A stretch of DNA of 54,344 nt from a virus. The position numbers and the translations under genes were made by a program. The notes under the pieces were generated by a model. It was not told where the DNA came from and did no database searches. It saw nothing but the letters and a program-made list of their open reading frames with translations. Within the stretch, counting starts at the first letter, position 1; each line of letters starts with the position of its first letter. Where the stretch lies: IMG/VR virus record IMGVR_UViG_3300023184_000163, positions 1-54,344 of that record; one strand, 5' to 3'. This document shows, one piece after another, positions 1 through 54,344 of the stretch.

Positions 1-685
1 TGTATTCTGCAACATGTAGTATTACATCTAGTCTACATTCATCTATGTCTAATAGTTCAGATGCTTTTATTCTTAAGTATCTTTCAAATCTATTTTCATG
101 GTTACCTGTAATGTAGTAAATAGGAATATCCGGGAATCTATTTCTGATATATGCAAGAAATTCTTTTCCTGCTTCTATCTCACCCTTAAAATGAACTTCT
201 CTTGGATCTTTCTCATGAAAAGATAGTTGGTAAAAGTCTAATAAGTCTCCGTTAATAAATATAGAATCTACTTTTTCTTCTTCAAACTTTTTAAACATTA
301 CTTCTAAAGCAGTATTATCATGATAAGGTATATGGACATCTCCAAATACTCCTAGTTTTTTGCAACCAGTTGGAAATGTAAATGAATTTCTTACTTTTGT
401 ATGTGATTCAGGTAATTGTAATTTATTTGACATAAATGTAGATTTTAATTCTTGTATATATTTAGAGTTTTTATTACTTAATTTTTTTCTTAAGTGTGAA
501 CCTTTTTGTCCACGATAATATCTTATTCTAGAATAAACATGCTCAAATGTTTCAAAAAATGCAGATTGTTCAGAATATACTTTTTTTGCTAAAGTTTTAG
601 AGGGTGCATTAGGAAACTTTTCAAGATATTCAAAAATAATATTAGTATTACTTTTTTTAGCACTTGGCTGTTTTATAATTGACAT
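1..685 (-). CDS. Calcineurin-like metallophosphoesterase (C-terminus cut by window edge)
   Basis: This is an open frame of 228 codons read leftward from an ATG at 685 and continuing past base 1, so the C-terminus is missing. Three metal-binding blocks of the calcineurin-like phosphoesterase superfamily are visible in order: GDVHIPYHD, then NGDLLD, then GNHENR. The first ~110 residues are basic and lie before the catalytic fold, possibly a DNA-binding extension. Members hydrolyse phosphomono- or diesters using two metal ions; in phages they may act on nucleic acid ends or nucleotides, but the substrate cannot be told from the sequence. The gene is divergent from the next one, with only 29 bases of AT-rich DNA between their starts. 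The family call is secure; the role is not. Confidence 0.85.
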   Translation of the reverse strand, partial: MSIIKQPSAKKSNTNIIFEYLEKFPNAPSKTLAKKVYSEQSAFFETFEHVYSRIRYYRGQKGSHLRKKLSNKNSKYIQELKSTFMSNKLQLPESHTKVRNSFTFPTGCKKLGVFGDVHIPYHDNTALEVMFKKFEEEKVDSIFINGDLLDFYQLSFHEKDPREVHFKGEIEAGKEFLAYIRNRFPDIPIYYITGNHENRFERYLRIKASELLDIDECRLDVILHVAEY

Positions 686-714
686 ATAATCATTATATTT
701 AATAAAAAAAAATC

Positions 715-1089
715 ATGTTTACATCAAAATTAATAAAAGAAAATGGAAAGTTAGTTTATCTAGATGATAAATCAAAATTAAATTATAAATTATTTTTAGA
801 AAAACTTCCTGAAGGCCAGGAAATTGAAATATTTATAGGTTTAGCAACAAGTAATAAAAGTGTTGCACAACTTGCAAAAGTATATGCATGTATAAGAGAA
901 TTAGCTAAAGAATCTGGTTATACATTTGAAGAAATGAAAACTTTAGTAAAAGAACAATCAGGATTATGCTATAGTACAGAAGAAGGAACAATATGTAAAT
1001 CTTTTGCAGATTGTTCTAAAGATGAAATAATGTTAACTATACAAGCTTGTATAGAAATTGGAAGAATATATAATATTAATCTTGAGTAG
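715..1089 (+). CDS. Hypothetical small phage protein
   Basis: A 124-residue protein starting at the first ATG after a run of A residues and ending at TAG. The N-terminal half is predicted beta-rich and basic. The C-terminal half is helical, with four cysteines spread over the last ~45 residues. The layout is loosely reminiscent of small phage recombination proteins of the NinB type, but I see no diagnostic motif and make no functional claim. It is the only rightward gene in this corner and its last 14 bases overlap the end of a convergent gene. Its short distance to the divergent phosphoesterase suggests the two promoters overlap. It is likely real because the frame is intact and the composition matches its neighbours. 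Confidence 0.6.
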   Translation: MFTSKLIKENGKLVYLDDKSKLNYKLFLEKLPEGQEIEIFIGLATSNKSVAQLAKVYACIRELAKESGYTFEEMKTLVKEQSGLCYSTEEGTICKSFADCSKDEIMLTIQACIEIGRIYNINLE

Positions 1090-1441
1090 TTGGATCTGGA
1101 ATATCAAATTCTTTTTGAATATTTTCAGGATTAAATCCTTCATCTTCAGGCATTAATACTTCTTTAGATTGAGTTAAATTATTGCTTATTGCTTCTTTTT
1201 CAATTTCTGCTAATAATAACATAACTGTATAAAAATTTTGTTGTGATTGAGATAAAGTATTATAATCAGGAAGTAACTTATTATCTTTTTTTTGCATTAA
1301 TTCATTAAAAATTTGTGATTCTTCTTGACTCATTAATTTATATAATGTAAATCCTAAATTTTTAAGCATAAAATAAAAACTTTTATTTAACTTAATGTTT
1401 ATAATAGCATTATCAGCTATTTCTGTAAATGTTTGTGGCAT
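1076..1441 (-). CDS. Hypothetical small protein, leftward
   Basis: A 121-residue acidic protein starting MPQTFTEIAD. A TTG six codons upstream (1459) could extend it, but the ATG at 1441 is the more likely start. The sequence is predicted mostly helical, rich in Gln, Asn and Glu, with an acidic Pro-containing tail ending IPDPTTQD. No recognised domain or membrane segment is present. It stands alone in its orientation: its end overlaps the convergent gene by 14 bases, and its start faces the helicase block across a 72-base AT-rich spacer. An isolated gene facing the replication operon could be a regulator, but nothing like a helix-turn-helix is evident. Function unknown. Confidence 0.55.
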   Translation of the reverse strand: MPQTFTEIADNAIINIKLNKSFYFMLKNLGFTLYKLMSQEESQIFNELMQKKDNKLLPDYNTLSQSQQNFYTVMLLLAEIEKEAISNNLTQSKEVLMPEDEGFNPENIQKEFDIPDPTTQD

Positions 1442-1513
1442 AATATAATTTTTTAACAAATATAATAAAAAAATAGATTAACAAAAAAATAAACATAAAA
1501 ATATAATTTAACA
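1442..1513. promoter_or_regulatory. Divergent AT-rich intergenic region, probable promoter zone
   Basis: This 72-base spacer lies between the start of a leftward gene and the first gene of the rightward replication block. It is almost entirely A and T, and the hexamer TTAACA occurs three times (1453-1458, 1478-1483, 1508-1513). Divergent promoters must lie here or inside the flanking genes. No clear -10/-35 pair or Bacteroidetes TAnnTTTG box is seen, so this is a positional inference. Confidence 0.35.
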
Positions 1514-2101
1514 ATGACAGAAATATTTATTAAACTAGCAGAAAATAAAATAACACCTAATTCTTTTTATGTTTTAAATTGTATAAAAGAAAATATTATA
1601 CCAAATTCTTATATTAATGCAGAATTAGAAACAAAAAAATTAATTAGTGAAAATTGGTTAAATAAAGATTTGACTTTAACAGATAAAAGTATTATATTTG
1701 TTACAGGAATAAATAGTTACTTTAAAAGTAGCAAAAAGAAAACCTCTCAAAACTTATTGGGAATTGATTTTATAAATAAAATACAGGAATATGTTGAAAC
1801 ATTTCCTAATAAAAAACTGTCTTCAGGCAAATATGCAAGAGTTAATCCAAAAAACCTTGAAGTTGCTTTTAGATGGTTCTTTGAAAATTACAATTATGAT
1901 TGGAATATTGTTATTGCAGCTACAGAAAAGTATGTTGATGAATTTAGCATAAGAAATTTTGAATTTATGAGAACTGCACAATATTTTATAAGAAAACAAG
2001 GAATTGATAAAACATATGAGTCTGATTTAGCAAATTATTGTGATATAATAATAAACGGTTCTGATGAGGAACAAGTATATTTTAAAGAAAGAATAGTATG
2101 A
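1514..2101 (+). CDS. Putative replisome organiser / helicase-loader-like protein
   Basis: A 195-residue soluble protein heading the replication block. Residues 1-55 look like a short helical, winged-helix-sized segment. Residues ~75-165 form a second helical region rich in aromatic and basic residues (ARVNPKNLEVAFRWFFENYNY, abbreviated here by its start). A two-part protein directly before a DnaB-type helicase is the classic position for a phage helicase loader or replisome organiser. That is the only basis for the call, because I see no diagnostic motif. Its TGA stop overlaps the ATG of the next gene (ATGA), indicating translational coupling. It could equally be another DNA-binding accessory factor. 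Confidence 0.45.
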   Translation: MTEIFIKLAENKITPNSFYVLNCIKENIIPNSYINAELETKKLISENWLNKDLTLTDKSIIFVTGINSYFKSSKKKTSQNLLGIDFINKIQEYVETFPNKKLSSGKYARVNPKNLEVAFRWFFENYNYDWNIVIAATEKYVDEFSIRNFEFMRTAQYFIRKQGIDKTYESDLANYCDIIINGSDEEQVYFKERIV

Positions 2102-2280
2102 GTAAAAAAACAAAGTTATTTATGATTGCTATAGTGGGGAGTGTGATTGCTTTTATGTTGATTGATTTATTAGTTATTAATATAAGTGTACTTAACTATA
2201 TTTTTATAGAGTTAATTGTAACAGTTATGCATTCGCTATATAATATAGCAAAGATTCAAATTAAACCTAATCTAGATTAA
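2098..2280 (+). CDS. Small hydrophobic membrane protein
   Basis: A 60-residue protein that starts inside the stop codon of the previous gene (ATGA overlap). A basic N-terminus (MSKKTK) is followed by a strong hydrophobic segment at about residues 8-30 and a second, weaker one at about 33-48. That predicts one or two inner-membrane helices with a positive inside N-terminus. It sits between a putative helicase loader and the helicase, and ends one base before the helicase start. Possible roles are membrane anchoring of replication or an accessory lysis or host-interaction peptide. No family is recognised and the position argues against a standard holin. Confidence 0.5.
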   Translation: MSKKTKLFMIAIVGSVIAFMLIDLLVINISVLNYIFIELIVTVMHSLYNIAKIQIKPNLD

Positions 2281-2281
2281 A

Positions 2282-3280
2282 ATGGCAGAATTATTTAATG
2301 GTGCAAGGCCTTTAGTGCCTGTAAGTGAAAGAGACTCTTTAAAAAAAGCTATTCTTAAAATGAAAGCTAGAAGAAATGGTGATATTAAATCACTTAAGAG
2401 TGCATGGCCCAAATTTAATGATGCTTTTTGTGATGGATTAGAATGGAGAACTATCACCGTAGTTGGTGCTAGACCTGGAACAGGTAAAACTTTATTTATG
2501 GAACAGTTAATTAGTGATGTTATAAATAACAATGCTGACCAAGAATTTAGAGTTTTAAAGTTTCAGTTTGAAATGTTAGATGAAACTAACGGTATAAGAA
2601 AATTGAGTCTGAATACAGGGTATGATTACAACACATTAATGAGTAAAGGTTCACCAGTAGATAAAGCAATTTATCAAAAATGTATTGATTATTATCACAA
2701 ATATGAAGATAAGGATTTTATAAATGTAGTTTATGATGCTTGTACAGTTGATGAAATGTGTGCTACCATTCATTATGAAATGGAAAAATACAAAGAAGAA
2801 GATGGTACATATCCTAATATGCTTGTGTCTATAGATCATTCTGCTTTATTTAGAGTTGGTAAAGGTCAAAAAGATAAATTTGAAATGTTATATGCATTAG
2901 GTGAAGGCCTAACTATGATGAAGAAAAAATATCCAATTGCTTTTGTTGTTCTTAGTCAGTTAAATAGAAATATTGATAATGCTGATAGAGCCCGTGATGG
3001 AGAATATGGAAATTATGTGTTAGATTCTGATTTGTTTGGTGCAGATGCATTGTTGCAACATGCTGATGTAGTTCTTGGTATAAATAAACCTTCTATAAGA
3101 AAAATAAGACAATATGGTCCCGAGAGGTTTATTATAGCTGATGAAGATACATTAGTATTTCACTTTCTAAAGTCTAGAAATGGTACTACAAGATTAAGTT
3201 TTTTTAAACTTGATAGAACTACTATGAGAATTGTTGAAATAGCAACTCCTGCTCAAGCTACAAAAAAAGTAATAATTTAA
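2282..3280 (+). CDS. DnaB-type replicative helicase (RecA-fold ATPase)
   Basis: A 332-residue protein that matches the C-terminal ATPase half of DnaB helicases and lacks the usual N-terminal primase-binding domain. Walker A is GARPGTGKT at residues 62-70, Walker B ends at D185 (VSIDHS), and the sensor-like block SQLNR follows about 45 residues later, as in DnaB. A basic KFH-type region near residue 290 (FHFLKSRNG) resembles the DnaB segment that supplies the arginine finger and DNA contact. It should form a hexameric ring that unwinds the fork ahead of the polymerase encoded at 15.2 kb. It ends 10 bases before the next gene in a tight operon. Confidence 0.85.
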   Translation: MAELFNGARPLVPVSERDSLKKAILKMKARRNGDIKSLKSAWPKFNDAFCDGLEWRTITVVGARPGTGKTLFMEQLISDVINNNADQEFRVLKFQFEMLDETNGIRKLSLNTGYDYNTLMSKGSPVDKAIYQKCIDYYHKYEDKDFINVVYDACTVDEMCATIHYEMEKYKEEDGTYPNMLVSIDHSALFRVGKGQKDKFEMLYALGEGLTMMKKKYPIAFVVLSQLNRNIDNADRARDGEYGNYVLDSDLFGADALLQHADVVLGINKPSIRKIRQYGPERFIIADEDTLVFHFLKSRNGTTRLSFFKLDRTTMRIVEIATPAQATKKVII

Positions 3281-3290
3281 AAATTAATTT

Positions 3291-3899
3291 ATGTATAACA
3301 GAAAAGAAAAAGAAAGAGAGTTCTTTACTTATCATCTTGATAAGTTTAATAAACTCAAAATAAATGATCCTTTTTTTGTTGTAAAAACTGCATTTTTCCA
3401 AAAAGGAAAGTATGGTAAACAATTACAACTATTTGAAAGTGAATTGAAAAGAGGAGAAGATATTTTTATTGAATTTATTGAAATTGATAGAGATGAAAAC
3501 AATAGAGAAATTAATATTGTTCCAAATAATTCTAACAGAGATTTATTTAAATTTAAATATAATCCTTATTTTTTAGAAGAGTATGAAATAAAAGAAGGTA
3601 ATAACTCTAAAGGAGAACCTTATCAAGCTTTTATAATTCCTTTATCTGAATTAACTGTAATATTACCTGATGGTAATGAAATTACATATGGTTTGTTTGA
3701 AAAAAGAAAAGAACAAGAAATTCAAAAAGAAGAATCTTTACCAAAATTACAAACAACATTAAGTATATTTCCAGATTTTGAAGAAAAGTATGCTCTTAAA
3801 AATGATAAAGAAGTATTTCATTCTAATGAAGAATCAGTTTCTGATATTCTATTAAGAATTGCAACAGATTTTGAAAAATTAGCACAAAAACTAAAGTAA
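3291..3899 (+). CDS. Hypothetical protein in replication operon
   Basis: A 202-residue protein with a basic, charged N-terminus (MYNRKEKERE) and a middle predicted to be mostly beta strand (residues ~25-130). It ends in a Glu/Lys-rich helical tail. No catalytic motif or membrane segment is visible. It lies between the DnaB-type helicase and the Sak4-like ATPase with spacers of 10 and 1 bases, so it is surely co-transcribed with replication and recombination genes. A beta-rich domain plus charged tail would suit a nucleic-acid-binding accessory protein, but this is inference from context. I do not recognise the family. Confidence 0.6.
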   Translation: MYNRKEKEREFFTYHLDKFNKLKINDPFFVVKTAFFQKGKYGKQLQLFESELKRGEDIFIEFIEIDRDENNREINIVPNNSNRDLFKFKYNPYFLEEYEIKEGNNSKGEPYQAFIIPLSELTVILPDGNEITYGLFEKRKEQEIQKEESLPKLQTTLSIFPDFEEKYALKNDKEVFHSNEESVSDILLRIATDFEKLAQKLK

Positions 3900-3900
3900 A

Positions 3901-4623
3901 ATGAGTATAGTACTTCCAACAAAAAAAGAAAAACCAACAAGATTTAATCCTAAAAGATTAATTATTTATTCTAAACCTAAAACAGGAAAAACAACTGCTT
4001 TTTCTGGCCTAGAAGATAATTTATTAATGGATTTAGAAAATGGTTCTGATTATGTAGAGGCTATGAAAATTAAAATTTCAAGTCTTAAGGAACTTCTAGA
4101 TGCTGGTAAAGCAATTAAAGAAGCAAACAATCCATATAAGTATCTTACTATAGATACAGTAACTGCATTAGAAGATATGGTAATGCCTTTGGCAATAAAA
4201 TTATACAAAGAAACATCTATGGGTAAAAACTATGATGGAGACAATGTATTAAGTTTACCAAATGGTGCAGGATATTTATATTTAAGACAAGCTTTTTTTC
4301 AAGTTTTAGATTTTATTGATACCTTAGCACCCCATATTATTTTATCTGGTCATATTAAAGACAAACAGGTAGATGATAAAGGAGAAATGGTAATGGCAGC
4401 TAATATAGATTTAACTGGTAAAATTAAATCTTTAATATGTGCTAATGCTGATGCAATAGGATATATGTTTAGAAAAGGTAATAAAACAATTTTATCTTTT
4501 AAAACTAGTGAAGAAGTAACTTGTGGTGCAAGACCAGAACACCTAAGAAATGAAGAGATAGTAGTTTCTGAAATGAATGATAAAGGTGAAATTATTTTTC
4601 ACTGGGATAAAATATATGTGTAA
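3901..4623 (+). CDS. Sak4-like P-loop ATPase (AAA_24/RecA-like recombination protein)
   Basis: A 240-residue single-domain ATPase. The Walker A loop is SKPKTGKTT (residues 24-32), closely followed by LMDLENGSDYV, the acidic block typical of phage Sak4/AAA_24 proteins. Walker B is YLTIDTVTALEDM with D85. A later block, LSGHIKDKQ (~residues 146-154), matches the sensor-like His/Lys motif of this group. Sak4 proteins are minimal RecA-like recombinases that bind and anneal single-stranded DNA, usually working with a phage SSB. The next gene encodes an SSB-like candidate, which supports the pairing. It starts one base after the previous stop. Confidence 0.8.
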   Translation: MSIVLPTKKEKPTRFNPKRLIIYSKPKTGKTTAFSGLEDNLLMDLENGSDYVEAMKIKISSLKELLDAGKAIKEANNPYKYLTIDTVTALEDMVMPLAIKLYKETSMGKNYDGDNVLSLPNGAGYLYLRQAFFQVLDFIDTLAPHIILSGHIKDKQVDDKGEMVMAANIDLTGKIKSLICANADAIGYMFRKGNKTILSFKTSEEVTCGARPEHLRNEEIVVSEMNDKGEIIFHWDKIYV

Positions 4624-4642
4624 CAAATAAAAAAAAATAAAA

Positions 4643-5323
4643 ATGGGATTAAGTACAACAGACTTGGGCACAGGCTCAGGAGGAGCAAAAACAATTGCAC
4701 CAGGTAATCATGTATTAAAAATTAATAGTCTTGAATTAGAAGATTTTAGATTTATTGATGGTGCATATCATTTAATATTACATGTTGAAACAGAACCTAT
4801 TGCAGGTTTTGAAGGATTTATGATTGATAAAGATGATGAATCAAAAGGACACTATGAAGGTCAAATTGGTAGAGTAAAAGCTAGTCAATATGCATTTGCA
4901 GATGGTGAAACTAAATCTGGAATTAAAATTCAAAGAGACAGATCAATATTAATTTTCTTACAAAATTTATCTAAAACTCTTGGTTTTAATGAATGGTTTG
5001 TAGGAGAAAATGATAAACATAGTACTATTGAAGATTTTGTAAATGCTTTTAACAAAGCAGGTCTTTTTCAAGATAAGTATTTAGAATTTTGTGTAGCTGG
5101 TAAAGAATATTTAAACAAGTCTGGTTATATTAATTATGATATGTATTTAGCTAAATCAGAAAAAGGTAAATATGCTTATGGTGAAATTGAAGAAGGTAAA
5201 GTTTTAGTTTATGATGAAGCAAAATATCTTAAAAAACTAGAAGTTACTGAAGTAAAGAAATTTGGTGATGATGATGATTTTTCTACAACTACAAAATCAA
5301 GTTCTGATTTCAATCTAGACTAA
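4643..5323 (+). CDS. Putative phage SSB-like protein (DUF669-like)
   Basis: A 226-residue protein. After a Gly/Thr-rich start it begins TIAPGNHVLKINSLEL, resembling the opening of DUF669-type phage proteins, which are SSB-like partners of Sak/Sak4 recombinases. Residues ~20-110 are predicted beta-rich, consistent with an OB-like fold. The last 25 residues form an acidic, flexible tail (FGDDDDF, then Ser/Thr, then SDFNLD), as in proteins that use acidic tails to recruit replication partners. It is the last gene before a strong terminator at 5339-5368 and directly follows the Sak4-like ATPase. The SSB role is inferred from tail, length and neighbour; DUF669 similarity was judged by eye. Confidence 0.6.
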   Translation: MGLSTTDLGTGSGGAKTIAPGNHVLKINSLELEDFRFIDGAYHLILHVETEPIAGFEGFMIDKDDESKGHYEGQIGRVKASQYAFADGETKSGIKIQRDRSILIFLQNLSKTLGFNEWFVGENDKHSTIEDFVNAFNKAGLFQDKYLEFCVAGKEYLNKSGYINYDMYLAKSEKGKYAYGEIEEGKVLVYDEAKYLKKLEVTEVKKFGDDDDFSTTTKSSSDFNLD

Positions 5324-5338
5324 ATAAAATTTAGTTAT

Positions 5339-5368
5339 AAGAGGAATCAGAAATGGTTCCTCTTTTTT
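5339..5368 (+). terminator. Rho-independent terminator
   Basis: AAGAGGAA pairs with TTCCTCTT around a short loop, extended by C-G and G-U pairs, and is followed directly by a T run (5363-5368). It lies 16 bases after the SSB-like gene and only 18 bases before the primase start. Termination here is therefore probably partial, or the primase promoter overlaps it. Confidence 0.85.
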
Positions 5369-5386
5369 ATTGTTAAAATTTATATT

Positions 5387-6370
5387 ATGATTTCAACTAA
5401 ACACATAATTTCAGATTTAAGAGATGTACCAAGAGAATGGGTTTTTGAAAATTATTTAAATTTAAAAGAAAAACTCACAGGACAAGATGTTAAAATTTTA
5501 TCTGCATTTAATTCAAAAGATAAAGTACCTTCAATGTGTATTTATACAGATACAATTTCAGGATACTATAAGTTTAAAGATTTTTCATCTGGTATTCAAG
5601 GAGATACAATAGAATTAGTTAAAGCATTATATAATATGCCAACTAGAGCTAATGCAGTAAATAAAATACTTTCTGATTATGAAGACTTTCTTGCTAATAA
5701 TACTTTTTTTGAAAAAAGAGAGTTTAAAATTCATGATAAATTTAAAGTAGTTGACCATGAAATAAGACATTGGAATACAATAGATCAACAATATTGGACA
5801 AGATTTAAAATTGGTTCTAAATTACTTGAGCATTATAATGTATCACCATTGCAATATTTTACAATGGAAAAAAAAGATATAGATGGTACTATAATTTTAT
5901 TTAGATTTGAAAGACCATATACTTATGGATATTTTAGAAATGATGGTTCTTTGTATAAAGTTTATATGCCAAAAAATTCTGATAAAAAATTCATTAAAGT
6001 ACAAAATTATGTACAAGGTCTTGATCAAATAAGTTATGAAAAAGATTATTTAATTATAACTTCTTCTTTAAAAGATCTTATGGTATTTCAAAAACTTAGA
6101 ATAGTTAATGCAGAATCTATAGCACCAGACAGTGAGAATACTATGATTCCAGAGTCTACAATCAACAAACTTAGTAAAAGATATAAATCTATAATTGTAT
6201 TGTTTGATAATGATGAACCTGGTATCAAAGCTGCTGAAAGATATAAACATAAATATAATTTTAGTTATGTTGTTCTTCCTATGGAAAAAGATTTATCTGA
6301 TTCTATTGAAAAACATGGAGTTGATAAAGTTAGAGGAATATTATTACCTTTACTAAAACAAGCATTATGA
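5387..6370 (+). CDS. DnaG-family primase (TOPRIM domain)
   Basis: A 327-residue protein. The N-terminal ~110 residues resemble the primase zinc-ribbon region in layout (PSMCIYTD ... YYKFKDFSSGIQGDTIELV) but lack the zinc-binding Cys/His set, so the ribbon appears degenerate. The TOPRIM domain occupies roughly residues 215-310. It starts at YLIITSSLKDLMVF, where a Ser-rich stretch sits where TOPRIM domains usually carry the catalytic Glu, and continues to the acidic pair D274 and D276 in LFDNDEPG. It should make RNA primers for the family B polymerase and act with the DnaB-type helicase. Its stop overlaps the next start (ATGA). The family is clear; the missing zinc ligands are unusual. Confidence 0.8.
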   Translation: MISTKHIISDLRDVPREWVFENYLNLKEKLTGQDVKILSAFNSKDKVPSMCIYTDTISGYYKFKDFSSGIQGDTIELVKALYNMPTRANAVNKILSDYEDFLANNTFFEKREFKIHDKFKVVDHEIRHWNTIDQQYWTRFKIGSKLLEHYNVSPLQYFTMEKKDIDGTIILFRFERPYTYGYFRNDGSLYKVYMPKNSDKKFIKVQNYVQGLDQISYEKDYLIITSSLKDLMVFQKLRIVNAESIAPDSENTMIPESTINKLSKRYKSIIVLFDNDEPGIKAAERYKHKYNFSYVVLPMEKDLSDSIEKHGVDKVRGILLPLLKQAL

Positions 6371-6792
6371 GTTGGATTTACCAAGGTAAAAAGTTTACTG
6401 AAACAAATATACCAGAAAATGGTATTGGATTTGTTTATCACATGTCAGTGATATTAAATGGAAATACTTATGCCTATATTGGTAAAAAGAATTTCTTTTC
6501 AAATGTAAAAAAGAAACTTGGTAAAAAAGCTTTAGCATTAGTTACTGATAAAAGGTTAAAGAAATATACTAAAGAACAAAAAGCTAATTTTGAAAATTAC
6601 TACAGTAGTAATCAACAATTAAAAGAAGCTCACAAAGCAGGAGTTACTATTAAAAGAGAGATCTTGTTAATTTGTTATTCTGCTACAGAATTAACTTATC
6701 AAGAAGTAAAGCACCAGTTTAAGTATGAAGTGCTTGAGAAAGAAAATTATTTAAATGCCAATATCCTTGGCAGATTTTACAAAACAAAATAA
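6367..6792 (+). CDS. SegE-like GIY-YIG protein
   Basis: A 141-residue protein. GFVYHM (residues 21-26) and YIGKKNFF (37-44) are the two strands of a GIY-YIG fold in the variant form seen in the phage SegE-like family, where GFVY replaces GIY and the second block ends in two lysines. The middle contains LKKYTKEQKANFENYYSSN, matching the family's conserved basic-aromatic segment, and E134 may be the metal-binding Glu. T4 SegE is a free-standing homing endonuclease, but similar proteins occur steadily inside replication operons of large phages and may have a housekeeping nuclease role. It is coupled to the primase by an ATGA overlap. Confidence 0.65.
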   Translation: MSWIYQGKKFTETNIPENGIGFVYHMSVILNGNTYAYIGKKNFFSNVKKKLGKKALALVTDKRLKKYTKEQKANFENYYSSNQQLKEAHKAGVTIKREILLICYSATELTYQEVKHQFKYEVLEKENYLNANILGRFYKTK

Positions 6793-6793
6793 T

Positions 6794-7213
6794 ATGACAG
6801 AAAATGAAATGACAGACCTTCTATTAAAGTTGGCTGACCTTGGTGTTACGGGAATTAAGCTATTCTACTCAGGTGGAGGTGATTCTGGAGCAATTGATGA
6901 TGTTGTGTATACAACAAGTAAACTAAACAAAGATGATGAAGATGCTTTTAATGAAATCAATGATTTAGCAAATTATGGAGAAGATGTTAATCATTTATCA
7001 CATCTTGACTCAGCCTTAGCTGCTGACATAGAAAGTTTTGCTGAAGAGAAAATTTTAAGTGATATTGAGGATTGGTGGAACAATGATGGTGGATATGGTG
7101 TAATGCTTATTCAGATACCATCAGGCAAATACAAAATCTATAATGAGATTTACATTACCAATAGTGAATCTTATGAGCATGAGGGTAGTTTAATTGATCA
7201 AAGCTTAGACTAA
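6794..7213 (+). CDS. DUF6878-like protein
   Basis: A 139-residue acidic protein. I chose the ATG at 6794, one base after the preceding stop. An in-frame ATG at 6755 would add 13 residues but overlap the neighbour by 38 bases. The sequence matches the DUF6878 pattern as I know it: GVTGIKLFYSGGGDSGAID at about residues 17-35, then a helix followed by DWWNNDGGYGVMLIQI (~95-110). The family has no known function. The conserved GDSG plus WxNNDGxxG pair suggests a small ligand- or protein-binding fold. It is the first of several small genes and its stop shares a base with the next start. Confidence 0.65.
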   Translation: MTENEMTDLLLKLADLGVTGIKLFYSGGGDSGAIDDVVYTTSKLNKDDEDAFNEINDLANYGEDVNHLSHLDSALAADIESFAEEKILSDIEDWWNNDGGYGVMLIQIPSGKYKIYNEIYITNSESYEHEGSLIDQSLD

Positions 7214-7476
7214 TGGAAGAGAAAAAATTCAATGAAGCTAAGGCTACAAAAGAAATGATTGATAAGCTTCACACTAGAGTTCTTAAACTTCAAGAAGCAA
7301 TAGCAGGTACTATGAATAGAGTTACTGTAGAATATGTTAGTGGTGAAGGAAGATTTTCAAGACCTGGTGAAATTTATTTAAACAATGCTGCAGATATCAG
7401 AGATCTTATGCAAAAAGAGTATGAAGAGATACAGCTTGAGTTAGTTAAATTAAGAGAAAAATTTAAAAGTTTGTAA
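7213..7476 (+). CDS. Small coiled-coil protein
   Basis: An 87-residue protein starting on the last base of the previous stop (TAATG), so it is translationally coupled. Both ends are charged helices with heptad-like spacing (residues ~5-35 and ~60-85). They flank a short predicted beta hairpin with VTVEYVSGEGRF at 36-47. This helix-hairpin-helix layout would favour dimerisation. No catalytic motif or known family was recognised. The gene sits inside the cassette of small genes between the SegE-like protein and the VWA/MoxR pair and ends one base before the next start. Confidence 0.55.
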   Translation: MEEKKFNEAKATKEMIDKLHTRVLKLQEAIAGTMNRVTVEYVSGEGRFSRPGEIYLNNAADIRDLMQKEYEEIQLELVKLREKFKSL

Positions 7477-7477
7477 T

Positions 7478-7825
7478 ATGGCGCATCCCTATCAACATGC
7501 TATATCTTCAGCTAGAAAGTTTGGCGGTATTCCAGAAGATTATGTAGAAATCCATAAATGGTTTGATGCTACTAAAGCATGGGTAGGTCACAGTAAACAT
7601 AGAATGTTCCGTCACCACAGTGAAGGAATATTTGAATGTGAAAGAATATTTGGACCTTACTTTCTAAATTCTGATGACAAAAGAGTGTATACAAGATATG
7701 TTGGTGAACAACATGTAAAAGAAGATTGTAATAATTACATTCCTACTGCTAAAGAATGGGTTGATATGATATCATCAGGTAAACCTAAAGAATGGGCAAT
7801 AAAAACACTTAAAATAGAAGACTGA
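7478..7825 (+). CDS. DUF6915-like protein
   Basis: A 115-residue protein that fits the DUF6915 family pattern closely. It opens MAHPYQHAISSARKFGG and continues EIHKWFDATKAW, HRMFRHHSEGIFECERIFG, then VGEQHVKEDC and an IPTAKEWV segment near the end. The many conserved His residues (residues ~42-49 and ~87) look like a metal or phosphate site, though no enzyme activity is known for the family. It occurs in varied phages and mobile elements. Its stop overlaps the start of a 40-codon gene (TGATG). Full family length is present with no truncation. Confidence 0.75.
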   Translation: MAHPYQHAISSARKFGGIPEDYVEIHKWFDATKAWVGHSKHRMFRHHSEGIFECERIFGPYFLNSDDKRVYTRYVGEQHVKEDCNNYIPTAKEWVDMISSGKPKEWAIKTLKIED

Positions 7826-7947
7826 TGACAGAAGAAGAATTATATAAGTGGATATACAATTTAAAATTGCAAACACTTACAGATGAACTTAAAGATACTA
7901 TAGTTGAAAAAATTCAAGATTTAGTTTGGACTTTAACAAATAAATAA
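7825..7947 (+). CDS. 40-residue hypothetical peptide
   Basis: A short frame of 40 codons starting on the last base of the previous stop (TGATG) and ending TAA one base before the next ATG. It is acidic and amphipathic: MTEEELYKWIYNLK, then DELKDTIVEKIQDLVWTL, predicted as two helices. The exact fit between two genes, with overlapping stop-start junctions on one side and a one-base gap on the other, supports it being translated. No function can be given. Confidence 0.6.
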   Translation: MTEEELYKWIYNLKLQTLTDELKDTIVEKIQDLVWTLTNK

Positions 7948-7948
7948 T

Positions 7949-8353
7949 ATGATTTTAAACAAACAAGAAATTAAAAATATATTAAGTATGTTACTTTCTG
8001 AAGATAAAGAAAATGCTGTAATTGCTTTTTCTTGTCTTTATAACTATGCTAGTAAAAAATATTTAGGTGAATTATTAGTATTATATCAATTTGGTAGAAT
8101 ATCAGCTGAAGAATGGGAAAAAGAATGTAAAAAAGTTTTTAAACTTTTAAAAAATGTTTTAAAACTTGATAGTAAAGATTATAGATTACCTTCTTCTACA
8201 GTATTTTCTGCTTTAACATCTAATAAATGTAGTAAAGAATCAATAGAATTATATTTAGAATTATTTACTAATCAACTTTCTAATAATTTATATAATATGG
8301 GTTACCCTACTGATAAACTTGAAATTAGTGTAAAAATAAAAGACAATGACTAG
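7949..8353 (+). CDS. Hypothetical helical protein
   Basis: A 134-residue protein, almost wholly helical by composition, with Leu-rich repeats of hydrophobic positions at residues ~5-65 and ~95-115 and basic stretches between. It contains no catalytic motif. Its end overlaps the next gene by 8 bases: the VWA protein starts at 8346 and this frame ends at a TAG at 8351-8353. That implies coupled translation with the VWA/MoxR pair and may mean it works with them, for example as a substrate or adaptor. This last point is inference from gene order only. Confidence 0.55.
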   Translation: MILNKQEIKNILSMLLSEDKENAVIAFSCLYNYASKKYLGELLVLYQFGRISAEEWEKECKKVFKLLKNVLKLDSKDYRLPSSTVFSALTSNKCSKESIELYLELFTNQLSNNLYNMGYPTDKLEISVKIKDND

Positions 8354-9533
8354 AGAAGATACTTTAAGTAAAACAGGAAAAGATTTAATGTTGAAAGAGC
8401 CCTATTATGGGTTCTTTCTCATTAAGCTAAATAAAATTTGGAATAAAAGAATACCAACTGCTGGTGTTTGTAAAAATGGTATTAATTATCAATTAGTAAT
8501 AAATGAAGATTTTTGGACAAATTTATCTGAAGATCATAGATTAGGCTTACTTAAACATGAGCTTTTACATATTGCTTTTGGTCACTTAACTACTGTATTT
8601 AAGTTTAGTGATAGAAGATTAGCAAATATTGCTATGGATATGGAAATAAATCAATATATTAGTGATGACTTACTACCAGTTGGTGGTATTGATATTAATA
8701 ATTATCCTGATTTAAATCTAAATACTAAAGCAGGTTGTAGATATTATTATGATAAGCTTAAAGAAGCTAAGAATGAAAAAGATACAAATGGTACAAGTGG
8801 TGATGAAAAGTATGATGATCTTTGTGATCAAATGGATGCTGGTGATGGTGCTGATCTGCCTGACCATAGTACTTGGGATGAGTTTGAAAATCTTACAGAA
8901 GCTGAACAAAAACTTATTGAGAAACAAATACAGAAAATACTCTCAGATGCAAAAGAAGACACACTTAAGAAGAGAGGTAATGTACCTGGAGAAATAGAAG
9001 GTGTTCTTATACTTGAAGAAGTTGTTGCTGCTAAGTTTGATTGGAAAGGATATATCAGAAGATTTAATGGAATTTCAACTAAAGTTTATACTAAAAAAGT
9101 TAGAAGAAAAGAAAATAAAAGATATGATGCAAATCCTGGTCTTAAAATTAAGATGAAACAGCATATGTTATTGGGTATTGATACTTCTGGTTCAGTAAGT
9201 GATCATGAACTACAAGAGTTTATGAATGAAATACACCATATACATAAATCAGGTGTAGATATTACAGTTATACAATGTGATACTAGAATCAATTCTATTG
9301 AAGCTTACAAAGGTAAATTAGAAATGACTGTATCAGGAAGAGGAGGAACAGAGTTTGATCCTGTCTTAAATTATTATAATGAAAATCAAGGTTTATATAC
9401 AAGTTTAGTATATTTTACTGACGGTGAATGTAATACATCTGTAACACCAAAAGGAAATGTTCTTTGGGTTTTGTCAGAACAATCATATATGAATGAAGAT
9501 CTTCCAGGTAAGGTCATTAAATTAGAACTTTAA
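8346..9533 (+). CDS. VWA-domain protein with N-terminal metallopeptidase-like domain (DUF2201-like)
   Basis: A 395-residue protein with two parts. The N-terminal ~130 residues are the putative metallopeptidase-like domain common to DUF2201/VWA-like proteins, with HELLHIAFGH (H71, E72, H75) and a downstream helix NIAMDMEINQYI offering D98 or E100 as third ligand. An acidic linker (~135-200) follows. The C-terminal VWA-like domain has an intact MIDAS start, D279-T-S281-G-S283 in LLGIDTSGSVSD, and a later FTDGECN block. Such proteins act with MoxR-type AAA ATPases as substrate-handling chaperone pairs, and the next gene is such an ATPase nine bases downstream. A 10-bp hairpin lies within codons 16-25. 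The phage substrate is unknown. Confidence 0.8.
   Translation: MTREDTLSKTGKDLMLKEPYYGFFLIKLNKIWNKRIPTAGVCKNGINYQLVINEDFWTNLSEDHRLGLLKHELLHIAFGHLTTVFKFSDRRLANIAMDMEINQYISDDLLPVGGIDINNYPDLNLNTKAGCRYYYDKLKEAKNEKDTNGTSGDEKYDDLCDQMDAGDGADLPDHSTWDEFENLTEAEQKLIEKQIQKILSDAKEDTLKKRGNVPGEIEGVLILEEVVAAKFDWKGYIRRFNGISTKVYTKKVRRKENKRYDANPGLKIKMKQHMLLGIDTSGSVSDHELQEFMNEIHHIHKSGVDITVIQCDTRINSIEAYKGKLEMTVSGRGGTEFDPVLNYYNENQGLYTSLVYFTDGECNTSVTPKGNVLWVLSEQSYMNEDLPGKVIKLEL
8393..8418 (+). other. Strong RNA hairpin inside the start of the VWA gene
   Basis: GAAAGAGCCC (8393-8402) pairs with GGGTTCTTTC (8409-8418) around the loop TATTAT, ten pairs including one G-U. It starts 48 bases after the ATG and lacks a long T run, so it is not a standard terminator. 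It might slow ribosomes or mark an RNA processing site. Confidence 0.5.
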
Positions 9534-9542
9534 AAGAAAATT

Positions 9543-9962
9543 ATGAGTCAAGTACAATTAAATGTTGAAGAATTAAAAGGATTTATTAAGCATATGGTTG
9601 GTAACAACCAACATATTCAAAAGGAAGGTAAGGTTCCTGTAGCTATTAATATTGAAGGAGATGCAGGTCTTGGTAAAACTTCTGCTATTATGCAGTTAGG
9701 TAAAGAACTTGATATGCAAGTAGTAAAACTTAATTTATCTCAGTTAGAAGAATTAGGTGACTTAGTTGGTTTTCCTGTAAAAGAATTTGAAATAACAAAT
9801 GCTGAAGGTAAGACTACCTGGATTAATGAATCTCAGATAAATGCAGCTACTGCAAAAGGTTATAAAGTATCAGGAAAAAGAATGTCTCATGCTGCTCCTG
9901 AGTGGATTCAAGGCAAAGGTGAAGGTGGATTCTTGGTATTAGATGATTATACTCGTGCGGAT
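9543..9962 (+). CDS. MoxR-type AAA+ ATPase, exon 1 (residues 1-140)
   Basis: This is the first exon of a gene whose second exon is 11011-11760. Joined, they encode a 389-residue AAA+ ATPase. Walker A is GDAGLGKTS starting at G39. Walker B is FLVLDDYTRAD at the very end of the exon, so the P-loop half of the enzyme is here. Without splicing the frame stops immediately at TAA (9963-9965), giving a dead fragment without sensor or arginine-finger residues. The exon ends in T, as group I splicing requires, and its last seven bases (9956-9962) pair with the intron guide at 10777-10783. Together with the VWA protein upstream it likely forms a MoxR-VWA chaperone-like pair. Confidence 0.85.
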
Positions 9963-10006
9963 TAACAAAATATGCAGTCTAATAGTGTTAGTGTAAATAA
10001 TTTAAT

Positions 10007-10014
10007 TATCTTTG
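10007..10014 (+). promoter_or_regulatory. Possible Bacteroidetes -7 promoter element (TATCTTTG)
   Basis: TATCTTTG matches the Bacteroidetes -7 consensus TAnnTTTG and lies four bases before the homing endonuclease ATG. No convincing TTTG -33 box is visible about 19 bases upstream, so this is a weak call. If used, the transcript would be leaderless or nearly so. Confidence 0.25.
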
Positions 10015-10018
10015 TAAT

Positions 10019-10768
10019 ATGGAAAAATTAAATACACAAACTCTTAAGACAGCATTAAAGAGTATAGGAATCTACAAAATTAAAATTAATGATAAAGAGT
10101 ACATTGGTAGCTCTTGTAATATTGGTCATAGGTTAAAACACCATTTGTGGTCTCTTGAAAATTTAAAACATCATAACAGAACAATGCAAAACTTATATAA
10201 TAAGTATGGTAAAGAAGAAATTTATTTTACTGTTATAGAAGAATGTTCTGATGATATTTTAATAGAAAGAGAAGCTTGCTACATTAGCACACTTAATCCC
10301 TATATAAATCATATACTAGATCCACAAACTCTAGTTAGGGATGATGTATGTAAACAAAGAATGAGTGAAGCTAAGAAAAAATCTTATGCTAATGGTTTAA
10401 AACCTCCTAACCGTAAAGCAGTACATAAGTACTCACTTGATAAAGGTGATTACTTAGAAAGCTTTGAATCTATTACAGCTGCTGCTAGGTCTATTAATGC
10501 TAAAAGCATTAGTGGTATAAGAGATTCTTGTATGAAAAAAGTTTTTTCTGCAGGAGGATTTATATGGTCTTTTACTTATAATATAAAAATATTACATAGA
10601 CCAAAACAATATAAGCTAGAACCAATATTACAATATACTGATGATAATATTTTTATCAAAAAATGGGAGTCTATAACTCAAGCAACTAAAGAACTTAGTG
10701 TCTCTAATATTAGTAGAGCAATAGCTAAAGATCTAACTGCTGGTGGTTATAGGTGGAAAAAAGCATAA
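10019..10768 (+). CDS. Intron-encoded GIY-YIG homing endonuclease
   Basis: A 249-residue protein inside the intron. The GIY-YIG nuclease domain fills residues ~15-105: GIYKIKI begins at G17, EYIGSS follows at ~27-32, the catalytic Arg is in HRLKHH, and the metal-binding Glu is in EREACYISTLNPYIN. A basic linker with NUMOD3-like SEAKKKSYANG (~120-130) follows. Two NUMOD1-like DNA-binding repeats then appear, one from HKYSLDKGDYLESF to GGFIWSF and one from LQYTDDNIFIKKW to GGYRWKK. The enzyme should cut intron-less alleles of the ATPase gene at or near the insertion site and so spread the intron. All key residues look intact, so it may be active. Confidence 0.92.
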   Translation: MEKLNTQTLKTALKSIGIYKIKINDKEYIGSSCNIGHRLKHHLWSLENLKHHNRTMQNLYNKYGKEEIYFTVIEECSDDILIEREACYISTLNPYINHILDPQTLVRDDVCKQRMSEAKKKSYANGLKPPNRKAVHKYSLDKGDYLESFESITAAARSINAKSISGIRDSCMKKVFSAGGFIWSFTYNIKILHRPKQYKLEPILQYTDDNIFIKKWESITQATKELSVSNISRAIAKDLTAGGYRWKKA

Positions 10769-11010
10769 AGCGGGTGGTCCGCAATAAATTCTGTGAATTC
10801 AGGGAAACTCCAGAGATGGACAATCCTGAGCCAAGCATTACAGGGATGTAATGAAGGTGCAACGACTAGTATATGGAGCCTAGAACAGGCAGTAAAATAC
10901 CAAGAGCGCAGAACACATAGAAATATGTGATGATATAGTCTGACCTGTAGATATAATCTAAAAAAAACTACAGAATCATAGGATAAAGAGCCTATGAGTT
11001 AACAATAATG
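10769..11010 (+). ncRNA. Group I ribozyme core
   Basis: The self-splicing core lies after the endonuclease stop codon. The guide sequence is at 10773-10783. The box order is P (around 10796-10809, AATTCAGGGAAACT), Q (10820-10836, AATCCTGAGCCAAG), R (10856-10871, GTGCAACGACTAG) and S (10930-10944, GATATAGTCT). P7 forms between GACTA (10864-10868) and TAGTC (10936-10940). Additional stems are P6 extension CATTACA/TGTAATG, P8 CACATA/TATGTG around a GAAA-like loop (10913-10928), P9 CTGTAG/CTACAG and P9.1 CATAGG/CCTATG. These boxes match the usual phage group I consensus. Subgroup (IA-like) is not certain. Confidence 0.9.
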
Positions 11011-11760
11011 CACCGCTTTATGCAAGCAACAATGGAGATCTTAGATAGACAAGAATATGTTTCTTGGAAACTTCCTAAGAACTGGCATGTAATCTTAACT
11101 ACTAATCCAGACAATGGTGACTATAATGTTACTAGTCTTGATGTAGCTCAGAAAACAAGATTTATCTCATGTGAGCTTAAATATGATGTAAAAGTATGGG
11201 CTAAGTGGGCTGAGACCGCAAATATTGATGGTAGATGTATAAATTTTATGTTAATGCATCCTGAATTAGTTACACAAAAGATTAATCCAAGATCAGTAAC
11301 TACATTCTTTAATGCTATTAGTTCTATTGATAAGTTTGAACAAGAATTACCTTTAATCCAAATGATTGGTGAAGGTTCAGTTGGTCCAGACTTTAGTTCT
11401 ATGTTTACTATGTTTATTAATAATAAATTAGATAAGATTATTTCTCCGGAAGATATCTTAACTAAAGATGAAGCATATGTAATGGGAGCATTAGATGGTG
11501 CTGTAGGTAAAGATGATGATTTTAGAGCAGACTTGTCTAGTATTATTGCTACCAGAGTAATAAATTATTCATTAGTTTATTCTGAGAAAAATACAATTAC
11601 AGATGCATTTACTAATAGACTAATTAAACTTACTACAGATTGTAATGCATTTACTGATGACCTTAGATATTATATGATTAAGGAAATTGTAAATGGAAAT
11701 AAACTTAAGTTTAGTAAGTTGATGATGAACAGTGATGTTGTAAAAATGGCTGTAAAATAA
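11011..11760 (+). CDS. MoxR-type AAA+ ATPase, exon 2 (residues 141-389)
   Basis: This is the second exon of the ATPase. An ATG at 11008-11010 is the last three bases of the intron, so it only appears to be a start codon. The exon supplies the rest of the AAA+ module: HRFMQATMEILDRQEYVSW just after Walker B, sensor 1 N172 in LTTNPD, and R190 in AQKTRF as putative arginine finger. It is followed by a helical lid and a C-terminal helical region to residue 389. The block NPDNGDYNVTSLD is typical of the MoxR-like subgroup found with VWA partners. A hairpin terminator follows within 20 bases, so this is the last gene of its segment. Confidence 0.85.
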   Translation, partial: HRFMQATMEILDRQEYVSWKLPKNWHVILTTNPDNGDYNVTSLDVAQKTRFISCELKYDVKVWAKWAETANIDGRCINFMLMHPELVTQKINPRSVTTFFNAISSIDKFEQELPLIQMIGEGSVGPDFSSMFTMFINNKLDKIISPEDILTKDEAYVMGALDGAVGKDDDFRADLSSIIATRVINYSLVYSEKNTITDAFTNRLIKLTTDCNAFTDDLRYYMIKEIVNGNKLKFSKLMMNSDVVKMAVK

Positions 11761-11777
11761 ATTAATTATTAATCATA

Positions 11778-11806
11778 ATAAGGGAGGGTAAAACTTCCCT
11801 TATTTA
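11778..11806 (+). terminator. Probable rho-independent terminator
   Basis: TAAGGGA at 11779-11785, continued by two further bases, pairs with the complementary TCCCTTA arm (11796-11802) for a nine-pair stem around a short A-rich loop. The following sequence TTTAAT is only moderately T-rich, so strength is uncertain. It lies between the ATPase stop (11760) and the next start (11817). Confidence 0.65.
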
Positions 11807-11816
11807 ATACAAAAAA

Positions 11817-13091
11817 ATGGCATATTTATATTTAAATTTTGAATACACATATTCAGATACAACATTAGATAATGTTGATGTAAGAATTGAAACTACAAAT
11901 TATTTTGACCCAAGTACTGATGCTTTTAATATTGTTAAAAATGAATATATTCCTATGAAAGGAGATAAACTTTATTTTTTACCTGGAGTTAATATTCCTA
12001 GAATAAAACTTAAAGATTTGGCTACTAAATTTGGTATCCGTACAGTAAGAGATGTAAATGAAGCAACTATAATATTTGGTTCATCAAAAACAAAAGATAA
12101 AATGACAGGTTCTTCATGGAAATATAAAATTCCAACACCTCTTGTACAATTATTTTTTGAAACATATAAAAATGATATGGATGATTATCAATTTAGTAAA
12201 ATAGATAATGCATTAGAATTTTATACAGAAGAATATATTTTAACTGATTGGTCTACTGCAAGAAATTTTACAGATACTGATTGTCCACAATTTAATAGTT
12301 ATTCTTTACAACCAGCATACTTAGATTATGTAAATAACAAAAAAAGTAGTTCTGAATATGTTTATGATGTAACTACAGAATATCTAAGTATTTTTAATAG
12401 TCTTAAAGATAGAGAAATTATAGATGAATCTTGTTTATTAGATCAACTTAATGGTGATGATGCTATTATAATTGATGCTGATATGTTTACACAATTATCT
12501 ACAATGTTTAATAGTTCAGATGATGATAATCATATTCTTGCTATGGAGATACTAGCTAATTCTAAGTATAAAGAAAGTTTATTATATATTGAAATGATAT
12601 TTAAAAATCATTCATATTCAATAGGAAATTGTCATACTAAAAATCATGTTAATTTTAAATCTTTATTAAGTTATTTAGGTAAAAGTAATAGATATATTGA
12701 CACTAGTTTAGATGATATAATGGAATCTTTGATATCTAAAAAAGTTTTAACTAAGGATAAAATAAACATATTACTTGAAAATTATGGTCATGAAATAAAT
12801 AATAGAGGAGACTCAACTTACTTTAAAGTGCAGACAATAACAGTAAATGAAGATACTCTAAGTTTATTAAATGAAAATTATAATTATAAAGTTATTAAAG
12901 ACTATGAGCCTTTAATTGTTGAAAACTTAGAAGAAGAAGAATTAGATGAAGTTATAGAAGATGAATTAATAAATGAAATTGTTAATGAACCTATAGAAAT
13001 TGAAATAATAATTGAAGAGGAAAAAGAATTACTAATATTAACAGAATCTAAAACAAAATCTAATGAATCTACAGATATCGACTGGTTCTAA
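11817..13091 (+). CDS. Hypothetical protein with acidic tail ending DIDWF
   Basis: A 424-residue protein of unknown family. Residues ~1-200 are mixed alpha/beta with many aromatic residues. Residues ~200-340 are helical. From about residue 365 the sequence becomes strongly acidic (runs such as NLEEEELDEVIEDELINE) and ends DIDWF. An acidic tail with a terminal aromatic residue is how bacterial SSB proteins and T7 gp2.5 recruit replication enzymes, so this protein might be a replisome-interacting factor. That is inference from the tail and the location between nuclease and polymerase genes. The last 29 bases overlap the next gene in another frame. Confidence 0.6.
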   Translation: MAYLYLNFEYTYSDTTLDNVDVRIETTNYFDPSTDAFNIVKNEYIPMKGDKLYFLPGVNIPRIKLKDLATKFGIRTVRDVNEATIIFGSSKTKDKMTGSSWKYKIPTPLVQLFFETYKNDMDDYQFSKIDNALEFYTEEYILTDWSTARNFTDTDCPQFNSYSLQPAYLDYVNNKKSSSEYVYDVTTEYLSIFNSLKDREIIDESCLLDQLNGDDAIIIDADMFTQLSTMFNSSDDDNHILAMEILANSKYKESLLYIEMIFKNHSYSIGNCHTKNHVNFKSLLSYLGKSNRYIDTSLDDIMESLISKKVLTKDKINILLENYGHEINNRGDSTYFKVQTITVNEDTLSLLNENYNYKVIKDYEPLIVENLEEEELDEVIEDELINEIVNEPIEIEIIIEEEKELLILTESKTKSNESTDIDWF

Positions 13092-14073
13092 TGAACTAGA
13101 TAACTTTTATAAAAAAGAATTTAATTTTAGTTATAGTAGTATAAATAAATTATTATTTTCACCAAGAATGTTTTACAATCATTATGTTTTAAAGGAGAAG
13201 GAAGACAGTACAGACTCTCACCTAGTAATAGGGAGGGTCTTACACTGTTTATTATTAGAGCCTGCAAATTTTGATAATCAGTTTGCAGTAATGACTAGTA
13301 AGATTCCAAGTGAAAACAATAAAAAAATAATTGATAATATTTTTAAAAATTATTTGGTAAATCAAAATAATACACTAACTTTGGAAGACTATTCCAAAGA
13401 CATACTTACACATCTACTTACAATTAACTTACATCAATCTTTAAAAACAGATCAACAAAGACTTGATAAAATTCTTACTGATGAAAACAATGAGTATTTT
13501 GAATTTTTAAAACTAAGCTTAGGAAAAACAGTAATTGATCAAATAATTTTAGATAACTGTAAAAAAAGTTTAGATGTTATAAAAGCTAATGATGATGTTA
13601 GAGCTTTATTGCAACTTGATAAAATTCAAGAAGATGATGAGATAGAAGTATACAATGAATTAATTGTATCTATGTCTGATAAAAATTTACCATTTGGTTT
13701 CAAAGGAGTTTTAGATAATGTTGTTGTTGATTATAACTCAAAAACTATATTTATAAATGACTTAAAGACATCAGGTAAGTCTATACAAGATTTTCCAGAA
13801 TCTGTTGATTATTACAAGTATTGGATACAAGGTACCATATATGTAATGTTAGCTTCTGAAAAGTTTTTAAAAGACAAACAAGATTGGAATGTTCAACTTA
13901 CATTTATTGTAATTGACAAGTATAATCAAGTTTACCCATATCAAGTGTCTTCAGAAAGTCTAAGCAAATGGAAAATTGATTTTGAAAAAATAGTGACACA
14001 GATTAGATGGCACTATGATAATAAACAATATGATCTTCCATATGATTTAGCATTAGGTAATGTAAAATTATAA
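13063..14073 (+). CDS. PD-(D/E)XK nuclease (RecB/Cas4-like exonuclease family)
   Basis: A 336-residue protein. FSYSSINKLLFSPRMFYNHYV (abbreviated) followed by GRVLHCLLLEP is the opening of PDDEXK-type phage exonucleases, with H in the motif-I helix. The catalytic core is GVLDNVVVD with D218, then INDLKTSG with D233 and K235, and a following helix YYKYWIQGTIYVML carrying the Gln/Tyr pair of RecB-type nucleases. These enzymes digest DNA ends for recombination, which fits a partnership with the Sak4-like ATPase and SSB-like protein in the same block. The start overlaps the previous gene by 29 bases and no later in-frame ATG is suitable. Confidence 0.8.
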   Translation: MNLQISTGSNELDNFYKKEFNFSYSSINKLLFSPRMFYNHYVLKEKEDSTDSHLVIGRVLHCLLLEPANFDNQFAVMTSKIPSENNKKIIDNIFKNYLVNQNNTLTLEDYSKDILTHLLTINLHQSLKTDQQRLDKILTDENNEYFEFLKLSLGKTVIDQIILDNCKKSLDVIKANDDVRALLQLDKIQEDDEIEVYNELIVSMSDKNLPFGFKGVLDNVVVDYNSKTIFINDLKTSGKSIQDFPESVDYYKYWIQGTIYVMLASEKFLKDKQDWNVQLTFIVIDKYNQVYPYQVSSESLSKWKIDFEKIVTQIRWHYDNKQYDLPYDLALGNVKL

Positions 14074-14076
14074 TAT

Positions 14077-14643
14077 ATGGCAGTAAAAGCAGTTTACAAA
14101 AAGTATTTCCAAAAATCTAAGGTTTTTTTATATCCACTTTTATTAATAAAGAAAGGTGCTAAATATATACCATCAGAAACTTATTTAAGTTTAAATGATG
14201 TAATTAAACCTGAAGATAAAAAATTAGTTTGTAAGTATCCGGTAAGTAAAACGGATGATTATAAATTATTTGAAAAAAATGTTTTATTAAAACATACAAG
14301 AATATATGATTACATTAAAATTGATGAATCAAATGCTATAATAATATTTGATTTTTCTGATTTAGAAGAAGATTGGAATATGTTTATTAAAGGTAAATAT
14401 AGTAAAATAAGTAACAAATCAAAAAATTTAATATTAAACTTTTTTGATAAAAATAGTGGTAATTATAAATATATTGAAGGTTATTTATTTCCTGATGCTC
14501 ATTTTAATAATTATGCTGAACTTTTAAATGTAGACTTTGAACTATTAGAAAAAGTAGGAGAATTATGTGATAAACCTGATTTAGAAAAAGAAACTTTAAC
14601 AATTCTAATAAATAATTTAACAGAATTAAAAGTTTTAAAATAA
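14077..14643 (+). CDS. Hypothetical protein in replication block
   Basis: A 188-residue, basic-to-neutral protein starting three bases after the nuclease stop. It alternates predicted beta strands (residues ~15-50, 80-110) with charged helices and has a Leu-rich helical end (~150-188). The stretch NAIIIFDFSDLEEDWNMFIKGKYSKIS in the middle (here only named by its ends) looks like a hydrophobic core strand followed by an amphipathic helix. No catalytic motif, signal peptide or membrane segment is seen. Family not recognised. Its place between nuclease and polymerase genes suggests a DNA metabolism role by context only. Confidence 0.55.
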   Translation: MAVKAVYKKYFQKSKVFLYPLLLIKKGAKYIPSETYLSLNDVIKPEDKKLVCKYPVSKTDDYKLFEKNVLLKHTRIYDYIKIDESNAIIIFDFSDLEEDWNMFIKGKYSKISNKSKNLILNFFDKNSGNYKYIEGYLFPDAHFNNYAELLNVDFELLEKVGELCDKPDLEKETLTILINNLTELKVLK

Positions 14644-14673
14644 TTTATATTAACTTTATAAAAAATTAAAAAA

Positions 14674-15075
14674 ATGACAGAAAAAACAATGATGTTAGTC
14701 CAATCAAGTTGGCAAGAAAAACAAACATTTAGAATGATTCCAATAGCTGATTCATGTCCTTATGTTGAATGTATTATGGATCCAGAAACAAAAGTATTTG
14801 TGGTGATCTCTAAAATTACTAAACAAAGTTTACACATGTTACCAAGAATGGATGACAATGGAGATCCAATGTTTACTAAAACTACAAGACCAAATGGTAG
14901 ACAAATTAAAGAAGAACGTCATAAAATTGAAGTATTTCAAGAATTTTATATTGAAGACAAGATAGCTATTAAAGATTTAATACATCTTTTTGCTGTTAAT
15001 GCTAAAACATTTGATTATGAAGCATTTATGATTAAAACTGAAGTAGAAGAAGAATTACCTGTAGCAGGAGTTTAA
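14674..15075 (+). CDS. Hypothetical protein before DNA polymerase
   Basis: A 133-residue protein starting after an A-rich leader typical of Bacteroidetes genes. It is predicted beta-rich through residues ~5-100, with PYVECIMDPETKVFVVISK at about 24-42 and a helical end with acidic tail (EVEEELPVAGV). No motif is recognised. It is the last gene before a strong terminator at 15093-15123, which separates it from the DNA polymerase. The beta-rich core and acidic end would suit a small DNA- or protein-binding factor, but this is a guess. Confidence 0.6.
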   Translation: MTEKTMMLVQSSWQEKQTFRMIPIADSCPYVECIMDPETKVFVVISKITKQSLHMLPRMDDNGDPMFTKTTRPNGRQIKEERHKIEVFQEFYIEDKIAIKDLIHLFAVNAKTFDYEAFMIKTEVEEELPVAGV

Positions 15076-15092
15076 ATTAAAAAACTAAAGTG

Positions 15093-15123
15093 AAGGGTGG
15101 ATATTATTGTTCACCCTTTTTTT
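15093..15123 (+). terminator. Rho-independent terminator
   Basis: AAGGGTGG (15093-15100) pairs with TCACCCTT (15111-15118) around TATTATTG-like loop bases, followed by an unbroken T run to 15123. It is a textbook terminator placed 40 bases before the DNA polymerase start. Confidence 0.88.
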
Positions 15124-15163
15124 ATTAACTAAATGGGGAAACAGCTTAACTGAATAATAGCCT

Positions 15164-17062
15164 ATGAGAACACATTGGGTAATGGATTATGAGACTTTAT
15201 CAAACTGCTTCCTTGGAGTGTTTGAGTCTGTAAATTCTGAAGAACAACAAATCTTTGTTGTACATGAATCAAAAAATGATCTAGTAGAACTTTTAGCATT
15301 CTTAGAAAGAAATGTTTCTTTTGATGAGTGGCATGTATCCTTTAATGGATTAAGTTTTGACAGTCAGATTACTGAATACATAATAAGAAATAAATATGAG
15401 TTATTAAGTGAAACTGCAGAAACTGTTGCAAAATTTATTTATGCAAAAGCACAAGCAATAATAACTAATCAAAATGAAAATAGATTTTCTGAATTTAGTC
15501 CTAAAGATTTACATATAAAACAAATAGATGTTTTTAAATTAAATCATTGGGATAATCCAGCAAAAAGAAGTTCATTGAAATGGATACAGTATACTATGGA
15601 TTGGCTAAACATAAAAGATATGCCAATACACCATGCTAGTAGTATCACAGAAGACCAAATAGAAAGTATAATAAGTTACTGTATAAATGATGTTAAGTCT
15701 ACAAAGGCCATAATGCATTTAAGTAAGGAACAGATTGCTCTTAGAAAAACTTTAACAGAAGAATATAATATTAATTTATTTAGTGCTTCAGAACCAAGGA
15801 TATCTAAAGAGTTGTTTTTGCATTTCTTACATAAGCATACTGGTATACCAAAGTGGGATCTTAAAAATATGAGAACTAGTAGACCAAAGATAGTTGTTAA
15901 AGATATTATACTACCTTATATAGAATTTAAAACAGCAAGTTTTCAAAATCTTCTTAGAAAATTTCAGGACGTAGTTTTATATCCAGGAGAAACTAAAGGA
16001 GGATTTAAATACTCTGTTAATTATAAAAGTGTTAAAACTGATTTTGGTTTAGGTGGTGTGCACGGTGCTAGAACTAGCAAAGTATATAACTCTACTGAAG
16101 ATACTGTAATTATGACATCAGATGTTACTAGTTTCTATCCAAATTTAGCAATTAGAAACAAATGGTCTCCTGCTCATTTACCAAGAGAAGAATTTTGTAA
16201 CCTGTATGAATGGTTCTTTGAGGAAAGAAAAAAGATTCCTAAGAAAGATCCTAAGAATTATGTATATAAGATTATATTAAACTCTACTTATGGGCTCAGT
16301 AATGATGTTAATAGTTTTTTATATGATCCTGAGTTTACTATGAGGATTACTATTAATGGTCAGCTTAGTCTTACTATGTTATATGAGATGATATGTGAAG
16401 GGATTCCCGAAGCTATTCCTATAATGCAAAATACTGATGGTTTAGAGACTATAATACCAAAAGATAAAGTAGATAAGTATAAGGAAATATGTGCTGAGTG
16501 GGAAAAAATAACAATGTTAGAACTAGAACATGATACTTATACTAAAATTGTTTTAGGTGATGTAAATAACTATATTGCAGTTACAGCAGATGGAAAGTCT
16601 AAATGTAAAGGTAGATTTGAGTTTAAGGATTTAGCTCTTCATAAAAATAAAAGTTTCTTAATTATACCAATAGCTCTTCATGAGTTCTTTGTAAATGGTG
16701 TTGAACCTATAGATACAATTAAAGCCAACAAAAACATATTTGATTTTTGTGGTGGTGTAAAAATAAAAGGAGATTGGAATTTTTGGGAACATGTGATTAA
16801 AGATGGAGACTACAGTGTAAATGAAATACAACACACTATTAGATATTATATGTCTAATGGGGGAAGTAAAATTGTTAAGAAAAATAATACAGATAATAGA
16901 GAGATACAAATAGAAGCTGGAAAGTGGATGCAAAGTATCTTTATAAATTATGAAGAAAAAGAATTTTCTGATTATGATATTAACTATGATTACTACATAC
17001 AAAAAGTAAAAAAAGAAATAGAAGGGCTTTTGCCTAATAGAAACCAATTAAGTTTATTTTAA
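15164..17062 (+). CDS. Family B DNA polymerase with 3'-5' exonuclease domain
   Basis: A 632-residue polymerase. The exonuclease domain has motif I DYET (D8, E10), motif II NGLSFD (N61, D66) and motif III YCIND (Y172, D176). The polymerase domain has motif A DVTSFYPN (D320), motif B KIILNSTYG (K369, N373, Y376, G377) and motif C NTDG (D425). Motif C thus has Asn in place of the first Asp of the usual DTD, keeping the second Asp. The protein is shorter than typical cellular family B enzymes (700-900 residues). Some crAss-like phages carry family B polymerases and others family A, so this helps place the phage. It should replicate the genome with the helicase and primase encoded upstream. Confidence 0.9.
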   Translation: MRTHWVMDYETLSNCFLGVFESVNSEEQQIFVVHESKNDLVELLAFLERNVSFDEWHVSFNGLSFDSQITEYIIRNKYELLSETAETVAKFIYAKAQAIITNQNENRFSEFSPKDLHIKQIDVFKLNHWDNPAKRSSLKWIQYTMDWLNIKDMPIHHASSITEDQIESIISYCINDVKSTKAIMHLSKEQIALRKTLTEEYNINLFSASEPRISKELFLHFLHKHTGIPKWDLKNMRTSRPKIVVKDIILPYIEFKTASFQNLLRKFQDVVLYPGETKGGFKYSVNYKSVKTDFGLGGVHGARTSKVYNSTEDTVIMTSDVTSFYPNLAIRNKWSPAHLPREEFCNLYEWFFEERKKIPKKDPKNYVYKIILNSTYGLSNDVNSFLYDPEFTMRITINGQLSLTMLYEMICEGIPEAIPIMQNTDGLETIIPKDKVDKYKEICAEWEKITMLELEHDTYTKIVLGDVNNYIAVTADGKSKCKGRFEFKDLALHKNKSFLIIPIALHEFFVNGVEPIDTIKANKNIFDFCGGVKIKGDWNFWEHVIKDGDYSVNEIQHTIRYYMSNGGSKIVKKNNTDNREIQIEAGKWMQSIFINYEEKEFSDYDINYDYYIQKVKKEIEGLLPNRNQLSLF

Positions 17063-17063
17063 T

Positions 17064-18281
17064 ATGCCAAAGAAAATTAAAGATTGCACATGGGATTACC
17101 TAACAGGAATTCCTTTACCGGTACATGCTGATACATATACAGTTATTAGTCATGAAAATGTAATGGATTACACAAAAACAGCATTAATTAATGCAGGTTT
17201 TACAATTGAAAGAGAAGAATATAGAGCAACTGCTGATGGGCAGATTGCTCAAGGAGTTTATAGATTACACTATGGAACTGACCAAGAGTTATCAATGATG
17301 CTTGCATGGACTAATAGTTATAACAAACAAGTAAGGTTTAAGTGTGGTGTTGGTGCTTATATAAATACTAACGGCACTGTGATGGTATGTGGAGAAATGG
17401 GTAACTGGGCAAGAAAACATACAGGAACAGCTGACACAGAAACAATAGCTACAATTACTGATCAAGTAAGTAATGCTCATATGTATTATAATCAATTAGT
17501 ATCTGATAAAAATGTTATGCAAACTATTAGCATGACTAAAAGAAAACAAGCACAGTTATTAGGGATATTATTTGCTGAATATCAAATACTTACTACTGAA
17601 CAAGCTAGTATAGTAAGACAACAGATGGATAAACCAAGTTATGTGTTTGCAGATAATAATAGTCTATGGGCATTCTATAACTATGTTACTTTAGCTTTAC
17701 AGCAGTCACATCCTAAAACATGGATGGAAGATCAAAGAATATTACATTATTTTATTAATTCTGTAAATAATTTTCCAGTGTGCAGTCAACCTGCACAGAT
17801 CCCTGAAGATGAAGTTATAGTTACTGAAGACACTGAAGTTAATTTTATTTTTAAAGATATAATAGATGCAATTGATCCTAATCAGATTAGTTTGTTAGAC
17901 CAGATTGCTGACATGGAGGCTGACATGATGGATGAAGATATTAGATATGCTGCAAATAATGAAGAAGAAGTTATAGATGAAATAGAAGTAGAAGAACTTA
18001 CTCTACAACAACCTGAAGAATCTATATTGCAATATACCGATAGAGATGGTAATACATTTGAGTCTATAGAATTTCATAATGCAGCTGTAGAATCTTCATT
18101 AGAACCTACACCAGAAGAACATGAGTTGTATGAAGCTGATTTAAATACATTAGAAACAATTGTAGAAGAAATTACTTTACCTAAACCTAAAGTTCAAGCA
18201 GGAGCTGATTTTGATTTAGATTTTAGTATTTCTAATACAGAAAGTAATAAAGAAGAAGACACTATGTCTGACTTTTTTTAA
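17064..18281 (+). CDS. DUF932-like protein with acidic tail ending in DFF
   Basis: A 405-residue protein one base after the polymerase stop. Residues ~85-135 contain YNKQVRFKCGVGAYIN, then GNWARKHTGTADTETIATIT, which resembles the DUF932 phage/plasmid family, where a conserved RHTG follows a Cys-containing strand; this match is by eye. A helical region (~145-245) follows. From about residue 250 the chain is acidic and low in complexity, with several QPEE/EVEE stretches, ending EEDTMSDFF. The tail again recalls SSB-type acidic tails with terminal Phe. DUF932 proteins are of unknown function. The gene closes the replication block, followed by a strong terminator. Confidence 0.6.
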   Translation: MPKKIKDCTWDYLTGIPLPVHADTYTVISHENVMDYTKTALINAGFTIEREEYRATADGQIAQGVYRLHYGTDQELSMMLAWTNSYNKQVRFKCGVGAYINTNGTVMVCGEMGNWARKHTGTADTETIATITDQVSNAHMYYNQLVSDKNVMQTISMTKRKQAQLLGILFAEYQILTTEQASIVRQQMDKPSYVFADNNSLWAFYNYVTLALQQSHPKTWMEDQRILHYFINSVNNFPVCSQPAQIPEDEVIVTEDTEVNFIFKDIIDAIDPNQISLLDQIADMEADMMDEDIRYAANNEEEVIDEIEVEELTLQQPEESILQYTDRDGNTFESIEFHNAAVESSLEPTPEEHELYEADLNTLETIVEEITLPKPKVQAGADFDLDFSISNTESNKEEDTMSDFF

Positions 18282-18318
18282 GAACCTGTTTAACAGGATT
18301 AATGTTTATTATCAAACT

Positions 18319-18352
18319 AGGGAAGAGCAGAAATGCTTTTCCCTTTTTTTTT
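18319..18352 (+). terminator. Strong terminator at the convergent junction
   Basis: AGGGAAGAGCA (18319-18329) pairs with TGCTTTTCCCT (18334-18344) around a GAAA tetraloop, an 11-pair stem with one G-T, followed by a nine-base T run. It ends the rightward block. The reverse strand lacks a comparable T run, and the leftward giant gene ends inside this T run at 18351. Confidence 0.92.
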
Positions 18353-21300
18353 AACGTCCTAATTTACTTGAACTATTTGCTAAGTTTTTAATTCCTGTTT
18401 CAGGATCACCCGTACTACCTGTAAAACCAATAGTTTTAAGAATATTATTTATAAGTTTATAATCTCCTTCTTCTTCCCAAGGATATGGTCCAGCATCTCT
18501 TTGATATTTAGCTGCATCTTCTCCAGTTAATCCATTAAAAATATTAGCTGCAATTTCTCCATATAAAAGCAATGTGTTTGCAAATACAGAACTTGTAGAA
18601 GTGAGCATTTTACCATAATCATCTAATCCAAAATTAAGTCCCATTATTTTAGGTAAAGGTATAAAAGCTGTAGTTTCTGCATTTACTCCTTGCATTAATA
18701 ATAATGTTTGATTTATCATATAACCTTGAGTATCATAACCTTTAGTTCCAAAAGCTTCAGAACGTTCTGCTATTTTTTTCCATTTATCTTCATCATCTTC
18801 ATCATAACCAAATAATAAAGCTGTTAAAAGTGCAAAACTTGTAATAAAAAGTGACTCAGCTGCAAGTTTTTTTAAAGCTATTTTTTCATCAGCACGTAAA
18901 TATTTAGCTTTTTGTCCTCTGCTTTTAATCATTTCCCACATAGCAGAAAATGCAGTTAAATAATATCCTTTTACAGTTTTACCAAGTGCCCAATCATAAC
19001 GAGGCATAAATTTTGGTGTTAGTTTACCTTTTTCCCATATAACTTCAGAACCAAATCTATTTATAAACATTGGAGTAAACCATTTTCTCATAAACATATA
19101 TAATCTATATAAAGTATATTTATTACCTTCTGGTTGACCCATAGAATCATATGCTCCAAATAATGCTCTTGAAGTTCCTTGTACTTGATTTCTAAACATA
19201 TTAAAACCTTCAGCTTTTGCAATTATAATTTCATCACCTTCAGCTAATTCTAAAACTGAACTAATTTTATTTTTTGCTATTAACTCTTCTTCAGTTACAT
19301 TGTATTGTTTAGCAATTAAAGCTAAAGTTTCTCCTTTAACAAAAGTATGATAAACATGTGTATTATTCCATTTAGGATGTATTCCTTTTTTTAATGTAAT
19401 TATTCCTTCAGAATTATTTTCCCAAGCATCTACATAACGTATTAATTGAACAGTGCCATCAGGCATAGTCATATCAACTTTTTGTGCATTTAAAAATGAA
19501 CCAAATAATGATAATGCAACTTCCATTTCACCAAACTTTCTATGCATATATAGCCATTCTCCATCAATTAAGTCTTTATATAAACTTCTTGAAACTGAAC
19601 GACCCATATTATCTTTTGTTCTAAAAGCAGGATCAAACATTTCTATTAATTGAGTAGTAAATGCTGGAGGACCTACTGCATATATTCCTTTTTTAGATGA
19701 CCAATTAATCATTGATTTAAAAGCCCATGATCTACCAAATGCTAAATCTTTTAATCCTATATGTTCATTTCCTGATGCTTCAATTATTAATTGAACCATT
19801 GCACCATATTTGTTTTTTAAATCAGAAGGTATATTAATAGCTAATGAAGCCATAGCAGAAATTTTTTGCATTCCATTTAGCAAAGCTGTTATTTTTGGAT
19901 AGTTTTCACTAGTTTCAGATTGATGTACACCATAAAATTCTCTTTCAAATAAAGATTTAACTTGTCCTAATACATTATTTTCTGAACCTTTTTTAGTTAC
20001 ATTTTCTAAAACACCATAAGCATTATATATATCTCTTCTAAATTCATTTTCTGCTTTAGGTTGAGCTTCAGAACTTGACAAAGTTTCAATTAAAGATTTC
20101 ATTAATGGTAAATTTTCTTCTAATACACTATATGTTTCTAATGATAAAGAATATCTCATTAAACTTTTAAATACATCTGGAGAAACTACATTAGGTTCTA
20201 AGTTATATAATCCTGATACAGGTATATAATTCATTTTTTGTCCAAAAGCATCTGTATTTACTAAATTGTTTTCAGGATTATAATTAAAATTATTTTCAAC
20301 ATTTACTTTAGACTGTCCAAACATTTGTTTAAAAAATTCTGTTGTATTTGCTTTTATTTGATTATATCTTTCAGAAGCATTTCCACTTTGTAAAACATCT
20401 AATTTAGAATCAATAACATATCTAGGAACATCTAAATATAATTTTGTTACATTAGCTTTATTTTCTTGACCTTGTAAATGATATTCAGTAATTGCATTTA
20501 GTAATTCAAAAGTTGCACTATTAGATCTTTTTAAATCAGCATATTTTTTATTCATATATTTATCTGTTTTTGCTCCTTTTGATGTACCATCATACATTTT
20601 TGGTAAAAAATTACCTTTATTATCTATTATTTTCCCAATATAAGTGTTTTTATCTTCTTCTGTTAAATTATATGGTAATGTTCTATATTTATCTTTTACA
20701 TTAAAAACTGAATGTCTTATATTTGGAACACCCATAATTAAAATTTCTTCTCCTGTAGCTTCATTTAATATTTTAGTAGTTTTAATTAATGAAGGATCCG
20801 ATGGAACAGTAATATTATTAACTACTGTTCTTTGATATTTATTTACATAATCTTTTTTTGTAATATCAAAAGTTTTTTTAGTAACATGGTTTAATATAAA
20901 CCATTCTTGAAAAGACTCATCATTAGCTACAATATCATAAAATTCATCTGAATTAATAAATGCATCAACATCATCACTTAATATTTGAGTATTAAGGTAT
21001 TTTGATAAACGAAAGTTTAATTCATCCATATAATAATCAGTAGGTAAAGTAGCAGATGAATCACCTAATTCATTATAAATAGCATTTAACTCAACAGTTT
21101 CTTCAATTGTAAGCCCTTTTCCTGATGATTTTTCTAATAAATATAAATATCTTTTTTCTTCATCTTTTGTTAAGGTTCTTTTTTTGGCTGAAAGAACATA
21201 GTTTATTAATTCTTCACTTTCAGTTTTAGATAAACCTCCTACATTTTTATTGTTAAATCTATAATCATTAATTTTTTGTTGTAAGTCTTTAATTTTTTTT

Positions 21301-24300
21301 ATTTTTTCAACACCTAATGCTTTTGGATCAGGTTGTCCTTGTTCATCTTTATATGTATATATTAAATCACCAATTTCTTTATAATTAGTACTTACATTAA
21401 AGTCAGATTCAGAAACTTTCATTTTTTCTTGTAGTTCTGACAATCTTGTTAATAATTCTGATCTTTTTTCATAATATTTAGGATCATAAACAAGTTTGGT
21501 GTTCATTTTAATCCAATCTTTTAATTTTACATTGTACTCATCACTATTAATTTTTACACCCTGTGTTATTAATTGATTTATAAATTCATTATATCCTTTT
21601 TGTAATGAACCAGGAACAGCAACATATTCATTAAAGTCTTTAGTTGCATTTCTATGTTCTCTTAAAAGTAAAGCTTTACTAAGATCATAAATTTCATTTG
21701 CTTCATCATCTATTTTAGGAGTACCATCTTCATAATACAATGAATAAAGAGATTGATACTTATGCCATGCTGCATCAGTAATAGTATAACTTTCAAATCT
21801 TTCTAATTCATTATGCAATTTATTTGATTCTGCATTAAACTCATCTAAAGCTAATTTTCTATCTAACCAAGCTAACTGACCTATTTTTGAGTCTTCAAAA
21901 ATTTTATCTTTTTCATAGTATTCAGGAACAAATTCTCTGTTCATGTAATCTTCATTAAAAGTTTTTAATTCTAACTCAGCTTTTTTAAGTTTATCAACAT
22001 CACCATCTTTACGTGCTTCATCTACATTAAACTCTAAGTTATCTAGATCATATCTCCAACCATTTCCAAAAGCATTTAAAAAAGTATAAACTTCTCTTTT
22101 TTCCATCTTATTAGTTTCTTTATTAAAAAAAGAAACACTATCTAAGTCAGAAACTAAATTTAACATGTCTCTTGAATTCCATTTACTAAATTCACTAATT
22201 TTTGGTAAAAGATTTTGTAATTTATTTCTAAAAGATAAAGATGCTTTCCACATTCTCTGTTCTGCTTCTTTTTTCTGATTATCAATATAAATTGCTAATG
22301 AACCTACTATAGGACTATTACTAGAACTATAACTTTCCATAAATCTATTTAAAATAGAAACATCTTTGTATTTACCTTCTAATGTTTTAATTATTGTATC
22401 TTTATTAATTATAAAATAATTAAATCTATCAATTATTTCTTTAATATATTTTTGCTCAACACCTTTATTTGATAATTCTTCTAAATCTTTTTCAGTAATA
22501 GTATTATTTTTAACTTTATTAAAAAAATCATTAAATTCTGATTCTGTTAATTTACCATCAATAGCTGATAATAAATCTTTATTTGCTTGAACAGTAACAA
22601 AATCACTCATATATTTTGTATTTTCTACAAAAAAGTTAATTGAGTTAATTTTAGAAATTTCTACTGCAATTTTTTCCCCACGTATAATATTTAAATTTAT
22701 TTGACTTAATAATTGTGAAAATGGATTTGTATTATCTACTACAAAATCTTTAGTAAGAATACCATCAATATCTGATAATGATTGATACCATCTAGCTAAT
22801 GCATTTCTATATAAACTTAATAAGTAAATATCATCTCTAGAACCAAAATTTTTCTTTTTCTTAAGTTTTTCTAAATTTTCTATAATTATATTAGTAACAT
22901 TATTAGTTACTTCTAAAGAGTTAACTAAAGATAAAGCACGGTTATTTAAATCTTTTAATCTTGCAGCTTCAGCATCTAATGCATTATCTAATATAACATC
23001 AATAGAATTATTATTAGACTTTAAAATAGTTTGATATGTTCTTAATGCTTTTTGTACAGCTGGAATTAATTTATTTGTTCCTTTTTCTATAAAACTTTCT
23101 AAAACTATTTTTTTAGTATTTTCATTAGTTCTATGTTTTCGAGCCATTTCTAATATTGATTGATTAGCAGCATACTGAGTATTAATAGACTCAGTAATTG
23201 CTTTTGTAGATGCACTATCAATTAATACTTTAGCTTTTTCTGTTTCATTTCTTAAAAACATTGCAACATCTTCTTCTTTAATGTTACTGGATTCAAAAAC
23301 AAAATCTTTTTCTAAAAGCATATCTGCTAATTTTTCTATAGATGTATTTACATTTAAATCTTTTATAACTTTTTCATTACCAAATACTTTTTTTAATAAT
23401 AATTTTATTTGATATAATAAATTTTTAATAAAACTATCAAAACCTTTAGTTTCAATTTTATTTGCTAATATATTAGCAGCATGTGTTTGTAATGACCAAG
23501 CTAAAGCTTCTTCTTTAAACTTAATTGAATCTTTTTCAAGTTCTGGATACATTTCAGTTACATAATCAACAATTTGTTGACCTTCTGTAGTTGATTCTAA
23601 TAGATTAAATAAATTATTAAATAGTTCAGAATTAGATACAGCAATTCCTTGTAACAGAGGGTGTGAAAATTCATGCAATACTGTATTAATTGATACATTA
23701 TCCCCTACAGTATAAATTGTACCTGCAAAATAAAATCCAGGTTCACCTTGATATGGAACTTTAGTTTTTTTTAATAAATCAATTGCTTGTTCTTGAGTTA
23801 TGTTTGCATAATTTACTTTAAGACCTAATGATAATCTTTGACTTAAAACAGATACTATTTCTTTTGCTCTTGCATTTTGTATAGTAGATAAATCAAATTC
23901 AAAAGAAGGTTGAATTAAATTTTCTGAATATCTTTGAAATACTATATTATCAAGATCTTTATTAGGTTCAATAGTTAATTCATTCCAAGTATTACCATAC
24001 TCATCTGTAATTTTTATTATACGTTCTTTACCAAATTGTTTTTTAAGAATATTAAATAAAGTGTTTTCATAAAAAGTATAAATAGGTCTAAGCTTAGCAA
24101 AACCACCTTCTTCTAAATCTTTTAATTCTTGCTTATACGTATTTAAACGATTTTGTAAATCATTAATAGCTTCTCTAACTCCTTTTTCATAAACATCTTT
24201 TGAATAAAAAGGTTTTACTTCTTCATATGTTTGAGTTTGTAATTTTAATATTTGTTCTTCACTTCCTTTTATAATATCTAAAAGATTTTGTTTTCTTCCT

Positions 24301-25727
24301 TGTAATGTTTGATGCCCTTCTACTTTACTAGCTGTATCACCAGTAGGAAATAATACTTTTTCATATCCTTTCTTAGCACTATCTTGCATGATAGATTTAA
24401 CAAAGAATGTTACCCAGTTATTGTCTTTGTTTAGTAGTTGTAAGAATTGATTTTGTTTATTATTTTCTTTACTAAGATAACTTTCTGCTATATTTTTTTC
24501 ATCTTTTGTTAATTCTTCTCCTTGCTCATATCTAAATATTATATCTTCAATATTAACAGGAGGGACCTCTCTAGTTAATAATTGTTTATCCCTACTTTTT
24601 TGAAACAAATCAGATTGTACTTCTAGTATTCTACGGGATCTAGAATTAATCCCTATAGAATCTTCTGCTTCTTTCTTTGTGTTATAGATTCCTAGTTTTG
24701 TCTTTGTGCGTCTATCGGTCACATGGAATTGATTGTTATACTCAAATATTTCTTGTCCTCCTATATATTTAGTAGGGTAACTACTTCTATCTTCTATAAA
24801 ATTATAGTAAGTATACAAACTATTCTGTACATGTTTTGTAGAAACATATTCATCACTTCTAAACCACCCTATACCCTGGTCTGTAGCAAACTGAGCATGT
24901 CCTTTAATAGAAGGAGTAATTTCTGGTGTAGCTATTTCTTGTTCTGTATAATTAGTACCACCTGGAACTGATAGATTAGAATAGTATTGAGTATTTCTAT
25001 CTCCTAAATTTTCAGTTTTTTTATATTGTTCAGTAGCTAAATTATATTCTTCTTTAGTTATTACATTACCATTTTTTCTATAAGTATCTATTTTAGAATA
25101 ATCATCACCATTTAAAGTAAATCTATCATATCCTACATTAGCACTTTCAATAGATTCAGTAGCAATATTAATATCAACAGTATAACTATAAGCAGCAGCA
25201 ATAGCTACAGCTATTTCATCTTTAGTCATTCCTGGTTTAGCAACTTCTTTAAATAGTTCAAGTTGTTGATTAGATACTCCTTGTTTTTGAAGATCATTTA
25301 ACCAACCTTGAAGTTTAGAAGTTTCAAAATTACTTCTATTTATTTTACCTAATGTTTCAACTATCTTTAATGAATAATTAACACTTGGTGTTTTCATAAA
25401 CATAGGTTGATCTGTATCAGGTCTATTTTCATATTCATTTACAAGAATATCTAACTGAGTAAATAATGCTTCATTAGGGATTGCTCTATATACATTATAT
25501 GTAGAGTCTCTATAATATGGAGTATCTTTTAAATAAATAGATTTTTGTTCCCCAGCAGAAAATAATTTTTCATCACCAGTTTCTAAATTATATTTAGTTT
25601 TAGCATACTCAGTTAAAGTATTATTAAGCTCATTAAATAATGATAAATCAAGAATTTTTCTTATATCATCGGTAGCACCATTTTTAATTAAATAGTCAAG
25701 TGAATTAATTTTTGAATTACAGCTCAT
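18351..25727 (-). CDS. Giant virion-associated polyvalent protein (metallopeptidase-like, LysM-like)
   Basis: A 2458-residue protein, last of three giants. The N-terminal ~600 residues include ILEVQSDLFQ (~365-375) and KVLFPTGDTASK (~455-468), blocks shared with phage polyvalent proteins. A metallopeptidase-like site VLHEFSHPLLQG has H685, E686 and H689, with a following EEALAWSLQTHA helix (~737) that can supply the third ligand. Residues ~900-1750 are long charged helices. A LysM-like module (~2125-2172, with KGETLALIAKQYNV) and a membrane segment (~2292-2310, SFALLTALLFGY) lie near the end. It is probably packaged and injected, acting at the cell wall, membrane or in the cytoplasm. It starts five bases after the RNA polymerase gene ends. 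Roles are inferred. Confidence 0.75.
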   Translation of the reverse strand: MSCNSKINSLDYLIKNGATDDIRKILDLSLFNELNNTLTEYAKTKYNLETGDEKLFSAGEQKSIYLKDTPYYRDSTYNVYRAIPNEALFTQLDILVNEYENRPDTDQPMFMKTPSVNYSLKIVETLGKINRSNFETSKLQGWLNDLQKQGVSNQQLELFKEVAKPGMTKDEIAVAIAAAYSYTVDINIATESIESANVGYDRFTLNGDDYSKIDTYRKNGNVITKEEYNLATEQYKKTENLGDRNTQYYSNLSVPGGTNYTEQEIATPEITPSIKGHAQFATDQGIGWFRSDEYVSTKHVQNSLYTYYNFIEDRSSYPTKYIGGQEIFEYNNQFHVTDRRTKTKLGIYNTKKEAEDSIGINSRSRRILEVQSDLFQKSRDKQLLTREVPPVNIEDIIFRYEQGEELTKDEKNIAESYLSKENNKQNQFLQLLNKDNNWVTFFVKSIMQDSAKKGYEKVLFPTGDTASKVEGHQTLQGRKQNLLDIIKGSEEQILKLQTQTYEEVKPFYSKDVYEKGVREAINDLQNRLNTYKQELKDLEEGGFAKLRPIYTFYENTLFNILKKQFGKERIIKITDEYGNTWNELTIEPNKDLDNIVFQRYSENLIQPSFEFDLSTIQNARAKEIVSVLSQRLSLGLKVNYANITQEQAIDLLKKTKVPYQGEPGFYFAGTIYTVGDNVSINTVLHEFSHPLLQGIAVSNSELFNNLFNLLESTTEGQQIVDYVTEMYPELEKDSIKFKEEALAWSLQTHAANILANKIETKGFDSFIKNLLYQIKLLLKKVFGNEKVIKDLNVNTSIEKLADMLLEKDFVFESSNIKEEDVAMFLRNETEKAKVLIDSASTKAITESINTQYAANQSILEMARKHRTNENTKKIVLESFIEKGTNKLIPAVQKALRTYQTILKSNNNSIDVILDNALDAEAARLKDLNNRALSLVNSLEVTNNVTNIIIENLEKLKKKKNFGSRDDIYLLSLYRNALARWYQSLSDIDGILTKDFVVDNTNPFSQLLSQINLNIIRGEKIAVEISKINSINFFVENTKYMSDFVTVQANKDLLSAIDGKLTESEFNDFFNKVKNNTITEKDLEELSNKGVEQKYIKEIIDRFNYFIINKDTIIKTLEGKYKDVSILNRFMESYSSSNSPIVGSLAIYIDNQKKEAEQRMWKASLSFRNKLQNLLPKISEFSKWNSRDMLNLVSDLDSVSFFNKETNKMEKREVYTFLNAFGNGWRYDLDNLEFNVDEARKDGDVDKLKKAELELKTFNEDYMNREFVPEYYEKDKIFEDSKIGQLAWLDRKLALDEFNAESNKLHNELERFESYTITDAAWHKYQSLYSLYYEDGTPKIDDEANEIYDLSKALLLREHRNATKDFNEYVAVPGSLQKGYNEFINQLITQGVKINSDEYNVKLKDWIKMNTKLVYDPKYYEKRSELLTRLSELQEKMKVSESDFNVSTNYKEIGDLIYTYKDEQGQPDPKALGVEKIKKIKDLQQKINDYRFNNKNVGGLSKTESEELINYVLSAKKRTLTKDEEKRYLYLLEKSSGKGLTIEETVELNAIYNELGDSSATLPTDYYMDELNFRLSKYLNTQILSDDVDAFINSDEFYDIVANDESFQEWFILNHVTKKTFDITKKDYVNKYQRTVVNNITVPSDPSLIKTTKILNEATGEEILIMGVPNIRHSVFNVKDKYRTLPYNLTEEDKNTYIGKIIDNKGNFLPKMYDGTSKGAKTDKYMNKKYADLKRSNSATFELLNAITEYHLQGQENKANVTKLYLDVPRYVIDSKLDVLQSGNASERYNQIKANTTEFFKQMFGQSKVNVENNFNYNPENNLVNTDAFGQKMNYIPVSGLYNLEPNVVSPDVFKSLMRYSLSLETYSVLEENLPLMKSLIETLSSSEAQPKAENEFRRDIYNAYGVLENVTKKGSENNVLGQVKSLFEREFYGVHQSETSENYPKITALLNGMQKISAMASLAINIPSDLKNKYGAMVQLIIEASGNEHIGLKDLAFGRSWAFKSMINWSSKKGIYAVGPPAFTTQLIEMFDPAFRTKDNMGRSVSRSLYKDLIDGEWLYMHRKFGEMEVALSLFGSFLNAQKVDMTMPDGTVQLIRYVDAWENNSEGIITLKKGIHPKWNNTHVYHTFVKGETLALIAKQYNVTEEELIAKNKISSVLELAEGDEIIIAKAEGFNMFRNQVQGTSRALFGAYDSMGQPEGNKYTLYRLYMFMRKWFTPMFINRFGSEVIWEKGKLTPKFMPRYDWALGKTVKGYYLTAFSAMWEMIKSRGQKAKYLRADEKIALKKLAAESLFITSFALLTALLFGYDEDDEDKWKKIAERSEAFGTKGYDTQGYMINQTLLLMQGVNAETTAFIPLPKIMGLNFGLDDYGKMLTSTSSVFANTLLLYGEIAANIFNGLTGEDAAKYQRDAGPYPWEEEGDYKLINNILKTIGFTGSTGDPETGIKNLANSSSKLGR

Positions 25728-25732
25728 TATTT

Positions 25733-28700
25733 TTATATTTTACAAGTAAAAGGATCTTCTTCTAAACCAAAGTTATCTAAAATTTCTTGATCTGAGATGC
25801 CTTGTCTATTTTTTACTAATTTTTGCAAGTCTTTATACATTGTAGAACCTGGATTTAAAAAACCAATAGGTTGTTGATATAGTTCTTTTGAAAGATGTAT
25901 AAATAATTCTTTAGGCATTTCAGTAACACTTCCATAACCTGTACTTAAAAATGCAACAGGTAAACCATCTTTAACTAATGTATTAATTAACTCAAATTGT
26001 TCATTATAATAATTAATAATATTGTTATAAAAATCAGATGGTAAATCTTTCATGTTATCAGTCATATTATTCTGTGCTACTGGTAATCCAATAGACATTT
26101 CTGATGCAATATTTTTAATAACTGATTTACCGGTTGCTTGTGCCTTATTTTGTAAAATAGCAATTGAAGTTGGGTAAACAAAAGTAACATCAGTATTTTT
26201 AGATAAAACATTATTATAGTTAGTTGGAATAAAATTAATATCATCCATTATAAAAACATTAGGATTTTTTGTTTCCATTAAACCATATCTTTCATTTGTT
26301 TTAACAACATCTAAATCTTCTTCAGTACTAACAGAAGGTAAAATGTCAGACTTACTTGTTTTTTTCATATTAGATAAATCATCAAGATTAAAGTCAAGTA
26401 AATAATTTTGGAATCTACCTTTATCAGTTTTAGATCTATTATTTTCTCTAATAAATCTAGAATATAACATATCTAAAAATTTATTTGCTAAAGTATTATC
26501 TTCTAAAACATTGATTAATTTTTTAGATTCATCATTTACAAGATTTATAAAATCATTATACTGTACAATATTTGTAAAATTAAATTTAGTTTTATTAATA
26601 CCTGTTTGCATAAATGCATAAAAAGGTAACTTTGAAAAGAAATCACTTATCATAATATTTTCTGCATCATTGTCTACTTTTTTAATACCAGGATTAGAAA
26701 GATCTAATAAATTTTTATGATATAAATTAGATATATCATTAGTAAAATCTTTTTCAGCTACATATAAATTAAACATTGTTTTTGCAGCATTAGGTTCATT
26801 TTTAATCTTATTTATAATTGCATAATTACCTTGCAATTCAGTTTTATATTTATTAATAATATTATTAAATTTAACAGCAAATGCTTCTTTAGGATCACTA
26901 AACATGTGATATGGATTTAATGTATTTTCTAAAGCTTTATTTGTAATAAATTTTTCATAAGTAAATCTTTCTGCTTTTGTACCGGAAAACTGTGGATACA
27001 TTTCTTTTATAGTTTTTAATTCAGAATTAAAAGAATATAATTTTTTTATATCAGACATAGAATATATTGATCTTAAGTATTCTCTTTCAGCTACAAATTT
27101 TATATATTCTCCTTCATTAGATTTTTTATCTAAACGGAAATGAGAAATTGATAAAGGATACAAACCTCTTTTAAAATAACTATCTTTTTGTTGTGAATTG
27201 ATATCAAAAACATTTCTAGTAAAGTCATCTTTTATTGCTTTTTCATCTACATATAAAACTTTATTACCTTTTTTATCTTCTTTTACATATGCACCAAATT
27301 TTAATTCATCAACTAAACTAACTGGTATTGTTTTATTAAGAGTATATGATTTATAAGTGTCACTTAATTTATATTTTCTTGCAGCATTTTGGAATAAAAA
27401 ACTAATCATAGCATTTCTAAATGAATTTTTAAATGCAGTTGTATTATTTTTACCAAATGTTTTAAGAGTATCTTTTCTTATTTGACTATTTTTAGTTATT
27501 AAATAACTTGATACAGCATCATTATATCTTAATGGAAATATTAAACTATTAATTGCAATAGATAGTTTACCCATAAAAAATGAACTTATAATACTACTTT
27601 TTTGCATAGCATTTACTAAATCAGGTTCTAACTTACTATTAAATTCTAATAATTCTAAATTTGCTTCTGTTTCTTCAACTTCACTACCTGAGACTTTTAA
27701 TGATGTGTCAGGATTAGATGCCATTTTTAATTCAGTTAAACCTGTAATTTGTTGTTCAATTTGTAAAAAATGTAAAAACATTGCTAATGAAAATTCAGTA
27801 GATATCTTATCAGGATTTGTTTTAGAATCTTTAATAAGATTATACATTTCCTTTTCAGTAAAATAATCATTATTTCTATTTTCAAATACAGCATTTGCTA
27901 ACTCAATTCCTTTGTTATATCTTCTTTCATTAGTTGATAATGATTTTGCAGTTTCTGGTCCAAAATATTTTTTAATAACATTAGAAGCAGAATTAAACTT
28001 AATTAAATTAGGATCTCCTGGAGATTTTCCTAATACATCAGCATAAGTTGATTTTCCTAAATTTTGTTCTTTTACATACTCTCTTACTAAAGGTTGTGAA
28101 ACAAAATAAATAGCTTCTTTAACCGGTACACCTGTTTTAATTAAATATAATAATAAAGGTGCAACTTCATAGTTACCTTGAATAAAAAATATCCAAGCAT
28201 CTTTTTCAACGTCAACCCAACCATTCATCATTTGTGAAAAAACATCTGAGATTTTATTTTTTTTATCAACGTCATATTTATTAGATATAGAAATTAATTT
28301 TACACCATCTTTAAATACCTTATTATGTCTTAACCATAACATTGATTTTCTTTCTTTCTCATTATGTAAAAATGTATCTGGCATAGCAGCACCACCATTA
28401 GTTTCTATAGAATTTATTATAGTATGAAATTTATTTTCTATTGCTCCTAATCCTAGTGTTCTTTTACCTACAACATTTGATTCATGTTTATATATATTAT
28501 ACAATGCTTCAAATACTCTTGTTGGGCTTATAGAAGATTTTTTTGAACCATCTTTATTTTTTTGTTTAACACTTTTATTAAGTTTATCAGAAGATCTATT
28601 TATATACGGATTATAATCCATTACATATTGTGATAAATCATCAGCAATATCTTTTAATAAATATGTTCCATTAGGAGTTATAAGAGATATATAATTTTGT

Positions 28701-31700
28701 GGTAATTCTAAAATTCCACGGACACTATCTATTAAATTATTTTGTAATGATTTTTTTTGCATATTTAATGCAAATGCTTTGTCTTCTTGTGATACTGTAG
28801 GATCTGCTAAGTATTCTTTAAGTTTATTAAAAGATTTACTATCATTATCTGAAGTAAACATTTGTTCAGGTAATGTACCGTCAGCATTTAAATTTGCCAT
28901 ATATAATGTTAACTTATCAATGTCAAAGTCAGCTCCTGATTTAGCAACTATTTCTGAAGGAGGAATAATAATATTACCGGCTTGTGCAGGTAAAAAATGA
29001 TAAACTTCCATAAACTCCATAGAGTTTAAACCCTGTACTGGTATTCTAACACCAACAATAGTAACTGCTTTTCTATTTTGACCATCATTTAAATTTAACC
29101 ACTCATTATTCTTAATAAGTTCATTTAATTTATCAAGAGTTTTAATTTTATTTCCATCAAGATCATTAAGATTAAGTAAGTTTTCATAATCACCTTGTAT
29201 AGCAATCATTATTTTCATTGCTGCAGTTTTACCATCTTTTTGTTTATGATAAGTTGGTAAAAAATTAGACCCTACATATTTTTTTATATCTTCATCAGAA
29301 CCTAATCTTAATTTAGGTTTTTTAAATGTATTTGTATAAAATGCAGCTGAAACTTGTACTAAAGGTTCTCCATTTATTTGTTGCTTTATAACTCTTTTAT
29401 TAATAATTGACATTATTAATTTTTCAATTTTAGCAGCTTCAGGATGAAGAGATAAGTCAAACTTTAATTGACCTGAATCTAAAACATCAATAAAATCTAT
29501 AAGATGATCTCCTATGACATCATCAATTTCTAAGTTATCTCTTATTAGGTTAGCTAATTTTTCTAAACTATCACTAGACTTAGGTGAATAATTACCGTTG
29601 TTTTCTTCAAAACCTATTTCATTTAATAAATCTAATTTTAAAGTTTCAGTATAATCATTTACATCATTTAAATACTTTTTTACTGCAGGATTTGTAATCT
29701 TATCTTCATTTGTAGTATCTATTATACCTTTTTCATACAAACCTTCTAAAATAATAGCTCTTAATTGAGTTGAAAATATAGAACTTTTTTTGTATGAAGA
29801 ATTTATTTCAGTTTGATTTTTTAAATATTCTGCAAAAATTGTATTTTCAGTAAAAATTACATCTTTATTAAAAGAACCATCTTCATTTATAACTACATCA
29901 CCTTTACCAATATGAGATACTTTAGAACCTGATTCAAATAGTACATAATCTATTCCTTGTTTCATCATAGCATCATGTAACATATCTTGATATCCATTTT
30001 CACTTGATAAATTTGGAATAAGAGGTGATAAAGAAAATTTATGAAAAGATGTAATTGGTAATATTTCAGTTTTAATATTTCCAAAATACTGTAATTTGTA
30101 AGGAGGAAAATATTGTATTACATCTTCTACAGATAAAGAGTCTCCATTTACAATTTTTTTATATAATAACTCTTGATTATCACTCCAGTTACCTTCTAAT
30201 TCTTTTAACATACGATAACTTTCTAAACTGATGTGACCTTGACCATCACCTTCTTTCATGCCTAAATATTCACTTAATGTTTTTTTAGCAATTTCAGCAG
30301 CATTAACATTATCTCCTAATCTTTTTTTAATAGATTCAGTTAATTCTTTTAAATACTCTTTATAATATACAGATTCTTTTATTTCTTTTTCTTTTATAAC
30401 AGCTGTTTTTAATGTACCATCATAATTTTTAATTTTATAATTTTTTTTATTAGCATATAATCTTGGGAAAAAAGATTTATCATTTATATAAAATTGTGCT
30501 TGAATATCAGATCTAAAACCTAGACCACCAGATGCTAAACCAGCATTTCTTTTATGAAACTCTTCTTTATCATGGTTATACTGTACTAAATCACCATAGG
30601 CTAATATAATAGTCTCGTATTTATGTATCCATGAATTATAAGTATAAGCTTTTATTAATACTTCATCTACTTGAAGTTTGTTTAACCCTTGCTCAAAACC
30701 TTTTTCATATAAAGTTTGATCTATAAATCTAGCTGACTCAAGTTTATTTAAATTTAAAGCAGTTTCTTTATTAAAATAATTTAAAATATCTTTTTTAATT
30801 TCTTTTTTTAAATCATAATTTTCTTCTCTTTCTAAATATTCTATTAAATTTTCTTTTATTTTATATAATTTTTCTTTAGTTTCTTCTGTTAAAACATCAT
30901 CAAATGCTGTAAAAACTGATCCAGCCATAACAACAGTACCATTTTGTTTTTCAACTTCTCTACTGTATCCTGCCCAATCAGACATTACATCTATATTATC
31001 ATTAAATCTATTTATTCTTTCTAATTCACCGGCTAAATAACCTAACATAATATAAAAGCCTTCAGTTTCACCTTCTCCACTATTTTTAGGTTTAAAAGAC
31101 TCAATGTCTATATATAAATGATCATCAGATTTATTTGGATATGATTCTATTTTTTGTGAAGATAAAGACATAGCAGTTTGTTTAGAAGCATGTCTCATAA
31201 ACTCTTCAACACCACTTAATAACATTGTATGTAATTCTTGTAAAAACTTACTTGTTCCATCTAAAGCTGCAGTTACTTCACCAGTATACTCATTTTTTTC
31301 AGTATCAATTAATTGTGTTCCGGCAACATTATTTAATGTTAATTTTACATCTACAAATTCTGAACCTTTTTTAACTTTTCTTTTAAGTCCATAATTATCA
31401 GCTTCTATATCATCTAAATAAAAAATAGAATTTAATAATTGTGAATATTTTGAATGAGGATTGTTTTCATTTGACAACCAACGCATGTGTTTATATTTCC
31501 CATTAGGATCAGCTTCTTGTCTTGTAAGTTCTTGAAAACTATTAGCACTATTAATAGATGTAATTACTCTTGTAATAGTATTATCAACTATTTGTTCCCA
31601 TAATCTATTTCCATCAGGGGATAAAACACTAAAATTTGAAAAACCATCAGACCATTGAACTTGTAATTCAGCTAATAATTTTATACTATTATTAACATCA

Positions 31701-34700
31701 TTTTTTTTAGCATTAACTGGTACTAATTCTTTTGGTAAACCTTTTTGTAAATATTCTAATGGATTTTTTTTAAATTTTTGAGAAGCAGCAATTTTACTAA
31801 TATCAGTAGATAAACCTGCATTATGAACAATTTTAACATTTTCTAAGATTAAATCTAATTTAAACTGTTGACGTATTGCTAAAGAATTATTAAATAAACT
31901 ATTTAATTCAGGACTTGTATTATCCATTTCAATTCCAAATACTTTTAAAAAATCTCTAGATTTTTCAGTTTTAAAAACTCCGTTTCTATCACTAAAAGTT
32001 TTTATAATTTTATCAGTATTTAAAAAATTTACACCATCTGCATCTACTTCTATATATGGATTTACTTCAACTGATGCAGATATAAAGTTAGATTTCCAAT
32101 CATTTATAACAGGATATATTGCAAGACTAGCATCTACAACTAATGTATCATATGATGCAATTTCATCTTGAGTAGTTCTACCTTCTTCATCATATTTTCT
32201 TCTTTGAGTAATATTTTTATTAATATTAAACTGTATATATTTAACTCTTGGTTTTTTTAAATCTTTAAAAAAATTAGTTTCAAGAGAAAACTGTAATTTA
32301 TCATTTAATTTTAATTGACTTGGAGGTCTTAAAATATCTAAAAGTTGAATAAACTCAGGATAATTATCTGAAGCATAAGCAATTCTATTATACATATCTT
32401 CATAATCAAAAGAACCTTCAGTTATTTTAGATAGTTTATTCCATATTATATTTAAGTCTTCTAATTGTGGAGTTCCAAAATCATCTAATACTTCTATTAT
32501 AGCACCATCTTCAGTTTTTTGAATTTGATTAATATTTGAAAGCAACATTAATGTTGAAGGAGTTGCAAGATTTTTAGGATTGATAACATTTCCTTTATAA
32601 TCTTGTAAAATTCTTGTATTTTCTAAATCATCTGGATCTTCAAGTAAAACTTCTTGAATAATTTTAAATCTAGATTTTTTTATGTTATAAGCTAATACAT
32701 TATCTTTTTCTTTTCCATTTAATGTTTTAGATATATCTCCAAAATTTTCTAATGCTTTATTTAATAAAACTATATTATTAAATATATTTTCATTTTTAAT
32801 TAAACTTTCAGTTTTATCATCTTCAACTGAATCTACAAGAGAAGTTAAATACTCTAATTGCAATTGTATTCTATCTTTAATAGAATTAAAAGTACTTTCT
32901 TGAAGAACAGGGTCTGAAAATAATCTAATTACACCTGTACTTGATTCTTCATTTGCATTATACTCAGCTATTTCTAATCCTATAAAATTATCAATTGTAT
33001 TATTAATTTTATCTGACTCATCAATAGTAAAATTATTATTTATAGTTTTAAGTCTATTAAGTTTAGAAAACATTATGTTATCCATACTTGGTTTTAAATC
33101 TAATATTTCTCCTTTATAAAGTTGATCAAAATAATTTTTAATATTAGCAATATCTCTTGGTCTAATCATGTCTTGTTGAGTAATTTTACCAAACATTACA
33201 CGTAAAAATTCTTTAATTTTTTTAAATATTTTTCCAATAAAACCAGTATATAAAGTTTCATCTTTCATAAAACTTCTAAAATCTTCAGCTATTATTTCTT
33301 CTATATCTAAATAATCTAATTCTGACCATTTTGGAATTTTTCTCATTTCCTCGTAAAGTCTTGTTTTTTCATCAAGAGTTAAGAACAACTGAGAAAAACC
33401 ATGCCATGCCTCATGATATAAATCAATTGGAGTTGCATTATTAGCTAAATTTAGTGTTATACCATGTTGTGACCATGTTGCAAATGCATTTGAGTTTATT
33501 ACTTCAGAAAGTTTTTCTACAGTGTCAAGGGGAATAAAACTATCTCCATTTTGTTTCTTTGCTTGAGATAAAAAACTTTTTTCCCACCATTCATATATAG
33601 AATCTCTTTGTGCTTTTGTTGTAAATAATTTTTCAAATAAACCTGTTATACCTCTTTCATAATTAATAACTCTTGTTAAAGGTTTATTATTATTATTAAA
33701 TAAATTACGTAATCTATTTGCTAGATCATCAGATGGTTTACCATTTAATTTACTATCATTTTGTTTTTGTGTTTGACCTGATTTTTTTGCATAAACTTTT
33801 TTAGTTGTTTTTTTAGCAAAAGATGTTTTAGTAAAAGATGTTTTAGTAAAAGGTTTTTTAGTTTTTGATTTAGTTTCTGCTACAGCATCTCCAAATCTTT
33901 CTTTAAATTCATTTTTATCTGAAACAACCCATTGACCATTTCTACCAGCTTTATAAATTTTTGTAAATTTCCAACCTGATGGTACGGTAACCTCAACACC
34001 TATACCTAATTTTTTAGCAGCTTTAATAAAAGCTTCAGATACACCTGTTTCACCAGTTGTAACAATTTGAGAAATTGTTCCTTCTAAATCCGGGGAATTA
34101 ACAATACCTTCTAATATACTATACATATATTTATCTATATCAGATTGTGAAAAACCTTTTTTGTATAGTTCAACAATGTTATTTCCTGTAATATTTATTT
34201 TATCTTTTTTAAATCTATTTAATTGCTTTACTAGATTATTAACAACACTATTTAGATTAGGAACTGTATTACTTTTTCTATTTTTTCCAGATAAAGCTAA
34301 AGCAATATATTCTTTTTTATTTGTTGCTTTTGCAATTTTAGCATCACCTGTAATAAAATCAACACCAATATTAAAAGTTATATCTGAATTATTAATATTT
34401 TCTTTTATTTGAAATGCTGAAGATAATTTTTTAATATTATAAATAACATTACCTGGTTCAACAACTATATTTGTTGCATCATCTATATCATTTTTTTCTT
34501 TAGCTTTTTTTGTTTTTGCTTGTACTTGATTAGTAAAAATATTATATTTTGAAGATGTTCCCGCAGGAGTTATTTCAGTAGGTACTAAAAATGACAAATA
34601 AGAATTACCATTTAAAAAATATGCACCAGATTCTGGACTAAATTCAATTTTAATAAAAGGATATATAAATTCAAAATAATTTTTAGAAACTGCAACTATT

Positions 34701-36346
34701 TTATTATCTTTAATAACATAATCTGAAAAATTTTCTTCCATTATATTATTCATAGAAAAATTTAAATTAGCTGGATACACATTAGTTCCAACTTCAACTG
34801 CATTTAATAAATGTTTACTTATTAAATCTTTTGCATTTGGTAAACTTAAATCAACATTTTCACCTTTAATTTTAACTACTAATGTTGTTACGCCATTTAT
34901 TGAAGGTGTATCTATTTCAATATTATTTTTTATTTGATCTGTGTTATAAATTTTTACATTATCACCTAAAAATATTTCTGCATACTTTCTTCTTTGTGCA
35001 GGAGTTAATTCATCACCACGGTATTTTAATTTAGTAGTTAATATATCTGCTATCTTATCAGCTAACTCTTTATTAATATCTCCTCTTTGTAATTTAATAG
35101 TATGATTTATTTCATTATCTCCTATATTTTCAGTAAGTTGCATTTCAACAATACCTCTTTTTTTACCGGCTATATAAGGTTGATTTATTTGATCAAAAGT
35201 TATATTTGTTTCTGAAATAGGAACAAATATTCTAGGACTAAATCCATAACTACCACCAGTAATTTTAAGAACAACTACTTCTTCAGGATTATTTTTAATA
35301 TACTCATGTAAAGTATATAATCTATTTAACTTATCTTTTTGAATTCTTTTAACATTACTAATTTTCTTTTTAATTGTATCTTTTGACATACCAAAAGGTT
35401 CTGTTTCTTTATACAATTTATTTTCAGCATCTACAATGTCAACAGGATCAACTAAACTATACTTATAACCTGATCTATTAGTTAAAGCTAATTTTCCTTC
35501 ATCTAGTACCACATCTCTTATTGCTTGATATACTAGTCTACCTTCATCAGGATCATTAGTAATTTTACCATCTTCTGTAAAATAAATTAAATTACCTTCT
35601 ATATCAGTAATAACATTCATAATACCATTATACTCAGGATTTTTTCTTAAAAACTCAACATCATCAGAAACTAAAAAAGATGTACCATCTGATTTAGTTG
35701 GAAAATTATTTACAAGAAAAGGTCTTTGAGCAAGAGAAACATTATCATAAATTATTTCATTTTGATCAGCAGGTTTATTTTTATTTAAAGTAATAATGTT
35801 TTTAATAACTAAAGCAAACATTTTTTTCTCAGGATCTTGTACATCCTGTTCATCATCATTTGGACTTTTTGTTTTTGAATAATTAATTGTATTAGTTAAT
35901 GGATTATCAACTTTACTTTTTTTCTCAACATTACTAATTTTAGATTCTGATTTTGGATCTTCAATTATAACATCTTGTGATTTTATATTTTTTTGTATTA
36001 TCTTTTGTTTTTGTTCTTTTATGCTAACTTTTTTAGGTGCAAAAAAACTTTTAACATTTTTTAATTCTTCAAATTCAACACTTCGGTTGTAAATAGAATT
36101 AAAATCAAAATTATTTTTTACAAGTTTACTTTTTACAGCTTTTTGATTAGTAACTAAAGTAAATATATCAGGAACAGCCTGTGCATAAAGCAAAGCTTTA
36201 GCAGTATCTTCAGAAGATTTTAAAGCTAAGTCATAAAAAAATTTAATAAAATCATCTACATTAATAATATCATTACTTTTTTGTAACTTAAAATAAATTA
36301 ATTTATATACATCACTTATTTGCTCTTTGTTTAATGCACATGCCAT
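25733..36346 (-). CDS. Virion RNA polymerase (crAss-like DFDID type), giant fusion
   Basis: A 3537-residue protein. The motif SGADFDIDKLTLYM with D2473, D2475 and D2477 is the metal-binding DxDxD signature of the crAss-like phage virion RNA polymerase, a single-chain double-psi beta-barrel enzyme delivered with the DNA to transcribe early genes. The characterised Cellulophaga phage enzyme is about 2,200 residues, so ~1,300 extra residues are fused here. These include a metallopeptidase-like site HEAWHGF (H978, E979, H982) with EEIIAEDF downstream, a basic Lys/Thr repeat linker (~822-860), and an uncharacterised C-terminal ~400 residues ending DPFTCKI. It is flanked by the other two giants with gaps of five and two bases. 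Confidence 0.88.
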   Translation of the reverse strand: MACALNKEQISDVYKLIYFKLQKSNDIINVDDFIKFFYDLALKSSEDTAKALLYAQAVPDIFTLVTNQKAVKSKLVKNNFDFNSIYNRSVEFEELKNVKSFFAPKKVSIKEQKQKIIQKNIKSQDVIIEDPKSESKISNVEKKSKVDNPLTNTINYSKTKSPNDDEQDVQDPEKKMFALVIKNIITLNKNKPADQNEIIYDNVSLAQRPFLVNNFPTKSDGTSFLVSDDVEFLRKNPEYNGIMNVITDIEGNLIYFTEDGKITNDPDEGRLVYQAIRDVVLDEGKLALTNRSGYKYSLVDPVDIVDAENKLYKETEPFGMSKDTIKKKISNVKRIQKDKLNRLYTLHEYIKNNPEEVVVLKITGGSYGFSPRIFVPISETNITFDQINQPYIAGKKRGIVEMQLTENIGDNEINHTIKLQRGDINKELADKIADILTTKLKYRGDELTPAQRRKYAEIFLGDNVKIYNTDQIKNNIEIDTPSINGVTTLVVKIKGENVDLSLPNAKDLISKHLLNAVEVGTNVYPANLNFSMNNIMEENFSDYVIKDNKIVAVSKNYFEFIYPFIKIEFSPESGAYFLNGNSYLSFLVPTEITPAGTSSKYNIFTNQVQAKTKKAKEKNDIDDATNIVVEPGNVIYNIKKLSSAFQIKENINNSDITFNIGVDFITGDAKIAKATNKKEYIALALSGKNRKSNTVPNLNSVVNNLVKQLNRFKKDKINITGNNIVELYKKGFSQSDIDKYMYSILEGIVNSPDLEGTISQIVTTGETGVSEAFIKAAKKLGIGVEVTVPSGWKFTKIYKAGRNGQWVVSDKNEFKERFGDAVAETKSKTKKPFTKTSFTKTSFAKKTTKKVYAKKSGQTQKQNDSKLNGKPSDDLANRLRNLFNNNNKPLTRVINYERGITGLFEKLFTTKAQRDSIYEWWEKSFLSQAKKQNGDSFIPLDTVEKLSEVINSNAFATWSQHGITLNLANNATPIDLYHEAWHGFSQLFLTLDEKTRLYEEMRKIPKWSELDYLDIEEIIAEDFRSFMKDETLYTGFIGKIFKKIKEFLRVMFGKITQQDMIRPRDIANIKNYFDQLYKGEILDLKPSMDNIMFSKLNRLKTINNNFTIDESDKINNTIDNFIGLEIAEYNANEESSTGVIRLFSDPVLQESTFNSIKDRIQLQLEYLTSLVDSVEDDKTESLIKNENIFNNIVLLNKALENFGDISKTLNGKEKDNVLAYNIKKSRFKIIQEVLLEDPDDLENTRILQDYKGNVINPKNLATPSTLMLLSNINQIQKTEDGAIIEVLDDFGTPQLEDLNIIWNKLSKITEGSFDYEDMYNRIAYASDNYPEFIQLLDILRPPSQLKLNDKLQFSLETNFFKDLKKPRVKYIQFNINKNITQRRKYDEEGRTTQDEIASYDTLVVDASLAIYPVINDWKSNFISASVEVNPYIEVDADGVNFLNTDKIIKTFSDRNGVFKTEKSRDFLKVFGIEMDNTSPELNSLFNNSLAIRQQFKLDLILENVKIVHNAGLSTDISKIAASQKFKKNPLEYLQKGLPKELVPVNAKKNDVNNSIKLLAELQVQWSDGFSNFSVLSPDGNRLWEQIVDNTITRVITSINSANSFQELTRQEADPNGKYKHMRWLSNENNPHSKYSQLLNSIFYLDDIEADNYGLKRKVKKGSEFVDVKLTLNNVAGTQLIDTEKNEYTGEVTAALDGTSKFLQELHTMLLSGVEEFMRHASKQTAMSLSSQKIESYPNKSDDHLYIDIESFKPKNSGEGETEGFYIMLGYLAGELERINRFNDNIDVMSDWAGYSREVEKQNGTVVMAGSVFTAFDDVLTEETKEKLYKIKENLIEYLEREENYDLKKEIKKDILNYFNKETALNLNKLESARFIDQTLYEKGFEQGLNKLQVDEVLIKAYTYNSWIHKYETIILAYGDLVQYNHDKEEFHKRNAGLASGGLGFRSDIQAQFYINDKSFFPRLYANKKNYKIKNYDGTLKTAVIKEKEIKESVYYKEYLKELTESIKKRLGDNVNAAEIAKKTLSEYLGMKEGDGQGHISLESYRMLKELEGNWSDNQELLYKKIVNGDSLSVEDVIQYFPPYKLQYFGNIKTEILPITSFHKFSLSPLIPNLSSENGYQDMLHDAMMKQGIDYVLFESGSKVSHIGKGDVVINEDGSFNKDVIFTENTIFAEYLKNQTEINSSYKKSSIFSTQLRAIILEGLYEKGIIDTTNEDKITNPAVKKYLNDVNDYTETLKLDLLNEIGFEENNGNYSPKSSDSLEKLANLIRDNLEIDDVIGDHLIDFIDVLDSGQLKFDLSLHPEAAKIEKLIMSIINKRVIKQQINGEPLVQVSAAFYTNTFKKPKLRLGSDEDIKKYVGSNFLPTYHKQKDGKTAAMKIMIAIQGDYENLLNLNDLDGNKIKTLDKLNELIKNNEWLNLNDGQNRKAVTIVGVRIPVQGLNSMEFMEVYHFLPAQAGNIIIPPSEIVAKSGADFDIDKLTLYMANLNADGTLPEQMFTSDNDSKSFNKLKEYLADPTVSQEDKAFALNMQKKSLQNNLIDSVRGILELPQNYISLITPNGTYLLKDIADDLSQYVMDYNPYINRSSDKLNKSVKQKNKDGSKKSSISPTRVFEALYNIYKHESNVVGKRTLGLGAIENKFHTIINSIETNGGAAMPDTFLHNEKERKSMLWLRHNKVFKDGVKLISISNKYDVDKKNKISDVFSQMMNGWVDVEKDAWIFFIQGNYEVAPLLLYLIKTGVPVKEAIYFVSQPLVREYVKEQNLGKSTYADVLGKSPGDPNLIKFNSASNVIKKYFGPETAKSLSTNERRYNKGIELANAVFENRNNDYFTEKEMYNLIKDSKTNPDKISTEFSLAMFLHFLQIEQQITGLTELKMASNPDTSLKVSGSEVEETEANLELLEFNSKLEPDLVNAMQKSSIISSFFMGKLSIAINSLIFPLRYNDAVSSYLITKNSQIRKDTLKTFGKNNTTAFKNSFRNAMISFLFQNAARKYKLSDTYKSYTLNKTIPVSLVDELKFGAYVKEDKKGNKVLYVDEKAIKDDFTRNVFDINSQQKDSYFKRGLYPLSISHFRLDKKSNEGEYIKFVAEREYLRSIYSMSDIKKLYSFNSELKTIKEMYPQFSGTKAERFTYEKFITNKALENTLNPYHMFSDPKEAFAVKFNNIINKYKTELQGNYAIINKIKNEPNAAKTMFNLYVAEKDFTNDISNLYHKNLLDLSNPGIKKVDNDAENIMISDFFSKLPFYAFMQTGINKTKFNFTNIVQYNDFINLVNDESKKLINVLEDNTLANKFLDMLYSRFIRENNRSKTDKGRFQNYLLDFNLDDLSNMKKTSKSDILPSVSTEEDLDVVKTNERYGLMETKNPNVFIMDDINFIPTNYNNVLSKNTDVTFVYPTSIAILQNKAQATGKSVIKNIASEMSIGLPVAQNNMTDNMKDLPSDFYNNIINYYNEQFELINTLVKDGLPVAFLSTGYGSVTEMPKELFIHLSKELYQQPIGFLNPGSTMYKDLQKLVKNRQGISDQEILDNFGLEEDPFTCKI

Positions 36347-36348
36347 TT

Positions 36349-39300
36349 TTAACAGATTTTAGTATTATTATTAAAGCTTTTTAATAAATCATCTTCTGAT
36401 ACATTATTGTTTTCAAGATAATCTACTATTTTAGATTGTGCATCAGTATCTTTTGAAAATTCATCATATATCATTTGAGAATCTTCAGCATTTTGAATGT
36501 CTTCTTTAGTTAATTCAGTATCATTTTCTAATTCAGCAGCTTCTTCATTCATTTTTATAAAATTTAATTTAAGATCTGTTTGATTAATGTCACCTTTTTC
36601 ACCAGTTATTACATCTTCTACTGTAACATAAGTTTCAGTAACATTTGTAACTTTAACAGGGTTAATATTTGTATTATCAAAGATAGTATTTTTAGGTAAC
36701 AAAAGCATGTTTACATCTAGATTTTCAATAGACATATCTACGTTTAAGTTATTTAATCTATTGTTATAAACATCATGTAATTCATCAGTATTTATACTTA
36801 ATGGATCAGTTTCAATTTGTGTTAGAGCTTCTATATATTTAGTTCTAATTGTATCTATAGTAGCTTTATTAATTGCATCAATAAACTTTTTACCTTTTTT
36901 AGTAGTCTCTATAACATTTTCTTTTTCAGTTGGAATGTTTCCTAATAAAAATGAATTAGATACTAATGTTTCAGTTATTCTTTGTTTTGCTTCAGCATTT
37001 GTAACATTTCTTGTTTTTTGTCCAGAAACTCCTTTTGTTTTTCTACTTCTAGACTTTTCATTCTCAGGTACACTAGTCCTATCGGATACTGCTTGTTGTC
37101 CAAAGACTTTTCCTGATTCTTCTTGGGAACGTTTACTGATTTTTCCATTTTTAGTTAAAGTTATAAGTTGTAAATCATTTATTAAATTATTAATAGCTAT
37201 TATTTGGTTATCTACATCAGTAGAAATATTACCTCTTGTTGTTACTTGAGAAGCTAATTCAGTTAAATCTTCTAAAACAGTATTAGACCAAGTTTTAATA
37301 GCTTTAAGCTCACTATCAGTAATACTAGGAACACCTTCATCAAAAAGTTTATTTAATGCATCAGGATAGTTCTTAGCTAAAATTTCATCTAATTTAATTG
37401 CTAGTCCAGGTGAGTAAGATAATCTAGAAATTTCTTCTAAATCTTTCTTTCTATCATCATTAGTTTTACCTGCATATAATTTAAAATTTTGAGGAGAACT
37501 ATTAATTGCAAAAATGTAATCATTTATATTACCTCCACGCATAGTTCTTTGTGGATTATTATTACTTAATTCTTTAAGAGTTTGCCGTATACCCTTTAAG
37601 TCCATTGTTAATTTACCTATAGTATTAACATTACTATTAAATTTCTCAGAAGGTTCATCTGTAGAAGTGGTAAAAGATTTATTTTCTTTTTGTAATTGTT
37701 GTATAGTATTAAGTATAGTATTTTCTTCTTTTTCTAATTTTGCAATTTCTGCATCATTAACATCATATGTAAGAGAAGCAATAATATTTGGATCAGTACC
37801 TGAGTAGTTAACTCTATATAAAACATCATTAATTAATACAGTATTTTTATTTAAAATTCTAGTTGTATATGAAACATTATTAATAATAATAGTTTCAAAT
37901 ACTTTTTTAGTTGTTTTAACTTGAGATAAACCAACATTATTTAAACTTAACTTTGGATTAGTTACTGCAATTGACTCATAATATAAATCTATAATTTTAG
38001 ATTTAGTTGGTACTTCTACTATATCAGCTTTAGTATCTGTAGTAGAAGTAAGTTGTTTTTCAAGGTCAACAATTTGTTGTTTTATATTATTAGCTTTATC
38101 AACATTTCCAAATTCACCCTCTTCAGTTTTTAAATTTTCTTTTAAAGTATTAATAGCAATTTTAAGAGTATCTTGATCTGCAGTAAAATCTTGTTTGGTC
38201 AAGTCTTCTGAAACAGTTGTTTTTGTTTCATATGTTTTTATAGGATCAATTTGTATACTAAAGGTTCCATTGTCATTAAAAATTAATGTGCCAATTTCAC
38301 CATTGTATAAAACTTTTTTTCCAATGTTATCTTTTAAAGATGTAGATGCACCAATTTCTTCTACAAGTTCATCTGTTGTTTCTATTGTGTCAACATCACT
38401 TATAACAGGAGTTTTTAAAGGAACAATTGATTCAACTTCATTAAAATAATCTAATTCATATGTAGTTAAATCAGAATCTGATACAATATCAGAAAGTTTT
38501 GCACTTAATAAATTACCTTCTCTATCATAGTTAACTTCAATAGGAAGTAAAGAAATTCTTTCTGGCATTATACCAGTCATATTATAAAATAAATTTCTAT
38601 AAATAGATTGTTGAATCCTAAAATATAACTTTTTGCTATACTTACTTGTATCTGTTAATTTAATAACGTCTGCATTACTATTTATTTCAGCTTCAGTTTT
38701 TCCTTCATTATTTAATTTAGTTTTTAATTTTTCTAAATTATTTTCAGCAATAATAGATTTCCAACTTTTTCCTAATAAAGCTTTTACATCTATAATACTA
38801 AACTTACCTTCAGCAGATATTGCAATTAAATCTGTTTCTCCAACTAATCCATTTTCAAATAGTGACTTATCAAATAACATATCACTTGCACTAACAATCA
38901 TATATTTACCATCAATAACACCATCTCTAAAATTAGTTATTATTCCATGGTTACCAAATAAACTATCAAATGCACTTTGAGACATTTTTTCAGGTTTTAC
39001 AATTTTTTTAAATTGTAAACCTTCACGAGTTAAAAAATCTTTTATTAAAACATCAAGCATGTTTCCTACATCTGCTGCTTCTTGATAAGCTGCTCTTTGA
39101 ATTACAGCAATTACATTTTCTCTTGAAAAATCTTTAGTTAACTCTTTTTCAATTTTTTCAAACTTAATAGGGTTTAATGTTAATGAATCTTTACTTCTAA
39201 AAACATTTGATTTAGCAGAATTTAAAACTTTAAGTTTAAAAGCTTGAATAAAAATATCTAATTTATCTTCATCTTTAATACTGGCATCTGCCATTATTGC

Positions 39301-42300
39301 ATCATAATCAGATAAGATAGTACTTTTTATAATAACTTCTTCAGTAACACCTTCTTCATTTGTTTGTTTTTTAACATCATCTTGTAACCAGCTATATAAA
39401 AAAGGTTTATTATTTTTTATTTGATTATTTAATTCTTCAGCTTTTTTAGTTACTCTATCTGCTACAGCACCATCAATTTTTCTTTCAATTAATTCTCCAT
39501 CTTCATTTAAAACTTTTTCAATTTCAGATTGTCTATTTGTTATTGTATCATTGAATATTTGTAATGCAGTATCAAATGGAGTTGTATCTTGTTGAAGTCC
39601 CTGGTTTCTTAAAAAATTAATAACTCTATCTAATTCTATTAAATCATCTGCAAGATTTGCTGCTTGTTTATCAGTTAACTTTTCTTTTTTATCTAATATA
39701 TTTTGATAAGCATTTCTTATATCAGTAAGAGGTTGAATTTTACTTGTTATTTTAATTTCATAACCTTTTTGTATTTTAATATATTTAAATTTAGGAGCTT
39801 TAAATTGTCTTTTTTCAGCTTCTTCAATAAGTTTTTGAGCAGCTTTAGATGCATTAAACTCTGTAATAACTTTTTCTTGTGTTTCTAACCAGTTATTTCT
39901 TATAAGTTCATACTTATCATCATTAACATCTGTACCTATTTCTGAATTAAATTTATCATTTAAAATATTATATAACTCTTTTGATTGTTTTTCAATTTCA
40001 CTCCATGTTGCTGATACTGAAACATCATTATCTTCATCTTCTTTTGAAACACCTTTTTTAGTAAATTCAGTTTTTAAATTTGTAATGTGTGAGTCATATC
40101 TTAAATTAATTTCATTTATTACTTTTTGATAATCAGCCCATGATCTAGTTTTTTTAATTATCTCAACAGGTTCAATTTCAGTAACAATTTCAGTAGTTGT
40201 TCTTAATCTTTCTTTTTCATTATTTAATAATTCAGCTATACCAACTAAATCAAATGCAGTTTGTGAACGTTGACCTTTATCAAATGTTTTTTCATAAGAA
40301 TCAAAAATAGGTTTTATTACTTCTACTAATTTTTTCTTATCATTCTCATTTTTGTATTGTATATCTTCTAATAACTCATTACTAAAATATTCTTTTGGTA
40401 TTGTTGTATTTTTTAAAAAATTACTAATACGGGATTGAATTAAAGCAGGGTCATCAGAAATAAGACTTTCAAGAAAAGTATCTATTTCAGCAATCTTTCT
40501 ATCTATTCTAAGTTGTGAAATTGGTTGTGTAACTTCTCTTCCTTTTTCTTCTTGTTCAACTAATTCATCATATGAAAAATCTGTTTCATCTTTTATATCT
40601 CTTTTAAAATTTTCATCAGCTGTATCAAGTTCTTTTTGTTTTTGTTGTAATAAATCTTCTAAAGCTTCTTCAAATTGTCCTTCTACATTTACTTGTTCTC
40701 CAGCAGCAGGTTCTCTTTGCATATCAGCTGTGTTTGTAAAAATATATGCATATTTATCATAGGCTATACTTCCTTTAGGAATTATTCTTTCATTTCCCTC
40801 AGTAGCTTCAATAAAATAATCAGGTAAATTATTAGGGTTTTCAACCCAATTTGCAAAGTCATCAAGATCTACATAAATATTTTGATCAGATAATGATTTT
40901 AATAAATCATTATTTTCTTTTGCAATTATAGATTTGTTAATTATTTCTTTGTAATAATTTTTTCTATTTAAATAAAGATTACGCATCCATTCAAAGTTTC
41001 TTTCTACATGTTCATAAAATGAAGCAGGTTGTGAAAGTAAATTAATGTATGGCACTAGTATTTGTGATTCTAATTTTAATTGTTCAGCATCAATAAGATA
41101 ACTAAATAAAGAATCTATACCACCTTCTTTTTTATTTAAATCATTTAATACTTTTTGATAATTAACATCTGATCCAGCTAAAGTTTTAAGTAAATTTTCA
41201 AAAGCATCTTTTAATATTTTTTTTGGTTCTACACCTGTTTCTTCAACTGTTTTTTTTAATCCTTCAATTTCTTTATTAATCTCTTCTTTATTTGGAAGAT
41301 TTTCAGTATTAACTTTATCTTGTAATTCATTTAATGATTCAATATTATTAGAAATAGTTTCTTTATATAATATTTGTTTTTGATTAAAAAGACTTAATGC
41401 AGATAGCATTTTTTCTTTTTCAAGAGCAGTTCTATTTGATTCAGGTGTGTTAATATTTTTTAAATTTTCAATTTCAGTAGATAACATATCTATTGTATTT
41501 GACAATTTATTTGAATCTATTAATGTTTGAAAATCATTAGAAGGTAAATTTTTAAAAAGTTCACTTCTATTTAAAGTATTTACAATTTTGTTTACTCTTT
41601 CTAAATTGTTTTGAAAAGATTCATTTAAAAAAATTAAATTAAAAATTCCTTTATCAAGTGCCTTATTATATATGGCTGCTTTATCATATTCTGGAGTATT
41701 TTCTTTTAAGTCTTTTAAATTTATTTTTTTTGTTCCAAATGTATTTTGAGCATAAGTCCATTGTTCTTGAATATTTTTTGATTTTTTTAAATAATCAGTT
41801 AACATTGTTCTTGTTTTTGCTCCTTCACCTTTTTTAATGTCAAGAGTTTCTTCTAATTCAGTATCACTAAGAGATAAATACTTTTTAAAATTATTATTAA
41901 GTATATTATGTGTTCCAGCTTGTAATGTAGTTAAAGTGTTTGACAAAAAAGAAGCTTCTACATTATCAAATTTTTGTTTTGTTGAATCTTCTTGATCATC
42001 ATTTCTAGAAATAATACTTTGACTACCATAATTATGCATTCTTTCATTTAAAAATTCAACAGGATTTTGATGACTTTCAGTCATAACTTTTGCTAAATTA
42101 GTTGCATAGTTTTTTCTTTCTTCCATATAAGTTTTATACATTTCCGGATCCATATTATATTTATTATATAATATAGATGCAGTTCTTGGAACACCACCAC
42201 TAAAAGGTCTTAATAAACCCCCCATTAAAAAACCTGACATAAAAGTTTCAGCACCTTGTCCACTTATTTGTGAACCAAAAGCTGAATCTAAAGTAGACAT

Positions 42301-43905
42301 GGAATATTTATAATTTGCTAATGAAGGATCAAAAAAAGAATTAACATAATAGTCTTCAGTTGCTTTTGCAATTACATCTTGCATAACTTCTTGAGCACCT
42401 TCAACAACATTTACTTTAAAATAATTAATTGAAGCTTTAGCAAAATTTGCAGGTTTAAAAAAACCTTTTAATGCATTTTTTGCATTAAATTCTACTACAT
42501 CATAAGCACCTTCTTTAACACCTTTTTTTCCAGCTTCATAAACTATATCAAATTCTTTTCCAACTTGACGAACTTTTCTAGAAGCTCCTGCCATAAAGTT
42601 TCCTTCAACTAAATTTTTAAATGCTATTTTATTTGAATAAAAAACTAAAAGACCATTTTTCCATGTATCTCTAAAACCAGCAACTTTTGATACTTTTCTC
42701 ATTTCAAGTTGTTCATCATCTGTTGGTGCTCTATTTTTTTCTACCCAAAATTTATCATAAAGTTTATTATAGGTATTGTTTTCAACAAAGCCACCTTCAA
42801 GTCTACCTTCTGATAAAGCCATGTTCATTCCAATTACATCTCTAAATAATCCACCAGCAGTTTTTGCAGTTCTTGCAAAATTGGATAAATTATCATTATT
42901 TGTAAAAGATTTTAATCCTTGTGTAGTATTGTTTAATGGGTTTATAAAATTTACAGTAGTTCTAGAAGCAGTATTAAATAATCTTTTGGCATCATTAAAT
43001 TTTTCTAAATTTTTTAAATTAGTAAGCATTTTACCACCATATTTACCCATATTCCAAAGTGATTTTGGAACTGATAATAAACTTTTAATTGCACCTGCAG
43101 CACCACCAACAGCACCACCAATAACTGTTCCTTCTGGTCCAACTAATGAACCTTCTATAGCTCCAATTGTAGCATATTCTAATGCAGCTTCAGACATTAT
43201 ACCTACTGAATAAGCTGCACTATTAAGAACATTATTTACAAAGCCAGGAATTCCACCTTTAGTAGACATACCAATAGAAGAATATTCTTCATATGACTTT
43301 GCTTCTTCAACATCTTGTCCAAAGTCTCCAGCAAAAGCTTTTGCATAACTTTTTGGATTTGCAAATAAACCTTGAAAAAACATAGGTGCTGCAGCTTGAG
43401 TTCCCATTCTAACAAAGTCATCAAATATAGTTGTGTTAGCATTAAAGACTTCTTCATTATTTAGTTCTGGATTAAATCCAATTTTATCAAATGTTTTTTG
43501 TCCGTATGCTTTATATCTTGCTTTATGTGCACCAGTACTAGAAGCATCATACATAAAAGATTTTGCATATTGACTATTATCTTCATGTTGATATGCTTCC
43601 TGTTGTCTTCTATTAACTAATGCTTTTAGTTTATCTTTAGTATTAGTAGCAATTTGTTTTTTATCATAAGGTGGAAAACCAATTACATTATCTCTAATAC
43701 TCTGTTGTTTAATTGTTGGAGTACTTTCTGGACTAATATTACTTTTTACTTTAACAGGAAGAGCTTCTGGTTTTACAGCAAACTTAAAAGACTCAGTTTG
43801 AAAATCTTTATTACCAAAAGGTAAAAAATTTTCTATATCTGTAGTTCCTGGATTAATAAATTGACCCATTTTAGTAATGTCTGCTGAAATATTTTCTTCT
43901 GCCAT
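36349..43905 (-). CDS. Giant virion cargo protein with PD-(D/E)XK-like nuclease core
   Basis: A 2518-residue protein. Residues ~242-272 form a Gly/Ala-rich hydrophobic zipper (GSLVGPEGTVIGGAVGGAAG), often seen in segments that insert in membranes. Residues ~600-1500 are long charged helices. Near residue 1620 begins a nuclease-like fold: a motif-I-like helix VGNMLDVLIKDFL, then GETDLIAIS with E1690 and D1692, then FSIIDVKA with D1706 and K1708, then a helix RIQQSIYRNLFYNM with the Gln/Tyr signature of RecB/Cas4-type nucleases. It may be packaged and injected, cutting or processing host or phage DNA. The C-terminus is acidic and ends NNTKIC. Function inferred from motifs and position. Confidence 0.75.
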   Translation of the reverse strand: MAEENISADITKMGQFINPGTTDIENFLPFGNKDFQTESFKFAVKPEALPVKVKSNISPESTPTIKQQSIRDNVIGFPPYDKKQIATNTKDKLKALVNRRQQEAYQHEDNSQYAKSFMYDASSTGAHKARYKAYGQKTFDKIGFNPELNNEEVFNANTTIFDDFVRMGTQAAAPMFFQGLFANPKSYAKAFAGDFGQDVEEAKSYEEYSSIGMSTKGGIPGFVNNVLNSAAYSVGIMSEAALEYATIGAIEGSLVGPEGTVIGGAVGGAAGAIKSLLSVPKSLWNMGKYGGKMLTNLKNLEKFNDAKRLFNTASRTTVNFINPLNNTTQGLKSFTNNDNLSNFARTAKTAGGLFRDVIGMNMALSEGRLEGGFVENNTYNKLYDKFWVEKNRAPTDDEQLEMRKVSKVAGFRDTWKNGLLVFYSNKIAFKNLVEGNFMAGASRKVRQVGKEFDIVYEAGKKGVKEGAYDVVEFNAKNALKGFFKPANFAKASINYFKVNVVEGAQEVMQDVIAKATEDYYVNSFFDPSLANYKYSMSTLDSAFGSQISGQGAETFMSGFLMGGLLRPFSGGVPRTASILYNKYNMDPEMYKTYMEERKNYATNLAKVMTESHQNPVEFLNERMHNYGSQSIISRNDDQEDSTKQKFDNVEASFLSNTLTTLQAGTHNILNNNFKKYLSLSDTELEETLDIKKGEGAKTRTMLTDYLKKSKNIQEQWTYAQNTFGTKKINLKDLKENTPEYDKAAIYNKALDKGIFNLIFLNESFQNNLERVNKIVNTLNRSELFKNLPSNDFQTLIDSNKLSNTIDMLSTEIENLKNINTPESNRTALEKEKMLSALSLFNQKQILYKETISNNIESLNELQDKVNTENLPNKEEINKEIEGLKKTVEETGVEPKKILKDAFENLLKTLAGSDVNYQKVLNDLNKKEGGIDSLFSYLIDAEQLKLESQILVPYINLLSQPASFYEHVERNFEWMRNLYLNRKNYYKEIINKSIIAKENNDLLKSLSDQNIYVDLDDFANWVENPNNLPDYFIEATEGNERIIPKGSIAYDKYAYIFTNTADMQREPAAGEQVNVEGQFEEALEDLLQQKQKELDTADENFKRDIKDETDFSYDELVEQEEKGREVTQPISQLRIDRKIAEIDTFLESLISDDPALIQSRISNFLKNTTIPKEYFSNELLEDIQYKNENDKKKLVEVIKPIFDSYEKTFDKGQRSQTAFDLVGIAELLNNEKERLRTTTEIVTEIEPVEIIKKTRSWADYQKVINEINLRYDSHITNLKTEFTKKGVSKEDEDNDVSVSATWSEIEKQSKELYNILNDKFNSEIGTDVNDDKYELIRNNWLETQEKVITEFNASKAAQKLIEEAEKRQFKAPKFKYIKIQKGYEIKITSKIQPLTDIRNAYQNILDKKEKLTDKQAANLADDLIELDRVINFLRNQGLQQDTTPFDTALQIFNDTITNRQSEIEKVLNEDGELIERKIDGAVADRVTKKAEELNNQIKNNKPFLYSWLQDDVKKQTNEEGVTEEVIIKSTILSDYDAIMADASIKDEDKLDIFIQAFKLKVLNSAKSNVFRSKDSLTLNPIKFEKIEKELTKDFSRENVIAVIQRAAYQEAADVGNMLDVLIKDFLTREGLQFKKIVKPEKMSQSAFDSLFGNHGIITNFRDGVIDGKYMIVSASDMLFDKSLFENGLVGETDLIAISAEGKFSIIDVKALLGKSWKSIIAENNLEKLKTKLNNEGKTEAEINSNADVIKLTDTSKYSKKLYFRIQQSIYRNLFYNMTGIMPERISLLPIEVNYDREGNLLSAKLSDIVSDSDLTTYELDYFNEVESIVPLKTPVISDVDTIETTDELVEEIGASTSLKDNIGKKVLYNGEIGTLIFNDNGTFSIQIDPIKTYETKTTVSEDLTKQDFTADQDTLKIAINTLKENLKTEEGEFGNVDKANNIKQQIVDLEKQLTSTTDTKADIVEVPTKSKIIDLYYESIAVTNPKLSLNNVGLSQVKTTKKVFETIIINNVSYTTRILNKNTVLINDVLYRVNYSGTDPNIIASLTYDVNDAEIAKLEKEENTILNTIQQLQKENKSFTTSTDEPSEKFNSNVNTIGKLTMDLKGIRQTLKELSNNNPQRTMRGGNINDYIFAINSSPQNFKLYAGKTNDDRKKDLEEISRLSYSPGLAIKLDEILAKNYPDALNKLFDEGVPSITDSELKAIKTWSNTVLEDLTELASQVTTRGNISTDVDNQIIAINNLINDLQLITLTKNGKISKRSQEESGKVFGQQAVSDRTSVPENEKSRSRKTKGVSGQKTRNVTNAEAKQRITETLVSNSFLLGNIPTEKENVIETTKKGKKFIDAINKATIDTIRTKYIEALTQIETDPLSINTDELHDVYNNRLNNLNVDMSIENLDVNMLLLPKNTIFDNTNINPVKVTNVTETYVTVEDVITGEKGDINQTDLKLNFIKMNEEAAELENDTELTKEDIQNAEDSQMIYDEFSKDTDAQSKIVDYLENNNVSEDDLLKSFNNNTKIC

Positions 43906-43919
43906 TTTAAAATATTAAA

Positions 43920-46900
43920 TTATTCAAAAGGATTATTAGGTGACACACCTGGAACTTTTGAATTTGAATACAAAGCATTCCATGTTTCTGCATTATCTTT
44001 AGCTATAATTCTAAAATCTTGAAGTATATCATCATATGCATTATCAATTTTCATATTAATAGGTGGATAAACTCCACCTGCTCTTTCCATTTTACCAGTT
44101 ACAGGATTTAAAATATTATAATTAAACTCTACTGTATAAGGAGCAAGACTATTAATTGTACCTTTACTTATTTTTAAATCTCCTGCACCAAGAGCATCTG
44201 TATAATTATATTCATCTAAAGATTCTACAATAGATTCTAAACCAGTTCTTTGATTTCTTGTAAATAAAGAATTTTTCCAATTATTAGTATTTGACATCAT
44301 AGTAACACCATTTTTTAAAATAGCATTAGCAATTTCTTGTGTTATAATACCACCATCTTTAGCAGCTTTAAGTTCATCTAAAACATCTTTAGTAGGATAA
44401 ATAACCATTGCTCCTACATTTTTATTTTCAAGAGCAATTTGACCACTAGCTAATCTAAAGTTTTTTGTTTTATCATCACCTAATTTAGAATAATAATTAC
44501 CTATAATTAATTCTGCAATTTTTACAACATCATCGGAACCAGACTCAAATGCATCTTTTGTATCATTAAGTCCAGTTTTATTTGCTCCATAAAAACTAAT
44601 TGGATTATTAGTTTGATCATAAAAATTTATCTTAGATACATCTTTTTGAAATTCATTAAAAGATTTAAAACCTTGACTTTGAATAGCATTTACACTTACA
44701 TTTATAGCATTTAAATTTGTATTATACATAGCATTTCCTTTTCCATCTTTATTAAATAAAGGTGATAAAGATTTAATTTCTCTTCCGTTTTGTATAATTT
44801 CTGTATAAGAATTTGTTAAACTTCCATATAAAGATCTTAAAGCAGATTCTGGCCCACTTAAAGCAAATTTTCCAGTAAGATATGAACTTTTAATATTTGA
44901 AACTTCTCTACCTGTTAAATTTGGATATTCTTGAGTACCAATTGCACTACCAGCACCAGGTGTTGCATTATTATTTGCTTTTGTAAGAATGTTATCTAAT
45001 TCAATTTTTTCATTTTTAGTTAAAGAACCTATAGCTTGGGTTTTCCTACCATAATTATCATTATTATTTAAAGTTCTAACAGAACTTTTATATATGCTCA
45101 TAGCTTTAGCAATAAATTCTTCTTCACTAACTTTTGATAAATCACTGTTTAAGAAAAGATCTGTAATATCTTTTCTTTTACTAGGATCAATTCCACTTAT
45201 TTCAGTAGAAGATCTTAAAGTTTTTAATACAGCATCTCTATTAGATTTTTCTATATACTCATTTCCTTCTATAAAATGCATATAATTTCTCATTTTTATA
45301 TGAGAACCATCATTTAAATAATTATATGCTACCTTATCAGGATTTCCTTTTTGATCATTAGCAAATTCTAATACTCTATTGTATACTCCTTGTACATATT
45401 TAGCACCCTTACCTTGTAAAAAAGTTAAAGGATTATTATTATATTCTTTAGTAAAATTTTCTCTAGTAGTTGCAGTAGCATCATCTATTTTTTCCATTAT
45501 AGATTGATATGCAGGTTTTGCACGGTTAATTCTACCTTGTTTTGAATTACTTCGGTCAAGACTTTTTATAAGTGTTCCCATATTAGTAATTTTTCCACTT
45601 GGATGAAAAATTGAATTTGCTTGTTCATGAGTTAAATCTCCATTTTTTTCAGCTGTTCTAACAAAATGCAACATACCTTCAAAAGATGGTATTACTTCAT
45701 CTGATAATTTTTTTTCTATATTTTTATTTTCTGCTAATATAGATTGTCCCATATCACCAGCACCACCTTTTGTATTTGCACCTGGTATATTAAATGGTTC
45801 ATTATTTGCAGGATTTGGAATACCTACAAAACTACCTGTAAATTTACCAGTTTCTGGATCTATCTCTGGTTCAATTCCAATGTATGAACCATTTTTAACA
45901 CCTTGTTCAAGCATTACTTTTTTTACATCAGCAAGTATTTTTTTATCAAGCATTTTTTCTTGATGCTGTTGTTGATTTTTTTGTCTAGCTCTTGCATAAG
46001 CATCATTTTGTGCTGAAACACCATAAGCATCTGGAGACATGTCTTCAACTATTCCAATTCTAGAATATTTATATGCAGCTAAATTAATATCTTTTTCAGC
46101 TAACATAGCAGCAGTACCAGCATCAACTTGAGCTCTAAATAAAGGAATATTATTTAAGGGATCAGGAGTTGATCCTGTTGTTGTTGCTGTTTTACTTGTT
46201 TTATTTGTTATCTCATCATTTAATTTACCTGTATAAGATTCATTTGCTGTAGCAACAGCTATGGCTTCTTCTAAACTTCTAAAATAACCTGGAGTAAATT
46301 GATTTCCTTTACCAGTTTCAAGATTTTTCTTTCCTTCTTCAACTTTTATATCTAACTTTTTAACTTCTTCTACATTTCCTTGGTGTTTTAATTTAATATA
46401 TTCTTGAATTGTAGCATATTGTTTTGTAAGATAACTTCTTTCAGTTGCAACTAAATCACCATTAAATTCTGAAGCATGTTCTTTAATATGTTTTTTTCTA
46501 TTTACATAAGCTTCAGCTCTATGAACTGCTTGTAATGCAGGATCTGATGCATAATCAGCTGCAAAAATATTTTGTAAAGATGGAATAATCATATCTCCAT
46601 TTTTCTTTCTTATAAAATATCTTCCATCTGATTTAGTAATATCTGCACTTATCCCTAATTTTTTAGCATTTTCTACATAAGTATCAACAGGATTTTTATA
46701 AGGAGTATATTCTACATTTGCAAATTGTAATGATTCATCATCAGTACTATTTTTAAACTCATCTTTTTCAAACATCATTTTTTCAATACCTGTTGACCAA
46801 AAAGTATTTTTTAATTTTGGGTCTAAAGATTTATCTAAAGCCATAGCTGCATTATACTTATTACCAAAATCTTTAGTATAAGCCATGTCTTTCATTAAAT

Positions 46901-47210
46901 AATTATCTTTATAAAATGGAGAAAAAATTTGAGCAGCTTGATCAACATTACTTTGTATAGATAAATCTAATGCAGATACTCTTTTTAAATTAAAATCAAT
47001 TTGTTTTAAATATTCTTCCTTTTTTTTAATATTTGGTTCTCTGGTTAAATCTGCATAAAGATATTTACCATACAGATTATTTAATGATTTAAAGTTAGAA
47101 TCATATTGATTTTGTTTTGTTTGCAAATAATTTCCAATAAAATTTAAATCAGGCTGAAAAGGCTGATAATCTGGAATGTAATCTGTAACACCTTGTATGT
47201 ACGTTGCCAT
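43920..47210 (-). CDS. Probable virion internal or portal-proximal protein
   Basis: A 1096-residue soluble protein starting MATYIQGVTDYIPDYQPFQPD. The first ~60 residues are Tyr/Pro/Gln-rich, then a long helical region (~60-330), a Gly/Ala-containing middle and a mixed C-terminal domain ending PNNPFE. No enzyme motif, signal peptide or membrane helix is visible. It lies immediately before the 2518-residue giant (14-base gap) and after a 65-base spacer. In crAss-like phages genes in this place encode cargo or tail-assembly proteins, so a structural or ejected role is likely. I cannot assign the specific component. Confidence 0.6.
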   Translation of the reverse strand: MATYIQGVTDYIPDYQPFQPDLNFIGNYLQTKQNQYDSNFKSLNNLYGKYLYADLTREPNIKKKEEYLKQIDFNLKRVSALDLSIQSNVDQAAQIFSPFYKDNYLMKDMAYTKDFGNKYNAAMALDKSLDPKLKNTFWSTGIEKMMFEKDEFKNSTDDESLQFANVEYTPYKNPVDTYVENAKKLGISADITKSDGRYFIRKKNGDMIIPSLQNIFAADYASDPALQAVHRAEAYVNRKKHIKEHASEFNGDLVATERSYLTKQYATIQEYIKLKHQGNVEEVKKLDIKVEEGKKNLETGKGNQFTPGYFRSLEEAIAVATANESYTGKLNDEITNKTSKTATTTGSTPDPLNNIPLFRAQVDAGTAAMLAEKDINLAAYKYSRIGIVEDMSPDAYGVSAQNDAYARARQKNQQQHQEKMLDKKILADVKKVMLEQGVKNGSYIGIEPEIDPETGKFTGSFVGIPNPANNEPFNIPGANTKGGAGDMGQSILAENKNIEKKLSDEVIPSFEGMLHFVRTAEKNGDLTHEQANSIFHPSGKITNMGTLIKSLDRSNSKQGRINRAKPAYQSIMEKIDDATATTRENFTKEYNNNPLTFLQGKGAKYVQGVYNRVLEFANDQKGNPDKVAYNYLNDGSHIKMRNYMHFIEGNEYIEKSNRDAVLKTLRSSTEISGIDPSKRKDITDLFLNSDLSKVSEEEFIAKAMSIYKSSVRTLNNNDNYGRKTQAIGSLTKNEKIELDNILTKANNNATPGAGSAIGTQEYPNLTGREVSNIKSSYLTGKFALSGPESALRSLYGSLTNSYTEIIQNGREIKSLSPLFNKDGKGNAMYNTNLNAINVSVNAIQSQGFKSFNEFQKDVSKINFYDQTNNPISFYGANKTGLNDTKDAFESGSDDVVKIAELIIGNYYSKLGDDKTKNFRLASGQIALENKNVGAMVIYPTKDVLDELKAAKDGGIITQEIANAILKNGVTMMSNTNNWKNSLFTRNQRTGLESIVESLDEYNYTDALGAGDLKISKGTINSLAPYTVEFNYNILNPVTGKMERAGGVYPPINMKIDNAYDDILQDFRIIAKDNAETWNALYSNSKVPGVSPNNPFE

Positions 47211-47246
47211 AAGTAATTATATATTGTAAATATATTAAAATATTAT

Positions 47247-47261
47247 AAGTTTAATAAACTT
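47247..47261. repeat. 15-base palindrome in late-gene spacer
   Basis: AAGTTTAATAAACTT is a perfect inverted repeat (7 pairs around one base) in the 65-base spacer between two leftward late genes. A similar element lies at 53799-53815. It could be a weak terminator or a protein-binding site; no strong T run follows on the minus strand. Confidence 0.4.
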
Positions 47262-47275
47262 TGAAAATTTATCAA

Positions 47276-50200
47276 TTAATAATCAGGATAAACATTATAA
47301 ATAAAACCACCATATTTAAATTGTTTTACTGGTTGTTGTCCACCATATTGTGCAGATCCAGGATATGAATTTATTAAACCACCTTGTGTTGTACTTGTAT
47401 TTCCTGACATACTAGTTTTTTGTTTTATACAAGCATTTAATTCAGCAGGAGTTCCTGATGGAAAAGAAGCTTGACATTCTTTAAGATAAACATCATAATC
47501 ATCTGATGTTACTGTACCAGTAAGTTGTTTTCCATTATTTATAAAATCAGGCATACCACCTTCTTCAGGTCTTACTCTATTATTTGGATATAATCTATTT
47601 AACATAGCTGTATTAGCTTTATTAGTTATAGCATTAGTATACTGTTTTCTTAGATTACCTCTTAATGCTAATTTAGCATTATCAAATTGTTGATTTGCAA
47701 TTGTATTTTTATCATAAGTATTAGTAGCTATTTGTTGATTAGCCATAGACTCTTGATTTCTTATATTAACTTGTTTATCTTCAAATTGATTTGCTATGTT
47801 TACATTCTGATTATTTATATTACTTAATGTATTTGCTGCTTGTGCAGCAGCATTTCCTTGAGTTGCTGCATTTCTTGCACCTAATCCTTGAGCACCTGCA
47901 AAAGATGCAGAAGCTTGAGAAGCAATATTAGCTTGTTCAGATTGTGCAGCAAGTTCTCTTGTAGGATCTAAAAATGTAGGTCTTGGTTCTTCAAGATCAA
48001 CTCTTGCAGCCCATGGCAAATATTTTTTAATACTTGCTAAGTCTGACGCAGCTCCCATAACATTTATATTATCTTGAAGCCACCATTTATCATCTTGTTC
48101 TGGAGTACATGAACATGTACCATCTTCATTTGGTTCTCGATAACCAGCTTTAGAATCATCAATACATTGACATTCATTATTTGGTTTATTAGGAGTTTCA
48201 GAACATGGTATACATGGATCATTATTTGCACTAGTAGGTTTAGAAGCATCATAATTAGGATTTTCTTTTCCTGGTACTTCTTTTCCATCAACTGTACAAG
48301 AACAAGATGTTTTACCAGGAATTTCATCTTCTGTAAAAGTAGTATTTACTTTATTTGCATTTTGTCCAGAAGATGTGTTAGTTAAATAACCTTCAGCAGG
48401 ACTAATAGAACTAGTACTACCTAATTTTTCATCATTGTATCCTCTTTCTAAATTGCCTTGCCATTCATTTAATAAATACTTTTCATCTGGTGTTAATTTA
48501 CCTGCATCTCGTTTTTTAATTAAATTATCATAACCAATAAAAGTTGCTTGTTGTAACCTTGCTTTTTTGTTTGCAGGAGAATTTCCTGAATTAACAGCAG
48601 TCATTGGTAAACCTATATTTTCAAATGCTTTATCTAGTGTAGGAGCATTTGTTGACATATCTTTATATTTATTTTCAATTTCTGCATCTGTATACATTCT
48701 TGATCCATCTTGTTTTTTTATACCTTGCATTAATTCTACAAAACCTAAATTATCACCTGAACCAGTACCATTTTTTTTTCTTAACTTACCATTTGCATCA
48801 TTATATAAAAAAGCTTCATTTCCTGATGCATTTAATTTTAAATTTCTTTCTTGAAAATTTAAAAATTCTTTAACAATTTCATCATCTTTTAAATCATCAG
48901 GATTTCCATAACCTGCTTCATCCCATGTAGTATTATATCTATTTCCTGGACCTTTTTTTCTATAACTTTCTTTATCTTTTATAGCTTCTCTTGTAGCATT
49001 TGCAAATAATTTTGCAGTAACTGGATCTGCTAATGATTCTTGCATAGAAGCAAATCTAGATGCAGATGCTTTATCATTATTCCAATTTTCCATACTACCA
49101 CTATAACCTGAACCATCATCAAGTTTTGCAGATATTGTAGAATATTTTCCATTTGTACCTAATGAATAAACTTTTTTACCACTAGTTTTATTATCATAAA
49201 TAGCTCTTTTTACAGCTTTTTTATAATCAGCATCTGTTTGATAATCAGCTCTTTTTATAATCACACCTTCTGGTGGTTGACCACCATCTTGAAATTTTAA
49301 AACAGTAACATGATTTTTATTAAATTTCTTTTGTCCACCAAAAGCCATTTCATATGAATCATCATAAAATGGCATATCATAACCACCCATTTCCATACCA
49401 TAAGCTGCCATAGGAGCTTGTTGCATCTGTCTTGGATCTTGTTGTTGCATAGCCATCATATCTTCCTCAGACATTGCTTGTTGCTGTCTTGGATCCATTT
49501 GTTGTGCTTGATCATTTTCAACATTTTGTATAAGACTCATTAATAATTCTTTTACTTGTTGTTGAGGCATTCCTAATTCAACAAAAATTTGTTCAATTAA
49601 ATTTGGAGGTATTTGTGCTTTTAATAATTGTGTAACTACTTCTTCAGGAGCAGCTCCTTGGTTTATTGCTTGTTCAACACTTTGTTCAATTTGTTGAATT
49701 TTTTGTTCATCAATTTGAGGTTGTTCTTGCATCATACCTTTATTTTGACCAGACATTTGTTGTTGAGCTTGTTGTTGAGCTTGTTGTTGTTGTAATGCCA
49801 TCATTTCTTCTTCTGACATTTGTTGTATACCTTCTTGAGCTCTTCTTAATCTTCTCATTCCACCATATCTCATCATTTCTTCAGGACTTGCAAATTTTTC
49901 TTCTTGTCCCATATTTGATTCTTCAGGCACAACATTGTTTTCAGTTAATGTATTATCATTAGCTACTTGATCACTTGTAGGATCTTCTTCTTCTTCTTCA
50001 ATAGTTGGTCTTTCTAATTGTTCTTGAGACATAGGCTCAGGTAAATTAGGAGGTAATATTTCTTCAGGATCAATTCCCATTATTTCCATATATGCTTCAG
50101 CTACTGTAGGAATACCTTGTGGAAAACCTTTTTTAGATTCTTGAGCTAAAGCTAAGGCACCTAGTTTTAAATTATAATTTTTAATCATTAACTCAGCCGT

Positions 50201-50674
50201 TTTTATAGAAATAGGATCAGAGTTAGGATCTTGTAGTATTACTCTATATGAATCAATATCATATTGTTTTGCTAATGTAGCTGGAGTATAACCTTTATTT
50301 CCTTTTCCTTTTTTAGCAACTTTACCAAACATTTTTAAAATGATGGGATCATTTATTTTCATTGATGCTGTATCACTAAAAATAAATGTATCATCTGGTA
50401 GTTTTAAAGGTACTCCTCCACTACTATGTCTTGGTCCTTTAATTATTTTATGTTCAGGAAAACTATCACCATTAAGATCTCCATAAACTGTTTCACCACC
50501 TTCAGCTTCTAAATTTGCTTCTGCTCTAGGAACTTTAGTAATGTATTTACTTTTTATAAGATCTGGTTTACTTTTAGAATCACCAAAAGTTAAAATATCA
50601 TTTGATAGTGAACCATCTACTTGATAGCCAACTTTTGCTTTTGGTAAAGATTTTATTCTTACTTTATAGTACAT
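47276..50674 (-). CDS. Structural protein with Gln-rich, Cys-rich and YGG regions
   Basis: A 1132-residue protein. The N-terminus carries a block typical of crAss-like virion proteins: EAEGGETVYGDLNGD, then HKIIKGPRHSSGGVPLKL and IFSDT (~55-100). A Gln/Met-rich low-complexity stretch (~285-420) contains the repeated unit MSEEEMMALQQQ / MSEEDMMAMQQQ. A cysteine cluster at 791-856 has four close pairs (C791/793, C821/824, C835/837, C854/856). YGG motifs occur three times, including two in the last 25 residues. It lies between two other structural-type genes. It is probably a tail or portal-vertex component, or a packaged protein; the exact part is not determined. Confidence 0.7.
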   Translation of the reverse strand: MYYKVRIKSLPKAKVGYQVDGSLSNDILTFGDSKSKPDLIKSKYITKVPRAEANLEAEGGETVYGDLNGDSFPEHKIIKGPRHSSGGVPLKLPDDTFIFSDTASMKINDPIILKMFGKVAKKGKGNKGYTPATLAKQYDIDSYRVILQDPNSDPISIKTAELMIKNYNLKLGALALAQESKKGFPQGIPTVAEAYMEIMGIDPEEILPPNLPEPMSQEQLERPTIEEEEEDPTSDQVANDNTLTENNVVPEESNMGQEEKFASPEEMMRYGGMRRLRRAQEGIQQMSEEEMMALQQQQAQQQAQQQMSGQNKGMMQEQPQIDEQKIQQIEQSVEQAINQGAAPEEVVTQLLKAQIPPNLIEQIFVELGMPQQQVKELLMSLIQNVENDQAQQMDPRQQQAMSEEDMMAMQQQDPRQMQQAPMAAYGMEMGGYDMPFYDDSYEMAFGGQKKFNKNHVTVLKFQDGGQPPEGVIIKRADYQTDADYKKAVKRAIYDNKTSGKKVYSLGTNGKYSTISAKLDDGSGYSGSMENWNNDKASASRFASMQESLADPVTAKLFANATREAIKDKESYRKKGPGNRYNTTWDEAGYGNPDDLKDDEIVKEFLNFQERNLKLNASGNEAFLYNDANGKLRKKNGTGSGDNLGFVELMQGIKKQDGSRMYTDAEIENKYKDMSTNAPTLDKAFENIGLPMTAVNSGNSPANKKARLQQATFIGYDNLIKKRDAGKLTPDEKYLLNEWQGNLERGYNDEKLGSTSSISPAEGYLTNTSSGQNANKVNTTFTEDEIPGKTSCSCTVDGKEVPGKENPNYDASKPTSANNDPCIPCSETPNKPNNECQCIDDSKAGYREPNEDGTCSCTPEQDDKWWLQDNINVMGAASDLASIKKYLPWAARVDLEEPRPTFLDPTRELAAQSEQANIASQASASFAGAQGLGARNAATQGNAAAQAANTLSNINNQNVNIANQFEDKQVNIRNQESMANQQIATNTYDKNTIANQQFDNAKLALRGNLRKQYTNAITNKANTAMLNRLYPNNRVRPEEGGMPDFINNGKQLTGTVTSDDYDVYLKECQASFPSGTPAELNACIKQKTSMSGNTSTTQGGLINSYPGSAQYGGQQPVKQFKYGGFIYNVYPDY

Positions 50675-50684
50675 AATTAATTAT

Positions 50685-53600
50685 TTATAAAAATTCAACT
50701 TGTCCACCTGCTGCCATAAAAGCTCTAATTTGATCTTCAGACATATATGTTATTTTTTCACCACCTTTAGCATAAGTTAATTCATCTTCTTCATTTTCTT
50801 CTACATAAGGTTCATATTCTTCTTCATCAATATATCCACCATATTGTGCAGATCTACTATTCCACATTTGACCTTGTTCATCGGGTCTAAATAAACCTGA
50901 ATTAGTATCATAATCTCCTCTATCTCTACTAGGGTCAGAAGCATAAAGATTATTAGAACTTAAGTTTTCATACATTTCATTTTGTGCTTTGCCAGTTTCT
51001 ATACCTCTTCTTATACCATCAATAATATCTACACCTGTATTAAATGTTTGTAATCTTCCTTCACTTACACTAGTATCAGCTTTAGAACCAAAAGCAAGTT
51101 TTTCTTTATTTTTTTTATTTTCTACATCAATTGCTGTTTGATCACCAGCATTTGGAATTGGTATTTTTGGTTTAAAATAATCTTTTACACTATTGATAGG
51201 TAGTTTTGGCATAATGTTTGGATCTAAACTAGGATCAACATTAACTTCATTTGGTTTATTAAATGAATCTTGATTAGCATAAAAATTATTAACAGGAGCA
51301 CCAATAACTTGAGTTCCTGAATTTGATGCTGCAATAGAAGAATCAATAGGAGCATTAGGTGCAGCAAAAGTTTGATTATTAAAAACTGGATTAGCTACAC
51401 ATTTATTTGTATTTGGATCTAATGTTTCTCCAGGACCACAAGGTGGTGGACCACCTACAACTTTTTTTGGAAGAAATTTATTTAAACTTCCACCATATTG
51501 TTTATTTTCTGGAGAATGTGCAAAATCCATAGCATCTACATAACCATCATTATTATAATCACCATTTAAAATATTTATATCTTTATATAAATAATCATAA
51601 TAACCCGGAACTTCACTAGGACTTTGTTTATTTGGTATTATATCATCATTTCTATCATACCAATTTCCTTCACTATCTCTTGTTAATCTACCATCTTCAT
51701 CTAGTATTTCACCTTGATTATTTACTCCTATTAGATTACCATATTCATCAAGTCCTCTTCTTTCAAGTCTTCTACTATTTCTTTCATTTTGTCTTTCTCC
51801 TTTGTTAATAGCCATTCTAGCTTGTAAACCTAAACCATCTACATTACTTTTTTTACTTTGTTCAGTTAATAAAGGATTTCTACTATCTACTAATTGAGTA
51901 GCATTAGGAGTATATTTACTATCAGGATTAAGATGAGTTGGTGCATTTTTATTATTATAATATACAGTATACTTTTTAGGTTTATGTAACCAATTTCTTT
52001 TAGTTACTTCAACTCTATCAAATACAGAATCACCAGTTGGTAAATCAACCATTTGTCCAGTTCTTGGATTATATACTTTTGTTATAACATTACGAGATGG
52101 ATTTGGAGAATTTAAAATGTTTCCTGGAAAATATTTTTCTACAGCTTTACGGAATCTTCCTCCAGGTTTAAACTGTGGATATGTTGATTCACCACCATAA
52201 GCCATAGAGTCTTGTTGATTCTCTAAAGCAGGAGATGTAGAATTTTGAGTACCTAACATTTGAGCAGCTTGTTGATTTTGATCTTGTATAGGATCATTTT
52301 GTGATTGTGGATTTAATATTTGCTCAAGCATTGGATCATTTACTTCTTTCATTTTTTTAAACCATTCATCCATTTTAAATTTTTTGGATGTCATTCCAAC
52401 AGCTCCAACAAAATCAGTTAATGTTTTTTTTACTGAATCTTGTAAATCATCAGTTTGTTTTGCTTTTGTTAAAGATTCTTTTTCAGTATTTTCTGAATTA
52501 TTTTGAACACCACCTTCTTCTTTTTTCAAAAGATTAAAAACATTTTTAGAAAATCTTTTTTTAGAAGTACCTCCATATTTAGCATATTCTTCTGTAAAAT
52601 TTGAATCATTATTTTCATAATCATTATTTTCAAAATAATCTCCAGTTTCAATTATTGGTTGATATGGTATTGCATATTCACCAATATTTGAATAATCTAT
52701 ATTTTGAGTACCTGGAGAATTAGCAATTAATTTTTCTAATTCAGAAGTAAAATTTTCATTTTCTTCTTTTATATAATTTTGATCTTCATCTATAACTTTT
52801 TCTTCATCTGTTAAATCTTCTTCATCTTCATCTTCTTGTTCTTGATTTTTAACAGCTTGTCCTAAAGCACCACCATATTGAAAACCTAAATAATCTTGAC
52901 TACTATTTGCTGCATCTTCCTCTTCTTGATCTATAGCAGATGTATCATTTGCAACTTCTAAACTTTGTTCATTATACTGATTCATTTGATTTTCAGCTTC
53001 CTCATCTTTTTGTTGTTCTATTGCTTGATTTGGATCTTCATATTTTTGTTCTTCTTCTTCTCTAGCTTTTTTATTATTTTCAGCATCTTCATCAGTATAC
53101 TCATCATTCTCTATCATATAATCAACAACAGAAGTTACAATTTGTGTAGCCTGTTTTGAATCCATCTTACGAGCTATTAATGCATCATACACATCTTCTG
53201 GAGATTGCCCTTTTTTAATTGCATTATAAACAGAAGCTAATATTAAAGATGCTTCTTTTTGACTACTATTACTTCCTTGAAATTGGTCATTACTTTCTGG
53301 TGTTCCACCAAATTGATATTTATTAAAAGTACCATTTTCAATATTTTTTAAAATATTATATTGTTTTTGAGATACCATACCTTTATTATTATTTACAGAT
53401 TTTAATACATCATTATGAAATTTTCTAGTTGATGGACTTAAGTTATTTGTATTATCTAAAAGTTGTTGATAATAAGATGGATTTTTTATTTCAATTTTTG
53501 ATGATGCTGTAGTTGCTTTTTTAATTCCTTCACCATATTTAATGGCTCCGGCAGCTTTAGCTAATTCATTATTTTTATCTATAGCTTTTGCTATGTTAAT

Positions 53601-53753
53601 AGCTTTTTGTATTTCATCAGCTTTATCAAAATCTAATGCTAATTGTATAACTTTTTTAATAGCTCCTCCTTTTTGAGCTTTTTCTAAAAACTGACTTGTC
53701 TTATTAAGATACTTACCATTTCCATCAGGTGATTTATAAATTCTAACTTTCAT
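50685..53753 (-). CDS. Low-complexity structural protein with repeated YGG and a dockerin-like loop
   Basis: A 1022-residue acidic protein, mostly disordered by composition. YGG occurs five times (QYGGALG, KYGGTSK, AYGGEST, QYGGSLN, QYGGYID) between Glu/Asn/Gln-rich linkers. A perfect 12-residue calcium-loop pattern, DYNNDGYVDAMD at D732-D743, matches dockerin/EF-hand loops. A short Cys pair occurs in PPCGPGETLDPNTNKC. The C-terminus GGEKITYMSEDQIRAFM... VEFL resembles the end of the next upstream protein. It is 10 bases upstream of the preceding structural gene in the leftward late operon. It is likely a virion component or cargo scaffold; the specific role is unknown. Confidence 0.65.
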   Translation of the reverse strand: MKVRIYKSPDGNGKYLNKTSQFLEKAQKGGAIKKVIQLALDFDKADEIQKAINIAKAIDKNNELAKAAGAIKYGEGIKKATTASSKIEIKNPSYYQQLLDNTNNLSPSTRKFHNDVLKSVNNNKGMVSQKQYNILKNIENGTFNKYQFGGTPESNDQFQGSNSSQKEASLILASVYNAIKKGQSPEDVYDALIARKMDSKQATQIVTSVVDYMIENDEYTDEDAENNKKAREEEEQKYEDPNQAIEQQKDEEAENQMNQYNEQSLEVANDTSAIDQEEEDAANSSQDYLGFQYGGALGQAVKNQEQEDEDEEDLTDEEKVIDEDQNYIKEENENFTSELEKLIANSPGTQNIDYSNIGEYAIPYQPIIETGDYFENNDYENNDSNFTEEYAKYGGTSKKRFSKNVFNLLKKEEGGVQNNSENTEKESLTKAKQTDDLQDSVKKTLTDFVGAVGMTSKKFKMDEWFKKMKEVNDPMLEQILNPQSQNDPIQDQNQQAAQMLGTQNSTSPALENQQDSMAYGGESTYPQFKPGGRFRKAVEKYFPGNILNSPNPSRNVITKVYNPRTGQMVDLPTGDSVFDRVEVTKRNWLHKPKKYTVYYNNKNAPTHLNPDSKYTPNATQLVDSRNPLLTEQSKKSNVDGLGLQARMAINKGERQNERNSRRLERRGLDEYGNLIGVNNQGEILDEDGRLTRDSEGNWYDRNDDIIPNKQSPSEVPGYYDYLYKDINILNGDYNNDGYVDAMDFAHSPENKQYGGSLNKFLPKKVVGGPPPCGPGETLDPNTNKCVANPVFNNQTFAAPNAPIDSSIAASNSGTQVIGAPVNNFYANQDSFNKPNEVNVDPSLDPNIMPKLPINSVKDYFKPKIPIPNAGDQTAIDVENKKNKEKLAFGSKADTSVSEGRLQTFNTGVDIIDGIRRGIETGKAQNEMYENLSSNNLYASDPSRDRGDYDTNSGLFRPDEQGQMWNSRSAQYGGYIDEEEYEPYVEENEEDELTYAKGGEKITYMSEDQIRAFMAAGGQVEFL

Positions 53754-53798
53754 AACTACATATTATATATTTAATATACTAAATTTTAATTTATTCAA

Positions 53799-53815
53799 TA
53801 AACTTAATAAGTTTA
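53799..53815. repeat. 17-base palindrome in late-gene spacer
   Basis: TAAACTTAATAAGTTTA is an inverted repeat of eight pairs around one base. It overlaps the stop codon of the upstream leftward gene. It parallels the palindrome at 47247-47261 and may be a weak terminator or regulatory site in the late operon. Confidence 0.4.
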
Positions 53816-54344
53816 ATTAAGTTCTTCTATCACATAACCTTGTGTTATTAAATCTTTTATTTCTTCTGGTGTTAGATCTAATTCTATATAATCATTAGTT
53901 GCTCCACCTTGTTTATATTGTGTTGCACCTAAACCTAAACCTATTAATGGTGTTATTCCTAACATTTTATTTAATCCCTTTGCAACTAATTCATAATTTT
54001 TAGGTTCTGCTTTCATTATATTAAAAAGTCTTAAATATTTTCCTCCACCTTTTTCATCAAACATTGCATTTACCATAGTTTCCTTAACCATTTCTGGAGT
54101 AATTTTTATATATCCTTTTTTAGGTATGGTACCTGCATCCATCATATATTGTTGAACTTCCCCTAAAAATGCAGATTTTTCTCTACCTTCTGAACCTGTT
54201 AAAAAATAATCAGTAGACTTTTGTTTATCAAGTACTGCTGGTTTATAATAATTAATATCTACAGGACTATCAGAATCTATATTGCTTTGCCAAACTTTAT
54301 TTGGTGTACCTTCTTTTCTTAATTTTAAATTAGATAACAAATCA
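53813..54344 (-). CDS. Structural protein, N-terminus cut by window edge
   Basis: The frame is open to the window edge, with a GAT codon before a TTG at 54340, so the true start lies beyond 54344 and only the last ~176 residues are seen. The visible part has a helical region with DYFLTGSEGREKSAFLGEV, then KITPEMVKETMVNAMFD, then a Gly-rich hydrophobic segment ITPLIGLGLGATQ. It ends with a tag-like tail QGGATNDYIELDLTPEEI ... GYVIEELN. This tail resembles that of the next gene downstream. Position at the head of the leftward block suggests a virion structural or tail protein. Family not recognised. Confidence 0.6.
   Translation of the reverse strand, partial: DLLSNLKLRKEGTPNKVWQSNIDSDSPVDINYYKPAVLDKQKSTDYFLTGSEGREKSAFLGEVQQYMMDAGTIPKKGYIKITPEMVKETMVNAMFDEKGGGKYLRLFNIMKAEPKNYELVAKGLNKMLGITPLIGLGLGATQYKQGGATNDYIELDLTPEEIKDLITQGYVIEELN

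What the first reader, a model, noticed from the sequence alone, without database searches (positions are those of the whole stretch)
9956..11014. Group I intron placed immediately after Walker B of a MoxR ATPase, with exact splice sites
P1 (9956-9962 with 10777-10783), P10 (10773-10776 with 11011-11014), the U before the 5' site and the terminal G agree on one splice model. The site is the most conserved codon run of the gene (DDYTRAD-HRF), as expected for a homing element. Introns in a MoxR gene of a crAss-like phage are, to my knowledge, not a usual location.
Basis: partly seen in the sequence, partly recalled or inferred. Interest (0 to 1): 0.75.

Follow-up and report, generated by a model that had tools for sequence, protein, structure and literature searches.

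The report
Mobile intron with long exon guide
A piece of probably self-removing RNA, carrying its own DNA-cutting enzyme, interrupts an ATPase gene of a crAss-like phage; it is an ordinary kind of mobile intron, but it seems to find its downstream splice site with an unusually long guide that changes in step with the gene it sits in.

Summary
Confirmed, and larger than stated. Window 9963-11010 (1048 nt) is a group IA2-like intron (RF00028, 82.5 bits, threshold 50) with a GIY-YIG endonuclease gene (10019-10768) in the P1 loop, splitting a MoxR-like ATPase. Nine intron-less alleles with 95-98% identical DNA show the exact empty site; 49 distinct alleles, the window's included, carry the intron there. 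P1 is as proposed. P10 is not 4 but 13 pairs (10763-10776 with 11011-11023) and overlaps the endonuclease's last codon and stop. It covaries with the 3' exon (0 of 20,000 permutations as strong). The window's intron arrived recently: exons are 15-16%, introns 3.6-3.7% diverged from L082/L083, and 9 of 22 differences to intron-less L005 lie within 24 nt of the site, reaching +21, beyond P10: probably co-conversion. Three other GIY-YIG introns hit this gene elsewhere; two have 11-pair P10 helices. Group I introns in crAss-like phages are known; one search found none in MoxR, and passages of four papers gave P10 of 4 to about 7 pairs. Splicing and cleavage were not tested.

The parts
9543..9962 (+). 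5' exon of the MoxR-like ATPase gene (residues 1-140, ends DDYTRAD)
   Evidence: PHROG 1297 ATPase
9956..9962 (+). P1, 5' exon strand TGCGGAT; U at 9962 is the last exon base
   Evidence: GCGGAT in 49 of 49 distinct intron-bearing alleles; alanine codon GCG in 5 of 166 intron-less
9963..11010 (+). group I intron, 1048 nt, terminal G at 11010
10019..10768 (+). GIY-YIG homing endonuclease gene (249 aa) in the P1 loop; last codon and stop (10763-10768) lie inside the P10 guide
10763..10776 (+). long 3' exon guide (P10 5' strand) GCATAAAGCGGGTG; G10774 bulged
10777..10783 (+). P1 3' strand (internal guide sequence) GTCCGCA
10789..10795 (+). P3 5' strand (pairs with 10907-10913)
   Evidence: 100% paired, 3 of 7 pairs with changes on both sides
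10799..10829 (+). P4 (10799-10803/10825-10829) and P5 (10809-10812/10817-10820)
10830..10858 (+). P6 (10830-10832/10856-10858) and P6a (10836-10842/10847-10853)
10864..10868 (+). P7 5' strand GACTA (pairs with 10936-10940)
   Evidence: invariant, so no covariation evidence
10869..10900 (+). P7.1 (10869-10872/10897-10900) and P7.2 (10878-10880/10888-10890)
   Evidence: 3 of 4 and 2 of 3 pairs with changes on both sides
10914..10929 (+). P8
10945..10973 (+). P9
10976..10997 (+). P9.1-type hairpin (my label)
   Evidence: 6 of 7 pairs with changes on both sides
11011..11023 (+). P10 3' strand: first 13 bases of the 3' exon
11011..11760 (+). 3' exon of the MoxR-like ATPase gene (250 codons with stop)
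9954..11031 (+). presumed co-converted exon tract around the intron (-9 to +21): outermost near positions that differ from intron-less L005
8346..9533 (+). neighbouring VWA/metallopeptidase-like gene (DUF2201), a usual partner of MoxR-type ATPases (partnership recalled)

Best explanation
A mobile group IA2-like intron with its own GIY-YIG endonuclease. Steps: (1) the endonuclease cuts an intron-less MoxR-like allele of a co-infecting phage near the RAD|HRF codons (inferred). (2) Repair copies the intron and a short stretch of flanking exon, about -9 to +21 (supported by sequence), which overwrites the target's own codons with GCGGAT|CACCGCTTTATGC, the bases the intron needs to pair with. (3) In the transcript the 5' exon pairs with 10777-10783 (P1) and, after the first cut, the 3' exon pairs with the 13-pair guide 10763-10776 (P10); the exons are joined and the 389-aa ATPase restored (pairing supported by covariation, catalysis inferred). 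(4) The guide overlaps the end of the endonuclease gene, so a ribosome finishing the endonuclease would cover the guide: translation of the enzyme and splicing probably exclude each other in time (inferred, weakest step).
For: Core: RF00028 82.5 bits; 21 members, the window included, keep 97.3% of cells paired with 42 of 70 pairs changed on both sides, 0 of 500 shuffles. Splice sites: 245 uninterrupted loci, 166 distinct. P1: position -7 still pairs in 47 of 49 alleles as T-A, G-C, A-T or G-T. P10: own guide and exon pair at mean -13.8 kcal/mol over 11 exon classes, 0 of 20,000 permutations as strong; counted in register with one bulge allowed, 39 of 49 alleles have 13 pairs, 1 has 15, 5 have 8, 2 have 7; window -19.9 kcal/mol, T4 td -1.2, T4 nrdB +1.5. 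Mobility: window exons 15.2-15.6% from L083/L082 but introns 3.6-3.7%, while its 9 nearest exon relatives (1.3-3.3%) have no intron; presence needs at least 35 changes on a 201-row exon tree with 43 intron rows. Co-conversion: 9 of 22 compared differences to L005 within 24 nt, P 9e-9; GCAACAATG at +16 to +24, beyond P10, in 26 of 32 intron-bearing against 8 of 126 intron-less alleles coding ATM. Endonuclease: Pfam GIY-YIG over cut-off, I-TevI catalytic domain E 2e-10.
Against: No splicing or cleavage data. In the swap test own pairing was best in only 7 of 11 rows and 8 of 11 columns; L122's guide pairs better with another exon class, and L149/L150 are weak (7 of 200 shuffles as strong). L097 and L146 have only 2 and 3 pairs by the strict count (mismatch near the site), though both form a longer helix further on. 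Narrow exon divergence would also follow from selection for P1/P10 pairing alone; two of 12 close pairs, both against L154, show little excess (P 0.12 and 0.02). In L147-L150 P1 has a C.C mismatch. The RF00028 search of the L136 record listed two other places but not its MoxR intron. The 35 changes come from a sample chosen partly by intron presence, and shuffled labels give 35-43. The T4 comparison has only 8 and 5 intron bases available upstream of P1.
Confidence: 0.9

Rival explanations
1. The intron is an ordinary group I intron whose P10 is 4-5 pairs; the rest of the complementarity between 10763-10772 and the 3' exon is a by-product of conserved codons (TTTATGC) or serves something else, such as marking the DNA site.
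For: TTT ATG C is common in intron-less alleles too, so part of the match needs no selection; published P10 helices are shorter: 5 pairs in Tetrahymena (PMC10020454), 4 in Pf-WMP3 (PMC3428280), about 6 optimal for trans-splicing (PMC6155759), passages read; alignment columns 18-22 of the guide show no double changes.
Against: Where the exon changes, the guide often changes with it over its length: L136 (position 12, A-U for G-C), L137/L151 (8 pairs of unrelated sequence), L147 (15 pairs), and two unrelated introns with 11 contiguous pairs at other sites.
Confidence: 0.2
2. The exon signature GCGGAT|CACCGC reflects selection for splicing after insertion, not co-conversion during homing.
For: From -7 to +6 the signature bases lie in P1 or P10.
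Against: The shared silent bases at +18 and +21 lie beyond P10 (26 of 32 against 8 of 126), and intron-less L029 and L168 carry the full signature without an intron.
Confidence: 0.2
3. The intron is vertically inherited and was repeatedly lost, rather than repeatedly gained.
For: L029 and L168 look like alleles that lost an intron; exon and intron distances correlate overall (Spearman 0.75, 861 pairs).
Against: The window's intron is four times closer to L082's than the exons are, and its nine nearest exon relatives lack it.
Confidence: 0.08
4. Assembly chimera or unspliceable insertion that destroys the gene.
For: Single metagenome contig; no RNA evidence.
Against: 49 distinct alleles with the same boundaries, 48 of them on other contigs, and open frames on both sides.
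Confidence: 0.01

Closest known systems
Group IA introns of T4 with GIY-YIG endonucleases (td with I-TevI, nrdD with I-TevII)
   Same: Same ribozyme class, U.G at the 5' site, terminal G, GIY-YIG enzyme whose catalytic domain matches I-TevI
   Different: Here the endonuclease gene lies in the P1 loop upstream of the guide (its place in the T4 introns is recalled: peripheral loops behind P1); P10 -19.9 kcal/mol against -1.2 for td; host gene MoxR-like
Pf-WMP3 DNA polymerase intron with I-PfoP3I (PMC3428280, passages read)
   Same: Phage IA2 intron without P2 and with an endonuclease gene overlapping ribozyme elements
   Different: HNH enzyme, 4-pair P10, gene starts in P6a
Introns of Crassvirales (PMC7886860, passages read; DnaB gene of Kolpuevirus frurule split around a GIY-YIG gene)
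   Same: Group I introns in crAss-like phages are known and can be dense; [quoted passage not shown] the frurule place has an RF00028 match of 36.5 bits, under the cut-off
   Different: 'moxr' occurs 0 times in that paper; a coarse duplex test at the frurule place showed no significant long guide
Engineered trans-splicing ribozymes with extended guide sequences (PMC6155759, passages read)
   Same: Lengthened pairing between ribozyme and exon
   Different: There by design and in trans, P10 optimum near 6 pairs; here natural, in cis, 13 pairs

Membership tests
Group I intron | Conserved P3-P9 core | tested here: met
   RF00028 82.5 bits, threshold 50; 57 core pairs, 85.7-100% of cells paired per helix, compensatory changes
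[quoted passage not shown]
   U at -1 and G in the guide in 49 of 49
Group I intron | Intron ends in G; 3' exon pairs with the guide (P10) | tested here: met
   G in 49 of 49; P10
Group I intron | Self-splicing or splicing in vivo | not testable with these tools
   needs RNA
Subgroup IA2 | P7.1 and P7.2 linked by a GUA sequence (criterion as quoted in PMC3428280) | tested here: met
   P7.1/P7.2 with compensatory pairs; AGUAAA between them in the window (sequence; by eye)
GIY-YIG homing endonuclease | Catalytic domain with GIY, YIG, R, E, N residues | tested here: met
   Pfam GIY-YIG 25.8 bits, cut-off 22.6; G17 Y19 Y28 I29 G30 R38 E83 N97 invariant in 12 of 12; I-TevI match; residue roles recalled
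GIY-YIG homing endonuclease | DNA-binding tail | tested here: inconclusive
   NUMOD1 E 0.0012, 19.5 bits, under cut-off 22.8
Mobile (homing) intron | Patchy presence, exon/intron discordance, co-conversion | tested here: met
Mobile (homing) intron | Endonuclease cuts the intron-less site | not testable with these tools
   needs protein
MoxR AAA+ ATPase | Profile or fold match | tested here: inconclusive
   AAA_5 17.5 bits, cut-off 22; PHROG 1297 ATPase for both exons; midasin AAA E 4e-6; low-confidence fold (pLDDT 62) matches AAA+ proteins, FtsH best, NorQD sixth at E 1.5e-3
Crassvirales | Giant RNA polymerase with DxDxD motif (role of the motif recalled) | tested here: met
   3537-aa protein, 22% identity, E 4e-15, DFDID against DLDVD; 3 of 4 longer relatives match too
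Crassvirales | Major capsid protein | tested here: inconclusive
   one C-terminal capsid piece of cr111_1 found no match in 4 of 4 long relatives; single-sequence query without positive control

The most novel reading that the evidence does not exclude
The guide (10763-10783) is complementary to about 20 nt of joined MoxR mRNA across the splice junction (13 P10 plus 7 P1 pairs). After splicing the free intron RNA could stay on, or rebind to, MoxR mRNA, including that of intron-less competitors that carry the matching signature, acting as an antisense or reverse-splicing agent, and its release could depend on translating ribosomes. The long P10 would then define a class of introns in which one stretch encodes the endonuclease's C-terminus, the stop codon and the exon guide at once.
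Probability: 0.12. Interest if true: 0.75.

Novelty: new variant of a known kind. Interest (0 to 1): 0.52.

Why it matters
P10 has been described as relatively weak, perhaps because it must open during splicing (PMC6155759, passage), and the P1-P10 duplex has to come apart to free the exons (PMC10020454, passage). A natural family that keeps P10 helices of 7-15 pairs in 47 of 49 alleles, plus 11 pairs in two introns at other sites of the same gene, questions that view and gives ready-made sequence series to measure exon ligation and product release. The family also suggests that co-conversion installs the very exon bases that the intron needs to splice, which would let it enter divergent alleles safely.

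Tried and rejected
Whole-window Rfam scans found no intron, and a joint scan of six loci found none even where genome search later did, so an empty wide scan is no evidence here. DNA similarity to the phage collection (58 records, 40 listed) gave matches covering 4% of the query, the intron core. RNAalifold put a few exon bases into pairs I consider spurious; I used the hand-written structure instead. A conserved bulge in P10 was considered and dropped: L137, L146 and L147 pair without it. A first idea that P10 in L137 used the U.G guanosine was wrong and was corrected by the alignment. P10 in L357 is not significant (58 of 1000 shuffles as strong). A coarse duplex test at two Crassvirales places with a GIY-YIG gene beside DnaB was not significant (172 and 115 of 200), but splice sites were not defined there and the second place (L365) has no RF00028 match. 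The fold of the ATPase was too poor to place the junction. Capsid search negative.

Rows dropped: of 357 loci, 11 had no usable junction on one side (among them L163/L164 with another intron, and L145, which has this intron but an odd exon 1); L340 and L357 were removed from the 51 distinct interrupted alleles because they are other introns; the tree used the 205 alleles long enough, 4 with stop codons dropped; one search used 34 of 49 intron alleles with an intron-less neighbour within 12%; one search shows 12 hand-picked closest pairs; A2 holds 21 of 49; one search used 163 of 166.
Full report
OBSERVATION. Exon 1 (9543-9962) ends ...DDYTRAD, then a stop codon follows at once; exon 2 (11011-11760) starts HRFMQ; joined they give one 389-aa frame. 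P1 is 9956-9962 with 10777-10783, seven pairs with U.G at the splice site; the intron ends in G. A narrow Rfam search gives RF00028 at 10725-10960, 82.5 bits against a threshold of 50, E 3e-21, and a second tool agrees. Two scans of the whole window did not list it.

EMPTY SITES. The nine closest have 95.5-97.9% identical DNA over 1170 nt, and three have 100% identical protein in the best segment. Over the scans up to, 245 of 357 loci had contiguous exons, 166 distinct alleles; some loci are the same contig met twice.

OCCUPIED SITES. Searching with the endonuclease gave 58 loci; 57 show this gene's exons at exactly this place, 51 on both sides and 6 on one side because the locus ends; exon identity to the window goes down to 53%. 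L139 (39% identical) is cut off before any exon. A profile of 12 endonucleases added 13 more loci, all in this gene. After removing duplicates there are 49 distinct intron-bearing alleles, the window among them. So at 47% identity or more this enzyme was seen in this gene only; remoter relatives (28-37% in the rows listed) sit beside other genes of crAss-like phages.

RIBOZYME. On 21 diverse members, a hand-written structure with P3 to P9.1 and P10 has 97.3% of cells paired and 42 of 70 pairs with changes on both sides; none of 500 shuffles and no slide comes near. P7.1 and P7.2 place it with subgroup IA2 by the criterion quoted in PMC3428280 (passages). P7 itself does not vary and says nothing either way.

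LONG P10. The window scores -19.9 kcal/mol with 0 of 200 shuffles as strong (0 of 1000). Counted in register with one bulge allowed, 39 of 49 alleles have 13 pairs, one 15, five 8, two 7; L146 and L097 have 3 and 2 by this strict count because of a mismatch near the site, but form a helix of 9 and 10 pairs by energy. For T4 td and nrdB, whose splice sites I set from the intron-less phage ZCEC14 (nrdB by eye), the same measure gives -1.2 and +1.5, with the caution that few intron bases precede P1 there. Across 11 classes of 3' exon, own pairing averages -13.8 and no permutation of 20,000 reaches it. Examples (partly by eye): L136 changes position 12 on both sides; L137 keeps 8 pairs with an unrelated sequence; L147 has 15 pairs in a row. 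Against this: own pairing is the best in only 7 of 11 rows and 8 of 11 columns, L122 is better matched to another class, and L149/L150 are weak. Papers seen in passages describe P10 as formed with nt 2-8 of the 3' exon and relatively weak, optimum near six pairs in trans-splicing designs (PMC6155759), five pairs in Tetrahymena (PMC10020454), four in Pf-WMP3 (PMC3428280), and four mutagenised guide bases within a six-pair P10 in a Tetrahymena construct (PMC7877785). Searches with 'group I intron': 'extended P10' 0 papers, 'P10 pairing' 2, 'P10 helix' 16, 'P10' with bacteriophage and homing endonuclease 22; of these I opened five in passages. Only this open library was searched, so absence from print is not shown.

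OVERLAP WITH THE GENE. The endonuclease's last codon GCA and stop TAA (10763-10768) are guide bases. A ribosome ending there would cover the guide and P1 strand; that translation and splicing compete is inference. Endonuclease genes that overlap the ribozyme core are known in general (PMC3984707, figure legend passage).

MOBILITY. On a tree of exons without 45 nt on each side of the site (201 alleles, 43 with intron), presence changes at least 35 times; 100 label shuffles give 35-43, mean 39.5, so presence is nearly as scattered as chance. The sample was drawn partly by intron presence, so frequencies are not estimates. The window's exons differ by 15.6 and 15.2% from L082 and L083 but the introns by 3.7 and 3.6%; its nine nearest exon relatives, 1.3-3.3% away, have none. 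This points to a recent lateral gain. Overall exon and intron distances still correlate (Spearman 0.75, 861 pairs).

CO-CONVERSION. Against L005 (intron-less), 9 of 22 compared differences fall in the 48 nt around the site, P 9e-9; 10 of 12 close pairs examined have P under 0.001, the two exceptions involve L154, whose site already carries part of the signature. Over 34 intron alleles and their nearest intron-less neighbours, mismatch is 0.22-0.34 from -12 to +6 and 0.03-0.11 elsewhere; 116 intron-less control pairs show 0.07-0.08 there. GCG at the last alanine: 49 of 49 against 5 of 166. Most of this could be selection for pairing, but the silent haplotype GCAACAATG at +16 to +24, past P10, is in 26 of 32 against 8 of 126 alleles that encode ATM. 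Intron-less L029 and L168 carry the whole signature and look like precise losses.

A GENE HIT REPEATEDLY. L163/L164 have another GIY-YIG intron after LEELGD, L340 one nine to ten codons downstream, L357 one two codons upstream (exact sites by eye). Their cores match RF00028 at 60.8, 56.8 and 41.2 bits, the last under the cut-off. P10 has 11 contiguous pairs in L163 (5 of 1000 shuffles as strong) and in L340 (1 of 1000), but not in L357 (58 of 1000). In the first two, the endonuclease gene again runs into the guide (by eye).

HOST. The ATPase halves match PHROG 1297, relatives annotated MoxR-like at 26% identity, and sit behind a VWA/metallopeptidase-like gene; Pfam AAA_5 is under its cut-off. 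The 3537-aa protein matches the RNA polymerase of Crassvirales phage cr111_1 around its DxDxD motif, 22%, E 4e-15, and DNA polymerase B matches Cellulophaga phage phi14:2 (Crassvirales) among 945 records of many phages. A capsid query was negative in 4 of 4.

KNOWN AND NEW. Group I introns in crAss-like phages are established (PMC7886860, passages). A search for papers naming both group I intron and MoxR gave one, on another subject by its title and abstract. New as far as I could see are the host gene, the single-site family of 49 alleles, and above all the long covarying P10 fused with the endonuclease gene. I file it as a new variant of a known kind.

Noticed in passing
L125:3334-3780: Inside a member of this same intron (1523 nt instead of about 1048) a second, LAGLIDADG-like gene (GWLVGIIDGEGCFYG; label by eye) sits in the P4/P5 region: a mobile gene nested in a mobile intron.
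   Followed up: partly
L163:1244-2299, L164, L340:about 291-1397, L357:about 1325-2497: Three other GIY-YIG introns at other places in the same MoxR-like gene; two with 11-pair P10.
   Followed up: partly
L029, L168 (and partly L068, L070, L075, L154, L171, L251, L253, L311): Intron-less alleles bearing the intron-type exon signature in full (L029, L168) or in part, possibly scars of intron loss.
   Followed up: partly
L127 record 107435-107740 (L393); L136 record 32212-32458 (L392) and 32729-32966; L152 record 21479-21613; L357 record 23683-23952 (L394): Further group I intron matches elsewhere in records that carry an intron in the MoxR gene; five long records with intron-less MoxR had none.
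   Followed up: no
window 25736-36346 (-): 3537-aa protein with a remote match to crAss-like RNA polymerase including a DFDID motif.
   Followed up: partly
window 18354-25727 (-) and 17064-18278 (+): 2458-aa protein with a weak LysM-like PHROG match; a DUF932 protein beside DNA polymerase B.
   Followed up: no
L147-L150: Members in WNRAD-type ATPases have a C.C mismatch in P1 (guide GTCCCC against GCGGAT), as if the guide came from another site.
   Followed up: no
L361:1263-3552 and L365:626-3343: GIY-YIG genes split or adjoin the DnaB helicase gene of two named Crassvirales phages, with a layout like this intron; RF00028 36.5 bits at the first, none at the second.
   Followed up: partly
window 9963-11010: Rfam's fast filters lost an 82.5-bit intron in a 54-kb scan and again in a joint scan of loci, so introns of this family are easily overlooked in phage annotation.
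   Followed up: partly

Follow-up and report, generated by a model that had tools for sequence, protein, structure and literature searches.

Terminal cysteines at gene junctions suggest an end-to-end linkage of the injected giant proteins, including the virion RNA polymerase, of crAss-like phages

This study addressed the nature of a 3,537-aa protein encoded on a 54,344-base virus record (IMG/VR IMGVR_UViG_3300023184_000163, analysed at full length and referred to here as the window), and asked how such a protein, if it is an injected RNA polymerase, might be delivered. The original prediction described it as a crAss-like virion RNA polymerase with the catalytic signature SGADFDIDK (D2473, D2475, D2477), enlarged by about 1,300 residues that include a metallopeptidase-like site and an uncharacterised C-terminal region, and proposed that the fused parts may process or deliver the polymerase. 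The observation was confirmed, as the ORF is present and its DFDID motif lies inside the stated 28900-28960 (Table 1), with an ATG start that is well fixed because the open frame continues only four codons upstream (3,541 aa). The interpretation was partly supported: the polymerase identification is upheld by homology and delivery is plausible, although by a route that had not been foreseen, while processing by the fused part is not supported. One detail was incorrect, in that most of the extra length is N-terminal, with about 1,110 more residues before DFDID than in gp66 (g066) of Cellulophaga phage phi14:2, and only about 245 more after it. The C-terminal region is mostly the normal polymerase C-terminus by position, and residues 3132-3262 match the equivalent part of the cr118_1 protein.

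The DFDID motif is not a chance occurrence, since G2471, D2473, F2474, D2475, D2477 and K2478 are invariant in 16 relatives down to about 37% identity, and profile alignment places it exactly on DFDID 1361-1365 of gp66. A tblastn search with residues 783-3537 found only crAss-like phages or gut phages like them, among them phi14:2 g066, annotated as the catalytic RNA polymerase subunit (E 2e-16), and crAss001 gp50 (E 3e-16). Profile alignments (HHalign) matched residues 1718-2759 to g066 648-1659 (99.8%, E 1.3e-28), and residues 960-1452, 1253-2796 and 3132-3262 to successive parts of the 4,946-aa protein of cr118_1; the matches to gp50 (99.9%) and to the C-terminus of crAss001 gp47 (97.0%) are given in Table 1. 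An AlphaFold model of residues 1700-2899 was of modest confidence (pLDDT 60), but in a Foldseek search it matched PDB 6VR4, the g066 structure, at E 4.8e-10 and probability 1.00, with the next hit at E 3.2. When the model was examined for a double-psi beta-barrel around DFDID, pLDDT there was only about 26-43. Pfam, PHROGs and PDB sequence searches of the whole ORF gave nothing useful except phrog_10774 (unknown function) at residues 642-794. The extra N-terminus was also compared with phi14:2 g067, without a match.

On the minus strand the window holds giant genes head to tail, encoding proteins of 1,022, 1,132, 1,096, 2,518, 3,537 and 2,458 aa, followed by a convergent replication block with matches to a DnaB-like helicase, primase, exonuclease and DNA polymerase. 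A transcription block of giant proteins next to the replication block is as expected for the order Crassvirales, although no head genes were identified in the record, which appears to be a fragment. The proteins on either side of the polymerase are gp47-like (gene 1, upstream) and gp49/g065-like (gene 3, downstream). Gene 3 carries a cassette after its conserved first 100 residues that is present in some relatives (survey loci L014, L018), missing in the closest ones (L006, L008, L021) and replaced in others by different modules, some with extra HExxH motifs, and so looks like a swappable effector carried by the injected protein. Gene 3 also contains a zincin-like HExxH motif, HEFSH, conserved in all relatives. 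A variable insert in the polymerase ORF, matching phrog_10774, resembles by eye a YpsA/SLOG-type nucleotide-binding domain, but Pfam gave only a weak cpYpsA hint (E 0.54).

Table 1. Features of the giant-gene region; positions refer to the window and residues to the protein concerned
Feature	Position	Strand	Residues	Basis
Gene 1, gp47-like protein, 2,518 aa, single cysteine at the last residue	36349..43905	-	1-2518	residues 1593-1826 match gp47 1690-1892
Probable PD-(D/E)XK nuclease-like region of gene 1	38428..39129	-	1593-1826	motif read by eye; HHalign to gp47 E 1.4e-13; such a domain is reported in crAss-like transcription proteins (PMC7886860)
Cys2518 codon of gene 1 (C-terminal side of junction 1)	36352..36354	-	2518	codon read in the DNA
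Cys3 codon of the polymerase (N-terminal side of junction 1)	36338..36340	-	3	codon read in the DNA
Gene 2, virion RNA polymerase ORF, 3,537 aa, only two cysteines (C3, C3535)	25733..36346	-	1-3537	homology to phi14:2 gp66 and crAss001 gp50
Variable insert	33647..34546	-	601-900	phrog_10774, E 2.4e-12
Zincin-like module	33053..33520	-	943-1098	HHalign to the C-terminus of crAss001 gp47 (2122-2314), E 7.8e-11
HEAWH motif	33401..33415	-	978-982	H978, E979, H982 and E1016/E1017/A1020/E1021 invariant in the clade
RNA polymerase region	28049..32587	-	1254-2766	HHalign to crAss001 gp50 294-1814, E 2.2e-33
DFDID catalytic motif	28916..28930	-	2473-2477	aligned to gp66 1361-1365
Cys3535 codon of the polymerase (C-terminal side of junction 2)	25742..25744	-	3535	codon read in the DNA
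Cys3 codon of gene 3 (N-terminal side of junction 2)	25719..25721	-	3	codon read in the DNA
Gene 3, gp49/g065-like protein, 2,458 aa, single cysteine at residue 3, LysM near the C-terminus	18351..25727	-	1-2458	HHalign to gp49 E 7.9e-16 and g065 E 7.8e-11; LysM E 1.1e-6
Cassette in gene 3	23958..25415	-	105-590	presence or absence among relatives
HEFSH motif in gene 3	23661..23675	-		conserved in all relatives

The fusion itself is widespread and was rejected as the unusual feature of this locus. Relatives of the window carry the same architecture at 3,249-4,124 aa, other Crassvirales have versions of 4,000-6,000 residues, Suoliviridae fuse even more, as in the 4,946-aa ORF of cr118_1, a review cites crAss-like RNAPs of up to about 6,000 aa (PMC10136315), and such fusions have already been cited by authors working on P23-45 (PMC10770324). 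The distance from HExxH to DFDID is roughly constant, at about 1,280-1,530 residues in most phages that have the motif in the same chain, and where the motif is in gene 1 it lies just before the break. The order PD-(D/E)XK-like region, zincin-like module, polymerase and gp49-like protein is thus constant, while the places where this virtual superprotein is cut into genes move.

What does stand out is the distribution of cysteines. The three adjacent giant proteins hold only four in 8,513 residues, all at the four ends that face one another across the two junctions, where about 59 would be expected at the control rate of 6.9 per 1,000. The same terminal pattern holds for the relatives found in IMG/VR and for crAss001, phi14:2 and others. 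Across 88 non-redundant crAss-like loci (70% redundancy), and using strict criteria (gene length, first ATG, first 8 or last 12 residues), cysteine was found at 240/255 ends that face another chain protein and at 6/129 ends that do not (Fisher p 1e-74, not corrected for kinship), against a background of 11% and 15% in other ORFs, so that chance and composition were rejected. After correcting starts and setting aside broken ORFs the counts became 234/234 and 0/115, with both partners present at 117/117 junctions, although these corrections were made after seeing the data, and the loci are partly metagenomic and related to one another. The upstream protein carries its cysteine at position -1 to -18, usually -1 or -2, and the downstream one at position 3 to 7.

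The cysteines follow the gene breaks. Where genes 1 and 2 are fused (cr118_1, cr10_1, L089, L091, L099, L113, L121), only the 2/3 junction has cysteines at the ends, and where genes 2 and 3 are fused (Intestiviridae, L078, L079), only the 1/2 junction has them. Where all three are fused (L115, L117, L120, L132, L137; 5,220-5,639 aa) there is no cysteine at all, while in L130, where gene 3 is cut in two to give a fourth gene, the new junction has its own, third pair. The gene 1/2 break has also moved relative to the zincin-like module, and the cysteines moved with it. In contrast, breaks made by introns or frameshifts leave no cysteines at the split (L035, L018, L095 compared with the intact L097, and L165). 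In L035 (16416-17311) and L165 (10183-11130), two separate phages, the polymerase gene is interrupted at the DFD(I/V)D codons by an inserted endonuclease-like ORF, presumably an intron, whereas the split in L018 is a frame change inside conserved polymerase; Rfam searches of the window and of L018 found no RNA family. A DNA or RNA signal between adjacent genes was considered and rejected, because gene 1 of crAss001 lies on the other strand and still obeys the rule, and both TGT and TGC are used.

On a tree of 62 polymerases the two breaks changed at least 8 and 4 times, and 4/4 plus 3/3 independent pairs on supported branches follow the rule, although this number is small. A test written down in advance and applied to unseen records gave 16/18 junction ends and 0/15 outer ends; of these records, cr110_1 belongs to the same genus as the previously seen cr11_1, and L165 came from a scan run just before the test was set, though its ends had not been looked at. 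The two misses were cr110_1, where the annotated start lies upstream of a Met-Ser-Cys, and cr273_1, whose cysteine is 50 residues from the C-terminus in a low-complexity tail. The polymerase genes of crAss002 and cr11_1 had likewise seemed to fail, but an internal Met-Ser-Cys start repairs both, and the annotated starts of crAss002 gp33 (L040 15951-16050) and cr110_1 (L171 16119) are probably too far upstream, the internal start fitting both the rule and the relatives L046 and L039. Further exceptions are L104, with its C-terminal cysteine at -18, and L098, whose polymerase is interrupted by extra ORFs and where one expected C-terminal cysteine is not at the ORF end. Several later scans of IMG/VR mostly returned loci already in the set or nothing. 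Most links are otherwise free of cysteine, but internal avoidance is not universal, as Intestiviridae have many internal cysteines, as does a crAss-like group (L111, L112, L116, L126, L128) whose polymerase ORFs have 12-40 and yet keep the C-terminal one and the N-terminal cysteine of gene 3; only the end rule is general.

The simplest reading, held here with fair confidence, is that the polymerase is the middle link of a three-protein chain that would be packaged in the head and injected before the DNA. In this view the two cysteines of each junction form a disulfide in the oxidising virion, a reversible stand-in for the peptide bond, so that the giant proteins can be threaded, partly unfolded and in fixed order, through the narrow portal and tail as one chain, which the reducing host cytoplasm then takes apart; internal cysteines would be avoided because they would mispair while the chain is unfolded. 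What the analysis establishes is the rule itself, that is, the paired cysteines wherever the superprotein is cut into genes and their absence from fused versions and outer ends, whereas the formation of the bonds, the pairing between neighbours, the cleavage by host reductants, and the packaging and early transcription activity of the window protein are inferred. All three crAss001 homologues were detected in virions, the tail has constrictions under 50 Å, partial unfolding is expected, and crAss001 virions contain other disulfides (PMC10172136). However, no disulfide between these proteins has been observed; the crAss001 cryo-EM work did not resolve the cargo, and the text consulted does not mention such links, although reduced and non-reduced gels were run. 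Small thioredoxin-like genes are annotated close to the giant transcription genes in several crAss-like phages (L002 12454-12699, L038 31481-31750, L035 22543-22788) and might make or break the proposed links, but none was found in the window.

Comparison with known systems places the rule in context. In phi14:2, gp66 is shorter (2,180 aa) and lacks the N-terminal extension with its zincin-like module and variable insert, but it shares the polymerase region over about 1,000 residues, the order of flanking giant genes and the terminal cysteines (gp66 C3 and C-2, neighbours g067 C-1 and g065 C3). The crAss001 proteins gp47, gp50 and gp49 are homologous and show the same cysteine pattern, with the zincin-like module at the end of gp47 rather than in the polymerase. 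In cr118_1 the zincin-like module and polymerase are on one chain with the same spacing (1,475 against 1,495 residues), and since gene 1 is fully fused only the polymerase/gene 3 junction exists. Coliphage N4 also ejects a giant virion polymerase through a narrow tail, but of an unrelated single-subunit family, and its separate gp50, gp51 and gp52 (3,500, 644 and 150 aa) contain no cysteine at all, which fits avoidance of mispairing in threaded proteins. The disulfides of the crAss001 tail hubs and of Agrobacterium phage Milano tails also occur in extracellular particles, but are static cross-links of structural parts and not end-to-end joins of injected proteins.

Other explanations appear unlikely. 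The terminal cysteines could chemically link each protein to a copy of itself, or to another virion protein such as the portal or cargo protein C1, and Bayfield et al. suggest room for several copies per virion (PMC10172136), but this does not explain why only ends facing a neighbouring chain protein carry cysteine, why both partners occur together, why fusion removes both, or why an extra gene break adds a pair. Another thiol chemistry, such as thioester exchange, enzyme-catalysed ligation or shared metal binding, joining the ends permanently or transiently, is similarly doubtful: each junction has exactly two cysteines close to two termini, but their positions vary, the N-terminal residue is not cysteine as native ligation needs, two cysteines are few for a metal site, and crAss001 virions do contain disulfides. 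Processing of the polymerase by the fused zincin-like module, as first proposed, is also improbable. The metallopeptidase-like site is real and conserved, HExxH with downstream E1016/E1017 being invariant in 16 relatives, and the crAssphage annotation calls the homologue an RNAP-associated protein fused to zincin protease. However, the module is in a different polypeptide in Steigviridae and Intestiviridae, several lineages have no HExxH there, the motif being missing in many phi14:2-like phages, and no cleavage site was found. A structural model of the module had a mean pLDDT of 62.8 with the motif helix in place, but Foldseek returned no PDB match, and peptidase activity is inferred from the motif alone. 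That the cysteines are functionless relics tolerated in floppy tails, under a general avoidance of cysteine in ejected proteins that is wider than Crassvirales (as N4 shows), is very unlikely, as relics would not persist at essentially every junction end across very divergent polymerases, be absent at every outer end, survive where internal cysteines are common, or vanish in fused forms in several lineages.

While the polymerase belongs to the family already represented by gp66, the linkage rule is new, no mention of it having been found in the open papers searched, a set that does not cover the subscription paper on gp66. How proteins of 250-400 kDa pass a tail channel under 50 Å wide, in the right order and number, is an open question for crAss-like phages, which are among the most abundant viruses of the human gut. 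The rule is open to a concrete and inexpensive test on phages already in culture, and predicts the chain order, a 1:1:1 copy ratio and a redox trigger for release; it also allows the gene boundaries and start codons of these giant genes to be called correctly. It is probable, though not established, that crAss-like phages package their transcription apparatus as one covalent chain, a redox-released polyprotein in which disulfides replace peptide bonds wherever it is split into genes, and this suggests a design principle for injecting very large proteins as reversible chains.
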